DNA from: Alphaproteobacteria bacterium
GTDB lineage: Bacteria > Pseudomonadota > Alphaproteobacteria > Ferrovibrionales > Ferrovibrionaceae
Direction: 5' to 3'
Length of the DNA: 64,000 nt
Assembly (NCBI GenBank): GCA_017307375.1
Contig: JAFKFH010000009.1
Coordinates: forward strand, 248,001-312,000
Both the position numbers and the translations under genes were made by a program. The notes under the pieces are model-generated. The model saw only the letters and a list, made by a program, of their open reading frames with translations, made no database searches and was not told the origin of the DNA. Position 1 is the stretch's first letter, and each line of letters opens with the position of its first letter. Positions 1 to 64,000 of this stretch are shown here, piece after piece.

Positions 1-686
1 TCGATCGCGACGTGACGCCGGAAGTGCTTTTCTACAACGAAGGCGGCCAGACCCGGATAGGATTGAATGCCACCAAGGGCATCGGCGACGCAGTCGTCGC
101 CTATGCCGAGTATTCCGGCGGCCGCGACCGGCCGCTGGCGGCCGACGCCCTGATCGAAGGCGTGCGGTACGGCCGGCTGCCCAATAATTCGGTCCCGGTC
201 TATCCGACCTCGTTCGACCGACGCTTCATGAACCAGCTGGCCGCGGGCTTCGCCTATGCGCTGCCGCCCAAGCTCAGCCTGAACGTCGAATACCATTACA
301 ACCAGGGGGGATTCTCGCAGGCCCAGTTCGACCGCTGGATCGCAACCGGCCAGGCGCTTGCCCCCTATGCCGCGCTGGGGGCGACCGGCCAGCTGTGGTG
401 GCAGCGCCAGTTCGCGGTCAACCAGCTCGAACCGTTCATGCGCCACCAGATCTTCCTGCGCGCCAGCCTCGACAACATCTTCGTTCCGAACCTGAACATC
501 TCCGGCGTCGCCTTCGTCTCGCCCTATGACGGCTCGTTCTCGTGGCAGGTGACGACCGACTACGCCGTCACCCCGCAGGTCTCGGTGGGCGCGCTGGTCG
601 GCGCCAATGTCGGCGGGCCGAAGACGGTCTATGGCAGCCTGCCGCAGGGTGGCAGCATCATCGGCAAGTTCCGCGTCTACTTCTGA
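1..686 (+). CDS. Outer-membrane beta-barrel protein, 3' part only
   Basis: The reading frame is open at the left edge of the window, so the N-terminus is missing; about 228 residues remain. The visible part alternates short polar and aromatic strands (for example LSLNVEYHYN and ISGVAFVSPY) and ends in GKFRVYF. A C-terminal aromatic residue of this kind is typical of beta-barrel outer-membrane proteins recognised by the Bam complex. No substrate or family can be assigned from this fragment. The stop region overlaps the stop of the convergent gluQ gene by 10 bp. Confidence 0.6.
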   Translation, partial: DRDVTPEVLFYNEGGQTRIGLNATKGIGDAVVAYAEYSGGRDRPLAADALIEGVRYGRLPNNSVPVYPTSFDRRFMNQLAAGFAYALPPKLSLNVEYHYNQGGFSQAQFDRWIATGQALAPYAALGATGQLWWQRQFAVNQLEPFMRHQIFLRASLDNIFVPNLNISGVAFVSPYDGSFSWQVTTDYAVTPQVSVGALVGANVGGPKTVYGSLPQGGSIIGKFRVYF

Positions 687-1522
687 CCGAAGCCCGCCAT
701 CGCACGCACCTCGGCCGGCGTCCGCCCGGCTTCGCGCAGCGTCCGCAAGGTCAGGGATCGATCCCGCTTGGCATAGCGCCGGCCGGTTTCGTCGGTCAGC
801 AGCCGGTGATGGCGGTAGCGCGGCACCGGCAGATCGAGCAGCGCCTGCAGCAGGCGATGGACATGGGTCGCCGGGAACAGGTCGACGCCCCGGGTCACCA
901 GGCTCACGCCCTGCAGCGCATCGTCGACGGTGACCGCCAGGTGATAGCTGGCCGGGGTCTCCTTGCGGGCCAGCACGACGTCGCCGAACACCTCCGGTTC
1001 GGCGCGCTGGACGCCGGCCGTTTCATCGATCCAGGTCAGTGCGCCGCCTGTCGCGGCCCGCGCCGCCGCGACGTCGAGGCGCCAGGCATGGGGGTCGCCG
1101 CCGGCGATCCGGCCCGCCGCCGCGGACCGGTCGAGATGGCGGCAGGTACCGGGATAGACCGGCCCGTCCGGCCCGTGCGGCGCGTGGCCGGACGCCGCGA
1201 TTTCGGCCGCGATCTGCTGGCGGGTGCAGAAACAGGGATAGACCAGGCCGAGCGACGCCAGCCGGTCGAGCGCCGCGCGGTAGTCGTCCATATGCTGGGA
1301 CTGGCGCCGTACCGGCCGCGGCCAGTCGAGGCCGAGCCAGGCAAGGTCCTCCGCGATGCCGGCAATGAACTCGGGCCGGCACCGCGTACCGTCGATATCC
1401 TCGATGCGCAGGAGGAACGTGCCCCCGGCCTCGCGGGCCGCAGCCTCGGCGATCAGCGCGGAATGAGCGTGGCCGAGGTGAAGGTAACCGGTGGGGCTCG
1501 GCGCGAAGCGGGTAATCGTCAT
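677..1522 (-). CDS. gluQ: Glutamyl-Q tRNA(Asp) synthetase (YadB/GluQ-RS)
   Basis: This 281-residue protein is a short paralogue of glutamyl-tRNA synthetase that lacks the anticodon-binding domain. The family attaches glutamate to the queuosine at the wobble base of tRNA(Asp). The start at MTITRFAPSPTGYLHLGHAHSA puts the class I HxGH-type motif (HLGH) at the N-terminus. A zinc-ligand pattern CFC...Y..TC follows near residues 110-155, and YAKRDRS near the C-terminus stands where KMSKS is found. A longer reading frame upstream of position 1522 has no family similarity, so I set the start there. It is divergent from the esterase gene. Confidence 0.92.
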   Translation of the reverse strand: MTITRFAPSPTGYLHLGHAHSALIAEAAAREAGGTFLLRIEDIDGTRCRPEFIAGIAEDLAWLGLDWPRPVRRQSQHMDDYRAALDRLASLGLVYPCFCTRQQIAAEIAASGHAPHGPDGPVYPGTCRHLDRSAAAGRIAGGDPHAWRLDVAAARAATGGALTWIDETAGVQRAEPEVFGDVVLARKETPASYHLAVTVDDALQGVSLVTRGVDLFPATHVHRLLQALLDLPVPRYRHHRLLTDETGRRYAKRDRSLTLRTLREAGRTPAEVRAMAGFGQK

Positions 1523-1586
1523 GATGGCATCGAAGATACATGAGCGCGGCTGACAGGACACCTCCGCAGCAGTTAGGGTGATCGGC

Positions 1587-2288
1587 ATGAACAGCCCGAT
1601 TCTCCTCGACGGTCCCCGCGTCGCCCCGGCATCCGGCACGGCGACGCACCTGGTCGTGCTGGTCCATGGCTATGGCGCCGACGGCAGCGACCTCATCGGT
1701 CTGGCGCCCCACTGGCAGCGCCTGCTGCCGCAGGCCGCCTTCGTCGCACCGAACGCGCCGGAGCGGATCCCCGGCATGCCCTGGGGCTATCAGTGGTTTT
1801 CGCTGAGCGCCTATGACCCGGACATGCTGCGGCGCGATCCGGTCCTGGCGCCCGGCATCTATCAGGAAATGCGCGAGGGCGCGGCGCGCGCGGCGGCGCC
1901 GCTGGCCGCGTTCCTCGACGCCGAACTGGCGCGCCACCGGCTGGGGCCGGACCGGCTGGCGCTGGTCGGGTTCAGCCAGGGGACGATGATGGCGCTGCAG
2001 GTCGGGTTGCGGCGTCATGTCGCGCCGGCGGCGATCGTCGGGTTCTCCGGCGCGCTGATCGGGGCCGACCGGCTGCCGGCCGAGATTACCGCACGGCCGC
2101 CGGTCCTGCTGATTCATGGCGACGAGGACGAAATCGTCCCGGTCGAGGCGTTGCAGGCAGGGGTTGACGGCCTGGCGGCGGCAGGCGTCGCCGTGCGCGC
2201 GCATGTCTGCGCCGGGCTAGGCCATGGAATCGACCAGGAAGGACTGGAGCTTGCCGGCGACTTCCTCGCCGAATACCTGAAGGCCTGA
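1587..2288 (+). CDS. Phospholipase/carboxylesterase-family alpha/beta hydrolase
   Basis: This 233-residue alpha/beta hydrolase of the phospholipase/carboxylesterase (acyl-protein thioesterase-like) family is probably cytosolic. VVLVHGYGADGSDL supplies the oxyanion-hole HG motif. GFSQG carries the nucleophilic serine, HGDEDEIV the aspartate and GLGHGID the histidine of the triad. The natural substrate cannot be read from sequence; small esters are usual for the family. An in-frame GTG lies three codons upstream (1578). I prefer the ATG because AGGGTG sits at a suitable distance before it. Confidence 0.85.
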   Translation: MNSPILLDGPRVAPASGTATHLVVLVHGYGADGSDLIGLAPHWQRLLPQAAFVAPNAPERIPGMPWGYQWFSLSAYDPDMLRRDPVLAPGIYQEMREGAARAAAPLAAFLDAELARHRLGPDRLALVGFSQGTMMALQVGLRRHVAPAAIVGFSGALIGADRLPAEITARPPVLLIHGDEDEIVPVEALQAGVDGLAAAGVAVRAHVCAGLGHGIDQEGLELAGDFLAEYLKA

Positions 2289-2303
2289 GCCTCCGGGGCG
2301 GCC

Positions 2304-3479
2304 ATGGATCTCGACATCCCGACCCTGTCCGTCGTCACGAGCATCAACTCGCTGATCTCGGCGACGTCGATCGGCATGCTGTGGCTGGTCCATGGCCGCT
2401 ATCCCGGGGTCGGCCACTGGACGGCCGGCGCCTTCTCGGTCTTCGCCGGCGGGGTGATCGTCGTCGCCCGGTCGGTCCTGCCCGAGCTGGTCTCGCTGGT
2501 GGCAGGCAACATCCTGATCATTGCGGGATACGGGCTGGTTCTACGCGGCCTCAACCTGTTCACCCGGCAGCCCCGGCAGCCCTTCCTCGAAATCGGCACG
2601 GTGGTCACGATCGGGGTGGCGCAGGCCGTTATCGGCCTGTCGGGTGCCCCGTTGGCGGTGCGAATCGTGCTGTTGTCGACGTTCTGCGCGGTCCTGGCGG
2701 CCGCCATGGCGCAACGCTTCTTCGCCTATGGCCGCGCCCAGCCGTTCATGGCGTCGGTCTGCCTGCTGGGCGGGTCGATCGCCGCGGGACATGCGCTGTT
2801 CATGGCGACGATCGCGCTGCTGGTGGCCTTTGGCGCCCCGACGCCCAGCCCGCTCGAACCGAACCCGGTGCGTGCCGCCACCTATTTCGAAGCCAGCCTG
2901 ATCATCATGCTGCTGGCGCTCAGCCTGATCCTGCTCGTCACCCGCCGGCTGGAGCTCGAACTCGGCCGGCTGGCCGCGTTCGACGAACTGACCGGCTGCT
3001 ATACGCGCCGCGCCTTTCTCGCCGAATGCGGCAACGAACTGGCGCGGATCGGCCGCGAAGGCGGCCGCTGTGCAGTGGTGATGTTCGACGCCGACAATTT
3101 CAAGTCGGTCAACGACGGGCACGGCCACCATGTCGGCGATGCGGTGCTGGCCGAGATCGCCCGCCGGGTCGCCGCCTGCCTGGAACCGCAGGACCGGCTG
3201 GGCCGCCAGGGGGGTGAGGAGTTCTGCGCCCTGCTGGCCAATACCGGGCAGGAACGGGCGCAGATGCGGGCCGAGGAATTGCGCCGGGCGGTGGCCGAAC
3301 GGCCGATCCAGCTCGGCGACCAGGAAATCGCGGTGACGATCAGCCTGGGGGTGGCGATCAGCCCGGATCACGCCACCGAGATGGCCGGCCTGCTGAAGGC
3401 GGCCGACGGGGCGCTCTACCGCGCCAAGCACGGCGGCCGCAACCGGGTGGAGGTAGCCCCTCTCCCGGCCGCGACCTGA
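2304..3479 (+). CDS. Membrane-anchored diguanylate cyclase (GGEEF)
   Basis: This 391-residue protein has roughly six hydrophobic segments in residues 1-215, followed by a GGDEF domain. The active-site loop reads RQGGEEF, an accepted GGDEF variant, and FDADNFKSVNDGHGH carries the metal and substrate residues. Cyclic di-GMP synthesis is therefore likely. The five-residue spacer before GGEEF is preceded by EPQD rather than RxxD, so the usual product-inhibition I-site is absent. The membrane part has no recognised sensory domain. It lies 15 bp after the esterase gene and may be co-transcribed with it. Confidence 0.88.
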   Translation: MDLDIPTLSVVTSINSLISATSIGMLWLVHGRYPGVGHWTAGAFSVFAGGVIVVARSVLPELVSLVAGNILIIAGYGLVLRGLNLFTRQPRQPFLEIGTVVTIGVAQAVIGLSGAPLAVRIVLLSTFCAVLAAAMAQRFFAYGRAQPFMASVCLLGGSIAAGHALFMATIALLVAFGAPTPSPLEPNPVRAATYFEASLIIMLLALSLILLVTRRLELELGRLAAFDELTGCYTRRAFLAECGNELARIGREGGRCAVVMFDADNFKSVNDGHGHHVGDAVLAEIARRVAACLEPQDRLGRQGGEEFCALLANTGQERAQMRAEELRRAVAERPIQLGDQEIAVTISLGVAISPDHATEMAGLLKAADGALYRAKHGGRNRVEVAPLPAAT

Positions 3480-3489
3480 CGGGCTCGGT

Positions 3490-4251
3490 TCAGCGCGGCG
3501 CCATGCGGATGGCGCCGTCGAGGCGGATGGTCTCGCCGTTCAGCATCGTGTTCTCGGCAATGTGGCGGGCAAGCCTGGCATATTCCTCCGGCTGGCCCAG
3601 GCGGCGCGGGAACGGCACCGAGGCGGCCAGGCTGTCCTGCGCTTCCTGCGGCAGGCCCTTGAGCATCGGGGTCAGGAACAGGCCCGGGGCGATCGTGCAG
3701 ACGCGGATGCCGAACTGGGCGAATTCGCGCGCCAGCGGCAGCGTCAGCCCGACGACACCGGCCTTCGACGAGGCATAGGCGGGCTGGCCGATCTGGCCGT
3801 CGAACGCCGCGACCGAGGCGGTGTTGACGATGACGCCGCGCTCGTTGTCGGCCAGCGGCTCCAGCTTCTGCATGGCCGCCGCGGCCAGGCGGATCATGTT
3901 GAAGGTGCCGATCAGGTTGACGCGGATCACCTTTTCATAGGCGGCGAGCGCCAGCGGGCCGTCCTTGCCGACCGCCTTGGCCGGGGTGCCGACGCCGGCG
4001 CAGTTGACCAGCATGCGCGCCGGGCCGTGGGCCGCGGCCGCCTTGGCCAGCGCCGCCTCGGCGCTGTCGGAAGAACCGACGTCGCATTCGACGGCGACGC
4101 CGCCGATTTCCCTGGCCAGTTCCTCGGCCGCGGCGACGTTCATGTCGGCCAGCGCGACCTTGGCGCCGGCGGCGGCGAGTTCGCGGGCGGTGGCGGCCCC
4201 AAGGCCCGAAGCGCCGCCGGTCACGACCGCGGCAATGCCGTTCAACTGCAT
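3490..4251 (-). CDS. Short-chain dehydrogenase, HSD10/3-hydroxyacyl-CoA dehydrogenase-like
   Basis: This 253-residue NAD-dependent short-chain dehydrogenase carries the cofactor motif TGGASGLG, the NCAG motif and the catalytic YASSK. Overall layout resembles type 2 3-hydroxyacyl-CoA dehydrogenase (HSD17B10), including the insert around [18 protein letters not shown] and the C-terminal [14 protein letters not shown]. That would fit fatty-acid or branched-chain amino-acid breakdown, but the substrate is inferred. The start at MQLNG is chosen because GGGGAA precedes it; the 15 codons further upstream are not family-like. It converges on the diguanylate cyclase gene. Confidence 0.85.
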
Positions 4252-4342
4252 TTGTTGTTCCCCACAACAGTCATCATGGAGGTGGCTGTGTAGCAAATCC
4301 CGACCGGGCTGGCGAGGGGCCGCCTGCGGGCCGGATTAAAGA

Positions 4343-4360
4343 CATAAGGATTTCTTTATA
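4343..4360. promoter_or_regulatory. Candidate SahR/SamR-type operator upstream of ahcY
   Basis: The sequence CATAAGGA-TT-TCTTTATA is an imperfect dyad in an AT-rich patch just upstream of the ahcY -35 box. ArsR-type regulators of the S-adenosylmethionine/homocysteine cycle bind sites built on ATAAAGA...TCTTTAT. The match is to a recalled motif; no regulator gene is in the window. Confidence 0.5.
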
Positions 4361-4366
4361 TGCTGC

Positions 4367-4395
4367 TGGACAGGGCGCCGGGCCGCTGCTATAGA
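4367..4395 (+). promoter_or_regulatory. Sigma-70-type promoter of ahcY
   Basis: TGGACA (4367-4372) and TATAGA (4390-4395) are separated by 17 bp, each one mismatch from consensus. Transcription would begin near 4402, giving a leader of about 40 nt with AAGGAG 10 nt before the ahcY ATG. Confidence 0.65.
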
Positions 4396-4443
4396 CCGAG
4401 CCAGCAGAAGTCCCGCCCAGGGCAACCAAGGAGCAAAAGCGTC

Positions 4444-5829
4444 ATGACGGATTATGTGGTCAAGGACCTCGGCCTCGCCGACTGGGGCCGCAAGGAAATC
4501 ACCATCGCCGAAACCGAGATGCCCGGCCTGATGGCGCTGCGCGAGGAATTCGGCGCGTCGCAGCCGCTGAAGGGCGCGCGCATCGCCGGCTCGCTGCACA
4601 TGACGATCCAGACCGCGGTGCTGATCGAGACGCTGAAGGCGCTCGGCGCCGATGTCCGCTGGGCCTCGTGCAACATCTTCTCGACCCAGGACCAGGCCGC
4701 CGCCGCGATCGCCGCCGCCGGCATCCCGGTGTTCGCGGTCAAGGGCGAGAGCCTGGCCGACTATTGGGAATATACCCACAAGATCTTCGAGTTCGCCGAC
4801 GGCGCGAACATGATCCTGGACGACGGCGGCGACGCCACGCTGCTGATGCATCTCGGCCCCCGCGCCGAGCAGGATCCGTCGCTGATCGCCAAGCCGACCA
4901 ACGAGGAAGAGGAAGCCCTGTTCGCGGCGATGAAGAAGCGCATCGCCGAGCAGCCGGGCTGGTACTCGCGGATGGCCGAGAAGATCCGCGGCGTCTCGGA
5001 GGAGACCACCACGGGCGTCCATCGCCTCTACCAGATGCAGCAGGAAGGCCGCCTGCGCTTCCCCGCCATCAACGTCAACGACAGCGTGACCAAGTCGAAG
5101 TTCGACAACCTCTACGGCTGCCGTGAAAGCCTGGTCGACGGCATCAAGCGCGCCACCGACGTGATGATGGCCGGCAAGGTCGCAGTCGTCGCCGGCTACG
5201 GCGACGTCGGCAAGGGCTCAGCCGCCTCGCTGCGCAGCCAGGGCGCCCGCGTGCTGGTCACCGAGATCGACCCGATCTGCGCGCTGCAGGCGGCGATGGA
5301 AGGCTACCAGGTGGTGACGATGGAAGAGGCCGCCCCGCTCGGCGACATCTTCGTCACCGCCACCGGCAATGTCGACGTCATCACGCTCGACCACATGCGC
5401 CAGATGAAGGATCGCGCGATCGTCTCCAACATCGGTCACTTCGATTCGGAGATCCAGATCGGCGCGCTGAAGAACTACCCCTGGCACAACGTCAAGCCGC
5501 AGGTCGACGAGGTTGAATTCCCCGACGGCAAGCGCCTGATCGTGCTGGCCGAAGGCCGGCTGGTCAATCTCGGCTGCGCGACCGGCCATCCGAGCTTCGT
5601 GATGAGCGCGTCGTTCACCAACCAGGTGCTGGCGCAGATCGAGCTGTGGGGCAACACGGCCAAGTACGAGAAGAAGGTCTACACCCTGCCCAAGCATCTC
5701 GACGAGAAGGTGGCCTCGCTGCATCTCGCCAAGCTCGGCGTGCACCTGACCAAGCTGACCGACCAGCAGTCGGCCTATATCGGCGTCAACACGGCCGGCC
5801 CATTCAAGCCCGACCACTACCGTTACTGA
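4444..5829 (+). CDS. ahcY: Adenosylhomocysteinase
   Basis: This 461-residue S-adenosylhomocysteine hydrolase splits SAH into adenosine and homocysteine in the cytosol, relieving product inhibition of methyltransferases. Visible family signatures are [15 protein letters not shown], the NAD-binding [12 protein letters not shown] and the C-terminal KPDHYRY. The start follows an AAGGAG ribosome site; 28 additional in-frame codons upstream lie over the promoter and are not part of the protein. It has its own promoter, a candidate operator and a strong terminator, so it is probably monocistronic although divL follows. metY, another homocysteine gene, lies at 59.6 kb. Confidence 0.97.
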
Positions 5830-5873
5830 CGGGCGCTGACAGCTTCCGGGTCACTGCGACCCGGTGCGGAGCG

Positions 5874-5906
5874 GACGGCGGCAGGCAACTGCCGCCGTCT
5901 TTCTTT
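5874..5906 (+). terminator. Intrinsic terminator of ahcY
   Basis: A perfect 11-bp stem (GACGGCGGCAG with CTGCCGCCGTC) closed by a GCAA tetraloop is followed by TTTCTTT. A smaller hairpin (5846-5864, 7-bp stem) precedes it. Immediately after it, CCGCCGTCATTCTT occurs twice (5907-5920 and 5922-5935), partly repeating the terminator arm. Confidence 0.88.
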
Positions 5907-6014
5907 CCGCCGTCATTCTTCCCGCCGTCATTCTTCTCGGGCCACCTGGCTACATGCTATGCTGCCGGCCGTGCCGATCATTCGCCCTTCATCGTCGCTC
6001 CACGGGTCCGGCCG

Positions 6015-8039
6015 GTGAGCACCCTCGAAATCGCGCTGGCCCTGGCCCTTGCCGCCACCGCCGGCACGGCCTGGTCGTGGCGGCGCGCATGGCGGCGGGC
6101 CATCGCCGTCCCGCCGACTGAAGCGGCAGCACCCGAACTGCCGGTCGAGCCGGCGCCGGTGCCGGCCCCGGCGATCGAAACCCTGGATGCCGCCCCGTTC
6201 CCGGCGTGGCGCCGCGATGCCGACGGCCAGCTGGTCTGGGTCAATACGCGCTACCGCGAAATGGTCGAGGCGGATGCGGGGCGCATCCTGGCCGAGCAGA
6301 TCGAGCTGGCCTCGGGCCTCGATCCCGAGCAGCCGCGCCGGCTGGCGCGCAAGGCGCTGGAAGGCGGCGGCCGCGCCAGCGAGACGCGGCGCTTCGTGGT
6401 CGCCGGTGATCGCCGTTCCTACCGCATCCACGAATGCGCCCTGCCCGATGGCGGCACCGCGGGCTTCGGCCAGGATGCGACGCCCGAGGAAGATGCGCGC
6501 GGCCAGCTGCGCCGGCATGTCGAGGCGCATGGCGAGGTGCTGCAGAACCTCGCCACCGCGATCGCGGTCTACAGCCCGGACAAGCGGCTGACCCTCTATA
6601 ACCGCGCCTATGCCAAGCTGTGGCGCCTCGACGAGGTCTGGCTCGCCTCGCAGCCGCGCTACGGCGAGGTGCTCGAAGCCCTGCGCGAGGCGCGCCGCCT
6701 GCCCGAGCAGATCGACTGGCAGCATTTCAAGCGCGGCCAGCTCGATCTGTTCACCGCGGTCCTGGAACCGCGCGAGGAATGGATGCATCTGCCCGACGGC
6801 TCGACGCTGCGGGTGGTGGTCACGCCGCATCCGCTGGGTGGCCTGCTGTTCACCTACGAGGACGTCACCGACCGCCTGCTGCTGGAGCGCGACCGCAATA
6901 CGCTCGCCGCCGTGCAGCGCGCCACCCTCGACAATCTCTACGAGGGCGTCGTGGTCTATCGCGGCGACGGGCGCGTCGGCCTCTACAACGCCGCCTTCGC
7001 CAAGCTGTGGGGGGTCGACGAGGCTGCCCTCGCCGCCGAGCCGCATATCACCGAGGTGATCGACGGCGCCCGCGCGCTGCTCGACGACGGCGACGACTGG
7101 CCGGCCAAGCGCGACGAACTGATGGAAGCCTATCTGCACCGCGAGGGGCGGATGGGGCGGATGGAGCGCCACGACGGCTCGATCCTGCATTATGCCGCGA
7201 TGCCGCTGCCCGACGGGGCGATGCTGTTCACCTATCTCGACGTCACCGATTCGGCGCGCATCGAACGCGCGCTGCGCGAACGCAACGAGGCGCTGCAGGC
7301 CGCCGACCAGCTCAAGTCCGAATTCATCGCCAACGTCTCCTACGAGCTGCGCACGCCGCTGAACGCGATCATCGGCTTTGCCGAACTGCTGAACTCGAAG
7401 CTGTTCGGCGCGCTGAACGACAAGCAGCGCGAATACGGCGACAACATCGTCGATTCGGCGCATCAGCTGCTGATGCTGGTCAACGACATGCTCGACCTGG
7501 CCATCATCGAGGCCGGCCACATGGCGCTCGAACCCAACCTGTTCGATCCCTATCCGGTGATCGGCGCGATCCTGGCACTGACCCGCGAGCGCGCGCGGCG
7601 CCAGAACCTGACCGTCGAGATGGATTGTCCGCCCGATATCGGCGGCATCGTCGCCGACGAGCGGCGGATCAAGCAGGTCCTGTTCAACCTGATCTCCAAT
7701 GCCATCAAGTTCACCCCGCCGGGCGGCCGCGTCGTGGTCACCGCCCGCCGCGCCGGCGACGACGTCACCCTGACCGTCGCCGACAACGGCATCGGCATTC
7801 CCGAACCGCAGCACACGCTGGTGTTCGAGAAATTCCGCAAGTCGGGGTCGGGCACGCGCCAGCCCGGCATCGGCGTCGGGCTTGCCCTCGTCCGCTCGTT
7901 CGTCGAGTTGCATGGCGGCACGGTCAGCCTGCATTCGGCGCCCGGCCAGGGCACCAGCGTCACCTGCACCCTGCCCGCGCGCACCGCGCCGGGCACACTG
8001 GTCCCCGGCGAAGGCAGCGAGGCACGTCTGGCCGGCTGA
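6015..8039 (+). CDS. divL: DivL-type PAS-domain pseudo-histidine kinase
   Basis: This 674-residue protein has one N-terminal membrane segment (residues 4-20), a Pro/Ala-rich linker, several PAS-like domains (about 55-430), a HisKA-like dimerisation domain and a HATPase domain. The H-box reads NVSYELRTPL: Tyr443 (codon 7341-7343) stands where the phosphoacceptor histidine belongs. This is the hallmark of Caulobacter DivL, which controls the CckA-CtrA cell-cycle pathway rather than acting as a simple kinase. The ATP-binding N, G1 and G2 motifs look intact (NLISNAIKF, DNGIGIP, GIGVGLAL). The GTG at 6015 is the best start; the frame stays open upstream only because it overlaps ahcY. Adjacency to ahcY is, as I recall, common in alphaproteobacteria. 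Confidence 0.88.
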   Translation: MSTLEIALALALAATAGTAWSWRRAWRRAIAVPPTEAAAPELPVEPAPVPAPAIETLDAAPFPAWRRDADGQLVWVNTRYREMVEADAGRILAEQIELASGLDPEQPRRLARKALEGGGRASETRRFVVAGDRRSYRIHECALPDGGTAGFGQDATPEEDARGQLRRHVEAHGEVLQNLATAIAVYSPDKRLTLYNRAYAKLWRLDEVWLASQPRYGEVLEALREARRLPEQIDWQHFKRGQLDLFTAVLEPREEWMHLPDGSTLRVVVTPHPLGGLLFTYEDVTDRLLLERDRNTLAAVQRATLDNLYEGVVVYRGDGRVGLYNAAFAKLWGVDEAALAAEPHITEVIDGARALLDDGDDWPAKRDELMEAYLHREGRMGRMERHDGSILHYAAMPLPDGAMLFTYLDVTDSARIERALRERNEALQAADQLKSEFIANVSYELRTPLNAIIGFAELLNSKLFGALNDKQREYGDNIVDSAHQLLMLVNDMLDLAIIEAGHMALEPNLFDPYPVIGAILALTRERARRQNLTVEMDCPPDIGGIVADERRIKQVLFNLISNAIKFTPPGGRVVVTARRAGDDVTLTVADNGIGIPEPQHTLVFEKFRKSGSGTRQPGIGVGLALVRSFVELHGGTVSLHSAPGQGTSVTCTLPARTAPGTLVPGEGSEARLAG

Positions 8040-8082
8040 CGCGTTATAGTGGGTGACAGCAGTAGCCCAGAGGTCCGTTCCG

Positions 8083-8505
8083 ATGATCCGACGCCACGTT
8101 CTTCCCGCCATCGCCCTGCTTGCCGGCCTGACGGTCGGCGCCTGCGCCGCCCCGGCTGCGTCCGAGCCCACGCTCGAGGGGCGCGACTGGACGGCGATTC
8201 AGCTGAACGGCAAGCCGATCCGGCTGATCGAGAACCAGTCGCCGCCGAACCTGACCTTCGATGCCACGAGCGGCCGCGTCACCGGCTCGACCGGCTGCAA
8301 TTCGCTGAGCGGCAGCTATCGCGTCCAGGGCGACACGATCACGATCGAGAAGGTCGCGACCACGCGCCGCGCCTGCATGAACGGCATGGATACCGAACAA
8401 CCGTTCCTTGCCGCGCTGAACCAGGCACGTCAGTGGAAGATTGCCGGCGGCCTGCTGACCCTGAGCGACGGCGCCGGTCAGGCGCTGGCGGTCCTCAAGC
8501 CGTAG
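8083..8505 (+). CDS. META/HslJ-domain lipoprotein
   Basis: This 140-residue secreted protein has a signal peptide ending in a lipobox-like LTVGAC, so Cys23 would be the lipidated residue. The mature part is a single META domain of the HslJ type (LEGRDWTAIQLNGKPI, then TGSTGCNSLSGSY and TTRRACMNGMDTEQ). The family is linked to heat-shock and drug tolerance in enterobacteria, but the molecular role is unknown. The ATG at 8083 is preferred over an upstream in-frame ATG at 8053 because it starts the signal peptide. The gene ends 11 bp inside the convergent reductase gene. Confidence 0.85.
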   Translation: MIRRHVLPAIALLAGLTVGACAAPAASEPTLEGRDWTAIQLNGKPIRLIENQSPPNLTFDATSGRVTGSTGCNSLSGSYRVQGDTITIEKVATTRRACMNGMDTEQPFLAALNQARQWKIAGGLLTLSDGAGQALAVLKP

Positions 8506-9520
8506 GCACGCCCCGCGTCGTCGAATACTCGAAATGCAGGGCCTGGCCCGGCCGCACCAGCGGATGGATCGCATGGGCGGCCTGGGCGGCCTCGGCAAAG
8601 CCGGTGAGGATCAGCTTCAACTTGCCGGGATAGGTGGCGATGTCGCCGATCGCGAACACGCCGGGCGCCGAGGTCGCCATCGTCGCCGGTGCCACCGCGA
8701 TATGGTTGCGCTCGAGATTCAACCCGAAATCCGCGATCGGCCCCAGCGTCATCGCCAGGCCGAAGAACGGCAGCAGCATGTCGGCGTCCAGCCGGCGGTC
8801 ATTGCCGTCGAGGTCGCGCACGATCACGGCGGCAAGCTGCCCGTCCTGCCCTTCCAGCGCGTCGAGCTGGTAGGGGACCACGAGGTCGATGCGGCCGGCC
8901 GCGACCAGTTCCTTGAGGCGTCGCTCGCTTTCCGGCGCGGCGCGGAAGCGGTCGCGGCGATGGACCACGGCCACGCTGGCCGCGACCTCGGCGAGCGACA
9001 ATGCCCAGTCGACCGCGGAATCGCCGCCGCCGGCGATGACAATGCGTTTGCCGCGGTAATCCTCGCGCCGGCGGACGTAGTAGTGCACGGTGCGCCCGGC
9101 CTCGAAGGCATCGATGCCGGCCAGCGGCGGACGGTTCGGGCCGAAGGCGCCGCAGCCCGCCGCGACGATGACCGCGCGGGCCAGGATCGTGTCGCCGGCC
9201 GACGTCGCGACCGACCAGCCGGCGTCACCGACCGGCGTCAGCGCGACGACCTGGCGGCCAAGGCGGTAGTCGGGATGGAACGGCGCGGCCTGCTCGACCA
9301 GCCGGTCGATCAGCCCCTGCGCCTCGATCTGCGGGAAACCGGGAATGTCGTAGATCGGCTTTTCCGGATAGAGCGCGCTGCACTGGCCGCCCGGCGCATC
9401 GAGGGCGTCGACGACGACGCAGCGCAGGCCCAGCATGCCCGCCTCGAACACCGCGAACAGGCCGACCGGCCCGGCGCCGATGATGACGATGTCGGTCTCG
9501 AACGCTGGGGTCGCGGGCAT
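8495..9520 (-). CDS. Ferredoxin-NADP(+) reductase, thioredoxin-reductase-like type
   Basis: This 341-residue flavoprotein has an N-terminal FAD-binding IIGAGPVGLFAVFEAGMLG and a central NADP-binding VIAGGGDSAVDWAL. The C-terminal FAIGDIATYPGKLKLILTGF is characteristic of the plant-unrelated, TrxR-like ferredoxin-NADP reductases. The redox CxxC of true thioredoxin reductases is absent. It would move electrons between NADPH and ferredoxin or flavodoxin in the cytosol. It is transcribed alone toward the META lipoprotein gene. Confidence 0.9.
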   Translation of the reverse strand: MPATPAFETDIVIIGAGPVGLFAVFEAGMLGLRCVVVDALDAPGGQCSALYPEKPIYDIPGFPQIEAQGLIDRLVEQAAPFHPDYRLGRQVVALTPVGDAGWSVATSAGDTILARAVIVAAGCGAFGPNRPPLAGIDAFEAGRTVHYYVRRREDYRGKRIVIAGGGDSAVDWALSLAEVAASVAVVHRRDRFRAAPESERRLKELVAAGRIDLVVPYQLDALEGQDGQLAAVIVRDLDGNDRRLDADMLLPFFGLAMTLGPIADFGLNLERNHIAVAPATMATSAPGVFAIGDIATYPGKLKLILTGFAEAAQAAHAIHPLVRPGQALHFEYSTTRGVPTA

Positions 9521-9596
9521 GAGGCACTCTCGGGGCAGGACGTGACGAAGAACGCCCCTTAACTAGCATCCCCCGCCCGCAGGGCAAGCCCCGGCT

Positions 9597-10454
9597 TCAG
9601 ACGTCGGCGGTGTCGGCCCAGCCTTCGAGCGTGCCGCGCTGCAGGACGACGTCGCCCGGCGCCACGTCGCCCGAACCGAGATCGGGAAGGTTCTTCAACC
9701 GTTCGTAGTGCGGCGTGAAATCGGGGCGGGTGGCGTCGAACAGCTGGGCGAAGCTGTCGATGACAAAATAGGACTTCTGGAAGGTGTCGATTCGGTATTT
9801 GGTGCGCATGATCCGCATCAGGTCGAAACCGAGGCGGTTCGGTGCCGGCGAATCGAGGCTGAAGACCGATTCGCCCTTGGACGACAGGATGCCCGAGCCA
9901 TAGATGCGCAGGCCTTCGGCCGTGCGGATCAGGCCGAATTCGACGGTGTACCAGTAGAGCCGCGCCAGGTTGGTCAGGGCGCCGAGCGACTGCGCCTTCA
10001 GCCCGCCCTGGCCGTAGGCCTGCATGTAGTCGGCGAATACCGGATCCATCAGCAGCGGCACATGGCCGTAGATGTCGTGGAAGACGTCCGGTTCCTCGAT
10101 GTAGTCCATTTCTTCCGGCTTGCGGATCCACCAGGCGGCCGGAAAGCGGCGGTTGGCCAGATGGTCGAAGAAGACGTCGTCGGGCACGAGGCCCGGCACC
10201 GCCACGATGCGCCAGCCGGTGGTCTTCAACAGGATCTCGGACAACCTCTCGAAATTCGGGATGCCGTCGGCGGCGACGCCCAGGCCGGTCAGCCCGGCGA
10301 GGAATTCGTTGCAGGCGCGCCCCGGCAGCAGCGCCGCCTGCCGCTCGAACAGCGTGCGCCAGACCTGATGATCGGCGGCGGTATAGTCGTTCCACGGCTG
10401 ATCGATGGTGTAGTCGGCGCGCTGCGGCGGCGTGACGAGGGCGGGCTGACCCAT
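9597..10454 (-). CDS. phhA: Phenylalanine-4-hydroxylase
   Basis: This 285-residue, pterin- and iron-dependent aromatic amino-acid hydroxylase converts phenylalanine to tyrosine. The iron ligands are visible as the two histidines of FHDIYGHVPLL and the glutamate of YWYTVEFGLI. The start MGQPALVTPPQRADYT follows an AGGAGA ribosome site; the long in-frame extension to 10835 overlaps the divergent regulator and is spurious. The length matches bacterial monodomain enzymes. The divergent Lrp/AsnC gene probably regulates it, as is usual for phhA loci. Confidence 0.96.
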   Translation of the reverse strand: MGQPALVTPPQRADYTIDQPWNDYTAADHQVWRTLFERQAALLPGRACNEFLAGLTGLGVAADGIPNFERLSEILLKTTGWRIVAVPGLVPDDVFFDHLANRRFPAAWWIRKPEEMDYIEEPDVFHDIYGHVPLLMDPVFADYMQAYGQGGLKAQSLGALTNLARLYWYTVEFGLIRTAEGLRIYGSGILSSKGESVFSLDSPAPNRLGFDLMRIMRTKYRIDTFQKSYFVIDSFAQLFDATRPDFTPHYERLKNLPDLGSGDVAPGDVVLQRGTLEGWADTADV

Positions 10455-10545
10455 GGCGCTCTCCTGTCGATAGGCGTTGATCGAAACGGTACCGCAGGAA
10501 AGCCGCGACGGGGGCGCAAAGCCGGAACGGTAAAGGCCAAACGAT

Positions 10546-10589
10546 GCGGCAGATTTGCGTTCGAGGGCCACTTGATGCAAAACTGCCGC
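10546..10589. promoter_or_regulatory. Long inverted repeat between phhA and the Lrp-type gene
   Basis: GCGGCAGATTTGC (10546-10558) and GCAAAACTGCCGC (10577-10589) are inverted arms matching at 12 of 13 positions across an 18-bp spacer. The right arm ends one base before the regulator's ATG. It may be an Lrp/AsnC operator controlling both genes, or an RNA hairpin masking the regulator's ribosome site. Confidence 0.6.
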
Positions 10590-10590
10590 G

Positions 10591-11073
10591 ATGATCGGGC
10601 TGGACGTCTTCGATGTGCGCATCCTGGCGGCATTGCAGCAGGATGGGCGGCTGACCGGCGCGGCGCTGGCCGAAACCGTGCCGCTGTCGCCGTCGCAGAT
10701 CCATCGCCGCATCCAGCGGCTGGAACAGGCGGGGCTGATCGCCCAATACCGCGCCGTGCTGAACCCGGAGCGGCTGGGGCTCGGGCTGATGGCGCTGACC
10801 CATGTGCTGCTCGACCGGCACGAGCCCGAGATCACCCGCCGGTTCCGCGAGGCCGTCGCCCGGCTGCCCCAGATCCTCGACGCCTATGCGGTGACCGGCG
10901 ACTTCGACTACATCCTGCGGGTGATCACGCCCGACCTTGCCGCCTTTTCGGCCTTCCTGTCGGAAGACCTGATGGGCATCGCCGGCATCCGCTCCGTCCG
11001 CTCGAACGTCGTGCTGGAAGCGATCAAGCAGACGCAGGCCCTGCCGCTCGGCCATCTCGGCCCGGCAGGGTGA
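10591..11073 (+). CDS. Lrp/AsnC-family transcriptional regulator
   Basis: This 160-residue regulator has an N-terminal winged helix-turn-helix (LDVFDVRILAALQQDGR, then LSPSQIHRRIQRLEQAGLI) and a C-terminal RAM/AsnC effector-binding domain (about residues 65-145). Lrp-type proteins form octamers and sense amino acids. Divergence from phhA suggests it responds to phenylalanine or tyrosine, which is inference. No clear Shine-Dalgarno precedes the ATG, because the inverted-repeat arm occupies that place. Its 3' end overlaps the convergent acyltransferase gene by 50 bp. Confidence 0.93.
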   Translation: MIGLDVFDVRILAALQQDGRLTGAALAETVPLSPSQIHRRIQRLEQAGLIAQYRAVLNPERLGLGLMALTHVLLDRHEPEITRRFREAVARLPQILDAYAVTGDFDYILRVITPDLAAFSAFLSEDLMGIAGIRSVRSNVVLEAIKQTQALPLGHLGPAG

Positions 11074-13699
11074 GGTCGAGTTCGACGCGCACGGCGTCGA
11101 CCTCGACGATCGGCTGGCAGACGAAGCCGAGTTCCTGGGCCAGCTGCCGCATCCGGCGGTTCTCGCGCAGGATGTCGCCGGTCAGGATGCGCGTGCCGCG
11201 CGAACGGCAATAAGCGATGATCTGCTGCATCAGCACGCGGCCGAGGCCCAGGCCCTTCTGGTCGGAGCGGATGATGACCGCGAACTCGGCCGAATGGTTG
11301 TCGGGATCGCCGACCGCACGGACGACGCCCAGCGTTTCCTCGGCCCCCTCGGCATTGCGCTTGGTCGCCACGAAGGCCATCTCGCGGTCGTAGTCGATCT
11401 GGGTGAAGCGCGCCATGTCGCGATGTTCCAGCATCGACATCGGCCCGAAGAAGCGCAGGCGGATATCCTCGGGCGTCAGCTTGGCGAAGAAATCCATATG
11501 CGCCGGCTCGTCCTCCGGCCGGATCGGGCGGATGGTGATCTCGTGGGCGCCGCGCAGCGTGACGGTGCGGACGAGGTTCTGGGGATAGGGGCGGATCGCC
11601 AGATGGTCGCCGCCACGCGCCACGCTGGGCGCCACCGCGATGCCGGCCCCGCCGATGCGCACGCCTTCCGGCCCCAGCTGCACCGGGTTCAGCGTCAGCC
11701 GCCGCAATTCCGGCAGGTCGACCACCGCCTGCGACAGCTTGACCAGGATCAGCGCCGCCTGCTCGACGTCGAACGGCGCCTGCAGCGGATCGCGCAGCGC
11801 CGCCTGGCCGATCCGGGTGCGGCTGATCACCTCGCGCGCCAGCGACAGGTTCAGCGGCGGCAGTGCATAGGCGACGTCGCCGATCGCCTCGGCCGCGGCC
11901 CCGCCGCGCCCGAACCGCAGCACCGGGCCGAACACCGGGTCGATCTGCGCGCCCAACAGCAGCTTGATGCCCGGCGTATCGGACAGATCGGCCGAGGGCA
12001 GGTCGTAGGCGGCCAGCAGCGCCTGCGCCTCGTCGACGTCGAGCTGCTCGCGCCGCTGGGCCAATGCCCCCTCGATGACCTTGCGCGCCGCCGCGTGATC
12101 AGGAACAAAATCCTCCGGCACCGCCGGCGGCGTCTCCATCAGCATGTCCTGGGTGCGGCGGTACTCGACCATGTGCATGAAGGCGGCCACGGCGTTCTCG
12201 GGCGCCGAGAAGTTCGGCACGCCGGCGGTATCCAGCATGCCCTGCGCCATCCGCACCGACGCGCCGCCGGGAAAGCAGGCCAGCAGGTTCTTGTCGGTGG
12301 TCTTCGCCGCCTCGATGATGACGGCCGCGACCTCCTCGGCCACCACGGTCGGCAGCGGGCAATAGATCGTCAGCACGCCGTCGACGCCGGGATCGGCGAG
12401 CAGGATGCGCAAGGCCTCGCCGAAGCGGCGGGGGTCGGCGTCGCTCGACATGTCGACCGGGTTGACGCCGCTCCACGACGGCGGCAGCACCTTGTTCAGC
12501 TTGGCCAGCGTCTTCCTGGTCAGCGGGGCGAGCCGGCCGCCGCGGGCGGCCAGCGCGTCGACCGCCATGATGCCGGCCCCGCCGCCGTTGGTCAGCACGG
12601 CCAGGCGCTCGCCGAACAGCCGCCGCGGCCGCGACAGCGTCTCGGCCGCGGCAAAGAGTTCGTCGATGGTCTCGACCCGGACGATGCCGGCGCGCCGCAG
12701 CGCGGCATCGGCGGCGCCGTCGTCGCCGATGACGGCGCCGGAATGGCGGGCGGCGGCGGTGGCCGACCACGGCCCGCGCCCCGACTTGATGGCGACGATC
12801 GGCTTGTTGCGGGCGGCGGCCCGCGCGGCCGACAGGAAGCGGCGCGGATCGCTGATCGATTCGACGTGCAGCAGGATGGCGCGGGTATGCGGATCGGTGG
12901 CCAGCAGATCGATGATGTCGCCGAAGGCGATGTCGCTGGCGTCGCCGAGCGACATGAACTTGGCAAAGCCGATATTGTGGTCGGCCGCCCAGTCGAGCAC
13001 GGCATTGGCCAGCCCGCCGGACTGGCTGACGAAGGCGATGCGCCCGGGCTTGGCCTGCACCGGTGCGAAACTGGCATTCAGCCCGTTCTCGGCCGCCTGC
13101 AGCCCGACCGAATTGGGGCCGAGCAGCCGGATGCCCCAGTGCCGGGCCAGCGCCATCATCTGGTCCATCAGCGGCACGCCGGCCGCATCGGTCGCCTCGC
13201 GCATTTCGGCGGTGAGCACCACGACGACCTTGCAGCCGCGCCGGCCTAGCGCATCGATCAGCGCCGGGATCGGGCCGGGCTTGGTGCAGATCAGCGCCAG
13301 GTCGGGGGCAACGGGCAGCGCCTCGACGCCGGCAAAGCAGCGGATGCCCTGCACCCGCGCACGCTTGGGGTTGACCGGCAGGATCGCGCCCTTGAAATCG
13401 CCGCCCAGCAGGTTGCGCAGCACGATGGTGCCGACCGAGCGCTTCTTTTCGCTGGCCCCGATGACGGCGACGGTCTTCGGGTGGAACATCGCGTCGAGCT
13501 GGGCCAGGCCGCCGCGGAAGGACGGCACGGCCGGGGCGGCGACCAGGGTCGGGCGCGTGCCCGAACCCTCGGCCCGCTCATGCACCACGCGGTCATGCGT
13601 CGGACTTTGTTCAGGCCCGCTGGCGCGGGCGCGGCGCCAGCGCAGGCGAAGACCAGACTTGCTCGGCTTCAGCATTGCGGCCAGGAAACCTTCTTCCAT
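11024..13699 (-). CDS. Pat-like protein acyltransferase: acyl-CoA synthetase-like domains fused to GNAT
   Basis: This 891-residue fusion starts with about 70 variable residues. An NDP-forming acyl-CoA synthetase-type CoA-binding domain follows (from FHPKTVAVIGAS), then ligase-CoA domains and a C-terminal GNAT domain (about 725-891) with the acetyl-CoA loop DQKGLGLGRVL. This is the plan of Pat/YfiQ enzymes, which acetylate the catalytic lysine of AMP-forming acyl-CoA synthetases. The ATP-grasp part looks shortened: LLAAYDLPSADLSD runs almost straight into LLLGAQIDPVFGPVLRFG, without the usual nucleotide-binding segment. That fits loss of ligase activity. AAGG precedes the start at MEEGFL. PrpE at 21.8 kb is a plausible substrate. 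Confidence 0.88.
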   Translation of the reverse strand: MEEGFLAAMLKPSKSGLRLRWRRARASGPEQSPTHDRVVHERAEGSGTRPTLVAAPAVPSFRGGLAQLDAMFHPKTVAVIGASEKKRSVGTIVLRNLLGGDFKGAILPVNPKRARVQGIRCFAGVEALPVAPDLALICTKPGPIPALIDALGRRGCKVVVVLTAEMREATDAAGVPLMDQMMALARHWGIRLLGPNSVGLQAAENGLNASFAPVQAKPGRIAFVSQSGGLANAVLDWAADHNIGFAKFMSLGDASDIAFGDIIDLLATDPHTRAILLHVESISDPRRFLSAARAAARNKPIVAIKSGRGPWSATAAARHSGAVIGDDGAADAALRRAGIVRVETIDELFAAAETLSRPRRLFGERLAVLTNGGGAGIMAVDALAARGGRLAPLTRKTLAKLNKVLPPSWSGVNPVDMSSDADPRRFGEALRILLADPGVDGVLTIYCPLPTVVAEEVAAVIIEAAKTTDKNLLACFPGGASVRMAQGMLDTAGVPNFSAPENAVAAFMHMVEYRRTQDMLMETPPAVPEDFVPDHAAARKVIEGALAQRREQLDVDEAQALLAAYDLPSADLSDTPGIKLLLGAQIDPVFGPVLRFGRGGAAAEAIGDVAYALPPLNLSLAREVISRTRIGQAALRDPLQAPFDVEQAALILVKLSQAVVDLPELRRLTLNPVQLGPEGVRIGGAGIAVAPSVARGGDHLAIRPYPQNLVRTVTLRGAHEITIRPIRPEDEPAHMDFFAKLTPEDIRLRFFGPMSMLEHRDMARFTQIDYDREMAFVATKRNAEGAEETLGVVRAVGDPDNHSAEFAVIIRSDQKGLGLGRVLMQQIIAYCRSRGTRILTGDILRENRRMRQLAQELGFVCQPIVEVDAVRVELDLTLPGRDGRAAGPASA

Positions 13700-13868
13700 C
13701 GGTTTGCACCTTCTGTTGGTGTCGCCACCATTGGGTGCCCTCCGGAAACTCGTCTCCCCCTTGCAGACCTGTCGTCGCGGCGGCTTATGCTGCACTGCAA
13801 CAACGACTGGAAGATGGGGGATCGGACGGCCGAGGTCAAGCCCCGGCCGAGGCTTCTGATGCCGCAGG

Positions 13869-14222
13869 CTACTCCGGCTTCTTCATGGTCAGGAGTTTTT
13901 CCGACATGTTCAGGTTCAGAACCGTGATCTTGTCGAGCAGTTCCTCGTCCGGCTGCTTTTGCAGCACGATCGCGGCCTTGGTCATGAAATCGGAGACCTT
14001 GACCAGCCACTCCGAGGTTTCCGGCGTGACCTCGGCGAAATGGTTGCCGATCAGGTTGCGGTAGAACATCCACAGCTGGACGTTGCTTTCCAGCACCTCG
14101 ACCAGCGCGTCGCGGTCGGCCGGGTTCTGCTTGGCGGTATCGATGCGCACGGCATGATCAAGGAAGGGATAGGCCAGTTTCTCGATCGGCGTGAGTTCGA
14201 CGTCGTCTGTTTCGTTGGCCAT
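13869..14222 (-). CDS. Small helical protein, possibly FlaF-like
   Basis: This 117-residue acidic, mostly helical protein has no signal peptide. The layout (ESNVQLWMFYRNLI, a Pro-led helix, then DKITVLNLNMSEKLL near the end) recalls the FlaF family of alphaproteobacterial flagellin-synthesis regulators, but the match is weak. No flagellar gene is nearby. The start MANETDD follows GAGGACC; 35 in-frame codons upstream lack coding character. Treat the function as unknown. Confidence 0.7.
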   Translation of the reverse strand: MANETDDVELTPIEKLAYPFLDHAVRIDTAKQNPADRDALVEVLESNVQLWMFYRNLIGNHFAEVTPETSEWLVKVSDFMTKAAIVLQKQPDEELLDKITVLNLNMSEKLLTMKKPE

Positions 14223-14484
14223 TGTTTGGTCCTCTTCTGTCTCCACGGCAACGGATGGATCGCCGGGATTCTTTGGCGGGGGTCGCCGGTCGGCAATAAA
14301 CGCCAGACCTAGCGGCAACACCTGCATCTATCTACAAAATCTCTAACAAAATCTGTCCATGGCGACAAGTCCGACAGCTTTTCGCGCGACTAGATGACTG
14401 CACATGAAAGTCCAGATGACTTGGATTTTGTTAACGATGAGCGCTCAATAATGCCTCTGCCTTGTGGCACGGGGTCTGTAGGGG

Positions 14485-15252
14485 ATGAAGATCGGATCTG
14501 GCCGGCCGAGCGCCGGCCCCGCCAATGTCGGCGCCGTCGCGGCGCGGCCGGGGGTGATGCCCGCGGCCGCGGCCGGTGCCGTCGCGCGGGCCGAGCCGCG
14601 GACCATCGCCGACGCGGCCTCGGTGCTGGGCATCCCCGAAGCTGAATTCACCCCGACGGTGCGCACCGCGATCATGGGGCTGATGCGCGAGATCGACCGG
14701 CTGCGCCAGGACCTGACGCGCTCGCAGGCCCGGCTGGCCGAGATCGAGCGGCTGGCCGACCAGGATGCGCTGGTCCCGGTCAACAACCGCCGCGCCTTCA
14801 TGCGCGAGATGACCCGCGTGCTGCATTTCGCCGGCCGCTACGGCTCGGCCGCCAGCCTGATCTATTTCGACCTGAACGGGCTGAAGACGATCAACGACAC
14901 GCTGGGCCACACCGCCGGCGATACCGCGATTCGCGCCGCCGCCGACGTGCTGATCTCGAACGTGCGCGACTTCGACGTGGTCGGCCGGCTCGGCGGCGAC
15001 GAATTCGCCGTCGTCCTGGCCCAGACGCCGATCGAGCCGGCGCGGGAAAAGGCGCGCCAGCTGGCCGACGCGATGCGCGCCCGGCCGGTGCCGTGGGAAG
15101 GGCAGATGATCCGGCTGGACACCGCCTACGGCGTCTACGCGCTCAGCCCCGACGAGGATGCGGCGGCGGCGCTGGCCGCGGCCGACCAGGCGATGTACCA
15201 GCACAAGCAGAAGCTGAAGGCGGCGCGCGGCCTGCCCCCGGTCGGGCGCTGA
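14485..15252 (+). CDS. Cytosolic diguanylate cyclase (GGDEF)
   Basis: This 255-residue protein has an Ala/Pro-rich N-terminus, a short helical segment (about 45-85, IMGLMREIDRLRQDL) and one GGDEF domain. The loop LGGDEF is intact, as is a feedback I-site (RDFD five residues before GGDEF), so it should make c-di-GMP and be product-inhibited. There are no membrane segments or sensory domains. The 262 bp upstream contain no gene; they hold an AT-rich stretch (about 14330-14450) that may carry a promoter, though no clear boxes stand out. Confidence 0.9.
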   Translation: MKIGSGRPSAGPANVGAVAARPGVMPAAAAGAVARAEPRTIADAASVLGIPEAEFTPTVRTAIMGLMREIDRLRQDLTRSQARLAEIERLADQDALVPVNNRRAFMREMTRVLHFAGRYGSAASLIYFDLNGLKTINDTLGHTAGDTAIRAAADVLISNVRDFDVVGRLGGDEFAVVLAQTPIEPAREKARQLADAMRARPVPWEGQMIRLDTAYGVYALSPDEDAAAALAAADQAMYQHKQKLKAARGLPPVGR

Positions 15253-15261
15253 GCCGGCCGC

Positions 15262-15315
15262 GCTTCAGGCGATGATGTCGCTTCAGGCGATGATGTCGCT
15301 TCAGGCGATGATGTC
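15262..15315. repeat. Three perfect 18-bp tandem repeats over the end of a DUF465 gene
   Basis: GCTTCAGGCGATGATGTC occurs three times head to tail (15262-15279, 15280-15297, 15298-15315). Read on the minus strand, each copy encodes the last residues of the DUF465 protein followed by its stop, so the C-terminal codons have been duplicated beyond the stop. This looks like replication slippage. Confidence 0.9.
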
Positions 15316-15516
15316 TGGCAGCAACATGCTTTCCAGCCGGGCCATCTGATCCTTCAGGCCGAGCTTGCGCTTTTTCAGGCGCTGCAACTGCAGATTGTCG
15401 GGCGAACCTTGATCGACCAACGCCTGGATCGCATTGTCGAGATCGCGATGGTCCTGGCGCAATTCTTCGAGCTGGTGGCGAAGGGCCTCGCTGTCGATCT
15501 GCTGGTTTATGGTCAT
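15301..15516 (-). CDS. DUF465 (YdcH-like) small coiled-coil protein
   Basis: This 71-residue protein matches the DUF465/YdcH pattern: a helical hairpin with LEELRQDHRDLDNAI, then LQRLKKRKLGLKDQMARLE. The family is widespread in proteobacteria and its function is unknown. Its last five codons and stop form the innermost of three tandem 18-bp repeats. A second, shorter DUF465 gene lies at 16794-16967. Confidence 0.85.
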   Translation of the reverse strand: MTINQQIDSEALRHQLEELRQDHRDLDNAIQALVDQGSPDNLQLQRLKKRKLGLKDQMARLESMLLPDIIA

Positions 15517-15591
15517 GCGGACGCTTTCGGCGCTGAAACTCTCGAAGATCGCGTAAGGTAGCATTTGCCACCGGCCAACTGAAGGGGAAGC

Positions 15592-16077
15592 ATGACCGCC
15601 GACGATGCCGCGGCGTTCCGCGCCGCCGCCCTCGCCTTCTACGAGCGCGCGGCCCTGCGCGAGGCCTGCCTGCGCCTGCAGGATCGCGACGGGCTCGACG
15701 TGACCGTGCTGCTCTATTGCCTGTGGGCGGCCGGGGCCGGGCGCGCCCCGCTCGATGCCGCGCGGCTTGCCCGGATCGAGGCGGGCCTGCAACCCTGGCG
15801 CGAAACCGCCATCCTGCCGCTGCGCGCGGTGCGGCGCCGGCTGAAAGGCGATGAACGCGACGCCGGCGAGGCGGTGCGGCGACAGGTCGCGGGCGCCGAG
15901 ATCGCCGCGGAACTGGTGGCCATGGACCTGATCGCCGCGGCCGAGGCCGATGCCCCCCGCCGCCCCGGCGCCGAGCCTGCGGCGGTGGCGCTGGCCAGCC
16001 TGCATGCCTATGCCGGGTTCCGCGGGGTGGCGGTCGCCGCCGGCGACGATCTCAGGCTTCTGGCGGCGGCTCTCTGA
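15592..16077 (+). CDS. TIGR02444-family protein
   Basis: This 161-residue protein carries the family signature AFYERAALREACLRLQDRDG followed by DVTVLLYCLWAA. The family is restricted to proteobacteria and has no known biochemical role. There are no membrane segments. The gene is divergent from the DUF465 gene and overlaps the 3' end of convergent ubiX by 26 bp. Confidence 0.82.
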   Translation: MTADDAAAFRAAALAFYERAALREACLRLQDRDGLDVTVLLYCLWAAGAGRAPLDAARLARIEAGLQPWRETAILPLRAVRRRLKGDERDAGEAVRRQVAGAEIAAELVAMDLIAAAEADAPRRPGAEPAAVALASLHAYAGFRGVAVAAGDDLRLLAAAL

Positions 16078-16663
16078 CCGCGCCGACCGGGCCGACATCC
16101 TCGCCCCAGCGCCTGACCAGCCCGGAATCGACCCCCAGCAGGTCGAGGGCGCGGCCGACCGCATGGTCGACCAGGTCGTCGATCGACCGCGGCCGGATAT
16201 AGAAGGCCGGCACCGGCGGGGCGACGATCGCGCCCATCTCGGTCACCGCGGCCATCGACCGGATATGGCCGAGATGGAACGGCGTCTCGCGCAGCATCAG
16301 CACCAGGCGGCGCCGCTCCTTCAGCTGGACGTCGGCGGCGCGGGTCAGCAGCGTGCCGGTGACCCCGGCGGCGATTTCCGACAGGCTGCGGATCGAACAG
16401 GGCGCGACGATCATGCCGAGCGTGCGGAACGAGCCCGAGGCGATCGAGGCGCCGACATTGCCGATGGCATGGCGCACGCTGGCCTTGGCCGCCACGTCGG
16501 CCGGCTTCAGCCCGGTTTCCTGGACGATGGTCAGTTCGGCCGCCCGGGTCATCACCAGATGCGACTCGATGCCGAGATGCTGCAGCACCTCCAGCAGCCG
16601 GATACCGTATATCGCGCCCGAGGCGCCGGAAATGCCGACGATGATCCGCGCCCGCTCAGTCAT
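16052..16663 (-). CDS. ubiX: Flavin prenyltransferase UbiX
   Basis: This 203-residue enzyme makes prenylated FMN, the cofactor of the UbiD decarboxylase in ubiquinone synthesis. The signature is the N-terminal IIVGISGASGAIYGIRLLEVL, with downstream MIVAPCSIRSLSEIAAGV and RRRLVLMLRETPFHL. The start MTERARI is chosen because the longer frame upstream overlaps the DUF465 gene at 16794. UbiD is not in the window. Confidence 0.95.
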   Translation of the reverse strand: MTERARIIVGISGASGAIYGIRLLEVLQHLGIESHLVMTRAAELTIVQETGLKPADVAAKASVRHAIGNVGASIASGSFRTLGMIVAPCSIRSLSEIAAGVTGTLLTRAADVQLKERRRLVLMLRETPFHLGHIRSMAAVTEMGAIVAPPVPAFYIRPRSIDDLVDHAVGRALDLLGVDSGLVRRWGEDVGPVGAVREPPPEA

Positions 16664-16793
16664 GCGCTGTTTTGTCCGTGCCTTCAGGCTTGTCGATGCC
16701 GTAACACATCGTTCATACTCCGGGGCATGGAGCGGGTCGAGCCCGAGTTCCAGGCGGCGAGACCCGTTCCACCAAAGCGATGGAGGGTGCTGC

Positions 16794-16967
16794 ATGAGCA
16801 CTGAGACGCATATCGAGACCCTGCGTACCAAGCATGTCGTTCTCGAGCAACAGCTCGAGACCGAGTATCAGAGACCGCTCCCCGACCTCGCCCTGATCCA
16901 GGACCTGAAGAAGCGCAAGCTTCGCCTCAAGGAAGAAATCAACCGCCTCAGTCCGACCACACACTGA
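16794..16967 (+). CDS. Second DUF465 small protein
   Basis: This 57-residue protein has the same plan as the DUF465 protein at 15301-15516: an N-terminal helix (ETLRTKHVVLEQQLETE) and the conserved LKKRKLRLKEEINRL. The ATG follows GGAGGG. It is followed by a strong terminator, so it is probably transcribed alone. Function is unknown. Confidence 0.85.
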   Translation: MSTETHIETLRTKHVVLEQQLETEYQRPLPDLALIQDLKKRKLRLKEEINRLSPTTH

Positions 16968-17023
16968 CACCACGCACACAGGCACCGGCCGCCTTGGCGC
17001 GGATCGTGCTGTCGTGAAACACT

Positions 17024-17061
17024 GGGCCCGGCGGATGGAATCCCCGGGCCCTCTGCTTTTT
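17024..17061 (+). terminator. Terminator after the second DUF465 gene
   Basis: A hairpin with an 8-bp GGGCCCGG/CCGGGCCC stem and a 4-bp inner GGAT/ATCC stem (one bulged C, 3-nt loop) is followed by TCTGCTTTTT. Confidence 0.85.
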
Positions 17062-17078
17062 GCCCTGCAGCGTTTTGG

Positions 17079-18701
17079 CTAAAGCGCCCTGGCGCGCTCG
17101 CGCAGCTCGAACTTCTGGATCTTGCCGGTCGAGGTCTTCGGCAGCTCGGTGAAGACGACCGTCTTCGGCACCTTGAAGCGGGCCAGCCGGGCGCGGCAGA
17201 ACTCGATGATCTCGGCCTCGGTCGCGGCCTGGCCGGGCTTCAGCGTGACGAAGGCGCAGGGCGTCTCGCCCCAATGGCTGTCGGGGCGGGCGACCACCGC
17301 GGCCTCGAGCACCGCGGGATGCTGGTAGATCACCCCCTCGACCTCGAGCGTCGAGATGTTCTCGCCACCGGAAATGATGATGTCCTTCGACCGGTCCTTG
17401 ATCTGGACATAGCCGTCGGGGTGCTTGACGCCGAGATCGCCGGAATGGAACCACCCGCCGGCCAGTGCCTCCTCGGTGGCGGTGGGGTTCTTCAGATACC
17501 CCTTCATCACGATGTTGCCGCGGAACATGATCTCGCCCATCGTCTCGCCGTCGGCCGGCACCGGCTGCATCGTCGCCGGGTCGATGACGTCGAGTTCCTC
17601 GAGCATGTCGTAACGCACGCCCTGGCGCGCCTTCATCGCCGACCGCTCGCCCGGCGGCAGGTCGTCCCATTCCGCCTTCCAGGCGCAGACCACGGCCGGG
17701 CCGTAGACCTCGGTCAGGCCGTAGACATGGGTGATGAGGAAGCCGAGCTCCTCCATGCCGGCGATCACGGCGGGCGGCGGCGCCGCCCCGGCGGTCATCA
17801 CCTTGATGCCGCGGCGCAGCGTCGCCTTCGACGGCTCCGGCGCGTTGATCAGCATGGTCAGGACGGTCGGCGCGCCGCACATATGGGTGACGCCGTGGCG
17901 CACGAAGGCATCGTAGATCGCGACCGGATCGACCCGGCGCAGGCAGACATGCACCCCGGCCAGCATCGTGATCGTCCAGGGAAAGCACCAGCCGTTGCAG
18001 TGGAACATCGGCAGCGTCCACAGATAGACCGGATGATGGCCGAGATCCCAGGTGGTGACGTTGGCGACGGCGTTGAGATAGGCGCCGCGATGATGCAGCA
18101 CCACGCCCTTCGGGTTGCCGGTGGTGCCGGACGTGTAGTTCAGCGCGATCGCCTGCCATTCGTCGCGGATGCCCGGCGGCACGAAGGCCGGGTCGCCGGC
18201 GGCGAGGAAGGCTTCGTAGTCGATGTCGCCGATCAGGCTGCCGCCGACGGCCAGCACGTCGTCGATGTCGATGACGTAGGGCCGCTTGGTGCACTGGGCC
18301 AGCGCGGCATGGACGGTGGCCGAGAACTCGCGGTCGGTCAGCAGCACGCGTGCCTCGCCATGGTCGAGGATAAAGGCGATCGCGGCGGCATCGAGGCGGG
18401 TGTTGATCGAGTTCAGCACCGCGCCCAGCATCGGCACCGCGTAATGCGCCTCCAGATGCGCCGGCGTGTTCGGCGCGATCATCGCGACCGTGTCGCCCTC
18501 GCCGATGCCGAGGCCCTTGAGGCCCGCGGCCAGCCGCCGGCAGCGCTCCTGCAGCTGGGCATAGGTCAGGCGCAGGTCGCCATGCACGACCGCGAGGCGG
18601 TCGGGATAGACCTGGGCGGTCCGGGTCAGGAAGGTCAGCGGCGTCAGCGCCTCGTAATTGGCGCGGGTCTTCTCGAAGGTTTCGAACGGATTGACGTGCA
18701 T
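17079..18701 (-). CDS. AMP-dependent acyl-CoA synthetase (medium-chain/DmdB-like)
   Basis: This 540-residue ANL-family ligase activates a carboxylic acid to its CoA ester through an acyl-adenylate. The ATP-binding P-loop reads YTSGTTGNPKGVV, the MFHCNGW motif is typical of the fatty-acyl/methylmercaptopropionyl-CoA ligase branch, and the catalytic lysine lies in LPKTSTGKIQK. Substrate is not resolvable. The start MHVNPFETFE follows AGGAGGAG; the apparent extension to 19913 runs through other genes. With PrpE at 21.8 kb it could also be a target of the Pat-like enzyme. Confidence 0.9.
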   Translation of the reverse strand: MHVNPFETFEKTRANYEALTPLTFLTRTAQVYPDRLAVVHGDLRLTYAQLQERCRRLAAGLKGLGIGEGDTVAMIAPNTPAHLEAHYAVPMLGAVLNSINTRLDAAAIAFILDHGEARVLLTDREFSATVHAALAQCTKRPYVIDIDDVLAVGGSLIGDIDYEAFLAAGDPAFVPPGIRDEWQAIALNYTSGTTGNPKGVVLHHRGAYLNAVANVTTWDLGHHPVYLWTLPMFHCNGWCFPWTITMLAGVHVCLRRVDPVAIYDAFVRHGVTHMCGAPTVLTMLINAPEPSKATLRRGIKVMTAGAAPPPAVIAGMEELGFLITHVYGLTEVYGPAVVCAWKAEWDDLPPGERSAMKARQGVRYDMLEELDVIDPATMQPVPADGETMGEIMFRGNIVMKGYLKNPTATEEALAGGWFHSGDLGVKHPDGYVQIKDRSKDIIISGGENISTLEVEGVIYQHPAVLEAAVVARPDSHWGETPCAFVTLKPGQAATEAEIIEFCRARLARFKVPKTVVFTELPKTSTGKIQKFELRERARAL

Positions 18702-18754
18702 CGCCGGGTCTCCTCCTGACACGGCGCCCTTTATGTCGCGCCGGCGGAATGAAT

Positions 18755-19507
18755 TCAACCGATCGCGGCGTCGGCCAGCAGCTTGATCCCGACCAGGAAG
18801 GTGATGCCGTAGCACAGGCGGTAGAACCAGGTCGGGTTCAGCCGCCGCTGCAGCCAGATGCCGATGTAGGTGCCGACCGGCGCCGCCGGGATCAGCACCA
18901 GCGCGGTCCACAGGTTTTCGCTGGAGAACTGGCCGAGCCAGGCATAGGGGATCAGCTTGATGTAGTTGACCACGGCGAAGAAGATCACCGTGGTGCCGGT
19001 GTAGATCGCCGGGCTGAGCTGGCGCGGCAGCAGGTAGACGGCCAGTGGCGGGCCGCCGGCATGGGCGACGAAGCTGGTATAGCCCGACAGCGCCGACCAG
19101 AACGCCGCCCGCACCGGGCTGGCCGGCCGGGCGGCACGCGGCCGGATGCCGCCGCGCAGCCAGTTCAGCGTGAAGACGATCGCGATCAGCCCGACGATCA
19201 GGCGGATTTCGCGGTCGTGCACATAGCTGGCGGTCAGGGCGCCGACGACGATGCCGGCCAGCGCCGGCGGGATCAGCATGACCAGTTCCGCCCGGCTCCA
19301 TTGCCGGCGATAGGCCCAGACGCCGAACAGGTCGCTCAGGCACAGCACCGGCAGCAGGATGGCGGCGGCCTGCACGGCCGGTACCGCCAGCGCCATCAGC
19401 GGCACCGCGACGACACCGAGCCCGGCGCCGAAGCCGCCCTTGGAAATGCCCACGATCAGCACCGCGGGAATGGCGACGGCATAGAACCAGGGATCGGCGA
19501 GCGGCAT
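18755..19507 (-). CDS. TSUP (TauE/SafE) family membrane permease
   Basis: This 250-residue inner-membrane protein has seven to eight hydrophobic helices. It carries the TauE/SafE signature GISKGGFGAGLGVVAVPLMA at the N-terminus and HAGGPPLAVYLLP in the second half. Members move sulfite, sulfonates or other small anions; the substrate here is unknown. It lies 53 bp upstream of the acyl-CoA synthetase on the same strand and may be co-transcribed with it. It is divergent from gamma-glutamyltransferase. Confidence 0.88.
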   Translation of the reverse strand: MPLADPWFYAVAIPAVLIVGISKGGFGAGLGVVAVPLMALAVPAVQAAAILLPVLCLSDLFGVWAYRRQWSRAELVMLIPPALAGIVVGALTASYVHDREIRLIVGLIAIVFTLNWLRGGIRPRAARPASPVRAAFWSALSGYTSFVAHAGGPPLAVYLLPRQLSPAIYTGTTVIFFAVVNYIKLIPYAWLGQFSSENLWTALVLIPAAPVGTYIGIWLQRRLNPTWFYRLCYGITFLVGIKLLADAAIG

Positions 19508-19668
19508 GGCGGAAATCGACCGGGGGCTGGATGGCGCGGCGGCGGCGGATCGTCGCGACCCCGCCGCCGCCAGTCATAGCATTGCGCCGCCCGAGTCGCG
19601 CACCCCCTTGCTTTGCCCGGCCAACGTGGTTTGCTCGGCGCCGGAAACGTTCGAGGGAGGGAAGGCCG

Positions 19669-21429
19669 ATGCACGCGCCGCCATGCTGGAAACCCGCAAT
19701 GCTCGCCGCCGCGCTGCTGGCACTGGCGCTGAACCTGCCGGGCGCGGCCTTCGCCCAGGCCCCGGCGCAGCCGGAAGGGGCGAGCGGCCGGACCGAAAAG
19801 GCCGCGGTCGACGCGACCCGCGCGGTGGTGGCCAGCGCCAACCCGGTGGCCAGCCAGGTCGGGGCCGACATCCTCGCCGCCGGGGGCAGCGCCGCCGATG
19901 CCGCGATCGGCATCCAGCTCGCCCTGACGCTGGTCGAGCCGCAATCCTCCGGCCTCGGCGGCGGGGCCTTCGCGCTCTACTGGGTCGAGCGGCGCGGCCG
20001 GCTCACCTCCTACGACGCGCGCGAGACCGCGCCGGGCGGCGCCAACCCCGAGATGTTCCTCGATGGCGAGGGCAAGCCGATCCCGTTTGCCGACGGCGTG
20101 CTGGGCGGGCGGGCCATCGGCGTGCCGGGCACGCCGCGCCTGCTGGCGGAATTGCACCGCCGGCACGGCCGGCTGCCCTGGGCGCGGCTGTTCGACCCGG
20201 TGATCCGGCTGGCCGAACAGGGCTTTGCCATGTCGCCGCGCCTGGTCACGCTGCTCGGCCAGGAAAAGGCGCTGCGCAACGATCCGCTGGCCGCCGCCTA
20301 TTTCTACCAGCCGGACGGCCAGCCCAAGCCGGTCGGCACGATCCTGCGCAACCCCGACCTCGCCGCGACGCTGAAGACGCTGCAGCGCCGCGGCGCCGAC
20401 GGGTTCTACCGCGGCGACATCGCCCAGGCGATCCTCGCCCGCGTCGCCGAACCGCCGCGGCCGTCGTCGATGACCGCCGAGGACCTCGCCGGCTATCGCG
20501 TCCGGGAACGGCCGGTGGTCTGCGGCCCCTATCGCCGGTTCGAGGTATGCGGCATGGGCCCGCCCTCCTCCGGCGGCGTGGCGGTGGTGCAGATGCTCGG
20601 CCTGCTCGAACGCTTCGACCTCGCCGCGACCGGCGCCGGCACGCTCGCCTCGGTGCATCTGTTCACCCAGGCCCATCGCCTCGCCTTCGCCGACCGCAAC
20701 CGCTATCTCGCCGATCCCGATTTCGTGCCGCAACCGGTGGCCGGACTGCTCGATCGCGGCTATCTCGCCGCGCGCTCGGCCCTGATCGACCCGCAGCGCG
20801 ACATGGGCACGGCCCAGCCGGGCCAGCCGGCGCAGAAGGCCGCGGCGCTGGCCGACGACGCCTCGCCCGAACTGCCCTCGACCAGCCACCTGATCGTCGT
20901 CGACCGCTGGGGCGACGCGATCTCGATGACGACGACGATCGAGGATGCCTTCGGCGCGCGGCGCATGGTGCGCGGCTTCCTGCTCAACAACGAGATGACC
21001 GACTTCTCCTTCCTGCCGGCCCAGGGTGGCCAGCCGGTGGCCAACCGGGTCGAGGCGGGCAAGCGGCCGCGCTCGTCGATGGCGCCGACGATGGTGTTCG
21101 CCCCGGGCCGCAAGCTCGCGATGCTGCTCGGCTCGCCCGGCGGCTCGCAGATCATCGGCTATGCCGCGCAGACGGCGATCGCCCTGATCGACTGGCGGCT
21201 CGACCCGCAGGCGGCGGTCTCGGCCGGGCATTACGGCAACCCGAACGGCCCGACCCAGCTCGAACGCGGCACCGAGGCCGAACGGCTCGCCGACGGGCTG
21301 AAGGCGATGGGCCATGCCGACGTGCGGCTGGTGGAGATGACCTCGGGCCTCTCGGCGGTGATCCGCACCGGGCAAGGCTGGCAGGCCGGCGTCGACCCGC
21401 GCCGCGAAGGCCGGGCCATCGGATTCTGA
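19669..21429 (+). CDS. ggt: Gamma-glutamyltransferase
   Basis: This 586-residue periplasmic enzyme has an N-terminal signal peptide (cleavage near AAFAQA). It hydrolyses or transfers the gamma-glutamyl group of glutathione. The precursor cuts itself before a conserved threonine; here TSHLIVVDRWGDAISM supplies that residue (Thr405). The GGT pattern is also visible in GSAADAAIGIQLALTLVEPQ, SSGLGGGAF and LGSPGGSQII. The ATG follows GGGAGGGAAGG. It is divergent from the TSUP permease, with 161 bp between. Confidence 0.93.
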   Translation: MHAPPCWKPAMLAAALLALALNLPGAAFAQAPAQPEGASGRTEKAAVDATRAVVASANPVASQVGADILAAGGSAADAAIGIQLALTLVEPQSSGLGGGAFALYWVERRGRLTSYDARETAPGGANPEMFLDGEGKPIPFADGVLGGRAIGVPGTPRLLAELHRRHGRLPWARLFDPVIRLAEQGFAMSPRLVTLLGQEKALRNDPLAAAYFYQPDGQPKPVGTILRNPDLAATLKTLQRRGADGFYRGDIAQAILARVAEPPRPSSMTAEDLAGYRVRERPVVCGPYRRFEVCGMGPPSSGGVAVVQMLGLLERFDLAATGAGTLASVHLFTQAHRLAFADRNRYLADPDFVPQPVAGLLDRGYLAARSALIDPQRDMGTAQPGQPAQKAAALADDASPELPSTSHLIVVDRWGDAISMTTTIEDAFGARRMVRGFLLNNEMTDFSFLPAQGGQPVANRVEAGKRPRSSMAPTMVFAPGRKLAMLLGSPGGSQIIGYAAQTAIALIDWRLDPQAAVSAGHYGNPNGPTQLERGTEAERLADGLKAMGHADVRLVEMTSGLSAVIRTGQGWQAGVDPRREGRAIGF

Positions 21430-21752
21430 CGGACGATGTAAGGTAACGTGATACCGATGGATAATGTACAGAGGTCCGAAAGTTAAGATAGATTAACCAT
21501 CGATCGGTCGAGGCCGCTCTCGAGCCCGCACCCCGCCGGCTCCGCTGACGACGAAGAGCACGGCCTGATCCGCCGGCCGATTTCCAAGGCCCCGAGGCAC
21601 CCGCACCTTGGGGCCTTACTCTTTGGCGGCATGCCATCCACGAAAACTTGCACGACCGCCGGTGCAGAACTGCGACATCGCGCCGGCTTGACAGCGTTGC
21701 GCCCGCCTTGTTGGCTGTCGGGCAACGACAAGCCTGTGGGGGGGAAATGCCG
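21430..21752 (+). other. Gene-free spacer between ggt and prpE
   Basis: This 323-bp stretch has no convincing gene. It contains the ggt terminator (21586-21624) and, before prpE, a TTGACA (21688-21693) whose expected -10 position reads only TTGGCT. Any prpE promoter is therefore weak or activator-dependent. An AT-richer stretch (about 21440-21500) has no recognisable site. Confidence 0.5.
21586..21624 (+). terminator. Intrinsic terminator after ggt
   Basis: A 12-bp stem (AAGGCCCCGAGG with CCTTGGGGCCTT, one G-U pair) and an 8-nt loop are followed by ACTCTTT. Confidence 0.8.
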
Positions 21753-23648
21753 ATGAGCCGATATGACGAGGTCTACGCCCGCTCGCTCGACGAGCCGGAG
21801 GCGTTCTGGGCCGAGGCGGCCGAGGGCATTTCCTGGACCCGCAGATGGGACAAGGTGTTCGACGGCGGCCAGGGTCCCTATGGCCGCTGGTTCGTCGGGG
21901 CCGAGACCAATGCCTGCTGGAACGCGCTGGACCGCCATGTCGACGGCGGGCGGGCCGATCAGGTCGCGCTGATCTACGATTCGCCGGTGACCGGGCGGAT
22001 CCGGCGCTTCACCTATCGCGAGTTGCGCGACCTGGTGGCGCGTTTTGCCGGGGTGCTGAAAGCGCTGGGCGTCGGCCGCGGCGACCGGGTGCTGATCTAC
22101 ATGCCGATGGTGCCGGAGGCGGCGATCGCGATGCTGGCCACCGCCCGGCTCGGCGCGATCCATTCGGTGGTGTTCGGCGGCTTCGCCCCGCATGAGCTGG
22201 CCACCCGTATCGACGATGCCAAGCCGCGCGTGATCGTCGCCGGGTCCTGCGGCATCGAGCCCGGCCGCATCGTGCCCTACAAGCCGCTGCTGGACGCCGC
22301 CATCGACCAGTCGGCGACGAAACCCGAAGCCTGCATCGTGCTGCAGCGGCCGGAAGGGCCGGGCGAGCTGGTGCCCGGCCGCGACCACGACTGGGATGCG
22401 GCGATGGCACGGGCCGAGCCGGCCGACTGGGTGCCGGTCGCGGCGACCGACCCGCTCTACGTCCTCTACACCTCCGGCACCACCGGCGTGCCCAAGGGGG
22501 TGGTGCGCGATACCGGCGGGCATCTCGTCGCGCTGAAATGGTCGATGAACGGGGTCTACGGCGTCGATCCCGGCGAGGTGTTCTGGGCGGCATCGGACGT
22601 CGGCTGGGTGGTCGGCCATTCCTATATCGTCTATGCGCCGCTGGTCCACGGCGCCACCACCATCCTGTTCGAGGGCAAGCCGGTCGGCACGCCGAACGCC
22701 GGCGTCTACTGGCGCATCATCGCCGAGCACGGCGTGGTCGCGCTGTTCACCGCGCCCACCGCCTTCCGCGCGATCAAGCGCGACGACCCGGAGGGCAAGC
22801 TGCTGGCCGGGCACGACCTGTCGAAGTTCCGCACGCTGTTCCTGGCCGGCGAACGCGCCGATCCCGACACGATCCAGTGGGCCGAACGCATCCTCGACCG
22901 GCCGGTGCTGGACCACTGGTGGCAGACCGAGAGCGGGTCGCCGATGGCGGCCAACTGCGTCGGGCTGGGGCAGTTGCCGGTGCGCTACGGCTCGCCCACC
23001 AAGGCGGTGCCGGGCTATCGGATCGAGGTGGTCGACGACGGCTGCCATGCCGTGCCGGCCAACCAGATCGGCAACGTGGTGGTGCGCCTGCCGCTGCCGC
23101 CGGGCGCGCTGCCGACGCTGTGGCACAACGAGGCGGGCTTCGTGCGCTCCTACCTCGCGGAATTCCCCGGCTACTACAAGACCGGTGATGCCGGCTATCT
23201 CGACGACGACGGCTATCTCTACATCATGAGCCGCACCGACGACATCATCAACGTCGCCGGCCACCGCCTGTCCACCGGCGGCATGGAGGAGGTGCTGTCG
23301 GCCCACCCCGACGTCGCCGAATGCGCCGTGATCGGCGTCCACGACGACCTGAAGGGCCAGGTGCCGCTGGGCTTCCTGGTGCTGAAGAACGGCGTCGACA
23401 AGCCGCATGCCGAGATCGTCGCCGAGGTGGTGCGGATGGTGCGCGACCAGATCGGCCCGGTCGCCGCGTTCAAGCAGGCGGTGGTGGTCAAGCGCCTGCC
23501 CAAGACGCGGTCGGGCAAGATCCTGCGCGGCACGATGCAGAAGATCGCCGATGCCCAGGACTACAAGATGCCGGCGACCATCGACGATCCCGCGATCCTC
23601 GAGGAGATCAGCGCCGACCTGAAGCCGATCGGGTACGCGCGCGGCTGA
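21753..23648 (+). CDS. prpE: Propionyl-CoA synthetase (PrpE-like, AMP-forming)
   Basis: This 631-residue acetyl/propionyl-CoA synthetase family enzyme has an N-terminal Acs cap region and the ATP-binding YTSGTTGVPKGVVRDTGGH. The RDTGGH ending is typical of PrpE rather than Acs. The C-terminal lysine lies in KTRSGKILRGTM (Lys589). It makes propionyl-CoA from propionate, ATP and CoA. Lys589 is the residue that Pat-type acetyltransferases modify to switch the enzyme off. I place the start at the ATG 7 nt after GGGGGGA; an in-frame ATG at 21747 is closer to it. Confidence 0.9.
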   Translation: MSRYDEVYARSLDEPEAFWAEAAEGISWTRRWDKVFDGGQGPYGRWFVGAETNACWNALDRHVDGGRADQVALIYDSPVTGRIRRFTYRELRDLVARFAGVLKALGVGRGDRVLIYMPMVPEAAIAMLATARLGAIHSVVFGGFAPHELATRIDDAKPRVIVAGSCGIEPGRIVPYKPLLDAAIDQSATKPEACIVLQRPEGPGELVPGRDHDWDAAMARAEPADWVPVAATDPLYVLYTSGTTGVPKGVVRDTGGHLVALKWSMNGVYGVDPGEVFWAASDVGWVVGHSYIVYAPLVHGATTILFEGKPVGTPNAGVYWRIIAEHGVVALFTAPTAFRAIKRDDPEGKLLAGHDLSKFRTLFLAGERADPDTIQWAERILDRPVLDHWWQTESGSPMAANCVGLGQLPVRYGSPTKAVPGYRIEVVDDGCHAVPANQIGNVVVRLPLPPGALPTLWHNEAGFVRSYLAEFPGYYKTGDAGYLDDDGYLYIMSRTDDIINVAGHRLSTGGMEEVLSAHPDVAECAVIGVHDDLKGQVPLGFLVLKNGVDKPHAEIVAEVVRMVRDQIGPVAAFKQAVVVKRLPKTRSGKILRGTMQKIADAQDYKMPATIDDPAILEEISADLKPIGYARG

Positions 23649-23666
23649 CGGGTGATGCCGGACGCG

Positions 23667-23695
23667 GCGGGGCCGGGCCTCACGCCTGGCCCCGC
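23667..23695. terminator. Hairpin between convergent genes
   Basis: GCGGGGCC (23667-23674) pairs with GGCCCCGC (23688-23695) around a 13-nt loop, between the prpE stop and the end of the convergent gene. The following T-run is poor, so termination is only likely. Confidence 0.4.
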
Positions 23696-24672
23696 AGCGC
23701 CTTCTTGATGTCGATATAGACGGCGTCGGCCGCCTGGCCGCGATGGCCGCGCGTCAGCTCGGCCAGGCCGTCGATGATCGCACCGATGCCGGCCCGCAGG
23801 TCGGCACTGTCGCAGAGGGCGATGTCGCGCAGGATGCGGTCGCGCCGCGGCGGCAGGCGATAGACGCTCTTCAGCTTGAGTTCGTTCAACTCCCGCACCA
23901 GGTCGAGCAGCGTGTCGATCGCCTGGTCGGTATCGGGCAGCGAATCGTCCGATCGCAGGAAGTCGACCACCGCGTCGAGTTCCTCGTAGGAATAGGGATC
24001 GCGCGCGGTCAGCCACAGGGCCAGCGCCCCGGTCAGCGCGGCCAGATAGGGCTGGGCCAGGGTCTGGCTGTAGAAATCGTGGCGGGCGGCATGACCCGCC
24101 GGCGCGCGGGCCGCCATCGCCTGGCCGGCCTGGACATAGGCGCGGCTCTGCGCCGCGGCGACGCGCTCGACCTCGGCCGGGGCGGCGTCGGGGGCATGGC
24201 GCTGGGCCCGCAGATAGGCGCGGTCGGCCTGCGGGTTCTTTTCCCAGAAGCCGACGATGGCGCGCAGCAGCGCGACGAAGCGGCCGTCGTCGAGCGTCGG
24301 CGAACTGATGAAGCGGGCATCGTCGCCCAGCGAGATCACGCCCGGCCGCGGCACGCCGATGCGCGGCAGCCGCGCGCGCAGCTCGACCCAGCTGAGCCGG
24401 GTCCTGGGGCTGGGTTCGTAGAACGGGTTGCGCCAGTACAGCGCGAACCAGCCGATCGCCATGCCGAACTTGGCCGAGGCCAGCTGCGAGGCACCGATCA
24501 GCGAAGTGTCGACCAGCGCCTTGATCTCGTCATCCTCGTCGACCTGATAGAGGCTGCGGGCCGAGTTGCGCTTCTGCGCCGGAATGGCGATGCCGACCGA
24601 ATAGGCCGGCGAGCTGACGCTTCCGAGCAGGTCGAGATAGGCGCGTTCGACGGCGGGATCCTGATGGGGCAT
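23680..24672 (-). CDS. Uncharacterised 330-residue protein
   Basis: I do not recognise this family with confidence. Residues 20-115 contain PAQKRNSARSLYQVDEDDEI, then ALVDTSLIGASQLASAKFG and FALYWRN. That order (start of a loading motif, an acidic eEI...LvDTSl element, a short hydrophobic strand, a Trp-Arg-Asn turn) recalls bacterial PH-like domains, but this is speculative. The rest is helical, with an Ala-rich centre and an acidic, Leu-rich stretch (about 250-285). There is no signal peptide. It lies 33 bp after the MFS gene and is probably its operon partner. Confidence 0.75.
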   Translation of the reverse strand: MPHQDPAVERAYLDLLGSVSSPAYSVGIAIPAQKRNSARSLYQVDEDDEIKALVDTSLIGASQLASAKFGMAIGWFALYWRNPFYEPSPRTRLSWVELRARLPRIGVPRPGVISLGDDARFISSPTLDDGRFVALLRAIVGFWEKNPQADRAYLRAQRHAPDAAPAEVERVAAAQSRAYVQAGQAMAARAPAGHAARHDFYSQTLAQPYLAALTGALALWLTARDPYSYEELDAVVDFLRSDDSLPDTDQAIDTLLDLVRELNELKLKSVYRLPPRRDRILRDIALCDSADLRAGIGAIIDGLAELTRGHRGQAADAVYIDIKKALRGQA

Positions 24673-24705
24673 GGGGCGCCAGTGTGCCGGGCCGCAGGGT
24701 TACGG

Positions 24706-25851
24706 TCAACGCAAGCGGCGCAGCATGACCACCGCGACGGCCGCGGCGCCGAGCGACAGCCCGGCCATCGCGAGATAGGCGTAGGGCCCGGCGGCATGGT
24801 AGAGCGGCCCGACCAGCCACATCATCGGCGCCAGCATCAGCCCGGTCGAGATCAGCGCCGACAGGCTCTGGGCCGAGGCCGACAGTTCCGGGGCCAGGGT
24901 GCGGGCGACGAAATGGATCGAGGCCTGGAAGCCGGCGGCGAAGGTCAGCGCGTGCAGCGGCTGGACCAGCACCAGCACCACCGGGTCGGTCGTCGCGGCC
25001 GTCAGCGTCCAGCGCACCACGCCGCCGATGCCGGCAAACAGCAGCAGCCAGGCCGGGCCGAAGCGCCGCACCAGCCGGTCGCCGTAGACGAAGAAGATGA
25101 TCTCGGCGATCACCCCCTCGGCCCAGAGGAAGCCGATGAAGCCGTCGCTCAAGCCCGCCTGGCGCCAGTAGATCGAGCCGAAGACGTAGAACAGCGCGTG
25201 GCTGGCCTGGGTCAGGCCGTTGCCCAGCACGAAGATGCGGAAGCGCGGGTCGGACAGCACTGCGGTCAGCGGCGCGCGGGCGCGCCGGGCCCCCTCCTCG
25301 ACCTGCCAGTCCGGCAGGATGAAGGCGACGCCGACGGTCAGCACCAGGCCCGCCATCATCGCCTGCCAGATCAGCCCGGCGTCGCGGCCCTGCAGCATGA
25401 AGCCGAAGATCAGCGCCACGATCATGAAGGTGATCGAGCCCCAGACCCGGATGCGGCCGTAATCGAGCTGGCGGGCGCGCACCGCCAGCATCGTCAGGCT
25501 GTCCATCAGCGACACTTGCGGGGCGGTGAAGAAGCCGAACAGGAAGGCGATGGCGACGTAGTGCCAGGGCGCGCTGGCGAAATGATAGAGGCCGTAGGCG
25601 GCCAGCGAGCACCAGGTCAGCACCAGGATCGGTGCCCGCCGCCGCCCGGTCACGTCGACGACATGCCCGGCGATCGGCAGGGCGGCGACTCGCGCCATCG
25701 CGCCCACCGCCATCACCAGGCCGATGGCGCTCTCGGCCAGGCCCTGGGCCGCCAGCCAGACCGGAAAGAACGGCACATTGATCCCGGCGGTCGTGAAAAA
25801 CGCGCCGTAGAAGCCGGCCAGGCGGAGCTGAAGGGTGCGGTTTGCGTCCAT
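24706..25851 (-). CDS. MFS permease of the 3-phenylpropionate transporter (HcaT-like) group
   Basis: This 381-residue permease has about twelve membrane helices. GINVPFFPVWLAAQGLAES near the start and YGRIRVWGSITFM in the first half are typical of the MFS_1-like/PPP group that includes HcaT and nucleoside symporters. A proton-coupled import role is likely, but the substrate is unknown. The start codon is divergent from the ABC ATPase gene, 92 bp away. The unknown 330-residue protein follows on the same strand. Confidence 0.85.
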   Translation of the reverse strand: MDANRTLQLRLAGFYGAFFTTAGINVPFFPVWLAAQGLAESAIGLVMAVGAMARVAALPIAGHVVDVTGRRRAPILVLTWCSLAAYGLYHFASAPWHYVAIAFLFGFFTAPQVSLMDSLTMLAVRARQLDYGRIRVWGSITFMIVALIFGFMLQGRDAGLIWQAMMAGLVLTVGVAFILPDWQVEEGARRARAPLTAVLSDPRFRIFVLGNGLTQASHALFYVFGSIYWRQAGLSDGFIGFLWAEGVIAEIIFFVYGDRLVRRFGPAWLLLFAGIGGVVRWTLTAATTDPVVLVLVQPLHALTFAAGFQASIHFVARTLAPELSASAQSLSALISTGLMLAPMMWLVGPLYHAAGPYAYLAMAGLSLGAAAVAVVMLRRLR

Positions 25852-25943
25852 GAAGGGCGACAGGCTAACGCAGGGCTTGTTGCAGGCGAAACCTTTCCGT
25901 CATAATGCAGCGCAACATAATGCGGCCGGGGGGCTTTCACCGA

Positions 25944-26744
25944 ATGACCGGAACGGGTACGCCGTTCGTCGAACTGCGCCAGGTCGCGCTGACCTACGGC
26001 GAGGGCCGGGATGCCACGCTGGCCCTGGCCGAGGCGACGATGTCGATCGCGCAGGGCGAATTCGTCGCCGTCGTCGGCCCGTCGGGCTGCGGCAAGTCGA
26101 CCTTGATGAAGCTCGTCACCGGGCTGATGCCGCCCAGCCGGGGCGAGGTCCATGTCGCCGGGCAGAAGGTGACTGGGCCGATCAAGGGCGTCGGCATGGC
26201 TTTCCAGAACCCGACGCTGATGCCCTGGCGCACCACCCGCGACAACGTCATGCTGCCGCTCGAGATCGCCCAGCCGCATCGCAGCCGGCTGCGCGCCGAG
26301 AAGGCGGCCTATATCGACCGGGTCGAGAAGCTGCTGGCCTCGGTCGGGCTGGGCGAATTCGGGGCGAAATTCCCCTGGCAGCTGTCGGGCGGCATGCAGC
26401 AGCGCGCCAATGTCTGCCGCGCGCTGATCCACGAGCCGCAGCTGATGATGCTGGACGAGCCGTTCGGCGCGCTCGACGCCTTCACCCGCGAGGAACTGTG
26501 GGCGATCATGCAGGATCTGTGGCTGCAGCGCCGGTTCACCGCCATCCTCGTCACCCACGACCTGCGCGAAGCCGCGTTCCTGGCCGACACCATCGTGGTG
26601 ATGTCCAAGCGGCCCGGCCGCATCATCCAGATCAAGCGGGTCGACCTGCCGCGGCCCCGCACGCTCGAAACCACCTTCGAGCCCGCCTTCGTCGAGATCG
26701 TGCACGAGCTGCGCGAACGTATCAGCGAGGTCCGCGCCGCATGA
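25944..26744 (+). CDS. ABC transporter ATP-binding protein (nitrate/sulfonate/pyrimidine type)
   Basis: This 266-residue ATPase has a Walker A (GPSGCGKST), a Q-loop (FQNPTLMPWRT), the signature LSGGMQQRA, Walker B (LMMLDEPFG) and a switch histidine (VTHDLREA). It belongs to the SsuB/TauB/NrtD group. The ATG at 25944 starts the domain naturally; earlier in-frame ATGs at 25905 and 25920 are less likely. Its stop overlaps the permease start (ATGA). No periplasmic binding protein gene lies on either side. Confidence 0.92.
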   Translation: MTGTGTPFVELRQVALTYGEGRDATLALAEATMSIAQGEFVAVVGPSGCGKSTLMKLVTGLMPPSRGEVHVAGQKVTGPIKGVGMAFQNPTLMPWRTTRDNVMLPLEIAQPHRSRLRAEKAAYIDRVEKLLASVGLGEFGAKFPWQLSGGMQQRANVCRALIHEPQLMMLDEPFGALDAFTREELWAIMQDLWLQRRFTAILVTHDLREAAFLADTIVVMSKRPGRIIQIKRVDLPRPRTLETTFEPAFVEIVHELRERISEVRAA

Positions 26745-27511
26745 GCCGCGAACGCCGCCTGCAACTGATCATGCCCTGGGCCGTCACCATCGGCCTGTTC
26801 CTGATCTGGGAAATCGCCTGCCGGGCCTTCAACGTCTCGAGCTTCATCCTGCCCAAGCCGAGCGAGATCTTCGCCGCCACGGTGAAGTTCTACGGCCCGA
26901 TCACCGGGCATTCGCTGCACACGCTGCTGACCACCCTGCTCGGCTTTGCCATCGCGGTCGTCGGCGGCATGGCGCTGGGCCTGCTGGTCGGCGCCTCGTC
27001 GCTGATCTACAACGGCCTCTACCCGCTGCTGATCGCCTTCAACTCGATCCCCAAGGTCGCGCTGGTCCCGATCCTGGTGATCTGGTTCGGCATCGGCACG
27101 GTGCCGGCGGTGATCACCGCCTTCGTCATCTCGTTCTTCCCGATCGTCGTCAACGTCGCCACCGGCTTGGCCACGATCGAGCCGGAGATGCGCGACGTGC
27201 TGCGCTCGCTCGGCGCCAGCCGCCTCGACATCCTGGTCAAGGTCGGCATCCCGCGCTCGCTGCCCTATCTGTTCGCCTCGCTCAAGATCGCGATCACGCT
27301 GGCCTTCGTCGGCTCGGTGATCGCCGAGACCGTCGCGTCGAACGAGGGCATCGGCTATCTGATGCTCGCCGCCTCGTCGCGCTCGGACGTGCCGCTGGTG
27401 TTCTCCGGCCTGATCGTCATCGCCATCCTCGGCGTCGTCATGTACGCGATCTGCGCCTGGTTCGAACGCCGGATGACCGGCTGGGCCTTCCGCGGCGACA
27501 TCGTCACCTGA
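26741..27511 (+). CDS. ABC transporter permease (SsuC/TauC type)
   Basis: This 256-residue inner-membrane permease has about six helices and the EAA loop EMRDVLRSLGASRLDILVKV that contacts the ATPase. The family pattern is that of sulfonate, nitrate or pyrimidine-precursor importers. The start overlaps the stop of the ATPase gene by 4 bp, so the two are translationally coupled. The partner substrate-binding protein must be encoded elsewhere. Confidence 0.92.
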   Translation: MSRERRLQLIMPWAVTIGLFLIWEIACRAFNVSSFILPKPSEIFAATVKFYGPITGHSLHTLLTTLLGFAIAVVGGMALGLLVGASSLIYNGLYPLLIAFNSIPKVALVPILVIWFGIGTVPAVITAFVISFFPIVVNVATGLATIEPEMRDVLRSLGASRLDILVKVGIPRSLPYLFASLKIAITLAFVGSVIAETVASNEGIGYLMLAASSRSDVPLVFSGLIVIAILGVVMYAICAWFERRMTGWAFRGDIVT

Positions 27512-27578
27512 AAACGGCACAATCCGTTCCCGACTGACATTCCGCCGCCACAATTTCCGGGCTAGAGTGCGCGCCGTC

Positions 27579-28169
27579 ATGCGTCGCCTGGTTCTCGTCC
27601 TGATTGCGCTGCTGTGGATGCCGGCCCTGGCGCGGGCCCATCCCCATGTGTGGATCGAGCATCGGCTGGACGTGGTGATGAACGGCCCGGCCCTGCACGG
27701 CCTGCACCTGACCTGGATCTTCGACGACATGTATTCGTCGATGATCAAGGAGGATTACACGGCAGCCAAGGATGGCAGGATCGGCCCGGCCGACATCAAG
27801 CGCATCGAGCGCGAGGCCTTCTCGAACCTGTCTAACTACAACTATTTCGTCGAGGCCAGCCTGGACGGCAAGCCGCTGAAATTCGTCAAGGTCGAAGCCT
27901 TCGACGTGCGGGTCGACGGCCAGGGGCGGGTCGTCTACGACTTCACCCTGGTGGTCGACAAGCCCAAGACGGCGGCTGCCAACACGTTGAAATACGCCGT
28001 GTTCGACCCTGAATACTTCATCGAATTCGCCCTGGCGGCGCAGTCGCCGGTGAAGGTCAGCGGCAACCCGGCGGCGACCTGCCATCCGGTCCGGCGGGTG
28101 CCGCGCTCCAGCCCGCAATGGGGCACGCTGGTCAGCGACCGGATCGACTGCAACTGGCCGGGACCCTGA
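27579..28169 (+). CDS. DUF1007 periplasmic protein, partner of the NicO exporter
   Basis: This 196-residue exported protein has a signal peptide (cleavage near ARAHPHVW), so the mature form begins with a histidine-bearing HPHVWIEHRLD that could bind metal. DUF1007 proteins are commonly encoded beside nickel/cobalt exporters, sometimes fused to them. The ATG at 27579 is preferred to the in-frame GTG at 27567. Its stop overlaps the start of the exporter gene (TGATG), so the two are translationally coupled. Confidence 0.87.
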   Translation: MRRLVLVLIALLWMPALARAHPHVWIEHRLDVVMNGPALHGLHLTWIFDDMYSSMIKEDYTAAKDGRIGPADIKRIEREAFSNLSNYNYFVEASLDGKPLKFVKVEAFDVRVDGQGRVVYDFTLVVDKPKTAAANTLKYAVFDPEYFIEFALAAQSPVKVSGNPAATCHPVRRVPRSSPQWGTLVSDRIDCNWPGP

Positions 28170-29146
28170 TGCGCGCGTTCGCGAGTTTCCTGCTGACCCT
28201 GTTCCTGACCCTGCCGGCCTGGGCGCAGGGCAACCCCTTCGCCACCGGCAGCAAGCCGTCGGCGCTGGCCACGTCGAGCGAGGTGGCGCCCGGCTTCTTC
28301 ACCCGCATCGCCCTGACCATGGCCGACTGGCAGCGCGGCCTGAACCAGGAAATCGCCGCCCGCTTCACCGACTGGCAGGCCGGCGGCTCGGGCACGGCGC
28401 TGGCCCTGATCCTCGGCCTGTCGTTCCTCTACGGCGTCGTCCATGCCGCCGGACCCGGCCACGGCAAGACCGTCGTCGCCTCCTATCTGGTCTCGCGGCG
28501 GGAAACCGTCCTGCGCGGCCTGATGATCGGCAGCGCGATCTCGCTGATCCAGGCGGTGGTCGCCATCGTGCTGGTCGGCATCCTGGGCGTCGTCTTCTCG
28601 CTGGCCCATCTCAAGGTCACCGACCATGCGGCGACGGTCGAAACCGTCTCCTACGCGCTGGTCCTGGCGCTGGGCCTGTGGCTGACCTGGTCGGCCTGGA
28701 AGGGCCACGACCATCACCATCATCACCATGGCGTCGGCGGCCATGACGATCACCACGGCCATGATCACCATGATCATGATCATGGCCACCACCACCATCA
28801 TCACGATCACCACCACCGCGCACCGCGCGGCGGGGCGCTCGGCCTCGTCATCACCGCCGGGCTGACGCCGTGCGCCAGCGCCATCATCGTCATGCTGTTC
28901 GCGCTGGCGCTGCAGGCCTTTGCCGTCGGGGTGCTGGCGGTGCTGGTGATGGCGGTCGGCATGGCGATCACGGTTTCGGCGATCGGCATCGGCACGATCT
29001 ATGCGCGCCGGCTGGTCACCCGGCTGTTCGCCGACCGGCCGGGCGCCGAGCTGGTCGAAAAGCTGCTGACGCTGGGCGGCGCCCTGGCGCTGACCGTGTT
29101 CGCCGCCCTGATGCTGTTCGGATCGACGGTGCGCATGGCGGGGTAA
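28169..29146 (+). CDS. NicO/RcnA-type nickel/cobalt exporter
   Basis: This 325-residue inner-membrane protein has an N-terminal signal-like helix, conserved helices GVVHAAGPGHGKTVVASYL and ITAGLTPCASAIIVMLFALA, and a cytoplasmic loop (about 173-213) that is more than half histidine and aspartate. Such loops bind Ni(II) or Co(II) ions. RcnA-like efflux of nickel or cobalt is the likely job; some NicO proteins import instead. Expression is coupled to the DUF1007 gene. No RcnR-like regulator is visible. Confidence 0.9.
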   Translation: MRAFASFLLTLFLTLPAWAQGNPFATGSKPSALATSSEVAPGFFTRIALTMADWQRGLNQEIAARFTDWQAGGSGTALALILGLSFLYGVVHAAGPGHGKTVVASYLVSRRETVLRGLMIGSAISLIQAVVAIVLVGILGVVFSLAHLKVTDHAATVETVSYALVLALGLWLTWSAWKGHDHHHHHHGVGGHDDHHGHDHHDHDHGHHHHHHDHHHRAPRGGALGLVITAGLTPCASAIIVMLFALALQAFAVGVLAVLVMAVGMAITVSAIGIGTIYARRLVTRLFADRPGAELVEKLLTLGGALALTVFAALMLFGSTVRMAG

Positions 29147-29152
29147 CCGGTC

Positions 29153-29184
29153 GGTTGCACCTTAAGCGATTATCGGGTTGCACC
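29153..29184. promoter_or_regulatory. Two GTTGCA operators for PutA autoregulation
   Basis: GGTTGCACC occurs twice in direct orientation (29153-29161, 29176-29184), 23 bp apart. GTTGCA is the core recognised by the ribbon-helix-helix domain of E. coli PutA. The second copy overlaps a promoter (TTGCAC 29178-29183, 16-bp spacer, TATCCT 29200-29205), so bound PutA would block polymerase. Confidence 0.72.
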
Positions 29185-29237
29185 CTGAAAAATTCGGCGT
29201 ATCCTCGCCCGATCCGATCCATCGAGCGAGCAGCGCC

Positions 29238-32200
29238 ATGCAGCCCCAGGCCACCACCGTCGGCGTCAAGCTGGACCAGCCCACCCGCGACCGGCTGAAG
29301 CGCGTCGCCCACGCCGCCGAGCGCACGCCGCACTGGCTGATCAAATCGGCGCTGCTGGAATATCTCGATTCGGCCGAGCGGGCGCTGGAGGAAGGCCGGG
29401 CGGTGCCGCTGCCCGGCAGCTTCTTCGAGGAGGCCGAGGCGCCGGCCCCGGAGGACGTGCAGCACGAGCCCTTCGTCGAATTCGCCCACGAGGTGCAGCC
29501 CCAGTCGGTGCTGCGCGCCGCGATCACCGCGGCCTACCGCCGGCCCGAGCCCGAATGCCTGCCGCTGCTGATCGAGCAGGCGCGGCTGACCCCGCCGCAG
29601 CGCGAGCAGGCGCGCAGCCTGGCCCGCAAGCTGACCGAGGGCCTGCGCCACCAGCGCAAGCAAGGCGCGGTCGAGGCGCTGATCCAGGAATTCTCGCTGT
29701 CGAGCCAGGAGGGCGTCGCCCTGATGTGCCTGGCCGAGGCGCTGCTGCGCATTCCCGACACCGCCACCCGCGACAGCCTGATCCGCGACAAGATCGGCCG
29801 CGGCGACTGGCGCGCCCATATCGGCCATTCCCGCTCGCTGTTCGTCAACGCGGCGTCCTGGGGCCTGATGATCGGCGGCAAGCTGGTCTCGACCCTGTCC
29901 GAACGCGGGCTGGCCGGCGCGCTGGACCGCCTGCTGGCGACCGGCGGCGAACCGCTGGTACGCAAGGGCGTCGACCTCGCCATGCGCCTGCTGGGCGAGC
30001 ATTTCGTGACCGGCGAAACGATCGCCGAGGCGCTGGCCAACGGCCGCGCCCGCGAGGCGCGCGGCTATTCGTTCTCGTTCGACATGCTGGGCGAGGCGGC
30101 GATGACCGCCGACGACGCCGAGCGCTACTACGTCTCCTACGAGCAGGCGATCCATGCGATCGGCCGCGCCTCGGCTGGCCGCGGCATCTATGCCGGGCCG
30201 GGCATCTCGATCAAGCTGTCGGCACTGCATCCGCGCTATGCCCGCGCCCAGCGCGAGCGGGTGATGGCCGAGTTGCTGCCCCGGGTGAAGAGCCTGCTGG
30301 CTTTGTGCCGGCAGTACGACATCGGCCTCAACATCGATGCCGAGGAGGCCGACCGGCTGGAAATCTCGCTCGACCTGCTGGAAGCGCTCGCCCTCGACCG
30401 CGACTTCGCCGGCTGGAACGGCCTCGGCTTCGTCGTCCAGGCCTACCAGAAGCGGGCGCCGTTCGTGCTGGACTGGCTGATCGATCTCGGCCGGCGGGCG
30501 CGGCGGCGGCTGATGGTGCGGCTGGTCAAGGGCGCCTACTGGGATTCGGAAATCAAGCGCGCCCAGCTCGACGGCCTCGAAGGCTACCCGGTCTATACCC
30601 GCAAGATGCATACCGACGTCGCCTACATGGCCTGCGCACGCAAGCTGCTGGCGGCGCCCGAGGCGATCTATCCGCAGTTCGCGACCCACAATGCCTACAC
30701 GCTGGCCGCGATCCACGCGATGGCCGGGCAGAACTACTATCCCGGCCAGTATGAATTCCAGTGCCTGCACGGCATGGGCGAGCCGCTCTACGACCAGGTT
30801 ACCGGCCCCGACAGGTTGAACCGGCCCTGCCGCATCTACGCGCCGGTCGGCAGCCACGAGACGCTGCTGGCCTATCTGGTGCGCCGCCTGCTGGAGAACG
30901 GCGCCAACACCTCGTTCGTCAACCGCATCAACGACGAGACCCTGGACATCGACGACCTGATCGCCGACCCGGTCGAGCAGTCGGCGGCCGTGCAGCCCTT
31001 CGCCGGCGCCCCGCATGCGCTGATCCCGCTGCCGTCGGAGCTGTTCGGCGACGACCGCATCAATTCGACCGGCCTCGACCTGTCGAACGAACAGCGACTG
31101 GCGTCGCTCGCCGCGGGGCTGATGGCCGGGGCGGCGCGGCCCTGGCTTGCCGCGCCGGTGGTCGGCGATGCGGTCCAGGCCGACGGACGGCGGGGCAACG
31201 TGCTGAACCCGGCCGACGAGCGCGACGTCGTCGGCCAGGTGATCGAGGCCGACACGGCGACCGTCGAGCGCGCCGTCGCGCTGGCCCAGGCCGCGGCCGG
31301 GATCTGGCAGGCGACGCCGGTCGAGGAACGCGCCGCCTGCCTCGACCGGGCCTCGCATCTGTTCGAGGCCGAGATGCCGGCGCTGATCGGCCTGGCCGTG
31401 CGCGAGGCCGGCAAGACCTACGCCAACGCGGTCGGCGAGGTGCGCGAAGCCGTCGACTTCCTGCGCTACTACGCCGCCGAGATCCGCCGCGGCTTTGCCA
31501 ACGATACGCATCGCCCGCTGGGCGTCGTCGCCTGCATCAGCCCGTGGAACTTCCCGCTGGCGATCTTCACCGGCCAGGTCGCCGCGGCGCTCGCCGCGGG
31601 CAACACGGTGCTGGCCAAGCCGGCCGAGCAGACGCCGCTGATCGCCGCCCATGCGGTCGCGCTGATGCGCCAGGCGGGGCTGCCGGCCGGCGTGCTGCAG
31701 TTCCTGCCCGGCCGCGGCGAGACGGTCGGGGCGGCGCTGACCGCGGCGCCGGCAGTGCGGGCGGTGATCTTCACCGGGTCGACCGACGTCGCGCGGCTGA
31801 TCCAGCGCACCTTGGCCGAACGCGGCGGCGAAGCGCGGCTCATCGCCGAGACCGGCGGCCAGAATGCGATGATCGTCGATTCGAGCGCGCTGCCCGAACA
31901 GGTCACCGTCGACGTGCTGGCCTCGGCCTTCGATTCGGCCGGACAGCGCTGCTCGGCGCTGCGTCTCCTGTGCCTGCAGGAAGACGTGGCCGACCGGATG
32001 CTGGCGATGATCAAGGGCGCGATGCGCGAACTGAAGATCGGCGCGCCGGAAATCCTCGCGACCGATGTCGGCCCGGTGATCGATGCCGAGGCCCGGCGCG
32101 GCATCGTCCAGCATATCGAGGCGATGCGCGCCGCCGGCCGCCCGGTCTTCCAGACCGCGCCCGGCGAACCGCTGCGCCACGGCACGTTCGTGCCCCCGAC

Positions 32201-33122
32201 GCTGATCGAGATCGACGACGCGGGCAGCCTGCAGCGCGAGATCTTCGGACCGGTGCTGCACGTCCTGCGCTATCCGCGTGCCGGGCTCGACCGGCTGGTC
32301 CAGTCGCTGAACGGCCTGGGCTACGGCCTGACGATGGGTATCCATTCCCGCATCGACGAGACCATCGACCGGGTGACCACGGCCGCCCGCATCGGCAATG
32401 TCTATGTCAACCGCAACATCATCGGCGCCGTGGTCGGGGTGCAGCCCTTCGGCGGCCAGGGCCTGTCGGGCACCGGCCCGAAGGCGGGTGGCCCGGTCTA
32501 TCTGCACGCACTGCTCGAGCGGACGCCGGGGCCGGCACTGCAGGCGGGAACACCCACGCCGGCCGTCGCCGGCTTGCGCCAATGGCTCGCGGGCGGGGCG
32601 GGCGGCCTGGTCACCGGCGACGATCTCGCCCTCGTCGTCGCCGCGGCCGAGGATTTCGCCCGGCGCGCGCCGACCGGCCCGGCCGTCGCCCTGCCGAGCC
32701 CGACGGGCGAGCGCAACCTCTATTCGCTGGTGTCGCGCGGCCGCGTGCTGGTGATCGCCGAAGGCAATCGCCGGCTCCTTGCCGCGCTGGCCGCCGTGCT
32801 CGCGACCGGCGGACGGCCGGTGCTGCCGAAGGGGCCGGCCGGGGACGCGGTCGTCGCCGCCCTGCCCAAGACACTGCGCGACGATGTCGCGAGGGGATCG
32901 GCCGACGATGCCGAGATCGATGCCGTGCTGTTCGGCGGCGATGCCGATCATCTGGCCGCGCTGCGCCGGCAGCTGGCCGGGCGTGCCGGCATCATCGTCC
33001 CGGTAATCACCGAGGCCGAGCTGACGCAGGGCATCGGCCTGGAGCGGCTGATGGTCGAGCGTTCGCTGAGCGTCAACACCGCCGCGGCCGGCGGCAATGC
33101 CAGCCTGATGACGATCGGCTGA
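29238..33122 (+). CDS. putA: Bifunctional proline dehydrogenase/P5C dehydrogenase and repressor PutA
   Basis: This 1294-residue trifunctional protein oxidises proline to glutamate in two steps. Residues 8-45 form a ribbon-helix-helix DNA-binding domain (TVGVKLDQPTRDRLKRVA). The FAD-dependent proline dehydrogenase barrel follows, with RLVKGAYWDSEIKRAQ near residue 430. The NAD-dependent aldehyde dehydrogenase has catalytic Cys905 in SAGQRCSALR and the glutamate of LIAETGGQNAM. The length fits long PutA forms with a C-terminal domain. The ATG at 29238 is chosen because the upstream frame overlaps the promoter. The very long antisense frame over this gene is not a gene. Confidence 0.97.
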   Translation: MQPQATTVGVKLDQPTRDRLKRVAHAAERTPHWLIKSALLEYLDSAERALEEGRAVPLPGSFFEEAEAPAPEDVQHEPFVEFAHEVQPQSVLRAAITAAYRRPEPECLPLLIEQARLTPPQREQARSLARKLTEGLRHQRKQGAVEALIQEFSLSSQEGVALMCLAEALLRIPDTATRDSLIRDKIGRGDWRAHIGHSRSLFVNAASWGLMIGGKLVSTLSERGLAGALDRLLATGGEPLVRKGVDLAMRLLGEHFVTGETIAEALANGRAREARGYSFSFDMLGEAAMTADDAERYYVSYEQAIHAIGRASAGRGIYAGPGISIKLSALHPRYARAQRERVMAELLPRVKSLLALCRQYDIGLNIDAEEADRLEISLDLLEALALDRDFAGWNGLGFVVQAYQKRAPFVLDWLIDLGRRARRRLMVRLVKGAYWDSEIKRAQLDGLEGYPVYTRKMHTDVAYMACARKLLAAPEAIYPQFATHNAYTLAAIHAMAGQNYYPGQYEFQCLHGMGEPLYDQVTGPDRLNRPCRIYAPVGSHETLLAYLVRRLLENGANTSFVNRINDETLDIDDLIADPVEQSAAVQPFAGAPHALIPLPSELFGDDRINSTGLDLSNEQRLASLAAGLMAGAARPWLAAPVVGDAVQADGRRGNVLNPADERDVVGQVIEADTATVERAVALAQAAAGIWQATPVEERAACLDRASHLFEAEMPALIGLAVREAGKTYANAVGEVREAVDFLRYYAAEIRRGFANDTHRPLGVVACISPWNFPLAIFTGQVAAALAAGNTVLAKPAEQTPLIAAHAVALMRQAGLPAGVLQFLPGRGETVGAALTAAPAVRAVIFTGSTDVARLIQRTLAERGGEARLIAETGGQNAMIVDSSALPEQVTVDVLASAFDSAGQRCSALRLLCLQEDVADRMLAMIKGAMRELKIGAPEILATDVGPVIDAEARRGIVQHIEAMRAAGRPVFQTAPGEPLRHGTFVPPTLIEIDDAGSLQREIFGPVLHVLRYPRAGLDRLVQSLNGLGYGLTMGIHSRIDETIDRVTTAARIGNVYVNRNIIGAVVGVQPFGGQGLSGTGPKAGGPVYLHALLERTPGPALQAGTPTPAVAGLRQWLAGGAGGLVTGDDLALVVAAAEDFARRAPTGPAVALPSPTGERNLYSLVSRGRVLVIAEGNRRLLAALAAVLATGGRPVLPKGPAGDAVVAALPKTLRDDVARGSADDAEIDAVLFGGDADHLAALRRQLAGRAGIIVPVITEAELTQGIGLERLMVERSLSVNTAAAGGNASLMTIG

Positions 33123-33125
33123 CGG

Positions 33126-33161
33126 AAAAAGCACGGGGGGTGGCCCACGCTCCGCCCCCCG
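33126..33161 (-). terminator. Terminator of the porin gene
   Basis: CGGGGGG (33134-33140) pairs with CCCCCCG (33155-33161). On the minus strand the stem is followed by TGCTTTTTCC, the pattern of an intrinsic terminator for the porin gene. Confidence 0.75.
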
Positions 33162-33191
33162 CATGAGGTGTTCGAGAGGAAACCGCCAGTC

Positions 33192-34499
33192 TCAGAACCG
33201 GAGTGTCGTACCGACCTGATAGACCCAGCCCTCGTTCTTCGAGGCGGCATAGGTCGGCGAAGACGGGTTCTGGAACGTGTCGTACTTCTGGTATTCGGCG
33301 CCGCCGGTCAGGGCGATGCCCGGCCCGAGGGTGTAGCCGCCGCCGAGTTCGACGCCGTACCACTTGTCCTTGCCCAGATTGGCGCCGTTGACGTCGACCG
33401 CCTTGATCTCCGAATTCAGGTAGGACACGCCGACGCGCCAGCGATCCCAGGCATAGACCAGCCCGACGTTCCAGTACTGCGCATCCTTGCCGGCATAGCT
33501 GCCGGCGGTGGCCGCGCGGTTGACGCCGTTGTTGTCCTGGGCGAAGGCACCGCCGAGGGTGAAACCGGCATAGCCGATGTTCAGGCCGGCATTCCAGGCC
33601 TGCTCGTTGCGATAGGCCGAGGTGTTGATGCCCGGGGCTCCCTCGACGTTGGCGCCCATGTAGCCGAGCGACGCGGCAAGATCGACCGGTCCGAGCCTGT
33701 TGACGTAGTTCAGGCCGACACCGACGACATCCGACTGCTGGCCGGGATTGTTCTTCTGGGCGAAGCCGTCGCCAATGCTGGCGGTACAGGCACCCGAGCC
33801 CGAATAGGCAGCCGCCCCCTGGGTGGCTGCCGAACCGGCCGACGAGAAGCCGCCGCCGACCCAGCAGCCGTCGGGCGCGAACGAGATGCCCGCCTGGAAG
33901 CCGGCGAAGCGCGGCGTGTAATAGGCGATCTTTTCCGAACGGCCCAGCTCGATATAGCTCGAATGCGGGCCGCCGGGACCGTTCAGCAGGTTGCCCGCCG
34001 GCGCGGTCAGGCCGTTGAAGTCGCCGAAGTTCAGGTTCCAGGGATCGGCCGAGGCCGACTGGATTTCCGGCGCGGCATAGTGCATCGAGTAGGCTGCGCC
34101 GCGCTCCTTGCCCAGTTCGAAGCGGCCGAACTGGCTGTCGAAGAACAGGTAGGACTGGTCGATCTGGTCGTTCGTGTTGGCCTCGCCGCGCAACTGGACG
34201 CGGAAGCCGACCTTGAGGCCGTTGTCGAGATTCGACAGCCCGTTGAACTGGATGCGCGACTTGCGGAAGATGCCGTAGTTGCGCGTGCCGTTGCCGGGTT
34301 CGGCCGGCTGGGTTGCCGTGGCTGCCCCGTCATCCTGGCTGACGCCGGCGAAATAGCCGTAGAAATAACCGCCGATGCCGACCTGGATCGGCCCTTCCTT
34401 GCCCTGGGCCGCGGCGGCACCCGCGGCGAGCAGCGCGGGTGCGGCGATGATCGAAGAGGCGGCGAGCAATCTTGCCCGCCTGGCGAAGCGCTGGGTCAT
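33192..34499 (-). CDS. Gram-negative porin
   Basis: This 435-residue outer-membrane protein has a signal peptide (LLAAGAAAAQG) and the general porin pattern: YGIFRKSRIQFNGLSNLDNG, FFDSQFGRFELGKERGA and a C-terminal QVGTTLRF ending in Phe. It should form a trimeric channel of about 16 strands. The start MTQRFARRA follows GGAGGT at ideal spacing; the 30 codons upstream are not part of it. A terminator follows at 33126-33161. Confidence 0.9.
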   Translation of the reverse strand: MTQRFARRARLLAASSIIAAPALLAAGAAAAQGKEGPIQVGIGGYFYGYFAGVSQDDGAATATQPAEPGNGTRNYGIFRKSRIQFNGLSNLDNGLKVGFRVQLRGEANTNDQIDQSYLFFDSQFGRFELGKERGAAYSMHYAAPEIQSASADPWNLNFGDFNGLTAPAGNLLNGPGGPHSSYIELGRSEKIAYYTPRFAGFQAGISFAPDGCWVGGGFSSAGSAATQGAAAYSGSGACTASIGDGFAQKNNPGQQSDVVGVGLNYVNRLGPVDLAASLGYMGANVEGAPGINTSAYRNEQAWNAGLNIGYAGFTLGGAFAQDNNGVNRAATAGSYAGKDAQYWNVGLVYAWDRWRVGVSYLNSEIKAVDVNGANLGKDKWYGVELGGGYTLGPGIALTGGAEYQKYDTFQNPSSPTYAASKNEGWVYQVGTTLRF

Positions 34500-34713
34500 G
34501 AGACCTCCGTACTGACGAGTGATCCGGTTCGCTGGAGGGTCCGCCCGCAAGATCATGATGCTGCCCCAATGCCGACGATAATCTGCCACGCCGACCCCGA
34601 AGCCGGCGGATCCCGGGGGTTACAACGTCGCCCGATCGGGGCCGAAATGTGTCGAAGGTTTGGCGAGTTTCCGCCGCGTTACAGCATCAGCCCACCCAAT
34701 CCCGACGGACCGG

Positions 34714-35388
34714 ATGACCAGCACCCCCTGTCCCGCCTGCGGCCACGACGCCGCCTGGCGCCTCGGCGACGGCCGCTACAAATGCCGGGCCTGCGGCCGG
34801 CGCTATGCCGTGACCTCGGCCTGGGATGCGGTGCACCTGCCCAGGGAGACGAAGGAACGCCTGCTCGACTATTTTGTCCTCGGCGTGCCGGCCTATCGGT
34901 TGCGGTTTCGCCCGCTGGCCTCGGCACCGGCGACCGAGCGGTTCTATCGTCTGGCCCGCGCCGCCTGCCTGCATGTCGAGGGGTTGCCGCCGCCCGCGCC
35001 CGGAGCGGCCGACGACGGCTTCGTCATTTTCGGCCTGACCGGCACCGCGCATCACATGACTGTCGTGCCGCTGCCGGTCGAAGCGGTCGACGGGAACTGG
35101 CAGGCCTATGCGACGCTGTCACTGCGCGGCGGCGAGGCCGTGCTGCGGCGCCCGCCCGGCCACGCCGGCGGGCGCGAGCAGATCGATGCGATCGACGGAT
35201 TCTGGTCCTACGTCAAACGCTGGTTGCGGGCGCCCGGGTCGATCCCGGTCGAGCAGTTCCACATCCATCTCGGCGAAGCCTGCTTTCGCTACAATCACCG
35301 CGACCGCGACCTCTACACCCTGCTGCATCTGTGCCTGACCTCGACGGCGGCCGAGGTGATCCTGCGTTTCCTGGTCCAGATCAGCTAG
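34714..35388 (+). CDS. IS1595/ISXO2-type transposase-like protein, probably inactive
   Basis: This 224-residue protein begins with a zinc ribbon (CPACGHDAAW, then CRACGRRYAVTSAWD) and ends with FWSYVKRW, then EACFRYNHRDRDLYTLLHL. Both are typical of IS1595-family transposases. The middle is divergent and no convincing acidic catalytic pair is visible. The family's VEGFWSYLK motif reads IDGFWSYVK here, so the catalytic Glu is Asp. There are no terminal inverted repeats or partner genes close by. It may be a domesticated or decaying relic, though the frame is intact. Confidence 0.7.
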   Translation: MTSTPCPACGHDAAWRLGDGRYKCRACGRRYAVTSAWDAVHLPRETKERLLDYFVLGVPAYRLRFRPLASAPATERFYRLARAACLHVEGLPPPAPGAADDGFVIFGLTGTAHHMTVVPLPVEAVDGNWQAYATLSLRGGEAVLRRPPGHAGGREQIDAIDGFWSYVKRWLRAPGSIPVEQFHIHLGEACFRYNHRDRDLYTLLHLCLTSTAAEVILRFLVQIS

Positions 35389-35443
35389 GGGCGGCGAAAA
35401 TCCGGGCAGCCGGATTGTGACCGTCTGCAACAAAAAAGACCCG

Positions 35444-36196
35444 TCAGGCGCTCATGAAGCCGCCGTCGACGCACAGATTGTGGCCGACGACGAATCCCGA
35501 ATGCGGCGACGCCAGCCACAGCACCGCCTCGGCCACCTCCTCGGGCGTGCCCAGCCGGCGGATCGGCAGGCCGGCCGCAACGGCAGACATGTCGGCGATG
35601 CCGGAAGCCAGCATCATCGGGGTTTCGACGCGGCCGGGCGAGACCGCATTGATCCGGACGCCGCGCGGCGCATATTCCATCGCCGCCGATCGGGTCAGCG
35701 ACACCGCCGCTGCCTTCGAGGCCGCGTAGAGCGACAGGCCGGGATTGGGGTTGCGCAGACCGGAGACCGAGGCGTTGTTGACGATCACCCCGCCGCCGCG
35801 CGCGAGCATCAGCGGGATCTGCGCCTTCATCGCCAGAAACAGACCGCGGACGTTGACGTCGAAGACGGCGTCGTAGACCGCCTCGGGCTGGGCCGCCAGC
35901 TCGGCCCGCCGCTCCTGGAAACCCGCATTGTTGAAGGCGATGTCGAGACCGCCGAGGACATCGGCCGCCACCGCAACCGCTGAGGCGACGGCGGCCGGAT
36001 CGGCGAGGTCGGCGCGGTGGAAATGCGATTCGGGGCCACATGCGGCGGCAACCTCGGCCCCGCGGCCGGCGTCGCGGCCGACCAGCATTACCCGGGCACC
36101 GCGCCTGGCAAAGGCGATGGCAGCGGCGCGGCCGATGCCGGAGGTCGCGCCGGTAACGAGAACCGCCTTGCCGGCGAAAGCGTCGCTGTCTTGCAT
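35444..36196 (-). CDS. Short-chain dehydrogenase/reductase
   Basis: This 250-residue classical SDR has the cofactor motif TGATSGIG, NNAGF and the catalytic YAASK. The C-terminus VVGHNLCVDGGFMSA matches glucose-dehydrogenase/3-oxoacyl-reductase-like members. Substrate is unknown. It is transcribed alone, divergent from the CHASE histidine kinase gene with 121 bp between. Confidence 0.88.
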   Translation of the reverse strand: MQDSDAFAGKAVLVTGATSGIGRAAAIAFARRGARVMLVGRDAGRGAEVAAACGPESHFHRADLADPAAVASAVAVAADVLGGLDIAFNNAGFQERRAELAAQPEAVYDAVFDVNVRGLFLAMKAQIPLMLARGGGVIVNNASVSGLRNPNPGLSLYAASKAAAVSLTRSAAMEYAPRGVRINAVSPGRVETPMMLASGIADMSAVAAGLPIRRLGTPEEVAEAVLWLASPHSGFVVGHNLCVDGGFMSA

Positions 36197-36317
36197 GACC
36201 GAAACTTCCTTCCATTCGTGTCATCGCGTATTGGCCGCGATTGCAGGGGCTTGCCCGCGGCCGGCATCGGACGCAGTGTGCCCCGATGATAGTCTTCGCC
36301 GACCGAGATTGACGACG

Positions 36318-38681
36318 ATGCGGCTGCCGCCCTTGCCGGCCGCCACCCGGATCGGGGCCGCCATCGCGGCCGCCGGGCTGGTCCTACTGGTCGCACTGAT
36401 GTGGTTCCTGGGCGTCGACGATCGGCGGCAGGGCCACGAACGGGAATTTCGGTCGGCCGCGGCCGGCGCCACGCATATCCTCGAAACCCGGCTGGCGGCC
36501 GAGGCCCGCATGCTGACCGGTCTGCGGGCGTTCATCCTGTCGTCGACGGCCGTCACCCCGGAGGAATGGACCGGCTACGTGCACGCGCTGAACCTGGCGC
36601 AAGTCGCGCCGGGGACGCTGGCAGTCGGCCAGGCCCGCCGTGTCGGCCCGGGCGAGACGGCCCCTCTGGCCGTCACCGACTATACCGTGATCGGCCAGCC
36701 GGCGGCCGGCACGGATCTCGCCTCCGACGCGATCCGTCGTGCCACGATCGGACAGGCGATGACGGCCGATGTCGCCATCCTGTCGCCGCCGGTCCGGCGG
36801 CCCGCCGGCGACGGCCCGGCCATGGTGATGGCACTACCGTTTTCGACGACTTCAGGCGGCATTGCCGGGGCGGTCTTCAGCGAACTGGATCCGGCCCGGG
36901 CGCTGCCCGATCTCGCCCGCCTCGCCGCGCGGGAGGTCATCCTGACCTTGACGGATGCGGCGCAGGGTACAGTGCTCTATCGCGGACCCGGCGAGAACAG
37001 GACCCCGCTGTTCAGCCTGACGCGGACCATCGAGGTCAATGGCCGGCAGCTGACGCTCGATGTGCGCACGACCACCGACGCCGATGCCGCCTACAGGGCC
37101 GAACTGATGCGCATCGGCCTCCTGTGCAGCGGCACGCTGCTGCTGGCCGCCGGCTGCCTGGCGGCGGTGCTGATCGCGCTGCGCCGGGCAAGCGTCGAGC
37201 GGCTGAAGGACTTCGCCGCCTCGGCGGCCGACTGGTTCTGGGAAACCGATGCCGGCCACCGGATCACCTGGGTCTCGTCCGGTATCGAGGCCTCGCTGGG
37301 ACGCAAGGCCGACTGGTATGTCGGGCGCGACGGCGTCAGCCTGGGCAGCAGGGTGGACAGCGAGGTGACGCGCAACTTCCACAAGGCGGTCGCCGCCCTC
37401 CAGCCGTTCCGCGACATCGAATATGTCCGGACCACGCCGAACGGCCGCCGGCGGATCCAGATCTCCGCCCTGCCCCGCTTCGATGCCGCCGGCCGCTTTC
37501 TCGGCTATCGCGGCGTGGGGCGCGACGTCACCGCCTTGCGCCGCTATCAGGCGCGGCTGCGCGACGCGCTGGCCAGCCTGGCCGAGGCCTGCCTGCTGTT
37601 CGATGACGAAGGACGCCTGATCGCCTCGAACCTGCCGGCGCGCCGGCTGTTCGCGCCCTATGCCGACGATGTCAGGCGCCAGCCGTCGCTGGCCGAGGTC
37701 CTCGCCGACATCGCGGCCGTGTTCGAAACACCCCAGGATTGGGACGGCAGCCTCGCCCTGCCGCTGCCCGCCTCGCGCAGGGTGACGCTGCGCCAGCGAT
37801 CGACCTGCCGGCGCTTCGACCTCGGCATCGATCCGACGTCGGAAGGGGGCGCGGTGATGCTGTTCGTCGACGTGACCGCCTTCGAACGCGAGCAGGCGGC
37901 GCTGGCCGCGGCGCTGGCGCGGGCCGAGGCCGCCCACCGCGCTAAGTCGATCTTCCTGGCCAATATGAGTCACGAGCTGCGCACGCCATTGAATGCGATC
38001 CTCGGCTTCTCCGAGATCATGATGCAGGAGATGTTCGGCCCGCTGGGCAACGAGCGTTATCGCGATTATGCGCGCACGATCCACGGCTCGGGCTCGCATC
38101 TGCTGGCCCTCATCACCAATATCCTGGAGATGTCGCGGCTCGAAGCCGGCAAGCGCGACCTGCAGCCGACGCCGCTGCGGCTTGGCGACAGCGTGGCCGG
38201 CGTGCTTGCACTGCTCGACCCGCTGGCGCGGCACCGCGGTATCACGCTCGTGCCCGGCGAGGGGCCGGCCGGGACTCTGGTGAGGGCCGACCCCTTGGCG
38301 CTGCGCCAGATCCTGATCAACCTGCTCGGCAACGCGGTCAAGTTCGCCGGCAACGGTGGCAAGGTCACCGTCGTCTGGACCGTCCGCGAGACGATGGTCG
38401 AGACCGCGATCACGGACGACGGGCCCGGCATCGCGCCCGACCTGCTCGGCCGACTCGGCCGGCCGTTCGAAAGCGGCCAGGCGGGACGCAGCGACATCGC
38501 CGGTACCGGCGGCACCGGCCTCGGCCTTGCGATCTCCCAGGATCTGGCACAGATGCAGGGCGGCGCGCTGGCGATCGCCAGCACCCTGGGTGCCGGCACG
38601 ACCGTCACCCTCACCCTGCCGCTGGCGGCGTCAGAACAAGACCACCACGAGCGTCAGGAACAGGAGCACGAGACCCGGTAG
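36318..38681 (+). CDS. CHASE-PAS sensor histidine kinase
   Basis: This 787-residue membrane kinase has one N-terminal helix (about 12-30), a periplasmic CHASE-like domain (LTGLRAFILSSTAVTPEEW), a second membrane helix near residues 270-290, two PAS-like domains, HisKA and HATPase. The H-box NMSHELRTPLNAILGF has an intact phosphoacceptor histidine. NLLGNAVKF, DDGPGIAP and GTGLGLAI are the ATP-site motifs. Ligand and partner regulator are unknown, and no response-regulator gene is adjacent. Its 3' end overlaps a convergent gene by 51 bp. Confidence 0.9.
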   Translation: MRLPPLPAATRIGAAIAAAGLVLLVALMWFLGVDDRRQGHEREFRSAAAGATHILETRLAAEARMLTGLRAFILSSTAVTPEEWTGYVHALNLAQVAPGTLAVGQARRVGPGETAPLAVTDYTVIGQPAAGTDLASDAIRRATIGQAMTADVAILSPPVRRPAGDGPAMVMALPFSTTSGGIAGAVFSELDPARALPDLARLAAREVILTLTDAAQGTVLYRGPGENRTPLFSLTRTIEVNGRQLTLDVRTTTDADAAYRAELMRIGLLCSGTLLLAAGCLAAVLIALRRASVERLKDFAASAADWFWETDAGHRITWVSSGIEASLGRKADWYVGRDGVSLGSRVDSEVTRNFHKAVAALQPFRDIEYVRTTPNGRRRIQISALPRFDAAGRFLGYRGVGRDVTALRRYQARLRDALASLAEACLLFDDEGRLIASNLPARRLFAPYADDVRRQPSLAEVLADIAAVFETPQDWDGSLALPLPASRRVTLRQRSTCRRFDLGIDPTSEGGAVMLFVDVTAFEREQAALAAALARAEAAHRAKSIFLANMSHELRTPLNAILGFSEIMMQEMFGPLGNERYRDYARTIHGSGSHLLALITNILEMSRLEAGKRDLQPTPLRLGDSVAGVLALLDPLARHRGITLVPGEGPAGTLVRADPLALRQILINLLGNAVKFAGNGGKVTVVWTVRETMVETAITDDGPGIAPDLLGRLGRPFESGQAGRSDIAGTGGTGLGLAISQDLAQMQGGALAIASTLGAGTTVTLTLPLAASEQDHHERQEQEHETR

Positions 38682-39269
38682 CGCGACCGAGGCGACCGCC
38701 TCGGCCGTGCCGGTCGCCTTGCCCGGGCGCCAGGCGCGCCCGGCCCAGGGCAGGCTGGCCAGGACCAGGGCAAGACCGAGGATGGTCCAGTTGCGGAACC
38801 GCAAGCTCGGCTCGGTCGTGCACAACGCCAACGAAAGACTCTCGGGCGTCTCGACCCAGAGCCACAGCCCCGGCCGCTGGCGCGGATGTTCCTGCAGGAA
38901 CGCGGCAATGCCCGCAGGCAGCGGCTCGCCCCGGTTCCTGAGCACTTCCGTCAGGCGAAAGCCGGCGCGCGTCGCCGTGCCCGCAATCATCGTCCGGATG
39001 ACCGTGGCCTGGGCGGCGGCACCCTCGCGCGGCAGGGGCCAGGCGAATTCCTCGGTCGCGGTGCAGGCCAGCCTTGCCGACTGCGCCAGTCCGCCCAGCG
39101 CCGAGGCCAGCATCGGGTCGTCGACGGCAAGGGCCGGTATCGGCAGGTCGAGTCCCAGAATTCGGGAATCGCGCACCGGCTGCGCCGCCGCGGGCAGCAC
39201 CGCAGCGACGATCAACAGGGCCGCCGACACCAACAGGCGGCTGATTGACTTGCGCAGGCAGGCTGGCAT
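38631..39269 (-). CDS. Uncharacterised exported/membrane protein
   Basis: This 212-residue protein has a signal peptide (LLVSAALLIVAAVLPAAAQP), a soluble part with two cysteines (ARLACTATEEF and ALCTTEPSL) that could form a disulfide, and two C-terminal membrane helices (about 160-178 and 190-210). I recognise no domain. The start MPACLRK follows GAGGGAC. It is divergent from another unknown membrane protein gene, 45 bp away. Confidence 0.72.
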   Translation of the reverse strand: MPACLRKSISRLLVSAALLIVAAVLPAAAQPVRDSRILGLDLPIPALAVDDPMLASALGGLAQSARLACTATEEFAWPLPREGAAAQATVIRTMIAGTATRAGFRLTEVLRNRGEPLPAGIAAFLQEHPRQRPGLWLWVETPESLSLALCTTEPSLRFRNWTILGLALVLASLPWAGRAWRPGKATGTAEAVASVALPGLVLLFLTLVVVLF

Positions 39270-39314
39270 TGTCCCTCGTGGACGTTCCGATTCGGCAATG
39301 GAGACATAAACCAT

Positions 39315-39809
39315 ATGGCGCGGCCCGACCACCGGCAGCCAGGCGCCGCTGCGCCGCCCCTGCCGCTTCCGGCGCGGTTCAATGCACGCTACCGCCGTTT
39401 CGACAGCTGGCTGCGCGGCCGCCCGGCAATCCTGGGCGTGACCTGCATCGTCCTGATCATCGCGACGACGCTGGTCCGCACCTTCCCGCTCACCGCGCTG
39501 CTGCCACTCGGCGGCATGGCGGTGCTTGCCGCGGCGGCGCTGGCCCTGGGGTTTGCCGCGCTCGGGCCGCTCGGTGCCCTGGCGACGGCACTGTGGGCCG
39601 TGTGGTCGCCGTTGGGCGATCTGACGCTCGGCTGGCTGCTCGGCGTCGCGCCGTCGGCGCCCGTTGCAGCCACGATTGCCGCGCCGGCCGCGCTGTTTGT
39701 CGCCTTGGCCGGCGCCAACTGGTGGTTCGCCCGCCGCCATGGCTGGGACCTGCGCGGCTCCTTCGCCGTGGCGCTCAGCCTCGCACTGTCGCTGGCACCG
39801 TTACGTTGA
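39315..39809 (+). CDS. Uncharacterised membrane protein
   Basis: This 164-residue protein has a Pro/Ala-rich cytoplasmic N-terminus (about 1-38) and four to five hydrophobic segments from residue 40 onward. No conserved motif or family is recognised. It is divergent from the gene at 38631 and 108 bp upstream of the GGDEF-EAL gene, so it might share that transcript. Confidence 0.65.
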   Translation: MARPDHRQPGAAAPPLPLPARFNARYRRFDSWLRGRPAILGVTCIVLIIATTLVRTFPLTALLPLGGMAVLAAAALALGFAALGPLGALATALWAVWSPLGDLTLGWLLGVAPSAPVAATIAAPAALFVALAGANWWFARRHGWDLRGSFAVALSLALSLAPLR

Positions 39810-39917
39810 CGAAAGCCACCCCGCGACAAATCGACGGCTGTACCAACTGGCGCTTGCATCGCCGTCGCCCACCACTAAGCTGAAGACTGGTTCAGTGTGG
39901 CAGGGAGCCCAGACATA

Positions 39918-41963
39918 GTGGAGCAAGGGCCGGCGCGATATTTCGATTCGCTCGCCGTACGCCAGGCATGGCGTGCCTTGCTCGTCGCCTTGTTCATCGG
40001 CCTGCTGCTCGGGGTCGTGGAACTCGGCATTGCGCTGAAGGCCGAGCAGAACAAGCTGCGGGCGCTGAAGGAACAGATCCTCAACCTGGCCGGCGGCGGC
40101 GTCGCCAATGCCGTCTGGTCGCTGAATGCCGGGCTTGCCAACGACATCCTGCGCAGCCTGCTGGCCATCGAAAGCGTGCAGGAAGCCTGGATCAAGGACG
40201 ACCGCGGCGGCTATCTCGCCGCCGCCTCGCGCACGCCAGAGCCGCTGACCCCGGCCCAGACCTGGGTCGCCAACGTGTTCTTCAAGGATATCGACGCCCA
40301 GGTGCGCGAGGTCTACCCGCCGGAGACCGCGTCGGTCCAGCACGCAAGACGCCAGATCGGCTCGTTCGGCGTGCGGATGAACACGAACCTGCTGGCGCGC
40401 GACTTCTTCAACCTGGCGACGACCCTGCTGCTCGGGGGGGTGGCGCGCGCCGTACTGATCGCGCTGGCGCTGGCGGTCGTCTTCCATGGCTTCCTGACGA
40501 GACCGTTGTCGAGCCTGGGCCGCGCGATCCGGGCCGTCGATCTCGACGCGCCGGAAAAGACGACCGTGGTCGAACCGGCCAATCACCGCCGCGACGAACT
40601 AGGCCAGCTGGCGCAGACCGTAACCAACTTGCTCGAGCGGCTGGCGAAAAGCCAGGTCGAGCTGCGCCGGCTCGCCACCCGCGACATCCTGACCGGCCTG
40701 CCCAACCGCGCGCTGATCATGGAGACGCTCGAACATTCGATCAGCCTGGCCCAGCGCAACGCCACCGGCGTCGCGATCCTGTTTCTCGATCTCGACCGCT
40801 TCAAGCATGTCAACGATTCGCTCGGCCACGGCATGGGCGACGAGCTCTTGATGAAGGTCGGCGAGCGGCTGCAGTCGGTGATCCGCAAGGGCGACACCGT
40901 CGGGCGCCTTGGCGGCGACGAATTCCTGATCATCGCCGAGCAGGTCGGCGGGCCGAACGAGGTGGTGCCGGTCGCGACCCGGATCCTGCAGGCCCTGGCG
41001 CCGCCCTTTGCCATCGGCGAGCATCGGCTGCATGTCGGCGCCTCGATCGGCATCTCGCTCTATCCGACCGATGCGACCGACCCGTTGACCCTGTTCCGTC
41101 AGTCCGACACGGCCATGTATGCCGCCAAGGCGGTCGGCGCCGGGCGCTGGATGTTCTTCTCCAAGGAGATGACGGAACGCGTCGCCGTCCGGCTCAAGGT
41201 CGAGGGCTCCTTGCGCAAGGCGCTCGACCGCGGCGAATTCGAACTGTTCCTGCAGCCCAAGGTCGAAGCCCGGTCGATGCGCATCGTCGGCGCCGAGGCG
41301 CTGATCCGCTGGCGCACCGCCGAGGGCTACGTCTCGCCGATGGAATTCATCCCGGTGGCCGAGGAAACCGGCGTCATCGTGCCGATCGGCTACTGGGTGC
41401 TGGAAGAAGCCTGCCGCATCCAGACCCGCTGGCAGGAACGCGGGCTGCGCCTCAATCTGTCGGTGAACGTCTCGGCCCGCCAGCTCGAGGACGACAAGTT
41501 CCCCGAACAGGTCGACCGCATCCTGCGCAGCCATGGCGTCTCGGCCGGCGACATCGAGATCGAAATCACCGAAACCGTCCTGATGAAGCGGGTCGAACGC
41601 GACATCGGCATCCTCAACATGCTGCGCGCGCTCGGCCTGTCGATCTCGGTCGACGATTTCGGTACCGGCTATTCCAGCCTCGCCTATCTGCGCAGCCTGC
41701 CGATCTCGGCCCTGAAGATCGACCGCAGCTTCGTCAACGATATCGAACGTGACCCGGTGATCGCGGCGACGATCATCAGCCTGGCGCAGCGCATGTCGCT
41801 GAATTCGGTGGCCGAGGGCGTCGAAACCCAGTTGCAGGTCGACTGGCTGCGCAGCCACGGCTGCGACTATCTGCAGGGCTATGCGATTGCCAAGCCGCTG
41901 CCGCTGGCCGAATTCGAGCGGCTGCTGGCTGCGCAGACGGCGCTGATCCGCTCCGGCTCCTGA
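39918..41963 (+). CDS. GGDEF-EAL c-di-GMP signalling protein
   Basis: This 681-residue inner-membrane protein has two membrane segments (about 18-38 and 170-195) flanking a periplasmic sensor region, then a HAMP-like linker, GGDEF and EAL domains. GGDEF looks intact (LGGDEF, I-site RKGD five residues before). EAL also looks intact (GAEALIRW, NVSARQ, EITETVLM, DDFGTGYSS, VAEGVET). Both synthesis and breakdown of c-di-GMP are possible. I prefer the GTG at 39918, 10 nt after GGGAG; another in-frame GTG lies at 39897. It directly precedes the phage tail module. Confidence 0.92.
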   Translation: MEQGPARYFDSLAVRQAWRALLVALFIGLLLGVVELGIALKAEQNKLRALKEQILNLAGGGVANAVWSLNAGLANDILRSLLAIESVQEAWIKDDRGGYLAAASRTPEPLTPAQTWVANVFFKDIDAQVREVYPPETASVQHARRQIGSFGVRMNTNLLARDFFNLATTLLLGGVARAVLIALALAVVFHGFLTRPLSSLGRAIRAVDLDAPEKTTVVEPANHRRDELGQLAQTVTNLLERLAKSQVELRRLATRDILTGLPNRALIMETLEHSISLAQRNATGVAILFLDLDRFKHVNDSLGHGMGDELLMKVGERLQSVIRKGDTVGRLGGDEFLIIAEQVGGPNEVVPVATRILQALAPPFAIGEHRLHVGASIGISLYPTDATDPLTLFRQSDTAMYAAKAVGAGRWMFFSKEMTERVAVRLKVEGSLRKALDRGEFELFLQPKVEARSMRIVGAEALIRWRTAEGYVSPMEFIPVAEETGVIVPIGYWVLEEACRIQTRWQERGLRLNLSVNVSARQLEDDKFPEQVDRILRSHGVSAGDIEIEITETVLMKRVERDIGILNMLRALGLSISVDDFGTGYSSLAYLRSLPISALKIDRSFVNDIERDPVIAATIISLAQRMSLNSVAEGVETQLQVDWLRSHGCDYLQGYAIAKPLPLAEFERLLAAQTALIRSGS

Positions 41964-42130
41964 ACCTCGGAACCCGGGCCGCCGTCGGGCGGCCACTTTG
42001 CCCTGGCCGACTGCGCCGGCGGCGCTCCGTGTTTGCCCACTCCCTTGTCAACCCGCGTGTCGTCGGAGGAAAATCCTCCTGCCGCGGGAGGCGCGCACCA
42101 GATTAATATTTTCTATATGTCGTATGGCCA

Positions 42131-42157
42131 TTGACAGGTTGGACCTGCTTTGATACT
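42131..42157 (+). promoter_or_regulatory. Candidate promoter of the tail module
   Basis: A perfect TTGACA (42131-42136) is followed 15 bp later by GATACT (42152-42157), just downstream of an AT-rich patch that could act as an UP element. The spacing is short and the -10 imperfect. Confidence 0.45.
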
Positions 42158-42255
42158 TGAAAGCCATGGTTGAAGATTCCGCGTTGCCGCAGGCGGCGCT
42201 TCGGACCTGACGCCATGCCAGCCACTCCATGATCTGAACCGTTAGCCGGTTGCTG

Positions 42256-42277
42256 CCCGCCCGAATCACCGGGCGGG
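42256..42277 (+). terminator. GC-rich hairpin in the tail-module leader
   Basis: CCCGCCCG pairs with CGGGCGGG around a 6-nt loop; TTGTTT follows ten bases later. It could be a weak terminator or attenuator between the promoter and the tail genes. Confidence 0.4.
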
Positions 42278-42455
42278 TACCCGGTTGTTTCCCCTGGCCG
42301 CAGGATCGCTGCGGGCGGGCGGAATTGCCATGCCCTGAGCGTCGGACGCTCTCCGATCTTCATCCGGTGCGCGCCATCGCGACGGTGCGCAACGAGCCAG
42401 CTCCCAGGGGCTCGGCGGGCCTCCCCCCCTTTTCGTCACCATGAGGAAATCCAAA

Positions 42456-43694
42456 ATGGCCTATCAGAGCCAGTCGAACGGCTATGTCGCCTACAAACTG
42501 CAGTCCGGCCTGGGCAACCAGGCTTCCGGGTCGGGCGCCGCGATCCTGCCGATCGTCGGCGGAACGCCCGGCAAGGTCACGAAGGCGGTTTCCGCCTCGA
42601 ACCTGGTACGACGCGACGGCATGCGCGTCCGCGGCCGCCACGGCTCGCAGAAGACGTCGGGCGCCTATTCGAGCGAACTGATGGTCGGCGCGTTCGACGA
42701 GGTGATGGCGGCGGTCATCCGCGGCACCTGGAGCGCGCCCGACCTCGGCGTCACCAATGCCACCGGCGCCATGTCTTCGGCCACGCTGTCGGCCGGCGGC
42801 AACACCGTGACGTTCTCCGGCGGCTCGATCATCACCGCGGGCTATCGCGTCGGCGACGTGCTGCGCAACACCGCCGGCCTCGACGCCGCCGACCAGGGCC
42901 GGAACCTGCGCATTACCGGCATGACCGCCACCACGATCACCTTCGCGGAAACCCTGACCGCCGTGGCCGGCCCGGTCTCGACCTGGAGCTTCGTTCGCCC
43001 CGGCCGCGTGCTGATCAACCCGGCGCCGGGCGCGCTGGTCCGCCGCTACTTCACCATCGAGGAGAACGAGGTCGACATCGACGGCTCGGAACTGTTCACC
43101 GACGCCGTATTCGGCTCGATGAAGTTCTCGATGCAGCCGGACGGCCAGGTGCTGTTCGACCCGAGCTGGACCGGTACCGGCCAGTTCGAAAGCAAGAACG
43201 GCACCGGCGCCCCGCATTTCACCGGCCCGACCGAACCGACCGAGGCGCCGCTGTCGGTCGCCGACGCGACGGTGCGCCTGGGTTCGAGCGACCTGGTCGA
43301 CATGACCGCCTTCGAACTGACCGTCAATCTCGGCCTGAATGCGCCGGTCGTCGCGGCGTCGAAGTATTCGCCCGATGTGTTCGACGGCCAGATGTCGATC
43401 GGCGGCAGCCTGACCGCGCTGCGCTCCGACCTCGGTCGCGTCGCGCAATTCCTCGACGAGGACCAGCTGTCGCTGCACGTGCTCGCCGTCGGCAACGAGA
43501 ACAATCCGCAATCCTTCATCTCGATCTACGTGCCGAACTTCACCTTCGGCGGTGTCGACAAGTCGGCCCTGAGCCGTCAGGGCGGGGCGCGCACCCAGCA
43601 GCTCGCCATCCCCGAGGATCTCGTCGGCATCGACACCCGCGGCGGGGCCTATGACCCGACGATGATCAAGATCCAGGTCTCGAACGCGGCCTGA
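42456..43694 (+). CDS. Phage tail tube (major tail) protein
   Basis: This 412-residue structural protein is the first gene of the tail module. A repeat-like beta-rich body (LSAGGNTVTFSGGS, GYRVGDVLRNTAG, FEGTVNL-like strands) and its position before the chaperone and tape-measure genes identify it as the tube subunit of a non-contractile tail. The ATG at 42456 is preferred over 42441, because AGGAAA lies 8 nt before it. It is preceded only by a non-coding leader; no head-tail connector gene is present. Confidence 0.75.
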   Translation: MAYQSQSNGYVAYKLQSGLGNQASGSGAAILPIVGGTPGKVTKAVSASNLVRRDGMRVRGRHGSQKTSGAYSSELMVGAFDEVMAAVIRGTWSAPDLGVTNATGAMSSATLSAGGNTVTFSGGSIITAGYRVGDVLRNTAGLDAADQGRNLRITGMTATTITFAETLTAVAGPVSTWSFVRPGRVLINPAPGALVRRYFTIEENEVDIDGSELFTDAVFGSMKFSMQPDGQVLFDPSWTGTGQFESKNGTGAPHFTGPTEPTEAPLSVADATVRLGSSDLVDMTAFELTVNLGLNAPVVAASKYSPDVFDGQMSIGGSLTALRSDLGRVAQFLDEDQLSLHVLAVGNENNPQSFISIYVPNFTFGGVDKSALSRQGGARTQQLAIPEDLVGIDTRGGAYDPTMIKIQVSNAA

Positions 43695-43702
43695 TCGACT
43701 GC

Positions 43703-43730
43703 GGCGCGCTCCCCCAGCGGGGCGCGCCGT
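43703..43730 (+). terminator. Attenuator-like hairpin after the tail tube gene
   Basis: CGGCGCG pairs with CGCGCCG, with a further CCCC/GGGG inner stem and a 2-nt bulge, followed by TCTCTCTCCC. It could reduce transcription into the low-copy chaperone and tape-measure genes. Confidence 0.5.
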
Positions 43731-43773
43731 CTCTCTCCCGTCCAGCATTCATTCCTTCTGAGGGAACTCCACG

Positions 43774-44214
43774 ATGACCGTCGCCTTCGATATCGATGTC
43801 TTCGACACTGCCGATACCGCGGAACTGACCATGGTCCACCCCGTGACGGGCGAACCGACCACCTGGGTCTGGACGCTCGCCGGCCCCGGCCATCCCAAGA
43901 CCATCGAGCAGTCGAACCGGATCGCCCGGGAGCGGCTCGACCAGGAGCGCCAGAAGGAGCAGGCGCGCGTCAACGGCAAGAAATGGCATGAGCCGCGCCG
44001 CGAACCGGAGGAGGAGCGCCGCCGCAACTGCGCCTATTTCGCCGAGCGCGTGGTGGCCTGGACGCCGTGCCGCATCAACGGCGACGACTATCCGTTCACG
44101 ACCGAGAACTGCATCGCCATCCTCGCCGACCCGCGCAAGCCGCGCATCTTCAACCAGCTCGCCACCTACTTCGCCGGTGACGAGGCTTTTACCGCGCGCT
44201 CCGCGACCAGCTGA
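43774..44214 (+). CDS. Tail assembly chaperone, zero-frame (G-like) product
   Basis: This 146-residue acidic, charged protein occupies the place of lambda gpG, between the tube and tape-measure genes. It contains a helical charged segment (about 50-85, ERLDQERQKEQARVNGKKW) and ends at 44214. The ATG follows GAGGGAA. A second, longer product is probably made by slipping back one base at TTTT (44187-44190); see the entry at 44181-44570. Both are expected to chaperone the tape-measure protein and not to enter the mature tail. Confidence 0.8.
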   Translation: MTVAFDIDVFDTADTAELTMVHPVTGEPTTWVWTLAGPGHPKTIEQSNRIARERLDQERQKEQARVNGKKWHEPRREPEEERRRNCAYFAERVVAWTPCRINGDDYPFTTENCIAILADPRKPRIFNQLATYFAGDEAFTARSATS

Positions 44215-44570
44215 TCGCAGCGGCGGAGCATCGCTTCAGGCTGGCGCGGCGCGACAAGGACGGTCGCTCCGAACAGGAACATCTCGAAGGCCTGCTGGCG
44301 CGTGCCAGGACGGAGGCGCGCCGGCAGGAACTCGACAGGAGCCTGTCGGGCCCCTCCCTGCCGCCGGCGGGCCTGTATCTGTGGGGCTGGTTCCATGAAC
44401 TCAGCAATGCCCGCGGCAGCGGCGGTTTCGGCGCTGCCGCGATTTCCTACCCGGACATCCTCGCCTGGTCCCGACTGACAGGACGCCGCCCGGCGCCCTG
44501 GGAAGTCGACGTGATCAAGGCGCTGGACGTCGCCTATCTGAACACCGCGGCCGCCAATCGGGACGACTGA
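44181..44570 (+). CDS. T-like extension of the tail chaperone, reached by -1 frameshift
   Basis: This frame opens right after a stop at 44178-44180 and runs to 44570. It contains no ATG, GTG or TTG start until close to its end, so it cannot be translated independently in a normal way. Slippage from GCT TTT to TAC at 44190 joins it to the upstream chaperone as DEAF-YRALRDQLIAAAEHRF, giving a 265-residue fusion. The C-terminal part GLYLWGWFHEL, then SYPDILAWSRLTGRRPAPWE, matches a tail-chaperone family. This mirrors lambda G/GT. Confidence 0.82.
   Translation, partial: RGFYRALRDQLIAAAEHRFRLARRDKDGRSEQEHLEGLLARARTEARRQELDRSLSGPSLPPAGLYLWGWFHELSNARGSGGFGAAAISYPDILAWSRLTGRRPAPWEVDVIKALDVAYLNTAAANRDD
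44187..44190 (+). other. Probable -1 frameshift slip site (TTTT)
   Basis: The zero-frame codons GCT TTT ACC contain four consecutive T. Peptidyl-tRNA(Phe) on TTT (44188-44190) can re-pair one base back (44187-44189), after which TAC is read. It lies 24 nt before the zero-frame stop (44212-44214) and 7 nt after the last stop of the -1 frame, the narrow window where a shift must occur. No strong downstream hairpin was confirmed by eye. Confidence 0.7.
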
Positions 44571-44612
44571 GCGGCCGCGGCCCCTTTAGGACATCATTCA
44601 TGAGGATCTGAC

Positions 44613-47600
44613 ATGGCCGCAGCCCAGCAGGTCACCGAAATCATCGTCAAGGCAGACGGCGCGATCGCGGCGACGAATGCCTATGCCACGGCCGCGACCC
44701 GCGCCGAACAAGCGGTCGACAAGTTCAATGCGGCGCAGGATCGTCGGCAGCAAGCGGACAATGCGGTTGCACGATCTACCAGCCAGGCCACGGCACAGTT
44801 GAACCTCTACCTCCAGAGCCTCGACCCATTGCTCGTCGCTTCGCATCAGCTTGCCATCAACCAAGGGCTCCTCGGCGGTGCGCTTGCAGGCTCGCTCGCC
44901 ATGGTCGTCGAGGGTGCCAAACGTGTTGATGCCCTTGCCCAATCAAATGAAAATCTCGCGGCCCGTTTACGAGAATTGACGGACGGCCTTGCAGAGCTCG
45001 GCAAGTTCGATTTGGTGAACGTAACGCTTGAGAAATTTGCCGAACTCGCCATTGGCGGTGCCTTGAAGTCGCAAGAATTGACCACGGCATTTGCTGGTAT
45101 CGGCGTTGGATCCGGGGTGGCCCTGACCGGTCTCGGCCTGCTGCTGGGCGGTGTCGTTGCGACCACCGTCGCCATTGAGCGGGGTGCGGAAAACAACCGT
45201 AAATTCGATTTGGCACTACGTGCCTCTGGCGGTGCGGTGGGGCTGACCGTCGCCCAGCTGGAGGATCTCGCCGTGAAAACCGCAGGTTATGGCGGCGTTA
45301 CAATCCAAGCGGCACGCGACATCGAGGTCACCCTGGCGCGAACCGGGGAAATCGGCGGTGCGGTCTTTACCGGATTGACGGCAGCTACCGCCGACTACGC
45401 CGCCATCAGTGGGAAAAAGCTGAAGGCAGCAGCCGAGGATCTTGCCACCGCCTTCTCTTCTCCCGCCGAGGGGGCCCGGCGGCTGGACAAGGAACTAAAT
45501 TTCCTTTCGGACCCGCAGAAAAACGCAATCGCGGACATCGAAGCGGAGGGCGACAGGTTTGGCGCCCAGACACTTTTGCTTGATGCCCTGAAGGCGCATA
45601 CGAAGGATGCTGCGGAGCAAGGGCTGGGGCCACTAGCCCGCGCATTCAATATTCTTAGCAGTGCCACAGATCAAGCGACCAACGGGTTCGCTAAATTTCT
45701 GAGACAAGGTTTCGGCGCACCGCAGATCCGCACCTCCGTCGAAATCGAGGACGAGATCCTCAACTTGCCAAAGGTCCCCCCCAATCCCCGCGGTGGGATC
45801 GGTAATCGACTTCAGAGGCTCCAGACCGAACTTTACAACGCGAAAGCTGCAGAAACGCAGGCCCTGATCGAGGCGTGGGCAAAGACTTATAATGATCAGG
45901 TCAAGGCACGAGACGATACGACTGGAAACCCGAAAGAGAACATCGGGCAAACAAAAGGGGCGTCGCTAGTGGCGATGTCCCGACAGACGGCTACCTTCCC
46001 TTCTCCGCCCAAGATCGCCATGGATCACCTCCAGATTTACCGGCGATATCTGGAAGACACTACAGTTGCTCTCACCGACGCACAAAAAGCCATCCAACCT
46101 TACCAAGTTCAAATCAATAACCTGCGCGAGCTCATGGCTGGCGGGACCCTAAGCGCGAAGGAATATGCCGAAGCCCAGGACTTACTGCCGCAATTGGAGG
46201 TGCGGCGTTCTCTCGCAGCAGAAGGGGCAGAAAAAGCCCTCAGCCAGCTTGGAGACGCGACCCTTGCGCGTATTGGCTATATTCAGACCGAAGCTGACGC
46301 GACGCTGCAGGGGGAAGACGCACTAAAATCGCTGCGTCGTGAACGCGAATTGAATAACGACGCTATGAAGTACGAGGCTGACCTGCAGGCGCTCGTCGAA
46401 CGCGGCTATGACCTGCAAGGCAAATCCATTGCAGAACTAACTACGAAATACCGAAAAGCGCGCGAAGCACAGCTGGATGCGCCCGAGAAGGCGGCCGCCC
46501 GGTCCAAGGAGCGCGCCGAAGCCGACAAGGCGGCAGCCGATATTCGTAAGAAGGCCGACGATCTCAGCGGCGACATCGCCGAAGCGATTTATGATGCGGG
46601 CACCAAGGGGAGCAAAAGCTTCTGGGAGAAATTCCAGGAGTGGGGGCGCGCGACGGTCAAGCGCCTCTCGGTCGAGATGGTGCTGAAGCCGATCATCCAG
46701 CCCGTCATGATGTCGATCGTCGGTGCCGTGCCGCAGTTGTTCGGCCTTGCCGGCGGTGCCAACGCCGCCAGCGCAACTGGCGCAGGCAGTGGCGGTCTCA
46801 GCTCGATCATGTCGCCGATCACAGACATGATCGGCATGGCCAAGAATTTCATCGGCGACGCCTTTGGCGGGGCAACGAGCTGGATCAATAGCATCGGCCC
46901 GTCGCTCGGCTTCGCGTCGGCACCGTTGAATGCCTCCGAGTTGATGGCGCTCACCAGCACCGCGACCGGCCCCGGTGGTTTCCTGGTCGGTGGCGGTGCC
47001 CAGTCCATCGCGGCCACACCCGGCTCGCTTTTCGGCGGCACCTCCCTGTCCGGCTTCCTCGGCAACGCCGGTATCGGTTTTGCCGCGGGCAACCTGCTGA
47101 ACGGCCTGTTCGGCGGCAGCAGCACCGGCGGCATGATCGGATCGGGCATCGGGTCCCTGATTGGTTCGGGCCTCGCCCTTATCCCGGGGCTGCAGCTTCC
47201 GGGTATGCTGCTGTCGATCCTGGGCGGCGCCGGTGGCGGCCTGCTCGGCGGGCTGTTCGGCAAGGACGAGCAGACGCCCCGCGGTTATGCCGGCGGCGAG
47301 ATCGGCAACAACAATCGCTTCTCGGCGACGGATGTGCACCAGGCCGGCCTGGACGGTTACGACAATTCGCGCGATCGCCAGGAGATGGCCAAGTTCGCGG
47401 AAACCATGAACGCGACGATGGATCGCTATCGGCTGTCCTTCGCCGTCGACAAGGACTCCATCAATTCCAACGGTGCCTATAACGGGCTGCTGACGATCGG
47501 CACGATGTATGGCGGCGCCAAGGACGCCGCCGACCTGTTCATGCGCTGGTTCAAGAGCGATGCCGGGGCGGCCACGGGCCCGGGCCGGGTCAGCGAAGAC

Positions 47601-50600
47601 GATTGGATGCGTGCCTCCGGTTATACGCGTAGTTCCACCTACGACCGCGACAGCGGCTGGACCTACGACCTGCGCGACAAGGCCGGCAACCAGGTGACGC
47701 AGGATACCTGGAACAGCGAGTACGAGAAATGGCGCGACGCGCAGAAGCAGACCACCGGGCCGGGCGGCGCGCTGTTCAAGAGTGACGACGCCTATGTCCA
47801 GAAGGCACTGGACCGCATGGCGAGCGGCGACACCAAGATCAAGGATCAGGGCGAGGTCCAGAAATTCCTGGAGTTCGCCGGCAGCTTCAAGGATGCGGCC
47901 GATCGCGCCGCAGCCGGCGTCGACACGCTGAAGCGCCAGACCCTGGAATGGGACATCGCGGCACGCGATGCCGGCCGCGCGCTGGAAAAGACCGTCAAGG
48001 ACTACGTGAAGTCGGCCAACGATCTCTACGGCGAAAACTCGGCCGAATCCACGCAGGCCGCTCTCACCCAGCGCCAGAATATTTTCGCCACGATGAGACT
48101 GGATCCCAAGGGTCAGATCATCGCGCCAGGCACCGACGATCGCCTGAAGGGCGCCGACGCCGAAATCGCGCAGATGAAGGCACAATTCAGCGCTTACCAG
48201 AAGGCATTGGAGGCCACCGGGCTCTCGGTCGAGGAGGCCACGGCGTTCATCAACCGCGGCATCGAATCGACGACGGCGCACATTCGAGATGCGCATGCGG
48301 AGAATGACCGCCGGAGGGAGGCCGGTTTCGCGGAACGCGAGACCGCAGCACGAATCGCCATGAACCGGCCCGAAACCATGAATCTCGCCGTAGGAGGCAG
48401 CTCCGACTACAACGCCATCGACGGCTTGCTCAAGCCAAATGCCTATAGCGCGGCGCAAGCATCCCTGGCGGAGCGTCAACGGCAGGAGATCGTCGACGCC
48501 GAGAAAGCCGGCCTGTCAGATGCTCAAATCGCCCGGCTGAAATATATCCAGGGTCTCGAGCGGGAAGCGCAGATCGTACAGCAGACCGAGGATCAGTATC
48601 GTGTCCGGGACGGCCAGCGTGCCCGCGAGATGCAAGCGCAGTTCACCGTAAGGAACGGACCTGGGTTCGATCGCTACAACGCGCAGCGCGAACAGCAGAT
48701 CGCGCAACATCGCCAGGAGTTGTTCGACGCCGAGCAAAAGGGCTACACCGCCGCGCAGATCGCCGGCCTCAAGTACGTCCAAGGGCTCGAAGAGCAGGCG
48801 CTCACGCTGCAGCAGACCGAGGATATAGCCCGTATCCACGATGGCCAGCGCGCTCGGGAGGTTCAGGCCAAGCTTACCCTGCGCGCGCCGGGATACTCCC
48901 AGGATATGGCCGAGCAGGAAGAACAGATCGCCCGTCATCGCCAGGAACTGTTCGACGCCCAGCAGCAGGGCTACACCGACACGCAACTCGCGGGCCTACG
49001 GTATGTCCAGGGCCTCGAGGAGCAAGCCTTGGCCCTGCAGCAGGCTGAGCGGGCCCTGCAGAAGGAGGAGGCCTATATCACCCGCACGGCGCAGGCGATG
49101 GTCGGTTTGCTCGCCGGTTCGTCCGCCCAGCAGCAGGGGCAGTATCTGGTCGAGGATGTCCAGCGCCAGATCGCCCAGGCGCAGGAATTGCGCAACGCCA
49201 CGAGCGAGGCCGATCGGGCCCGCATCCTGGAGATCCAGCATCTGGAGGATGCCTCGATTGCGGTGCAGCGGGCGGCCGCGGCGCAGCAGCAGTACAACGA
49301 GGCGCTGAAGACCGCCAAGGGGCAACTCGCGGAGTTTCGCGGCTCGATCGACCAGTGGCTGGACCAGCAGAAGGTCAACCAGGTCGGCGGCCCGACCGCC
49401 ATGGCGTCGTACCTGGCGGCACAGCAGCAGTACAACGAGCAGCTCGAGAAGGTGCGCGCCGGCGATCCCGGGGCGATGGGGTCGATCACGGCCTATGCCG
49501 ATCGCCTGATCGCGGCGATGCAGGCGCTGGACCAGCCGAATGCCGTGGCCAATCTGGACGCCAGCCGACAGGCGTTCGAGGCGCTGGTGGATCGCGCCAG
49601 GGCCGGCGATGCGGATGCGATGTCCAAGGTACTGGCGCAGGCCGACCAGTATCGGCAGATCGGCCTGAATGCCTACGGCTCGACGGAGGCCTATCAGGCA
49701 TTGGTCGCGCAGATCCAGCAGACCATGCAGGACCTGCCCGACCAGATCAGCCCGGAGGAGATGGCGCGCAAGGCGATCGAGAAACTGAACGAGGATCTCG
49801 TCCCGCCGACCAAGGAGCAGCTCGACGTCGTCAGGAGCCTGGAGCGGATCTCGGCGGCGACCAAGGCCGCACTCGGCGTTTCCGGCTTCTCGCTCAGCGA
49901 TCAGCAGACGGCCATGCGCCTGCTGCAGCAGACGCAGATCGACGAGGTCAGGAACGGAAACAAGCTTGCCGAGAAGATCTTGCTCGAGCTGCAGAAGGCG
50001 CCGGCACCGGGCACGCCGACCACGCCCACGACGCCGACCGGCCCATCGCCGATGGATGCCTATTCCAGCCTGATGACGCTGGCGTCGACAGTCAGCAGCG
50101 AATCTCAGGACATGCGCAGGAACGGTGTCTCGGACAGCGAGATCGATCGGCAGATCGAAACGAAGTACGGGGCCTATCGGAACTCGCTGCTCGACATCAT
50201 GATCGCGCAACCCGATCTGATCCAGCAGTTCGGCCTTGCCTACTGGCAGAATCTGACCGGACCCGGCCCCGCCCACGCCCGATATCTGTTGAGCTCCCGG
50301 GGCATCATGCCGGCATTCGAATTCGGCGGCATGGCCTTCTCGGCCGGCGGCATGGGTTCGGCCTTCACGGCCATCCTGCATCATGGCGAGCGGGTGCTGA
50401 CCAACGAACAGAACACGATCTTCGAGCGCCTGTCGGACGCGATCCTGCAGCCGCCGCGCTGGACGATGCCGGCGGCATCGCTACGCCCGGCGAACGACCA
50501 CGTCGTCACCCGAGAGATGCTGGCGGAAATTCGCGAGCAGAAGCAGCAGGGCGAGAAGGTCGTAACCCTTCTCGCCGAGCTGGTGACGCGGCTTGCCGGC

Positions 50601-50717
50601 GGCAATGCCGACGAGGCCACGCTCGACGACGTGGTCGATGCCATCAACCGCCTGCAGCCGGCCCTGCGCGCCGGCCAGGCCCTGGCCGGGGCACGGCCGA
50701 TCTCGAAAGCGGGGTGA
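44613..50717 (+). CDS. Phage tail tape measure protein
   Basis: This 2034-residue protein has the size and position of a tape measure. The N-terminal 150 residues are helical. A strongly hydrophobic segment lies near residues 165-190 and Gly-rich membrane-like stretches near 700-900, as expected for a protein that is ejected and inserts in the host membrane. Three 76-77-residue repeats lie near residues 1285-1490. The C-terminus has a Gly-rich FGGMAFSAGGMG and LHHGERVLTNEQNT. If tail length scales at about 0.15 nm per residue, a tail near 300 nm would result. GAGGATC precedes the start. The 5' third is less GC-rich than its neighbours. Confidence 0.85.
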   Translation: MAAAQQVTEIIVKADGAIAATNAYATAATRAEQAVDKFNAAQDRRQQADNAVARSTSQATAQLNLYLQSLDPLLVASHQLAINQGLLGGALAGSLAMVVEGAKRVDALAQSNENLAARLRELTDGLAELGKFDLVNVTLEKFAELAIGGALKSQELTTAFAGIGVGSGVALTGLGLLLGGVVATTVAIERGAENNRKFDLALRASGGAVGLTVAQLEDLAVKTAGYGGVTIQAARDIEVTLARTGEIGGAVFTGLTAATADYAAISGKKLKAAAEDLATAFSSPAEGARRLDKELNFLSDPQKNAIADIEAEGDRFGAQTLLLDALKAHTKDAAEQGLGPLARAFNILSSATDQATNGFAKFLRQGFGAPQIRTSVEIEDEILNLPKVPPNPRGGIGNRLQRLQTELYNAKAAETQALIEAWAKTYNDQVKARDDTTGNPKENIGQTKGASLVAMSRQTATFPSPPKIAMDHLQIYRRYLEDTTVALTDAQKAIQPYQVQINNLRELMAGGTLSAKEYAEAQDLLPQLEVRRSLAAEGAEKALSQLGDATLARIGYIQTEADATLQGEDALKSLRRERELNNDAMKYEADLQALVERGYDLQGKSIAELTTKYRKAREAQLDAPEKAAARSKERAEADKAAADIRKKADDLSGDIAEAIYDAGTKGSKSFWEKFQEWGRATVKRLSVEMVLKPIIQPVMMSIVGAVPQLFGLAGGANAASATGAGSGGLSSIMSPITDMIGMAKNFIGDAFGGATSWINSIGPSLGFASAPLNASELMALTSTATGPGGFLVGGGAQSIAATPGSLFGGTSLSGFLGNAGIGFAAGNLLNGLFGGSSTGGMIGSGIGSLIGSGLALIPGLQLPGMLLSILGGAGGGLLGGLFGKDEQTPRGYAGGEIGNNNRFSATDVHQAGLDGYDNSRDRQEMAKFAETMNATMDRYRLSFAVDKDSINSNGAYNGLLTIGTMYGGAKDAADLFMRWFKSDAGAATGPGRVSEDDWMRASGYTRSSTYDRDSGWTYDLRDKAGNQVTQDTWNSEYEKWRDAQKQTTGPGGALFKSDDAYVQKALDRMASGDTKIKDQGEVQKFLEFAGSFKDAADRAAAGVDTLKRQTLEWDIAARDAGRALEKTVKDYVKSANDLYGENSAESTQAALTQRQNIFATMRLDPKGQIIAPGTDDRLKGADAEIAQMKAQFSAYQKALEATGLSVEEATAFINRGIESTTAHIRDAHAENDRRREAGFAERETAARIAMNRPETMNLAVGGSSDYNAIDGLLKPNAYSAAQASLAERQRQEIVDAEKAGLSDAQIARLKYIQGLEREAQIVQQTEDQYRVRDGQRAREMQAQFTVRNGPGFDRYNAQREQQIAQHRQELFDAEQKGYTAAQIAGLKYVQGLEEQALTLQQTEDIARIHDGQRAREVQAKLTLRAPGYSQDMAEQEEQIARHRQELFDAQQQGYTDTQLAGLRYVQGLEEQALALQQAERALQKEEAYITRTAQAMVGLLAGSSAQQQGQYLVEDVQRQIAQAQELRNATSEADRARILEIQHLEDASIAVQRAAAAQQQYNEALKTAKGQLAEFRGSIDQWLDQQKVNQVGGPTAMASYLAAQQQYNEQLEKVRAGDPGAMGSITAYADRLIAAMQALDQPNAVANLDASRQAFEALVDRARAGDADAMSKVLAQADQYRQIGLNAYGSTEAYQALVAQIQQTMQDLPDQISPEEMARKAIEKLNEDLVPPTKEQLDVVRSLERISAATKAALGVSGFSLSDQQTAMRLLQQTQIDEVRNGNKLAEKILLELQKAPAPGTPTTPTTPTGPSPMDAYSSLMTLASTVSSESQDMRRNGVSDSEIDRQIETKYGAYRNSLLDIMIAQPDLIQQFGLAYWQNLTGPGPAHARYLLSSRGIMPAFEFGGMAFSAGGMGSAFTAILHHGERVLTNEQNTIFERLSDAILQPPRWTMPAASLRPANDHVVTREMLAEIREQKQQGEKVVTLLAELVTRLAGGNADEATLDDVVDAINRLQPALRAGQALAGARPISKAG
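48465..49075 (+). repeat. Three-copy ~230-bp internal repeat of the tape measure gene
   Basis: Anchors of the repeat (KYIQGLE at 48540, KYVQGLE at 48771, RYVQGLE at 48999) are 231 and 228 bp apart. Each unit encodes a 76-77-residue helical block with consensus HRQELFDAE..GYT..QIA, then LQQTED and DGQRARE.QA. Repeats of this kind would set or vary tail length. Confidence 0.85.
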
Positions 50718-50721
50718 GGCA

Positions 50722-52485
50722 ATGCCCTGGTTGCTGAAGGCCGAACCCTATGACGACGGGTCGGCGGGTATCGTCACGCTGTTTTTCAGCGACGCCGGGT
50801 TCATCAGCGAACCCGGCGACAGCCCGCCGAACGTCTATTGGCAGCGGCGGATCGACGGGCCGCTAAGTGTCACGCGCTCGATCTATGCCGGCGCCGCCGC
50901 CGGCGGCCAGGCCGAGATCGTCTTCGGCGATTGCGTGCTGGCCAATGACGATGGCGCGCTCGACGGCCTGGCCGCCTATGACTGGGGCGGGCGGCGCATC
51001 GAGATCAGTTATGCCGCCGCCGAGCGGCCGGTGCTGGCGGATTTCGCGGTGGTGCTGAACGGCACGGCCGAGCAGGTCACGGTCGGCGAGCGCGACTTCA
51101 CCATCAAGCTGCGTGACATCCGCGTGCTGTTCGAGGTGCCCTGCCAGCCGGCGAAGTTCGCCGGCACCGGCGGAGCGGAAGGGGCGGCCGGGTACAACGG
51201 GCGGCGCAAGCCGCGCGTGCTCGGCCTGGCCCGGGTGTTCGAACCGGTGCTGATCAACGCGGCCTATCAGGTCTATGCCTACGGGTCCGGCCCCGGCGGC
51301 GGCGTGCTGACGGCCCGCGATCGCGGCCTCGCCTTCACGGCCGCGGGGCCGGATTTTCCGGACTACGCGTCGCTGATCGCCGCGCCCGGTGTCGGCTATG
51401 GCTACTTCACCTGCGATGCCCTGTCGCTGATCCGCTTCATCGCCACGCCGGTCGGCCCGGTCACGATCGACGCGCTGGGGCCGGTACGCGGCCCGAACCT
51501 CGTCGCGTCGTCCTTCACCGCCGGCATCGCCCAGACCGCACCGACGGTTGCAGGCCGCTGGTATGTGCTGCGCGCCCAGGTCACGCTCGGCGCCGGGACG
51601 CTCCTGCCCCGTGCCGGTGCGGCGCCCGGCCCGCTGCTGTCGGCCAGCGGCCGGGTGGTGATGCCGTTCCGGGCGAGTTCGGCCAGCACCGCGATCGACT
51701 TCGTCGGCTCCGGTTTCAGCGGCTCGATCACCAATGCCTCGGTGGTCGAGTGGCTGGGGCGGGCCGCCGACCTCGTCGACTACGTGGTCGACACCGACAC
51801 GACGCTCGCTTCGTCGGACTTCGCGCCCGGGACGATCGCGGCGCTGAACGCACTATGTCCCCAGGTGCTCGGCCACTGGTACGACGGGTCGGGCGACCTG
51901 CAGGCCAACACCCTGCTCGACCAGATCGTCAACAGCGTCGGCGCCTATTACGGTTTCGACGAGAACCGCCGGATCGTGCTGGGCCGTTTCGACGGTCCGG
52001 CGGCGCTGGCCGAACACCGGATCGACGAGCGCGATATCGAGGAGATCGAGCCCCTCGATGTCGAGCGTCGCCTGAAGTCGCAGATCATCGGCTATCGCCG
52101 CTGCTGGCGACCGCATGGCGATCAGGACCTGGCCGGCGCCGTCCCGGCCGCCGATCGCGAGGCGCTGCGCGTCGACTATCTGAAGGTCACCGCGGCGGAC
52201 CCGAGCGTCGCCGTCGCCGCCTTGCTGTCACGCGAGGAACGCTACGACACGCTGCTCGACGATGCCGCCGACGCCGCGGCCGAGGCCGCAAGGCGCCTCG
52301 CCTTGCACAGCCCGCCGCATCGCGCCTTCGCCATCACCATCAAGTACCGGCCTTCGGTCGATGTCGGCGAGACGGTCGCGGTCACCCATTCCCGCTACGG
52401 CCTCTCGGGCGGGGGCAATTTCCTAATCATGAAAACCGAGCGCGACGCCCGGTCCGATCGCATCCGCCTGGAGGTGTGGAAATGA
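50722..52485 (+). CDS. Tail tip/hub protein
   Basis: This 587-residue protein follows the tape measure gene, where tail-tip hub proteins are encoded. The N-terminal half is beta-rich (PWLLKAEPYDDGSAGIVTLF, EIVFGDCVLANDDG) and the C-terminal half is more helical. No NlpC/P60 peptidase or lysozyme motif is visible. The ATG follows GAGG, 4 nt after the tape-measure stop. The function is inferred from position. Its stop overlaps the next start (ATGA). Confidence 0.72.
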   Translation: MPWLLKAEPYDDGSAGIVTLFFSDAGFISEPGDSPPNVYWQRRIDGPLSVTRSIYAGAAAGGQAEIVFGDCVLANDDGALDGLAAYDWGGRRIEISYAAAERPVLADFAVVLNGTAEQVTVGERDFTIKLRDIRVLFEVPCQPAKFAGTGGAEGAAGYNGRRKPRVLGLARVFEPVLINAAYQVYAYGSGPGGGVLTARDRGLAFTAAGPDFPDYASLIAAPGVGYGYFTCDALSLIRFIATPVGPVTIDALGPVRGPNLVASSFTAGIAQTAPTVAGRWYVLRAQVTLGAGTLLPRAGAAPGPLLSASGRVVMPFRASSASTAIDFVGSGFSGSITNASVVEWLGRAADLVDYVVDTDTTLASSDFAPGTIAALNALCPQVLGHWYDGSGDLQANTLLDQIVNSVGAYYGFDENRRIVLGRFDGPAALAEHRIDERDIEEIEPLDVERRLKSQIIGYRRCWRPHGDQDLAGAVPAADREALRVDYLKVTAADPSVAVAALLSREERYDTLLDDAADAAAEAARRLALHSPPHRAFAITIKYRPSVDVGETVAVTHSRYGLSGGGNFLIMKTERDARSDRIRLEVWK

Positions 52486-53360
52486 GCACGATCGCCTTCC
52501 TCTATCGCAAGCCGACCGATACCGGCAGCTACAGCGGCGGCGGCTGGGCCGGCAGCCTGCCGCTTTCCAACCTGCAGACGCAGGACGTGCAGGCCGTGGC
52601 CCGGTCGACCAGCACCGATCCGGGCGCGACGCAGTGGCGGATCGACTGCGGCTCCAGCCCGCCGCAGCCGTTCTCGATGTTCGCGCTGCTCAACCACAAC
52701 ATCAGCGCGGCCGGCCGCGTGCGCTACGTCATCACCGACGATGCGGACGACGCCCCCGCCAACCGGCTCTACGACAGCGGCGACCGCATGGTGTGGACGC
52801 CTACCGTGGTCTGGGGCTCGCTGCCCTGGGGGGCCTTTCCCTGGGATGGCATCGATACCCATGACTATCCGGGCGGCACGATTTCGTTCCACGAGGCCGA
52901 CGATGTCTATTTCGGCCGCTACGTCTTCGTCTACATCACCGACGAGGACAACCCGGCCGGCTATGTCCAGGTCGGCCGATTCCTCGCCGGCCAGGCCTGG
53001 CGACCGTTCTATTCGCATACCGAGGCCAGCTTGCGCACGGTCGATCCGTCCGAAAGTCGGCGCACGCTCGGCGGGCGCAAGATCGTGCTGGCGCGGCCGA
53101 AATACCGGCAGATGGATGTCGGCTTCAACTGGATGACCGAGGCCGACGCCCTCGGCGTCGCCTTCGAGATCGACCGCCAGATCGCCAAGGCCGGCGACAT
53201 GCTGGTGGTCTACGACGCCCAGGACCAGCCGGCGATCCTCTTCCGCCGCGCCTTCTACGCCTCGCTGGTCGACACCAGCCCGATCTCGGTCGTCGCCGGC
53301 ACCTATGGCACCGGCGGCCCGCTCTACCAGGCGCGCCTGCAGCTCGAGGAACTGACCTGA
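52482..53360 (+). CDS. Minor tail protein
   Basis: This 292-residue beta-rich protein (SGGGWAGSLPLSNLQTQDVQ, GGTISFHEADDVYFGRYVF) is translated in overlap with the hub gene on one side and the fibre gene on the other. It contains RRTLGGRKIVLARPKYRQMD, which resembles distal-tail/baseplate proteins of siphophages. The exact role cannot be told from sequence; its place suggests it links hub and fibres. Confidence 0.68.
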   Translation: MSTIAFLYRKPTDTGSYSGGGWAGSLPLSNLQTQDVQAVARSTSTDPGATQWRIDCGSSPPQPFSMFALLNHNISAAGRVRYVITDDADDAPANRLYDSGDRMVWTPTVVWGSLPWGAFPWDGIDTHDYPGGTISFHEADDVYFGRYVFVYITDEDNPAGYVQVGRFLAGQAWRPFYSHTEASLRTVDPSESRRTLGGRKIVLARPKYRQMDVGFNWMTEADALGVAFEIDRQIAKAGDMLVVYDAQDQPAILFRRAFYASLVDTSPISVVAGTYGTGGPLYQARLQLEELT

Positions 53361-53995
53361 TGACGACCTACACCTGGCCCCAGACGGTCAACGGCGTTGC
53401 GTTCTCGGCCGCCGATTTCAATCCCTACGGCTATGTGACGAGCCTTCCCAATCTGCTCGGGAACTTCACCGCCTATGCCACGTCGATCCAGGCGCTGATT
53501 GCATCCGACAGAACACAGGCCGCAGCCTCCGCAACAGCGGCGGCAATCTCGGCAGCCGCCGCGGCAGGTAGCGCGACGGCGGCAACCGCCAGAGCGGGCG
53601 AGGCCGCAACCTCGGCAAGCAACGCCGGGGCGGCGGCCGCGGCTGCGGCAGCAAGTGCCTCGGCAGCAGCCACCGCGGCAGAGTCGGCAGCGGGCGGCGG
53701 CATCAAGATTACTGCCGCAGATACGACGCCCAAGTTACTTGATGCAGCCGTGACGGTTTCGGGCGCGATGGTCAAAAGCGTCACCGGACCGGGTGGTAAC
53801 GAAAAGCTCAATCTGACGGTAGACCTTTCGGCCTATGCCACCAGGGCCTCGCCGGTGCTGACCGGCACACCGACTGCGCCAACGGCGTCGGCCGGCGCCA
53901 ACACCAATCAAATCGCCAGCACCGCTTTCGTCGAGGCGCGGGCCATCGCCGCACCCACGACCGCCGAAGTGCTCTGGACCCGTGCATTCGTCTGA
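53360..53995 (+). CDS. Short tail fibre-like protein, paralogue of the fibre at 55072
   Basis: This 211-residue protein starts with MTTYTWPQTVNGVAFSAADF, a domain shared almost residue for residue with the larger fibre gene at 55072. About 60 residues of Ala/Ser/Thr-rich heptad-like sequence (65-115) follow, which should form a trimeric stalk, then GGGIKITAADTTPKLLDAA and a short C-terminal domain ending TNQIASTAFVEARA. That last motif is common in phage fibre tips. The start overlaps the upstream stop (TGATG). Confidence 0.75.
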   Translation: MTTYTWPQTVNGVAFSAADFNPYGYVTSLPNLLGNFTAYATSIQALIASDRTQAAASATAAAISAAAAAGSATAATARAGEAATSASNAGAAAAAAAASASAAATAAESAAGGGIKITAADTTPKLLDAAVTVSGAMVKSVTGPGGNEKLNLTVDLSAYATRASPVLTGTPTAPTASAGANTNQIASTAFVEARAIAAPTTAEVLWTRAFV

Positions 53996-54005
53996 GGAGA
54001 CTCCA

Positions 54006-54326
54006 ATGCCCGCTCTTGCTTTTCCGACCGGCGCCGCGACCGGTGCGCCGATTGCCATCGGTACCAGCGACACGACACTGCATACGACGCGTGCCGGCAA
54101 GAAGTCGGAGGTCTCGATCCTTGTTTTCAACAATGATGCCGGCGCCGACTACAATGTGACGCTGAAAATCGGCGGCACGGCAATCGGCGCAACAAAGATC
54201 GAGAAGCTTGCAGGTCCCTACCTGGTACTGCCGCCGATCGTGCTCGACGCCGGGCTTGCGATCACCGCTACCACGACGATTGCGACGAAGCTCTATGCGC
54301 TGGTTCAAGTCGCGGAGTACGACTGA
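54006..54326 (+). CDS. Small tail-cassette protein of unknown function
   Basis: This 106-residue beta-rich protein (GKKSEVSILVFNNDAGADYN, then VTLKIGGTAIGATKIEKL) lies between the short fibre and the glycine-rich protein. It could be a fibre chaperone or a decoration protein; no family is recognised. GAGGAG precedes the ATG, and its stop overlaps the next start. Confidence 0.65.
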   Translation: MPALAFPTGAATGAPIAIGTSDTTLHTTRAGKKSEVSILVFNNDAGADYNVTLKIGGTAIGATKIEKLAGPYLVLPPIVLDAGLAITATTTIATKLYALVQVAEYD

Positions 54327-54994
54327 TGCCAAACAACATCGGTATCAGGGCGACCAGACGACTGTCGGGCCGCATCAATGGCAGTAACAGCGGCCTCACG
54401 GCCACATTGATCTACAGTTTCGTAGAAATTCTGTCGTCAGACAGTTTTCCCGTCGTTATCCCGGCAAATGCGATTTGCTGGCGGGTGAAGGCCTTCGGCG
54501 GCGGCGGTGGCGGCGGCGGCAATGGGCAGCCCAGTGTCGGCCTTTATCAAGGCGGTGACGGTGGCTCGGGCGGTATGGCAGATACTGGCCTCGTAGTAGG
54601 CGATGGCAGCGCCAAGACTATTTCAGGGACAATCGGGGCGGGAGGTGCGGGCGCGGCTGGCTCCTGGGACGGCTACTCGACTAGTGGCGGCACCACATCG
54701 GTCAGTGTCGGCGGATTCTCGCTGGCCGCCTACGGCGGCGGTGGCGGGGCCCAAGCCCCGATAGAGAACGGCGTGCCTGGCGGGCTCGGCGGCGGCGCGG
54801 CGGGCGGCGCAGTCAATATCGCGGGCGGCGCTGGGATTGCCGGCGGCTTGTCCGCCAAGACGGCTCAGGGCGGCGTTGGCGGGCTGGGATATCCCGGCCG
54901 AGGCATTCCATCGCCCAGCCACGCAACTGGGTCGACCATTGGCGCACACGGCCGAGCGGGTGGGGTCCTGGCCGAATGGTGGACGGCCCCGTAG
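54326..54994 (+). CDS. Glycine-rich tail adhesin-like protein
   Basis: This 222-residue protein has a conventional N-terminus (1-50) followed by glycine-rich motifs (AFGGGGGGGGNGQ, GSGGMADTGL, YGGGGGAQAP, GGLGGGAAGGAVNIAGGAG) separated by variable loops. Such alternating motifs resemble the polyglycine-II sandwich of T-even-like gp38 adhesins, whose loops read the host receptor. This is a comparison by pattern, not a confirmed homology. It is coupled to the previous gene and is followed by the larger fibre gene. Confidence 0.65.
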   Translation: MPNNIGIRATRRLSGRINGSNSGLTATLIYSFVEILSSDSFPVVIPANAICWRVKAFGGGGGGGGNGQPSVGLYQGGDGGSGGMADTGLVVGDGSAKTISGTIGAGGAGAAGSWDGYSTSGGTTSVSVGGFSLAAYGGGGGAQAPIENGVPGGLGGGAAGGAVNIAGGAGIAGGLSAKTAQGGVGGLGYPGRGIPSPSHATGSTIGAHGRAGGVLAEWWTAP

Positions 54995-55071
54995 CGCGGC
55001 GGCCGATCAGTAGCGAAGTGACAGGTTCGCCCCCGGACACCGCCCTCATTCAACCTCAAGGAATCCCTGCG

Positions 55072-56892
55072 ATGACGACCTATACTTGGCCGTTGACGAT
55101 CAACGGCGTGACGTTCACGGCTGCCGATTTCGAACCCTATGGCTATGTCAACGCCGTCCCGAATCTGATGGGAAATTTTGCCGCCTATGCCGGCGCGATC
55201 AACACCTCGATCACCACCGACAAGGCACAAGCCGTCGCTGCCGCCGGCACGGCGACAACGGCAGCGGGCAATGCCGCCTCGGGCGCCGCGACCGCATCGG
55301 CGAAGGCAGGCGAGGCATCGGCGGCAGCAGCCGGCGCTTCGAGCAGTGCCGGCACCGCGACGACCAAGGCCGCCGAGGCGGCGAATTCGGCGTCGGCCGC
55401 GGCGGCCAGCGCCGGCACCGCCGCGACGAAGGCGGGCGAGGCGACGAGCGCGGCCGCGAGCGCCTCGGCCGGCGCCGCCACGGCGACCGCCAAGGCCGGC
55501 GAAGCCGCCACGTCGGCCGGGAACGCGGCCGGCAGCGCCACGACCGCGACGACCAAGGCGGGAGAGGCATCGGCGTCGGCTGCGGCTGCGGCCGGTTCGT
55601 CCATGGCGGCCGCGAACTCGGCGACGGCGGCGGCGGCCAGCGCGGCACAGGCGGCTACCTATGCCGGCGGCGGCATCAAGGTCAGCGCCACCGACACGAC
55701 CCATGGCCTGCTCGGCGGCAAGCTCACCGCGCTCGGCCCGCTGTCCTGGTCGGTCGCCAATGCCGGCGGCGACGAACGCTATCGGATCGCCATGGACTGG
55801 GCGAACCTGCCGGCCGCGAGCTTCACCGGGCAGGTCCTGTTGCCGGTCGGGTCGGTCGGTGCGCCCGGACTGGCTTTCGCCGCGGCGCCGAAAGCCGGCC
55901 TTTTCATCAGCAATACGACCACGCATGCGATCAGGATGGTGGCGGGCACTGCCGGCACGACCAGCGCCGGCGGCAACGCGTCCATAGCGGGCGGGTCCGG
56001 GGGCGCCACCGCAGGCAATGGCGGCAATGGATTGCTGACGGGTGGCGCGGCGACGGAAGGCAATGGCGGCGGTGCCTTCGTCCTCGGTGGGAGTGGGGCC
56101 AGCGCGACGGGGGCAGCGCGCGACGGCGGCGCGGTGACGATTACCGGCGGTGCCCCGGCGGGCACGGGCGCCGGCGGCGACGTGACGATCTCGGCCGGCA
56201 GTGGCGGGACCGTCGGTTCCGCGGCCTTTGCCCTGCTGGAGGGCGGGGCCGGGCCGAGCGGCGGAGGCCAGGCCGGCGGGGCAACCGTCCGTGCCGGTCT
56301 GCCCGTCGATGGCGACGGCGGATCGTGCAGCCTGCGGGCAACCGCCGGCGTCGGCACCAACCGGCACGGCGGGAGCAGCTATATCTATGGCGGCAACGCC
56401 ACGGGGACCGGGACCGGCGGATCGATCACGCTGACCGCCGGTTCGTCGCCGTCGGGCACGGCCGGCGACATCTCCCTGATCACATCGGGCGGCGGCACGG
56501 CCTGGCTGAACGGCTCGAAACTGCGGACCGTCGCCAATACGAAGGAAGCCATCACCATCGCCGTGTCGGACGAAACCTCGGCGATCACCGCCGGCACCGG
56601 CAAAGTGACGTTCCGCATGCCCTACCGCTTCACGCTGACGGCGGTCCGGGCCTCGCTGACCACAGCGTCCACCAGCGGCACGCCGTCCATCGACGTCAAC
56701 CGCAACGGTAGCTCGATTTTCTCGACCACGCTGACTATCGACGCCAGCGAACGGACTTCGGTGACGGCGGCGACGGCGGCCGTGCTGGCCACCACCATCC
56801 TGAACGACGACGACGAAATCACCATCGACATCGACGCGGCCGGCACCGGTGCCAAGGGCCTTAAGGTGACGCTGATCGGGAGCCAGGTCTGA
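55072..56892 (+). CDS. Long tail fibre protein
   Basis: This 606-residue protein shares its N-terminal 50 residues with the fibre at 53360 (MTTYTWPLTINGVTFTAADF). An Ala-rich stalk of roughly 20-residue units (KAGEA recurring through about 70-200) follows, then GGGIKVSATDTTHGLLGGK, a Gly-rich middle with short polyglycine strands (about 300-480), and a C-terminal beta-domain (VTFRMPYRFTLTAVRASLTT, DIDAAGTGAKGLKVTLIG) found on many phage fibre tips. It is the main candidate for host recognition. AAGGAA precedes the ATG. Confidence 0.78.
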   Translation: MTTYTWPLTINGVTFTAADFEPYGYVNAVPNLMGNFAAYAGAINTSITTDKAQAVAAAGTATTAAGNAASGAATASAKAGEASAAAAGASSSAGTATTKAAEAANSASAAAASAGTAATKAGEATSAAASASAGAATATAKAGEAATSAGNAAGSATTATTKAGEASASAAAAAGSSMAAANSATAAAASAAQAATYAGGGIKVSATDTTHGLLGGKLTALGPLSWSVANAGGDERYRIAMDWANLPAASFTGQVLLPVGSVGAPGLAFAAAPKAGLFISNTTTHAIRMVAGTAGTTSAGGNASIAGGSGGATAGNGGNGLLTGGAATEGNGGGAFVLGGSGASATGAARDGGAVTITGGAPAGTGAGGDVTISAGSGGTVGSAAFALLEGGAGPSGGGQAGGATVRAGLPVDGDGGSCSLRATAGVGTNRHGGSSYIYGGNATGTGTGGSITLTAGSSPSGTAGDISLITSGGGTAWLNGSKLRTVANTKEAITIAVSDETSAITAGTGKVTFRMPYRFTLTAVRASLTTASTSGTPSIDVNRNGSSIFSTTLTIDASERTSVTAATAAVLATTILNDDDEITIDIDAAGTGAKGLKVTLIGSQV

Positions 56893-57542
56893 TGTTCGTC
56901 ATCAACCCATTCGTCTTCGCGGGAGGTGTTGCGACCGTCATCGGCCAAGGCAATACCCCCTACGCCTCGAGCTACGCGGCGACCAACGGCTATGTCTCGA
57001 TCGACCAGGGCGGCGAGGGTGGCAGCTATCGGATCCTCGCCACGGCATCGGCCCCGAACAATCAGTGGAGTACCCTGGCATTCGTTGGCGGACCCAATCT
57101 GTGGGGCGCGGGCGACGACGTCTATCAGGAAATGAAACTCGTGGCCGCCCCGAACGGCATCAGCCTCGTCGCGGGAGTCTGCAACGATGGCGTGATGACC
57201 TCAAGGCATGTCGGCTTCAATACCTCCGGACTGGGCTTCTATGCCGGGACCAACTATGCGCCGGTCGGCGTTTACTACAATGACGGCCTGGCGGTGAATG
57301 TCGCCGACAATAGCGGCACAGCGACGCCTGGCAGCCGGGTGACCGTGCGGGTCCGGAATGCTGCCGGTCAATACCGGGTCGACGGCTACATCGACGGCCT
57401 GCTCATTGCCCACGGTTCGATTACCGCACTGCCAGGCAACTCCTACATGGGCCTGTCGCTTTTCGGATCCGGCACCATGATCGAGTGCACCCGGGCATCG
57501 CAGGTGCGACATCCGATCGCCGGCTCGGTCTACCTGGGATAA
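56892..57542 (+). CDS. Terminal tail-cassette protein, possible receptor-binding protein
   Basis: This 216-residue beta-rich protein (GVATVIGQGNTPYASSYAAT, LSLFGSGTMIECT) has no recognised family. Translational overlap with the fibre gene (TGATG) and its place at the end of the module suggest a receptor-binding or fibre-associated role. It contains a concanavalin-like run of strands (about 60-190). No holin, endolysin or other lysis gene follows; the next gene is rpmE. Confidence 0.62.
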   Translation: MFVINPFVFAGGVATVIGQGNTPYASSYAATNGYVSIDQGGEGGSYRILATASAPNNQWSTLAFVGGPNLWGAGDDVYQEMKLVAAPNGISLVAGVCNDGVMTSRHVGFNTSGLGFYAGTNYAPVGVYYNDGLAVNVADNSGTATPGSRVTVRVRNAAGQYRVDGYIDGLLIAHGSITALPGNSYMGLSLFGSGTMIECTRASQVRHPIAGSVYLG

Positions 57543-57557
57543 GACCGAATCCCCGCT

Positions 57558-57586
57558 TGCCTGCCGCGGGCCTATCCTCTATAAGG
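57558..57586 (+). promoter_or_regulatory. Promoter of rpmE
   Basis: TTGCCT (57558-57563), 17 bp and TATAAG (57581-57586) form a good sigma-70-type promoter right after the last tail gene. Transcription would start near 57593, 68 nt before the rpmE ATG. Confidence 0.65.
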
Positions 57587-57660
57587 CGGCGCTTGCGAAA
57601 TTCAGTGGCCAAGGCCTCTCAGAGCGCCCTTAAGAGGCCGTGACGCCCCGGAGACGAACG

Positions 57661-57900
57661 ATGAAGAGCAACACCCATCCCGACTACCACGAGATCACCG
57701 TCAAGATGACCGACGGGACCCTCTACAAGACCCGTTCGACCTGGGGCAAGGCGGGCGACACCCTGACCCTCGACATCGATCCGCTGGTGCACCCGGCCTG
57801 GACCGGCGGCCCGGCCCGCCTGAACGAACAGGGCGGCCAGGTCGCCAAGTTCAACAAGCGCTTTGCGGCGCTGGGCGCGCTGGGCGCCAAGAAGGCCTGA
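57661..57900 (+). CDS. rpmE: 50S ribosomal protein L31
   Basis: This 79-residue ribosomal protein begins [18 protein letters not shown] and contains [14 protein letters not shown], the L31 signature. The zinc-binding cysteines are absent, so it is the cysteine-free form seen in many alphaproteobacteria. L31 bridges the two ribosomal subunits. The start ATG at 57661 is preferred to an in-frame ATG seven codons upstream. It has its own promoter, and a perfect palindrome follows. Confidence 0.95.
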
Positions 57901-57961
57901 TTTCCGCGACCGGCTCCTTCAGGATTCGGTCAGCGATTTCAGGGACTTGAGCCTTAGAGTA

Positions 57962-57991
57962 TCGGGGGGCGGTGCCGGCACCGCCCCCCGA
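57962..57991 (+). terminator. 30-bp perfect palindrome after rpmE
   Basis: TCGGGGGGCGGTGCC is followed by its exact reverse complement, ending at 57991. ATGCGTTTCT follows. A very GC-rich stem of about 13 bp would form with a 4-nt loop; it is the likely rpmE terminator. Confidence 0.75.
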
Positions 57992-58004
57992 ATGCGTTTC
58001 TGCC

Positions 58005-58033
58005 CTTGAAGCCCACGCCTCCCTTTCCCACAT
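58005..58033 (+). promoter_or_regulatory. Sigma-32-like promoter of hsp20
   Basis: CTTGAA (58005-58010), a 16-bp spacer and CCCACAT (58027-58033) match the heat-shock consensus (CTTGAA and CCCCATNT) with little deviation. Transcription would begin near 58040. Confidence 0.6.
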
Positions 58034-58040
58034 GAGCATT

Positions 58041-58199
58041 GTCGGGACGCCCGGATGGGGTCCCGACCGGAAATGGACCAGTCTCGACGCCGCGCCGGGT
58101 TCGGATGAGCCGGCTGGGCGGGATGGTCCGATCGACGGGCGGACCTTTGCGCGGTCGCCTATCGGTTCAACCACTCATGTTGCTCGATTGGAGGATATG
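58041..58199 (+). ncRNA. ROSE-like RNA thermometer in the hsp20 leader
   Basis: The leader of about 160 nt begins with a hairpin of GTCGGGAC (58041-58048) and GTCCCGAC (58060-58067). It ends with TTGCTCGATTGGAGGATATG, where TTGCT can pair with the GGAGG Shine-Dalgarno. A U(U/C)GCU element facing the ribosome site just before the start is the signature of ROSE elements, which melt on heating. The intermediate hairpins were not folded. Confidence 0.55.
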
Positions 58200-58670
58200 A
58201 TGCGCACTTTCGACCTTTCGCCGTTGCTCCGCGCCACCGTCGGCTTCGATCGTATCGATCGCCTGTTCGACTCGGTCGGTCGCCTCGATGACCAGGCGGT
58301 TTCCTACCCGCCCTACAACATCGAGAAGCATGGCGAGGACAAGTACCGGATCACCATGGCGGTCGCCGGTTTCAGCGAAGACGAGCTGACCCTGACCGTC
58401 CAGCAGAACACCCTTCTGATCGCCGGCAAGGCGAAGGAGGAGGGCGAGGCCGGGTCGGTGCAGTTCCTGCATCGCGGCATCGCCCGGCGTGCCTTCGAGC
58501 GCCGCTTCGAGCTGGCCGACACCATCAAGGTGACCGGCGCCGGCCTCGACAACGGCCTGCTGACCGTGGATCTCGTCCGGGTCATTCCGGAAGCGATGAA
58601 GCCGCGTCAGATCAAGATCGAGACCGTGGCGCCCCGCCAGGCCCCGGTTCTTGAGAACAAGGCCGCCTGA
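58200..58670 (+). CDS. Small heat shock protein Hsp20
   Basis: This 156-residue alpha-crystallin-type chaperone (MRTFDLSPLLRATVGFDRID) has the core domain from SYPPYNIEKHGEDKYRITMA to GLLTVDLVRVIPE. It binds unfolding proteins and prevents aggregation. Two adjacent ATGs lie at 58197 and 58200; the second has better spacing from GGAGG (5 nt). A heat-shock promoter and ROSE-like leader precede it, so both transcriptional and translational heat control are likely. Two strong hairpins follow. Confidence 0.93.
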   Translation: MRTFDLSPLLRATVGFDRIDRLFDSVGRLDDQAVSYPPYNIEKHGEDKYRITMAVAGFSEDELTLTVQQNTLLIAGKAKEEGEAGSVQFLHRGIARRAFERRFELADTIKVTGAGLDNGLLTVDLVRVIPEAMKPRQIKIETVAPRQAPVLENKAA

Positions 58671-58719
58671 CGCACGACTGACCCAGGGCCGGGTTTCGTA
58701 CCTTCCCGGCCCCACCTCG

Positions 58720-58760
58720 GAAACCGGCCCGCGTCCCCTCCCTCGCGTCGGGCCGGTTTC
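58720..58760 (+). terminator. First hairpin after hsp20
   Basis: A perfect 12-bp stem (GAAACCGGCCCG with CGGGCCGGTTTC) has a 17-nt loop; CCTC/GAGG extend it outward past one bulged base. No T-run follows, so it may act with the second hairpin. Confidence 0.6.
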
Positions 58761-58770
58761 GAGGAAACGG

Positions 58771-58812
58771 AGCCCGCCCCGGTTTCCCCCGCCGGGGCGG
58801 GCTTTCCATTTG
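58771..58812 (+). terminator. Second hairpin, intrinsic terminator after hsp20
   Basis: AGCCCGCCCCGG pairs with CCGGGGCGGGCT (12 bp, 9-nt loop) and is followed by TTCCATTTGTT, just before the stop of the convergent hydrolase gene. Confidence 0.75.
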
Positions 58813-58813
58813 T

Positions 58814-59605
58814 TCAGGCCAGCAGACCCCGCAAGGCGTCGAGCGTCTCGTCCGGCCGTTCGGCCATCATCATGTGCCCGGCCCCGGGGATCACCACGGT
58901 CCGGCTGCCGGCAATTGCCCTGCCCACCGCATCCGCCGCCTTGCGCGGCGTCATCTGGTCGGCCGCGCCGAGGATCAGCGCCGTCGGGCAGGTCACCCTG
59001 GCCGCCGCCGCCAGCCCGCCGGCATAGCCGGACGCCACCCCGAGATCATGGGCCAGCAGGCCCGGCGCCGCGCGTTCGACCAGCCGGGTCGCCGCCCCGG
59101 TCATCCACACCCCCGGGGTCGGGCTGCCGCCGAGGTGGTTTTGCCGGGCGAACGACCATTCCATCATCAGGCCGATCGCCTTGGCCGTGTCGTCGCGCGC
59201 CAGCGCCTGGAAGGCCGGGTTGACCGCCATCGGCACCGCGGTTGCAAGCAGGCCGAGTGCCGCGACACGGTCGGGCGCCCTGCCGGCGGTCTCCAGGGCG
59301 ATCAGGCTGCCGAGCGAATGGCCGACCAGCGCGGCCCGCGCCGCGCCTGCCGCGTCGAGCAGGGCCAGCGCCCAATCGGCCAGCGCCTCGACGCTGTCGA
59401 GCGGCCGGCCGCCCGACCGGCCGTGGCCGGGCAGGTCGGGGGCGAGCACGCCGAAGCCGTGATGGGCGAAATAGCGGGTCTGGGTCGACCAGCAGCTGTG
59501 ATCCATCGCCGCGCCGTGCAGGAAGACGACGACGGGGCCGGCGGCGGTGAAAGAGCGGCCGCCGGTGGCGGCGAAGACGGGCTGGCCCTGGACGGTCAGT
59601 TCCAT
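58814..59605 (-). CDS. Alpha/beta hydrolase
   Basis: This 263-residue hydrolase has HGAAMDHSCW (oxyanion region), nucleophile GHSLGS, an aspartate in LILGAADQMT and histidine in GAGHMMM. The shape fits the BphD/haloperoxidase-like group; no substrate is evident. Its ATG begins 1 nt after the metY stop, so the two are translationally coupled and transcribed as one operon with the DUF1192 gene. Confidence 0.87.
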   Translation of the reverse strand: MELTVQGQPVFAATGGRSFTAAGPVVVFLHGAAMDHSCWSTQTRYFAHHGFGVLAPDLPGHGRSGGRPLDSVEALADWALALLDAAGAARAALVGHSLGSLIALETAGRAPDRVAALGLLATAVPMAVNPAFQALARDDTAKAIGLMMEWSFARQNHLGGSPTPGVWMTGAATRLVERAAPGLLAHDLGVASGYAGGLAAAARVTCPTALILGAADQMTPRKAADAVGRAIAGSRTVVIPGAGHMMMAERPDETLDALRGLLA

Positions 59606-59606
59606 G

Positions 59607-60902
59607 TCACACCCCCTTCTGCGACTGGCGCAGTGCCTGGCCGAGATCGTCGATCAGGTCGTCGGGATCTTCCAGCCCGACCGAGATGCGGATCATCGCC
59701 TCGCCGATTCCCGCCGCGGCGAGCGCCTCGGCATCCATCTGCTGGTGGGTGGTCGAGGCCGGATGGATGACCAGAGACTTGGCATCGCCGACATTGGCCA
59801 GATGCGAGAAGATCCGCACCCCTTCGATGAAGCGGCGGCCGGCGGCGCGCCCGCCCTTGATGCCGAAGGAGAAGATCGCCCCCGGGCCGCGCGGCAGCAG
59901 CCGCCTGGCCAGCTCATGGTCCGGATGATCCGGCCGGTCGGGATAGGCGACCCAGTCGACCGCGGCATGACCGGCCAGGAAGGCCGTGACGCGGCGGGCA
60001 TTGTCGACATGGCGGGCCATGCGCACCGGCAGGGTCTCGACACCCTGCAGCAGCTGGAAGGCATTGCCCGGCGACAGCGATGCGCCGAAATCGCGCAGGC
60101 CTTCGGCGCGGGCGCGGCTGATGAAGGCCAGCGGCCCGAATTCCTCGGCGAAATCGAGGCCGTGATAGCCGGCATAGGGCTCGGTCAGGGTCGGGAACTT
60201 GCCCGACGCCTCCCAGTCGAAGCGGCCGCCATCGACGACGATGCCGCCGATCGCCACGCCATGGCCGCCGATGAACTTGGTCAGCGAATGCATGACGATA
60301 TCGGCGCCCCAGTCGAGCGGCCGGCACAGATAAGGCGTCGCGAAGGTCGCGTCGATCATCAGCGGCAGGCCGTGATCGTGGGCGATGCCCGCGACCGCCG
60401 GCAGGTCGAGCACTTCGAGGCCGGGATTGCCCAGCACCTCGCCGAAGACCAGCCGGGTTTCCGGGCGGATGGCGGCGGCGAGGCCGCGATGGTCGTGCGG
60501 GTCGACGAAGGTTGTGGTGATGCCGAACCGCGGCAGGGTGTGGCTGAACAGGTTGTGCGATCCGCCATAGATGTTGCGGCTGGCCACGATATGCCCGCCG
60601 GCCCCCATCAGCGTGGCGACGGCCAGATGCAGCGCCGCCTGGCCCGAGGCGGTCGCGACCGCGCCGGCGCCGCCTTCGAGCGCGGCGATGCGCTCCTCCA
60701 GCACCGCGACGGTCGGGTTGGAAATGCGCGAATAGATGTGGCCCTGGCGCTCGAGGTTGAACAGCCCGGCGGCATGGTCGGTATCGCGGAACACGTAGGA
60801 GGTGGTCTGGTAGATCGGCACCGCCCTGGCACCGTGCACCGGGTCGGGCTGCTGGCCGGCATGCAGGCTCAGCGTGTCGAATTTCAGCGGCTTCGGCTCC
60901 AT
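59607..60902 (-). CDS. metY: O-acetylhomoserine aminocarboxypropyltransferase (sulfhydrylase)
   Basis: This 431-residue PLP enzyme of the Cys/Met metabolism family makes homocysteine from O-acetylhomoserine and sulfide. Visible are [20 protein letters not shown] and [17 protein letters not shown] near the N-terminus, and the PLP lysine in [12 protein letters not shown]. Its length and the [10 protein letters not shown] start fit MetY rather than MetB. The start MEPKPLKF is taken; the 24 codons upstream overlap the DUF1192 gene. With AhcY it links to methionine metabolism. Confidence 0.93.
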
Positions 60903-60912
60903 CGCGGGTCCT

Positions 60913-61101
60913 CTAGGATGTCTTGAAGAAGCTGTCGGCCGCGCCGCGGGCATTGCGCTTGCGGTCGATTTCATGGCGGATGCGGGCGATCTCGGCCTCG
61001 TGGCCGCGGATGCGCCCCTCCAGCTCCTCGATCGACATCATCTCGAGATTGACGGGTGGCGGCCGATAGGCCTGGGGCAGATCGTCGTTGTCGTCACGCA
61101 T
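60913..61101 (-). CDS. DUF1192 small protein
   Basis: This 62-residue protein contains MMSIEELEGRIRGHEAEIAR, the DUF1192 helix, followed by a basic helix (IRHEIDRKRNARGAADSFF). The family occurs mostly in alphaproteobacteria and has no known function. It lies 10 bp upstream of metY on the same strand and is divergent from the quinone oxidoreductase gene. The start MRDDNDDLP is chosen because the upstream frame overlaps that gene. Confidence 0.85.
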   Translation of the reverse strand: MRDDNDDLPQAYRPPPVNLEMMSIEELEGRIRGHEAEIARIRHEIDRKRNARGAADSFFKTS

Positions 61102-61177
61102 CCGGAACGGCTCCGCTTGGCTCGGGCTCGGATCGTGATAATACACGAGGACCGCTATCGACAACGAGGACAGGCCG

Positions 61178-62173
61178 ATGACGCTGCCCGCGACCATGAC
61201 CGCGATCGAGATCTCAGCCCCCGGTGGCCCCGAGGTGCTGAAGCCCGTCATCAGGCCCGTGCCCCAGCCCGGGCCCGGCGAAGTGCTGGTCAAGGTGACG
61301 GTCGCCGGCGTCAATCGCCCCGATGTGGCCCAGCGCGAGGGGCGCTATCCGCCGCCCCCGGGCGCCTCCGACATCCCCGGCCTCGAGATCGCCGGCACGG
61401 TCGCGGCGCTGGGCGCGGGCGTCACCCGCTTCGCGGTCGGCGACCGGGTCTGCGCGCTGGTCGCCGGCGGCGGCTATGCCGAATACTGCGCCGCACCGGT
61501 CGGCCAGTGCCTGCCCCCGCCCGACGGCTTTTCGGACGAGGAGGCCGCGGCGATCCCCGAGAACTGGTTCACCGTCTGGTCGAACCTGATCGACCGCGCC
61601 GGGCTGAAGGCCGGCGAGACCGTGCTGATCCACGGCGGTTCGTCGGGCATCGGCACCGCCGCGATCCAGCTGGCCCGGGCAGTCGGCGCGCGGGTGCTGA
61701 CGACAGCCGGTTCGGCCGACAAATGCCGGTTCTGCGAACAGCTCGGCGCCGAGCGGGCGATCAACTACCGCGAGGAGGATTTCTCCAAGGTCGCGCTGGA
61801 AGCGACCGGCGGCGAGGGCGTCGACGTCGTGCTCGACATGGTCGGCGGCGACTACATCCCGAAGAACATCGCCAGCCTGCGCCCCGACGGGCGGCTGGTG
61901 TTCATCGCCTTCCTGAACGGGCCGCAGGCGCAGGTCAATTTCCTGCCGGTCATGGTCAAGCGGCTCACCGTCACCGGCTCGACGCTGCGCGCCCGCCCGG
62001 TCGAGTTCAAGTCGGCCATCGCCGCCGCGCTCAACGAACGGTTGTGGCCCCAGTTCGCCGCCCGGTCGATCGCCCCGGTGATCGATTCGCGCTATCCCCT
62101 GGCCCAGGCCGAGGCGGCGCACCGGCGACTCGACGAAGGGCGGCATATCGGCAAAATCCTCTTGACCATCTAG
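61178..62173 (+). CDS. NADPH:quinone oxidoreductase (zinc-free MDR family)
   Basis: This 331-residue medium-chain reductase has the QOR pattern: MTAIEISAPGGPEVLKP, VAGVNRPDVAQREGRYPPP, PENWFTVWSNL and a cofactor-binding GGSSGIGTAAIQLA. No zinc ligands are visible. It would reduce quinones with NADPH in the cytosol. The neighbouring DUF1192 and DUF1013 genes form a group often conserved in alphaproteobacteria. Confidence 0.9.
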   Translation: MTLPATMTAIEISAPGGPEVLKPVIRPVPQPGPGEVLVKVTVAGVNRPDVAQREGRYPPPPGASDIPGLEIAGTVAALGAGVTRFAVGDRVCALVAGGGYAEYCAAPVGQCLPPPDGFSDEEAAAIPENWFTVWSNLIDRAGLKAGETVLIHGGSSGIGTAAIQLARAVGARVLTTAGSADKCRFCEQLGAERAINYREEDFSKVALEATGGEGVDVVLDMVGGDYIPKNIASLRPDGRLVFIAFLNGPQAQVNFLPVMVKRLTVTGSTLRARPVEFKSAIAAALNERLWPQFAARSIAPVIDSRYPLAQAEAAHRRLDEGRHIGKILLTI

Positions 62174-62288
62174 CCCTGTCGCCTTATTTGCGGGAAGCCT
62201 TCGCGAGCGCCTGCCCGGCTGCCCGACGGTACATCATTCCCACAATACCGCGACGCATGTCCGGACGTGGTCCGAGGAGGGAAACTAT

Positions 62289-62918
62289 ATGTCGCAACCG
62301 TTGATGCCCAAGGCGACTGCCGTGTGGCTCATCGAGAACACCGCGCTGACCTTCCGTCAGATTGCCGATTTCTGCGGCCTGCACGAGCTCGAGGTCAAGG
62401 GGATCGCCGATGGCGAGGTCGCGGTCGGTATCGTCGGCCTCGACCCCGTCGCCAACGGCCAGGTGACCCGCGACGAGATCGCGCGGTGCGAGAAGGACGA
62501 GAACGGCAAGCTGCGGATGATCCAGTCCAAGGTGCCGCTGCCCAAGGTACGGTCGAAGGGTGCCCGCTACACCCCGGTCTCCAAGCGCCAGGACCGGCCG
62601 GACGCGATCGCCTGGCTGCTCAAGTTCCATCCGGAAGTCGCCGACGCCCAGATCCAGAAGCTGCTCGGCACGACCAAGGCGACGATCCAGGCCATTCGCG
62701 ACCGCTCGCACTGGAATGCGCTGAACATCAAGCCGCGCGATCCGGTCAGCCTGGGCATCTGCAGCCAGCTCGAGCTCGACCGCATCGTCCAGTCGGCCCG
62801 CGCCCGCAAGCAGTTGCGCGAGGCGCGCGAAGCCCAGCTGCTCGAAGCGGCTGCGCCCGGCTCGGGCGTCGAGCCGCCGGCGGCCGACGAAGCCTACGAC
62901 GACGAGATCGACGAATAG
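62289..62918 (+). CDS. trcR: DUF1013 protein, TrcR-family cell-cycle regulator
   Basis: This 209-residue protein starts with MPKATAVWLIENTALTFRQI and contains ADFCGLHELEVKGIADGEVA and LLGTTKATIQAIRDRSHWN, the DUF1013 signature; the central part suggests two helix-turn-helix-like segments. In Caulobacter the DUF1013 protein TrcR associates with RNA polymerase and controls cell-cycle transcription. The role here is inferred by family membership. GGAGGG precedes the start. Confidence 0.88.
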   Translation: MSQPLMPKATAVWLIENTALTFRQIADFCGLHELEVKGIADGEVAVGIVGLDPVANGQVTRDEIARCEKDENGKLRMIQSKVPLPKVRSKGARYTPVSKRQDRPDAIAWLLKFHPEVADAQIQKLLGTTKATIQAIRDRSHWNALNIKPRDPVSLGICSQLELDRIVQSARARKQLREAREAQLLEAAAPGSGVEPPAADEAYDDEIDE

Positions 62919-62928
62919 CCGACTTGCC

Positions 62929-62960
62929 CCCCGGGCATGGGCCATGGCCCGCGCCCGGGG
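62929..62960 (+). terminator. Hairpin after trcR
   Basis: CCCCGGGC pairs with GCCCGGGG; the sequence between them also contains GGGCC/GGCCC. It lies between the trcR stop and the end of convergent dinB-like gene. No T-run follows. Confidence 0.45.
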
Positions 62961-62970
62961 CGCACCCTGA

Positions 62971-63504
62971 CTAGAGGCCCAGCAGGTCCAGTTCCGCCCG
63001 CCTCAGCCCCTCGTCTTCTTCCAGGAAAAATTCATCGAGTTGCGGCGGCGGGACGCTGGTGCCCGACAGCATCGCGTGGGCCTGCCCGCGATGGTGAATC
63101 TGGTGCACGAAGAGATGCGGCAGCGTGGTGCCGACGGTGTTTGCCACCGGCCCGCGCGCGCGGTCCATGATCACCGCCCGGTCGAGCATCGCATCGGTCA
63201 GCCCGTCGCAGAAGGCGATCAGCCGCCGGTCGGTGGCGCGCTGCGCGGCCTCGTATGCGGCGATGTCGGGATGCGGGATGCGGGGATCGAGCACCCGCCG
63301 GCCCAGTCCGCCCTGTTCGAGGGCGTCGAGATAGAGCCAGTCGACGATCAGGATATGGTTGAGGGTCGCGGCGAGCGACGGGAAGAAGCCGGTACGCGGG
63401 GCGGCGAACTCGCCGGGGCCGAGGGCCCGGCAGGCGACGAGCAGCCGATGGTTCGACCAGGCATTGTTCCGGGCCATCGCCTGGAAATGCCTGGCCAGTG
63501 CCAT
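62971..63504 (-). CDS. DinB-family protein
   Basis: This 177-residue four-helix protein has the start FQAMARNNAWSNHRLL, the metal-site histidine of LNHILIVDW and the C-terminal HQIHHRGQAHAML. These His positions make the DinB/YfiT metal site. The group includes bacillithiol and glutathione-type transferases and stress proteins; the activity here is unknown. It is 12 bp downstream of efp on the same strand and probably shares its transcript. Confidence 0.88.
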   Translation of the reverse strand: MALARHFQAMARNNAWSNHRLLVACRALGPGEFAAPRTGFFPSLAATLNHILIVDWLYLDALEQGGLGRRVLDPRIPHPDIAAYEAAQRATDRRLIAFCDGLTDAMLDRAVIMDRARGPVANTVGTTLPHLFVHQIHHRGQAHAMLSGTSVPPPQLDEFFLEEDEGLRRAELDLLGL

Positions 63505-63516
63505 CGGCGGGCTTCC

Positions 63517-64000
63517 TCAGTCCTTCGAGCGCTCGAGGTACTCGGCGTCGGGGATCGTCACGACGACGCGGGTACCCTGGGCGACATGCGGCGGCACCAT
63601 CGTGCGCACGCCGTTCGACAGAATCGCCGGCTTGTAGGACGAGGCAGCGGTCTGCCCCTTCACGACCGGCTCGGTCTCGACGATTTCGAGCGTCGCGGTC
63701 TGCGGCAGTTCGATCGCCACCGGGCGGCCTTCGTAGAGGCTCAGCCGGACCGGCATGCTTTCCTGCAGGAAGGCCGCGCCCGGGCCGATGACGTCGGCCG
63801 GCACCTCGACCTGGTCGTAGGTCTCGACATCCATGAAGGTGTAGGCGCCGTCGGCGCCGAACAGATAGGTGAAGTCGCGCTCGTCGATATAGACGCGCTC
63901 GACCGATTCCGAGGTGCGATAGCGCTCGTTGGTCTTGACGCCGTCGGCAACGCCGCGCATCTCGACATGGGTGATCGCATTGCCCTTGCCGGGAATGATG
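63517..64000 (-). CDS. efp: Elongation factor P, 5' end outside the window
   Basis: This is the C-terminal 160 residues of EF-P, running off the right edge. The visible region begins inside the N-terminal KOW-like domain, where IIPGKGNAITHVE includes the lysine that is modified in other EF-Ps. YIDERDFTYLFGADGAYTFMD and RVVVTIPDAEYLERSKD are family-typical. EF-P relieves ribosome stalling at proline runs. About 27 N-terminal residues are missing. Confidence 0.95.
   Translation of the reverse strand, partial: IIPGKGNAITHVEMRGVADGVKTNERYRTSESVERVYIDERDFTYLFGADGAYTFMDVETYDQVEVPADVIGPGAAFLQESMPVRLSLYEGRPVAIELPQTATLEIVETEPVVKGQTAASSYKPAILSNGVRTMVPPHVAQGTRVVVTIPDAEYLERSKD

Follow-up and report, generated by a model that had tools for sequence, protein, structure and literature searches.

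A tail assembly chaperone gene probably read in two frames by -1 slippage at a reduced slip site in a headless tail cluster of an alphaproteobacterium

The window, by which we mean the whole stretch of 64,000 nucleotides of alphaproteobacterial DNA analyzed here, carries on its forward strand a cluster of phage tail genes in which two overlapping reading frames, A and B, lie between the tail tube gene and the tape measure gene. The tube gene upstream of A (42441..43694) matches PF18906 with 62.7 bits and phrog_290 at 4.2e-29, and the tape measure gene downstream of B (44613..50717) encodes 2034 aa and matches PF06791 with 81.3 bits (query: its first 1129 aa) and phrog_24 at 1e-20. A (43774..44214) is the zero frame, a gpG-like tail assembly chaperone of 146 aa that ends in TGA and is assigned from phrog_313, its relatives and an AlphaFold model. 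B (44181..44570) is a gpT-like extension in the -1 frame that has no usable start: the frame follows a stop at 44178-44180, is open from 44181 to 44567 (129 codons) and closes with a stop at 44568-44570, and its single ATG, GTG or TTG codon is a GTG 107 codons past the slip site. The two frames share 34 nt (44181..44214) that are coding in both, and the zero frame across this overlap reads GAC GAG GCT TTT ACC GCG CGC TCC GCG ACC AGC TGA.

The earlier note on this DNA had proposed a programmed -1 frameshift in a tail assembly chaperone, and our re-reading of the sequence returned the same coordinates for A, for the -1 frame and for its stops. As that note had described, the -1 frame has no start until near its end, the overlap contains TTTT (44187-44190) and the pair stands directly before the tape measure gene; slippage at TTTT would join 139 residues of A to 126 of B, which gives the 265-residue protein it had reported, with a predicted fusion junction of DEAF-YRAL. 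The open -1 frame alone is weak evidence in this GC-rich sequence, because the longest -1 run reaches 164 to 565 codons in five of the eight other ORFs of the region and 129 codons in a sixth; we therefore dropped it as the main evidence. In a set of nine ORFs that includes A, in-frame T_TTT is rare (4 of 5328 codons), and any in-frame Y_YYY occurs at 41 of the same 5328. Judged from the sequences compared below, the case is decided by homology and conservation and not by the open -1 frame.

B matches the Pfam family PF23812 (Phage_TAC_18) with 63.5 bits, above the curated cut-off of 27, and has homologues in 84 phage records, 77 of which match at least 80% of its length; in the 60 rows listed, the match begins at B residue 1 to 9. 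The match of A to phrog_313 ('Tail assembly chaperone') is weak (E 0.0028), and the A proteins of four relatives gave 3.8e-29, 9e-20, 2.9e-5 and 0.021 against the same profile. PHROG 8233, also named tail assembly chaperone, spans both halves, with A of the Limnohabitans phage DC31 locus (L064) at profile positions 22-131 and its B at 171-259. The AlphaFold model of A has a pLDDT of 84.6 (63-78 in the other four models). Its best fold match in BFVD is to an uncharacterised protein (1.9e-7), and named tape-measure chaperones follow from 7.8e-5, among them those of Caulobacter phage Sansa (7.8e-5 for the 310-residue form and 1.7e-4 for the 161-residue form); a fold search of the PDB with the same model gave nothing below E 1.5. 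The modelled fold of A resembles that of named tape-measure chaperones.

The -1 layout with a slip motif is present in 57 of 61 places drawn from genomes of the class, viral contigs and phage records, a set that includes the window itself and some near-copies (L027 and the copy on contig C38, L032/L033, L040/L041, L003/L035 and L065/L066). Among 385 genomes of the class, 16 of 18 PF23812 places have A in the zero frame, B in the -1 frame and a slip motif between them. One of the other two, L020, has no clear A partner that we could recognize, and L023 was rejected as a false match below the cut-off, lying in a frame of 861 aa that we take to encode a DNA repair protein. All 21 viral-contig loci show the layout, as do 20 of the 22 phage records fetched from the 84 with B homologues; the remaining two are L064, which reads +1, and Pseudomonas phage PaMx28 (L053), which reads +1 or -2. 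A further candidate, L006, was dropped when reading showed that it is not a chaperone relative. This shared layout, the conserved position of the slip and B's chaperone domain together support the programmed -1 frameshift proposed earlier.

The slip motifs of the 52 representatives used in the tree, with classes assigned by manual reading of the loci, are T_TTT_TTC/G (16), A_AAT_TTT/C (14), A_AAA_AAC (10), G_GGA_AAG/C (5), the window's pattern X_XzT_TTT (6) and G_CTT_TTT (1). In seven class relatives (L010-L012, L016, L019, L021 and L022) the stop of A lies directly 3' of the A_AAA_AAC heptamer. The earlier note had held that relatives in which the two parts are independent genes with good starts would speak against a shift; we looked for such cases, and 48 of the 52 representatives have no ATG, GTG or TTG within 15 codons after the slip, L029 being the sole one with a start and a Shine-Dalgarno-like stretch within 30 codons. 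In PaMx28 (L053:1201-1300) the slip run is one T shorter than in its relative PaMx74, which places B in the +1 or -2 frame; the missing T may be a sequencing error or mark a further switch of direction, and phage 9g has been reported to use a -2 shift (the excerpt of PMC4276943 available to us). Scans of the genome contigs for further sites by pattern and alignment gave 30 and 44 pattern matches, none of them confirmed, and a DNA-level search among phages gave no result.

Closer to the window, a second copy in the same genome, on contig C38, is 96% identical in A and 74% in B and has the same slip site and the same overlap, and the same A/B overlap is found on a 10.9-kb metagenome contig. The alignment of orthologues that the earlier note had called for shows TTTTA invariant in 16 of 16 distinct near relatives, while the codon preceding T_TTT varies; the 34-nt overlap length is shared by the C38 copy and several Bradyrhizobium-type relatives, and others have a longer one. 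Among these 16 sequences the synonymous difference in the last 11 codons of A is 6.5% (958 comparisons), versus 40.1% elsewhere (7826 comparisons), and none of 120 other windows is as low. Double coding alone would freeze the overlap, so the freeze shows both frames in use without telling by what mechanism the ribosome shifts. Most members of the sister lineage carry the canonical heptamer A_AAU_UUU, with A_AGU_UUU in L031-L033, and G_GAU_UUU is found in Roseobacter phage CRP-6 and L044; the common denominator of the window-type and sister-lineage sites is U_UUU followed by A. The viral contig L004 (852-1812) looks mosaic, being window-like upstream and through most of A and C38-like from the end of A through B. 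The genome has a third chaperone copy (C30:190000-222000; L134, L142), with G_GGA_AAC, within a prophage that also has terminase, portal, protease and capsid genes.

The slip site of the window, G_GCT_TTT (44184..44190), is followed by ACC. It is not the heptamer of lambda, G_GGA_AAG, and does not fit the canonical X_XXY_YYZ heptamer, as moving from GCT to GGC produces a mismatch in the middle position, and perfect re-pairing one base back is available only on U_UUU. Most ribosomes would terminate at 44212-44214 and yield A, and a minority would slip back one base as tRNA-Phe, in the P-site or the A-site, re-pairs from UUU 44188-44190 to UUU 44187-44189, after which reading would resume with UAC and give the A-B fusion. 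The tRNA-Phe probably slips largely alone, because tRNA-Ala on GCU would face GGC with its middle mismatch. We infer the rate of the shift, its two products and their roles from lambda (the consulted part of PMC5009743): by analogy with G/GT, A would coat the tape measure protein, and the fusion would recruit the tube subunit through its B part.

We saw by eye no Shine-Dalgarno-like element 10-14 nt upstream of the slip, and neither the fold of the window nor the alignment of its relatives gave a convincing 3' stimulatory structure. A possible hairpin (44196..44229) has two competing pairings, one at 44196-44218 from the alignment and one at 44198-44229 in the window's own fold. The latter is no better than shuffled sequences (z -0.82 for 48 nt and z -0.23 for 100 nt). 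In the family alignment 96.4% of cells are paired, a value reached in 4 of 500 shuffles, and one of seven pairs has changed on both sides, in one clade only. Downstream folds at other loci range from z -2.76 (L055) and z -1.96 (L046) to positive values in L002, L048 and L029, so that the 3' structure is weak and differs among relatives.

We put the probability that A and B form a single gene, decoded in two ways through -1 slippage at TTTT, at about 0.92. Counted against this reading are the non-canonical heptamer and the variable direction within the family, which has a +1 branch in addition to PaMx28, as well as the lack, by eye, of a Shine-Dalgarno-like element, the weak 3' structure and the two class-wide places L020 and L023. 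The rivals to this mechanism jointly keep only a slight share of the probability. Very little of it goes to separate production of B through re-initiation at CTG or ATC (44211-44216), a non-standard start overlapping the stop of A; the CTG does overlap the TGA, and depositors annotate a shortened B as a separate gene in several phages (for example L003, L048 and L053). This codon is, however, replaced by TTA in L030, and the B residues that precede it, an F, a Y or F and then an L with constant spacing, can still be made out in L029, L048 and L059, in which A stops 2 to 3 codons past the slip and thus exerts no constraint on them; an independent start for B was rejected on these two grounds. 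It is far less probable still that the two frames result from gene breakage or a sequencing error, with no programmed shift. A tail cluster without head genes could be decaying, but the identical overlap in the C38 copy and on the metagenome contig, together with the -1 layout kept throughout the family, led us to reject this explanation as refuted by independent copies. The frameshift reading therefore stands, as that of an ordinary tail-chaperone frameshift whose slip signal is reduced and whose tail cluster lacks a head.

This setting differs from that of the other copies in the genome. The tail-side ORFs beyond the tape measure gene (50593..57542, forward strand) include members of phrog_8917 and phrog_8610, fibre-like and glycine-rich proteins and two without a clear family; sequence searches of the PDB with two tail-tip proteins gave no match. 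Host genes on the same strand bound the cluster: upstream a HAMP-GGDEF-EAL gene (39897..41963; Pfam EAL 226.9 bits, GGDEF 158.5 bits) and downstream a small conserved protein, which we take to be ribosomal L31-like, with an Hsp20-like gene (together 57661..58670, with a match to phrog_432 at 5.7e-37). The small protein is present in all 18 genomes of the family and has the Hsp20-like gene beside it at 15 of the 17 loci in relatives; the roughly 1.5 kb viewed on each side of those 17 loci held no tail ORF, and the other 17 family genomes gave no copy of A or the tube gene. Terminase (phrog_9, phrog_15), portal (phrog_12) and integrase (PF00589) profiles have no match on the window's contig (C13), which makes this a tail cluster without a head, and do match elsewhere in the genome; both the C38 and the C30 chaperone copies adjoin terminase, portal, protease and capsid genes. 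C38 has one more terminase match (47077-49197), far from the chaperone copy there, which suggests another prophage. In a tblastn search with 13 head proteins from three phages, a panel that misses distant capsid proteins, the best match in the window had E 0.021. No lysis or phage regulator gene was recognized beside the cluster among the ORFs scanned, and a rough hydrophobicity scan gave no convincing holin.

With no head genes in its cluster and host genes on both sides of it, this copy may work in a headless tail or be what is left of a prophage. That this copy belongs to an idle prophage remnant from which no particle is made has a little less than an even chance: the contig without terminase, portal or integrase matches, the head proteins of three phages with no match in the window below E 0.02, and the absence of A and the tube gene from the other family genomes all point that way. 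Against it, the tube gene, A/B, the 2034-codon tape measure gene and the tail-tip ORFs are all open across 15 kb, so that any loss would be recent. Doubtful, and yet worth considering, is use as an F-type tailocin, a headless killing tail whose assembly the frameshift would set. The complete-looking tail set flanked by host genes, with head genes absent, favours it, as does the fact that rhizoviticin, an alphaproteobacterial tailocin of this type, likewise lacks head genes in the available text of PMC10811719, whereas the scan for lysis and regulator genes and the absence of the cluster from related genomes speak against it.

The series of slip sites also includes a branch with the opposite direction. 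In Limnohabitans phage DC31 (L064:783-1575) B lies in the +1 frame and matches TAC_18 with 66.6 bits. From 61 freshwater viral contigs containing an A like that of DC31 we excluded three (L096, L125 and L126) in which A runs off the end, and all 59 testable places in this freshwater branch (58 viral contigs and DC31) read +1. Curvibacter phage P26059A, whose A is 50% identical, has the +1 layout as well. The loci of the branch are L064:783-1575, L069-L129 and L130:1501-2380. The +1 place reads AAY TTT CGN in 57 of the 59 and AAC TTT TGC in two, and the overlap, often 11-17 nt, bounds it tightly. Its Phe codon is TTT in 45 of 45 distinct A genes, while at the seven remaining conserved Phe columns TTC accounts for 18 to 76%. 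The motif is already known: UUU_CGN is the influenza PA-X site (excerpt of PMC3498833), UUU_Ynn is +1-prone in bacteria (consulted part of PMC5009743) and TTT-CGC has been proposed as the +1 site of the HF1 halovirus tail chaperone (consulted part of PMC7230728). Our literature search for Limnohabitans phage combined with frameshift found nothing. In a tree built from 68 rows and 132 columns of B the direction changes once, with the +1 rows forming one group (support 94), although this is provisional given the 132 columns, the many unresolved forks and the long branches.

A tentative and rather unlikely wider reading is that one chaperone family keeps recoding over the long term while its signal is repeatedly rebuilt at the same place, the series running through A_AAA_AAC, G_GGA_AAG/C, T_UUU_UUC/G, A_AAU_UUU/C and U_UUU-only forms, with one switch to +1 at AAY_UUU_CGN; the window site would then be a working, largely single-tRNA slip serving a headless tail. 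The U_UUU-only reduced forms are G_GCU_UUU in the window, A_AGU_UUU and G_GAU_UUU. Because frameshifting in tail chaperones is well established, the case adds little by itself. The family, with two-tRNA sites, U_UUU-only sites and a forward-shifting branch at one homologous position, is a natural series that could show whether a single tRNA-Phe slip suffices and what turns -1 into +1. Protein-level evidence at the window locus would also separate an active headless tail from a remnant. For annotation, several deposited phages omit B or present it wrongly as a short gene of its own.

Xu et al. (2004) reportedly described the -1 frameshift of phage lambda G/GT and its counterparts in tailed phages. 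The earlier note had called the locus exactly as in lambda G/GT, and the comparison stands for the layout and falls short in two respects. As in lambda-type -1 frameshifting, which is widely conserved in long-tailed phages (these lambda traits as given in the part of PMC5009743 available), an overlapping ORF pair lies between tail tube and tape measure, its second ORF is startless in the -1 frame and the slip position is conserved; the window differs in using G_GCU_UUU instead of the lambda heptamer and in having no adjoining head genes, for which reason 'as in lambda' is not to be read as 'in a phage'. The other PF23812 chaperones, such as those of Bradyrhizobium phage ppBdUSDA122-1, Roseobacter phage CRP-6 and Bradleyvirinae phages, share the B domain, the -1 layout and the slip position with the window. 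Their sites are A_AAU_UUU, T_UUU_UUC, G_GGA_AAG/C and A_AAA_AAC, and G_GAU_UUU of CRP-6 has the window's pattern. The GTTTTT site of Vandenendeviridae and Andersonviridae, in the available text of PMC12846349, is likewise a T-run near the end of a chaperone gene with a -1 shift inferred from alignment, although its run is longer and the phage families are others. The window's GG-C-TTTT would fit the -1 motif 'twoonefour' of PRFect as two-one-four, judging from the motif's name; that motif was derived by inspecting SEA-PHAGES genomes (both points from the consulted part of PMC10885494), whereas the window's lies in a homologous series with canonical sites. The UUU_CGN of influenza PA-X (excerpt of PMC3498833) and of the HF1-group haloviruses (excerpt of PMC7230728) corresponds to the freshwater +1 branch and not to the window's site, and in the haloviruses it is also found in the tail chaperone, the branch described here belonging instead to phages of freshwater bacteria. 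As for the headless setting, the window cluster shares with the F-type tailocin rhizoviticin the lack of head genes (consulted part of PMC10811719).
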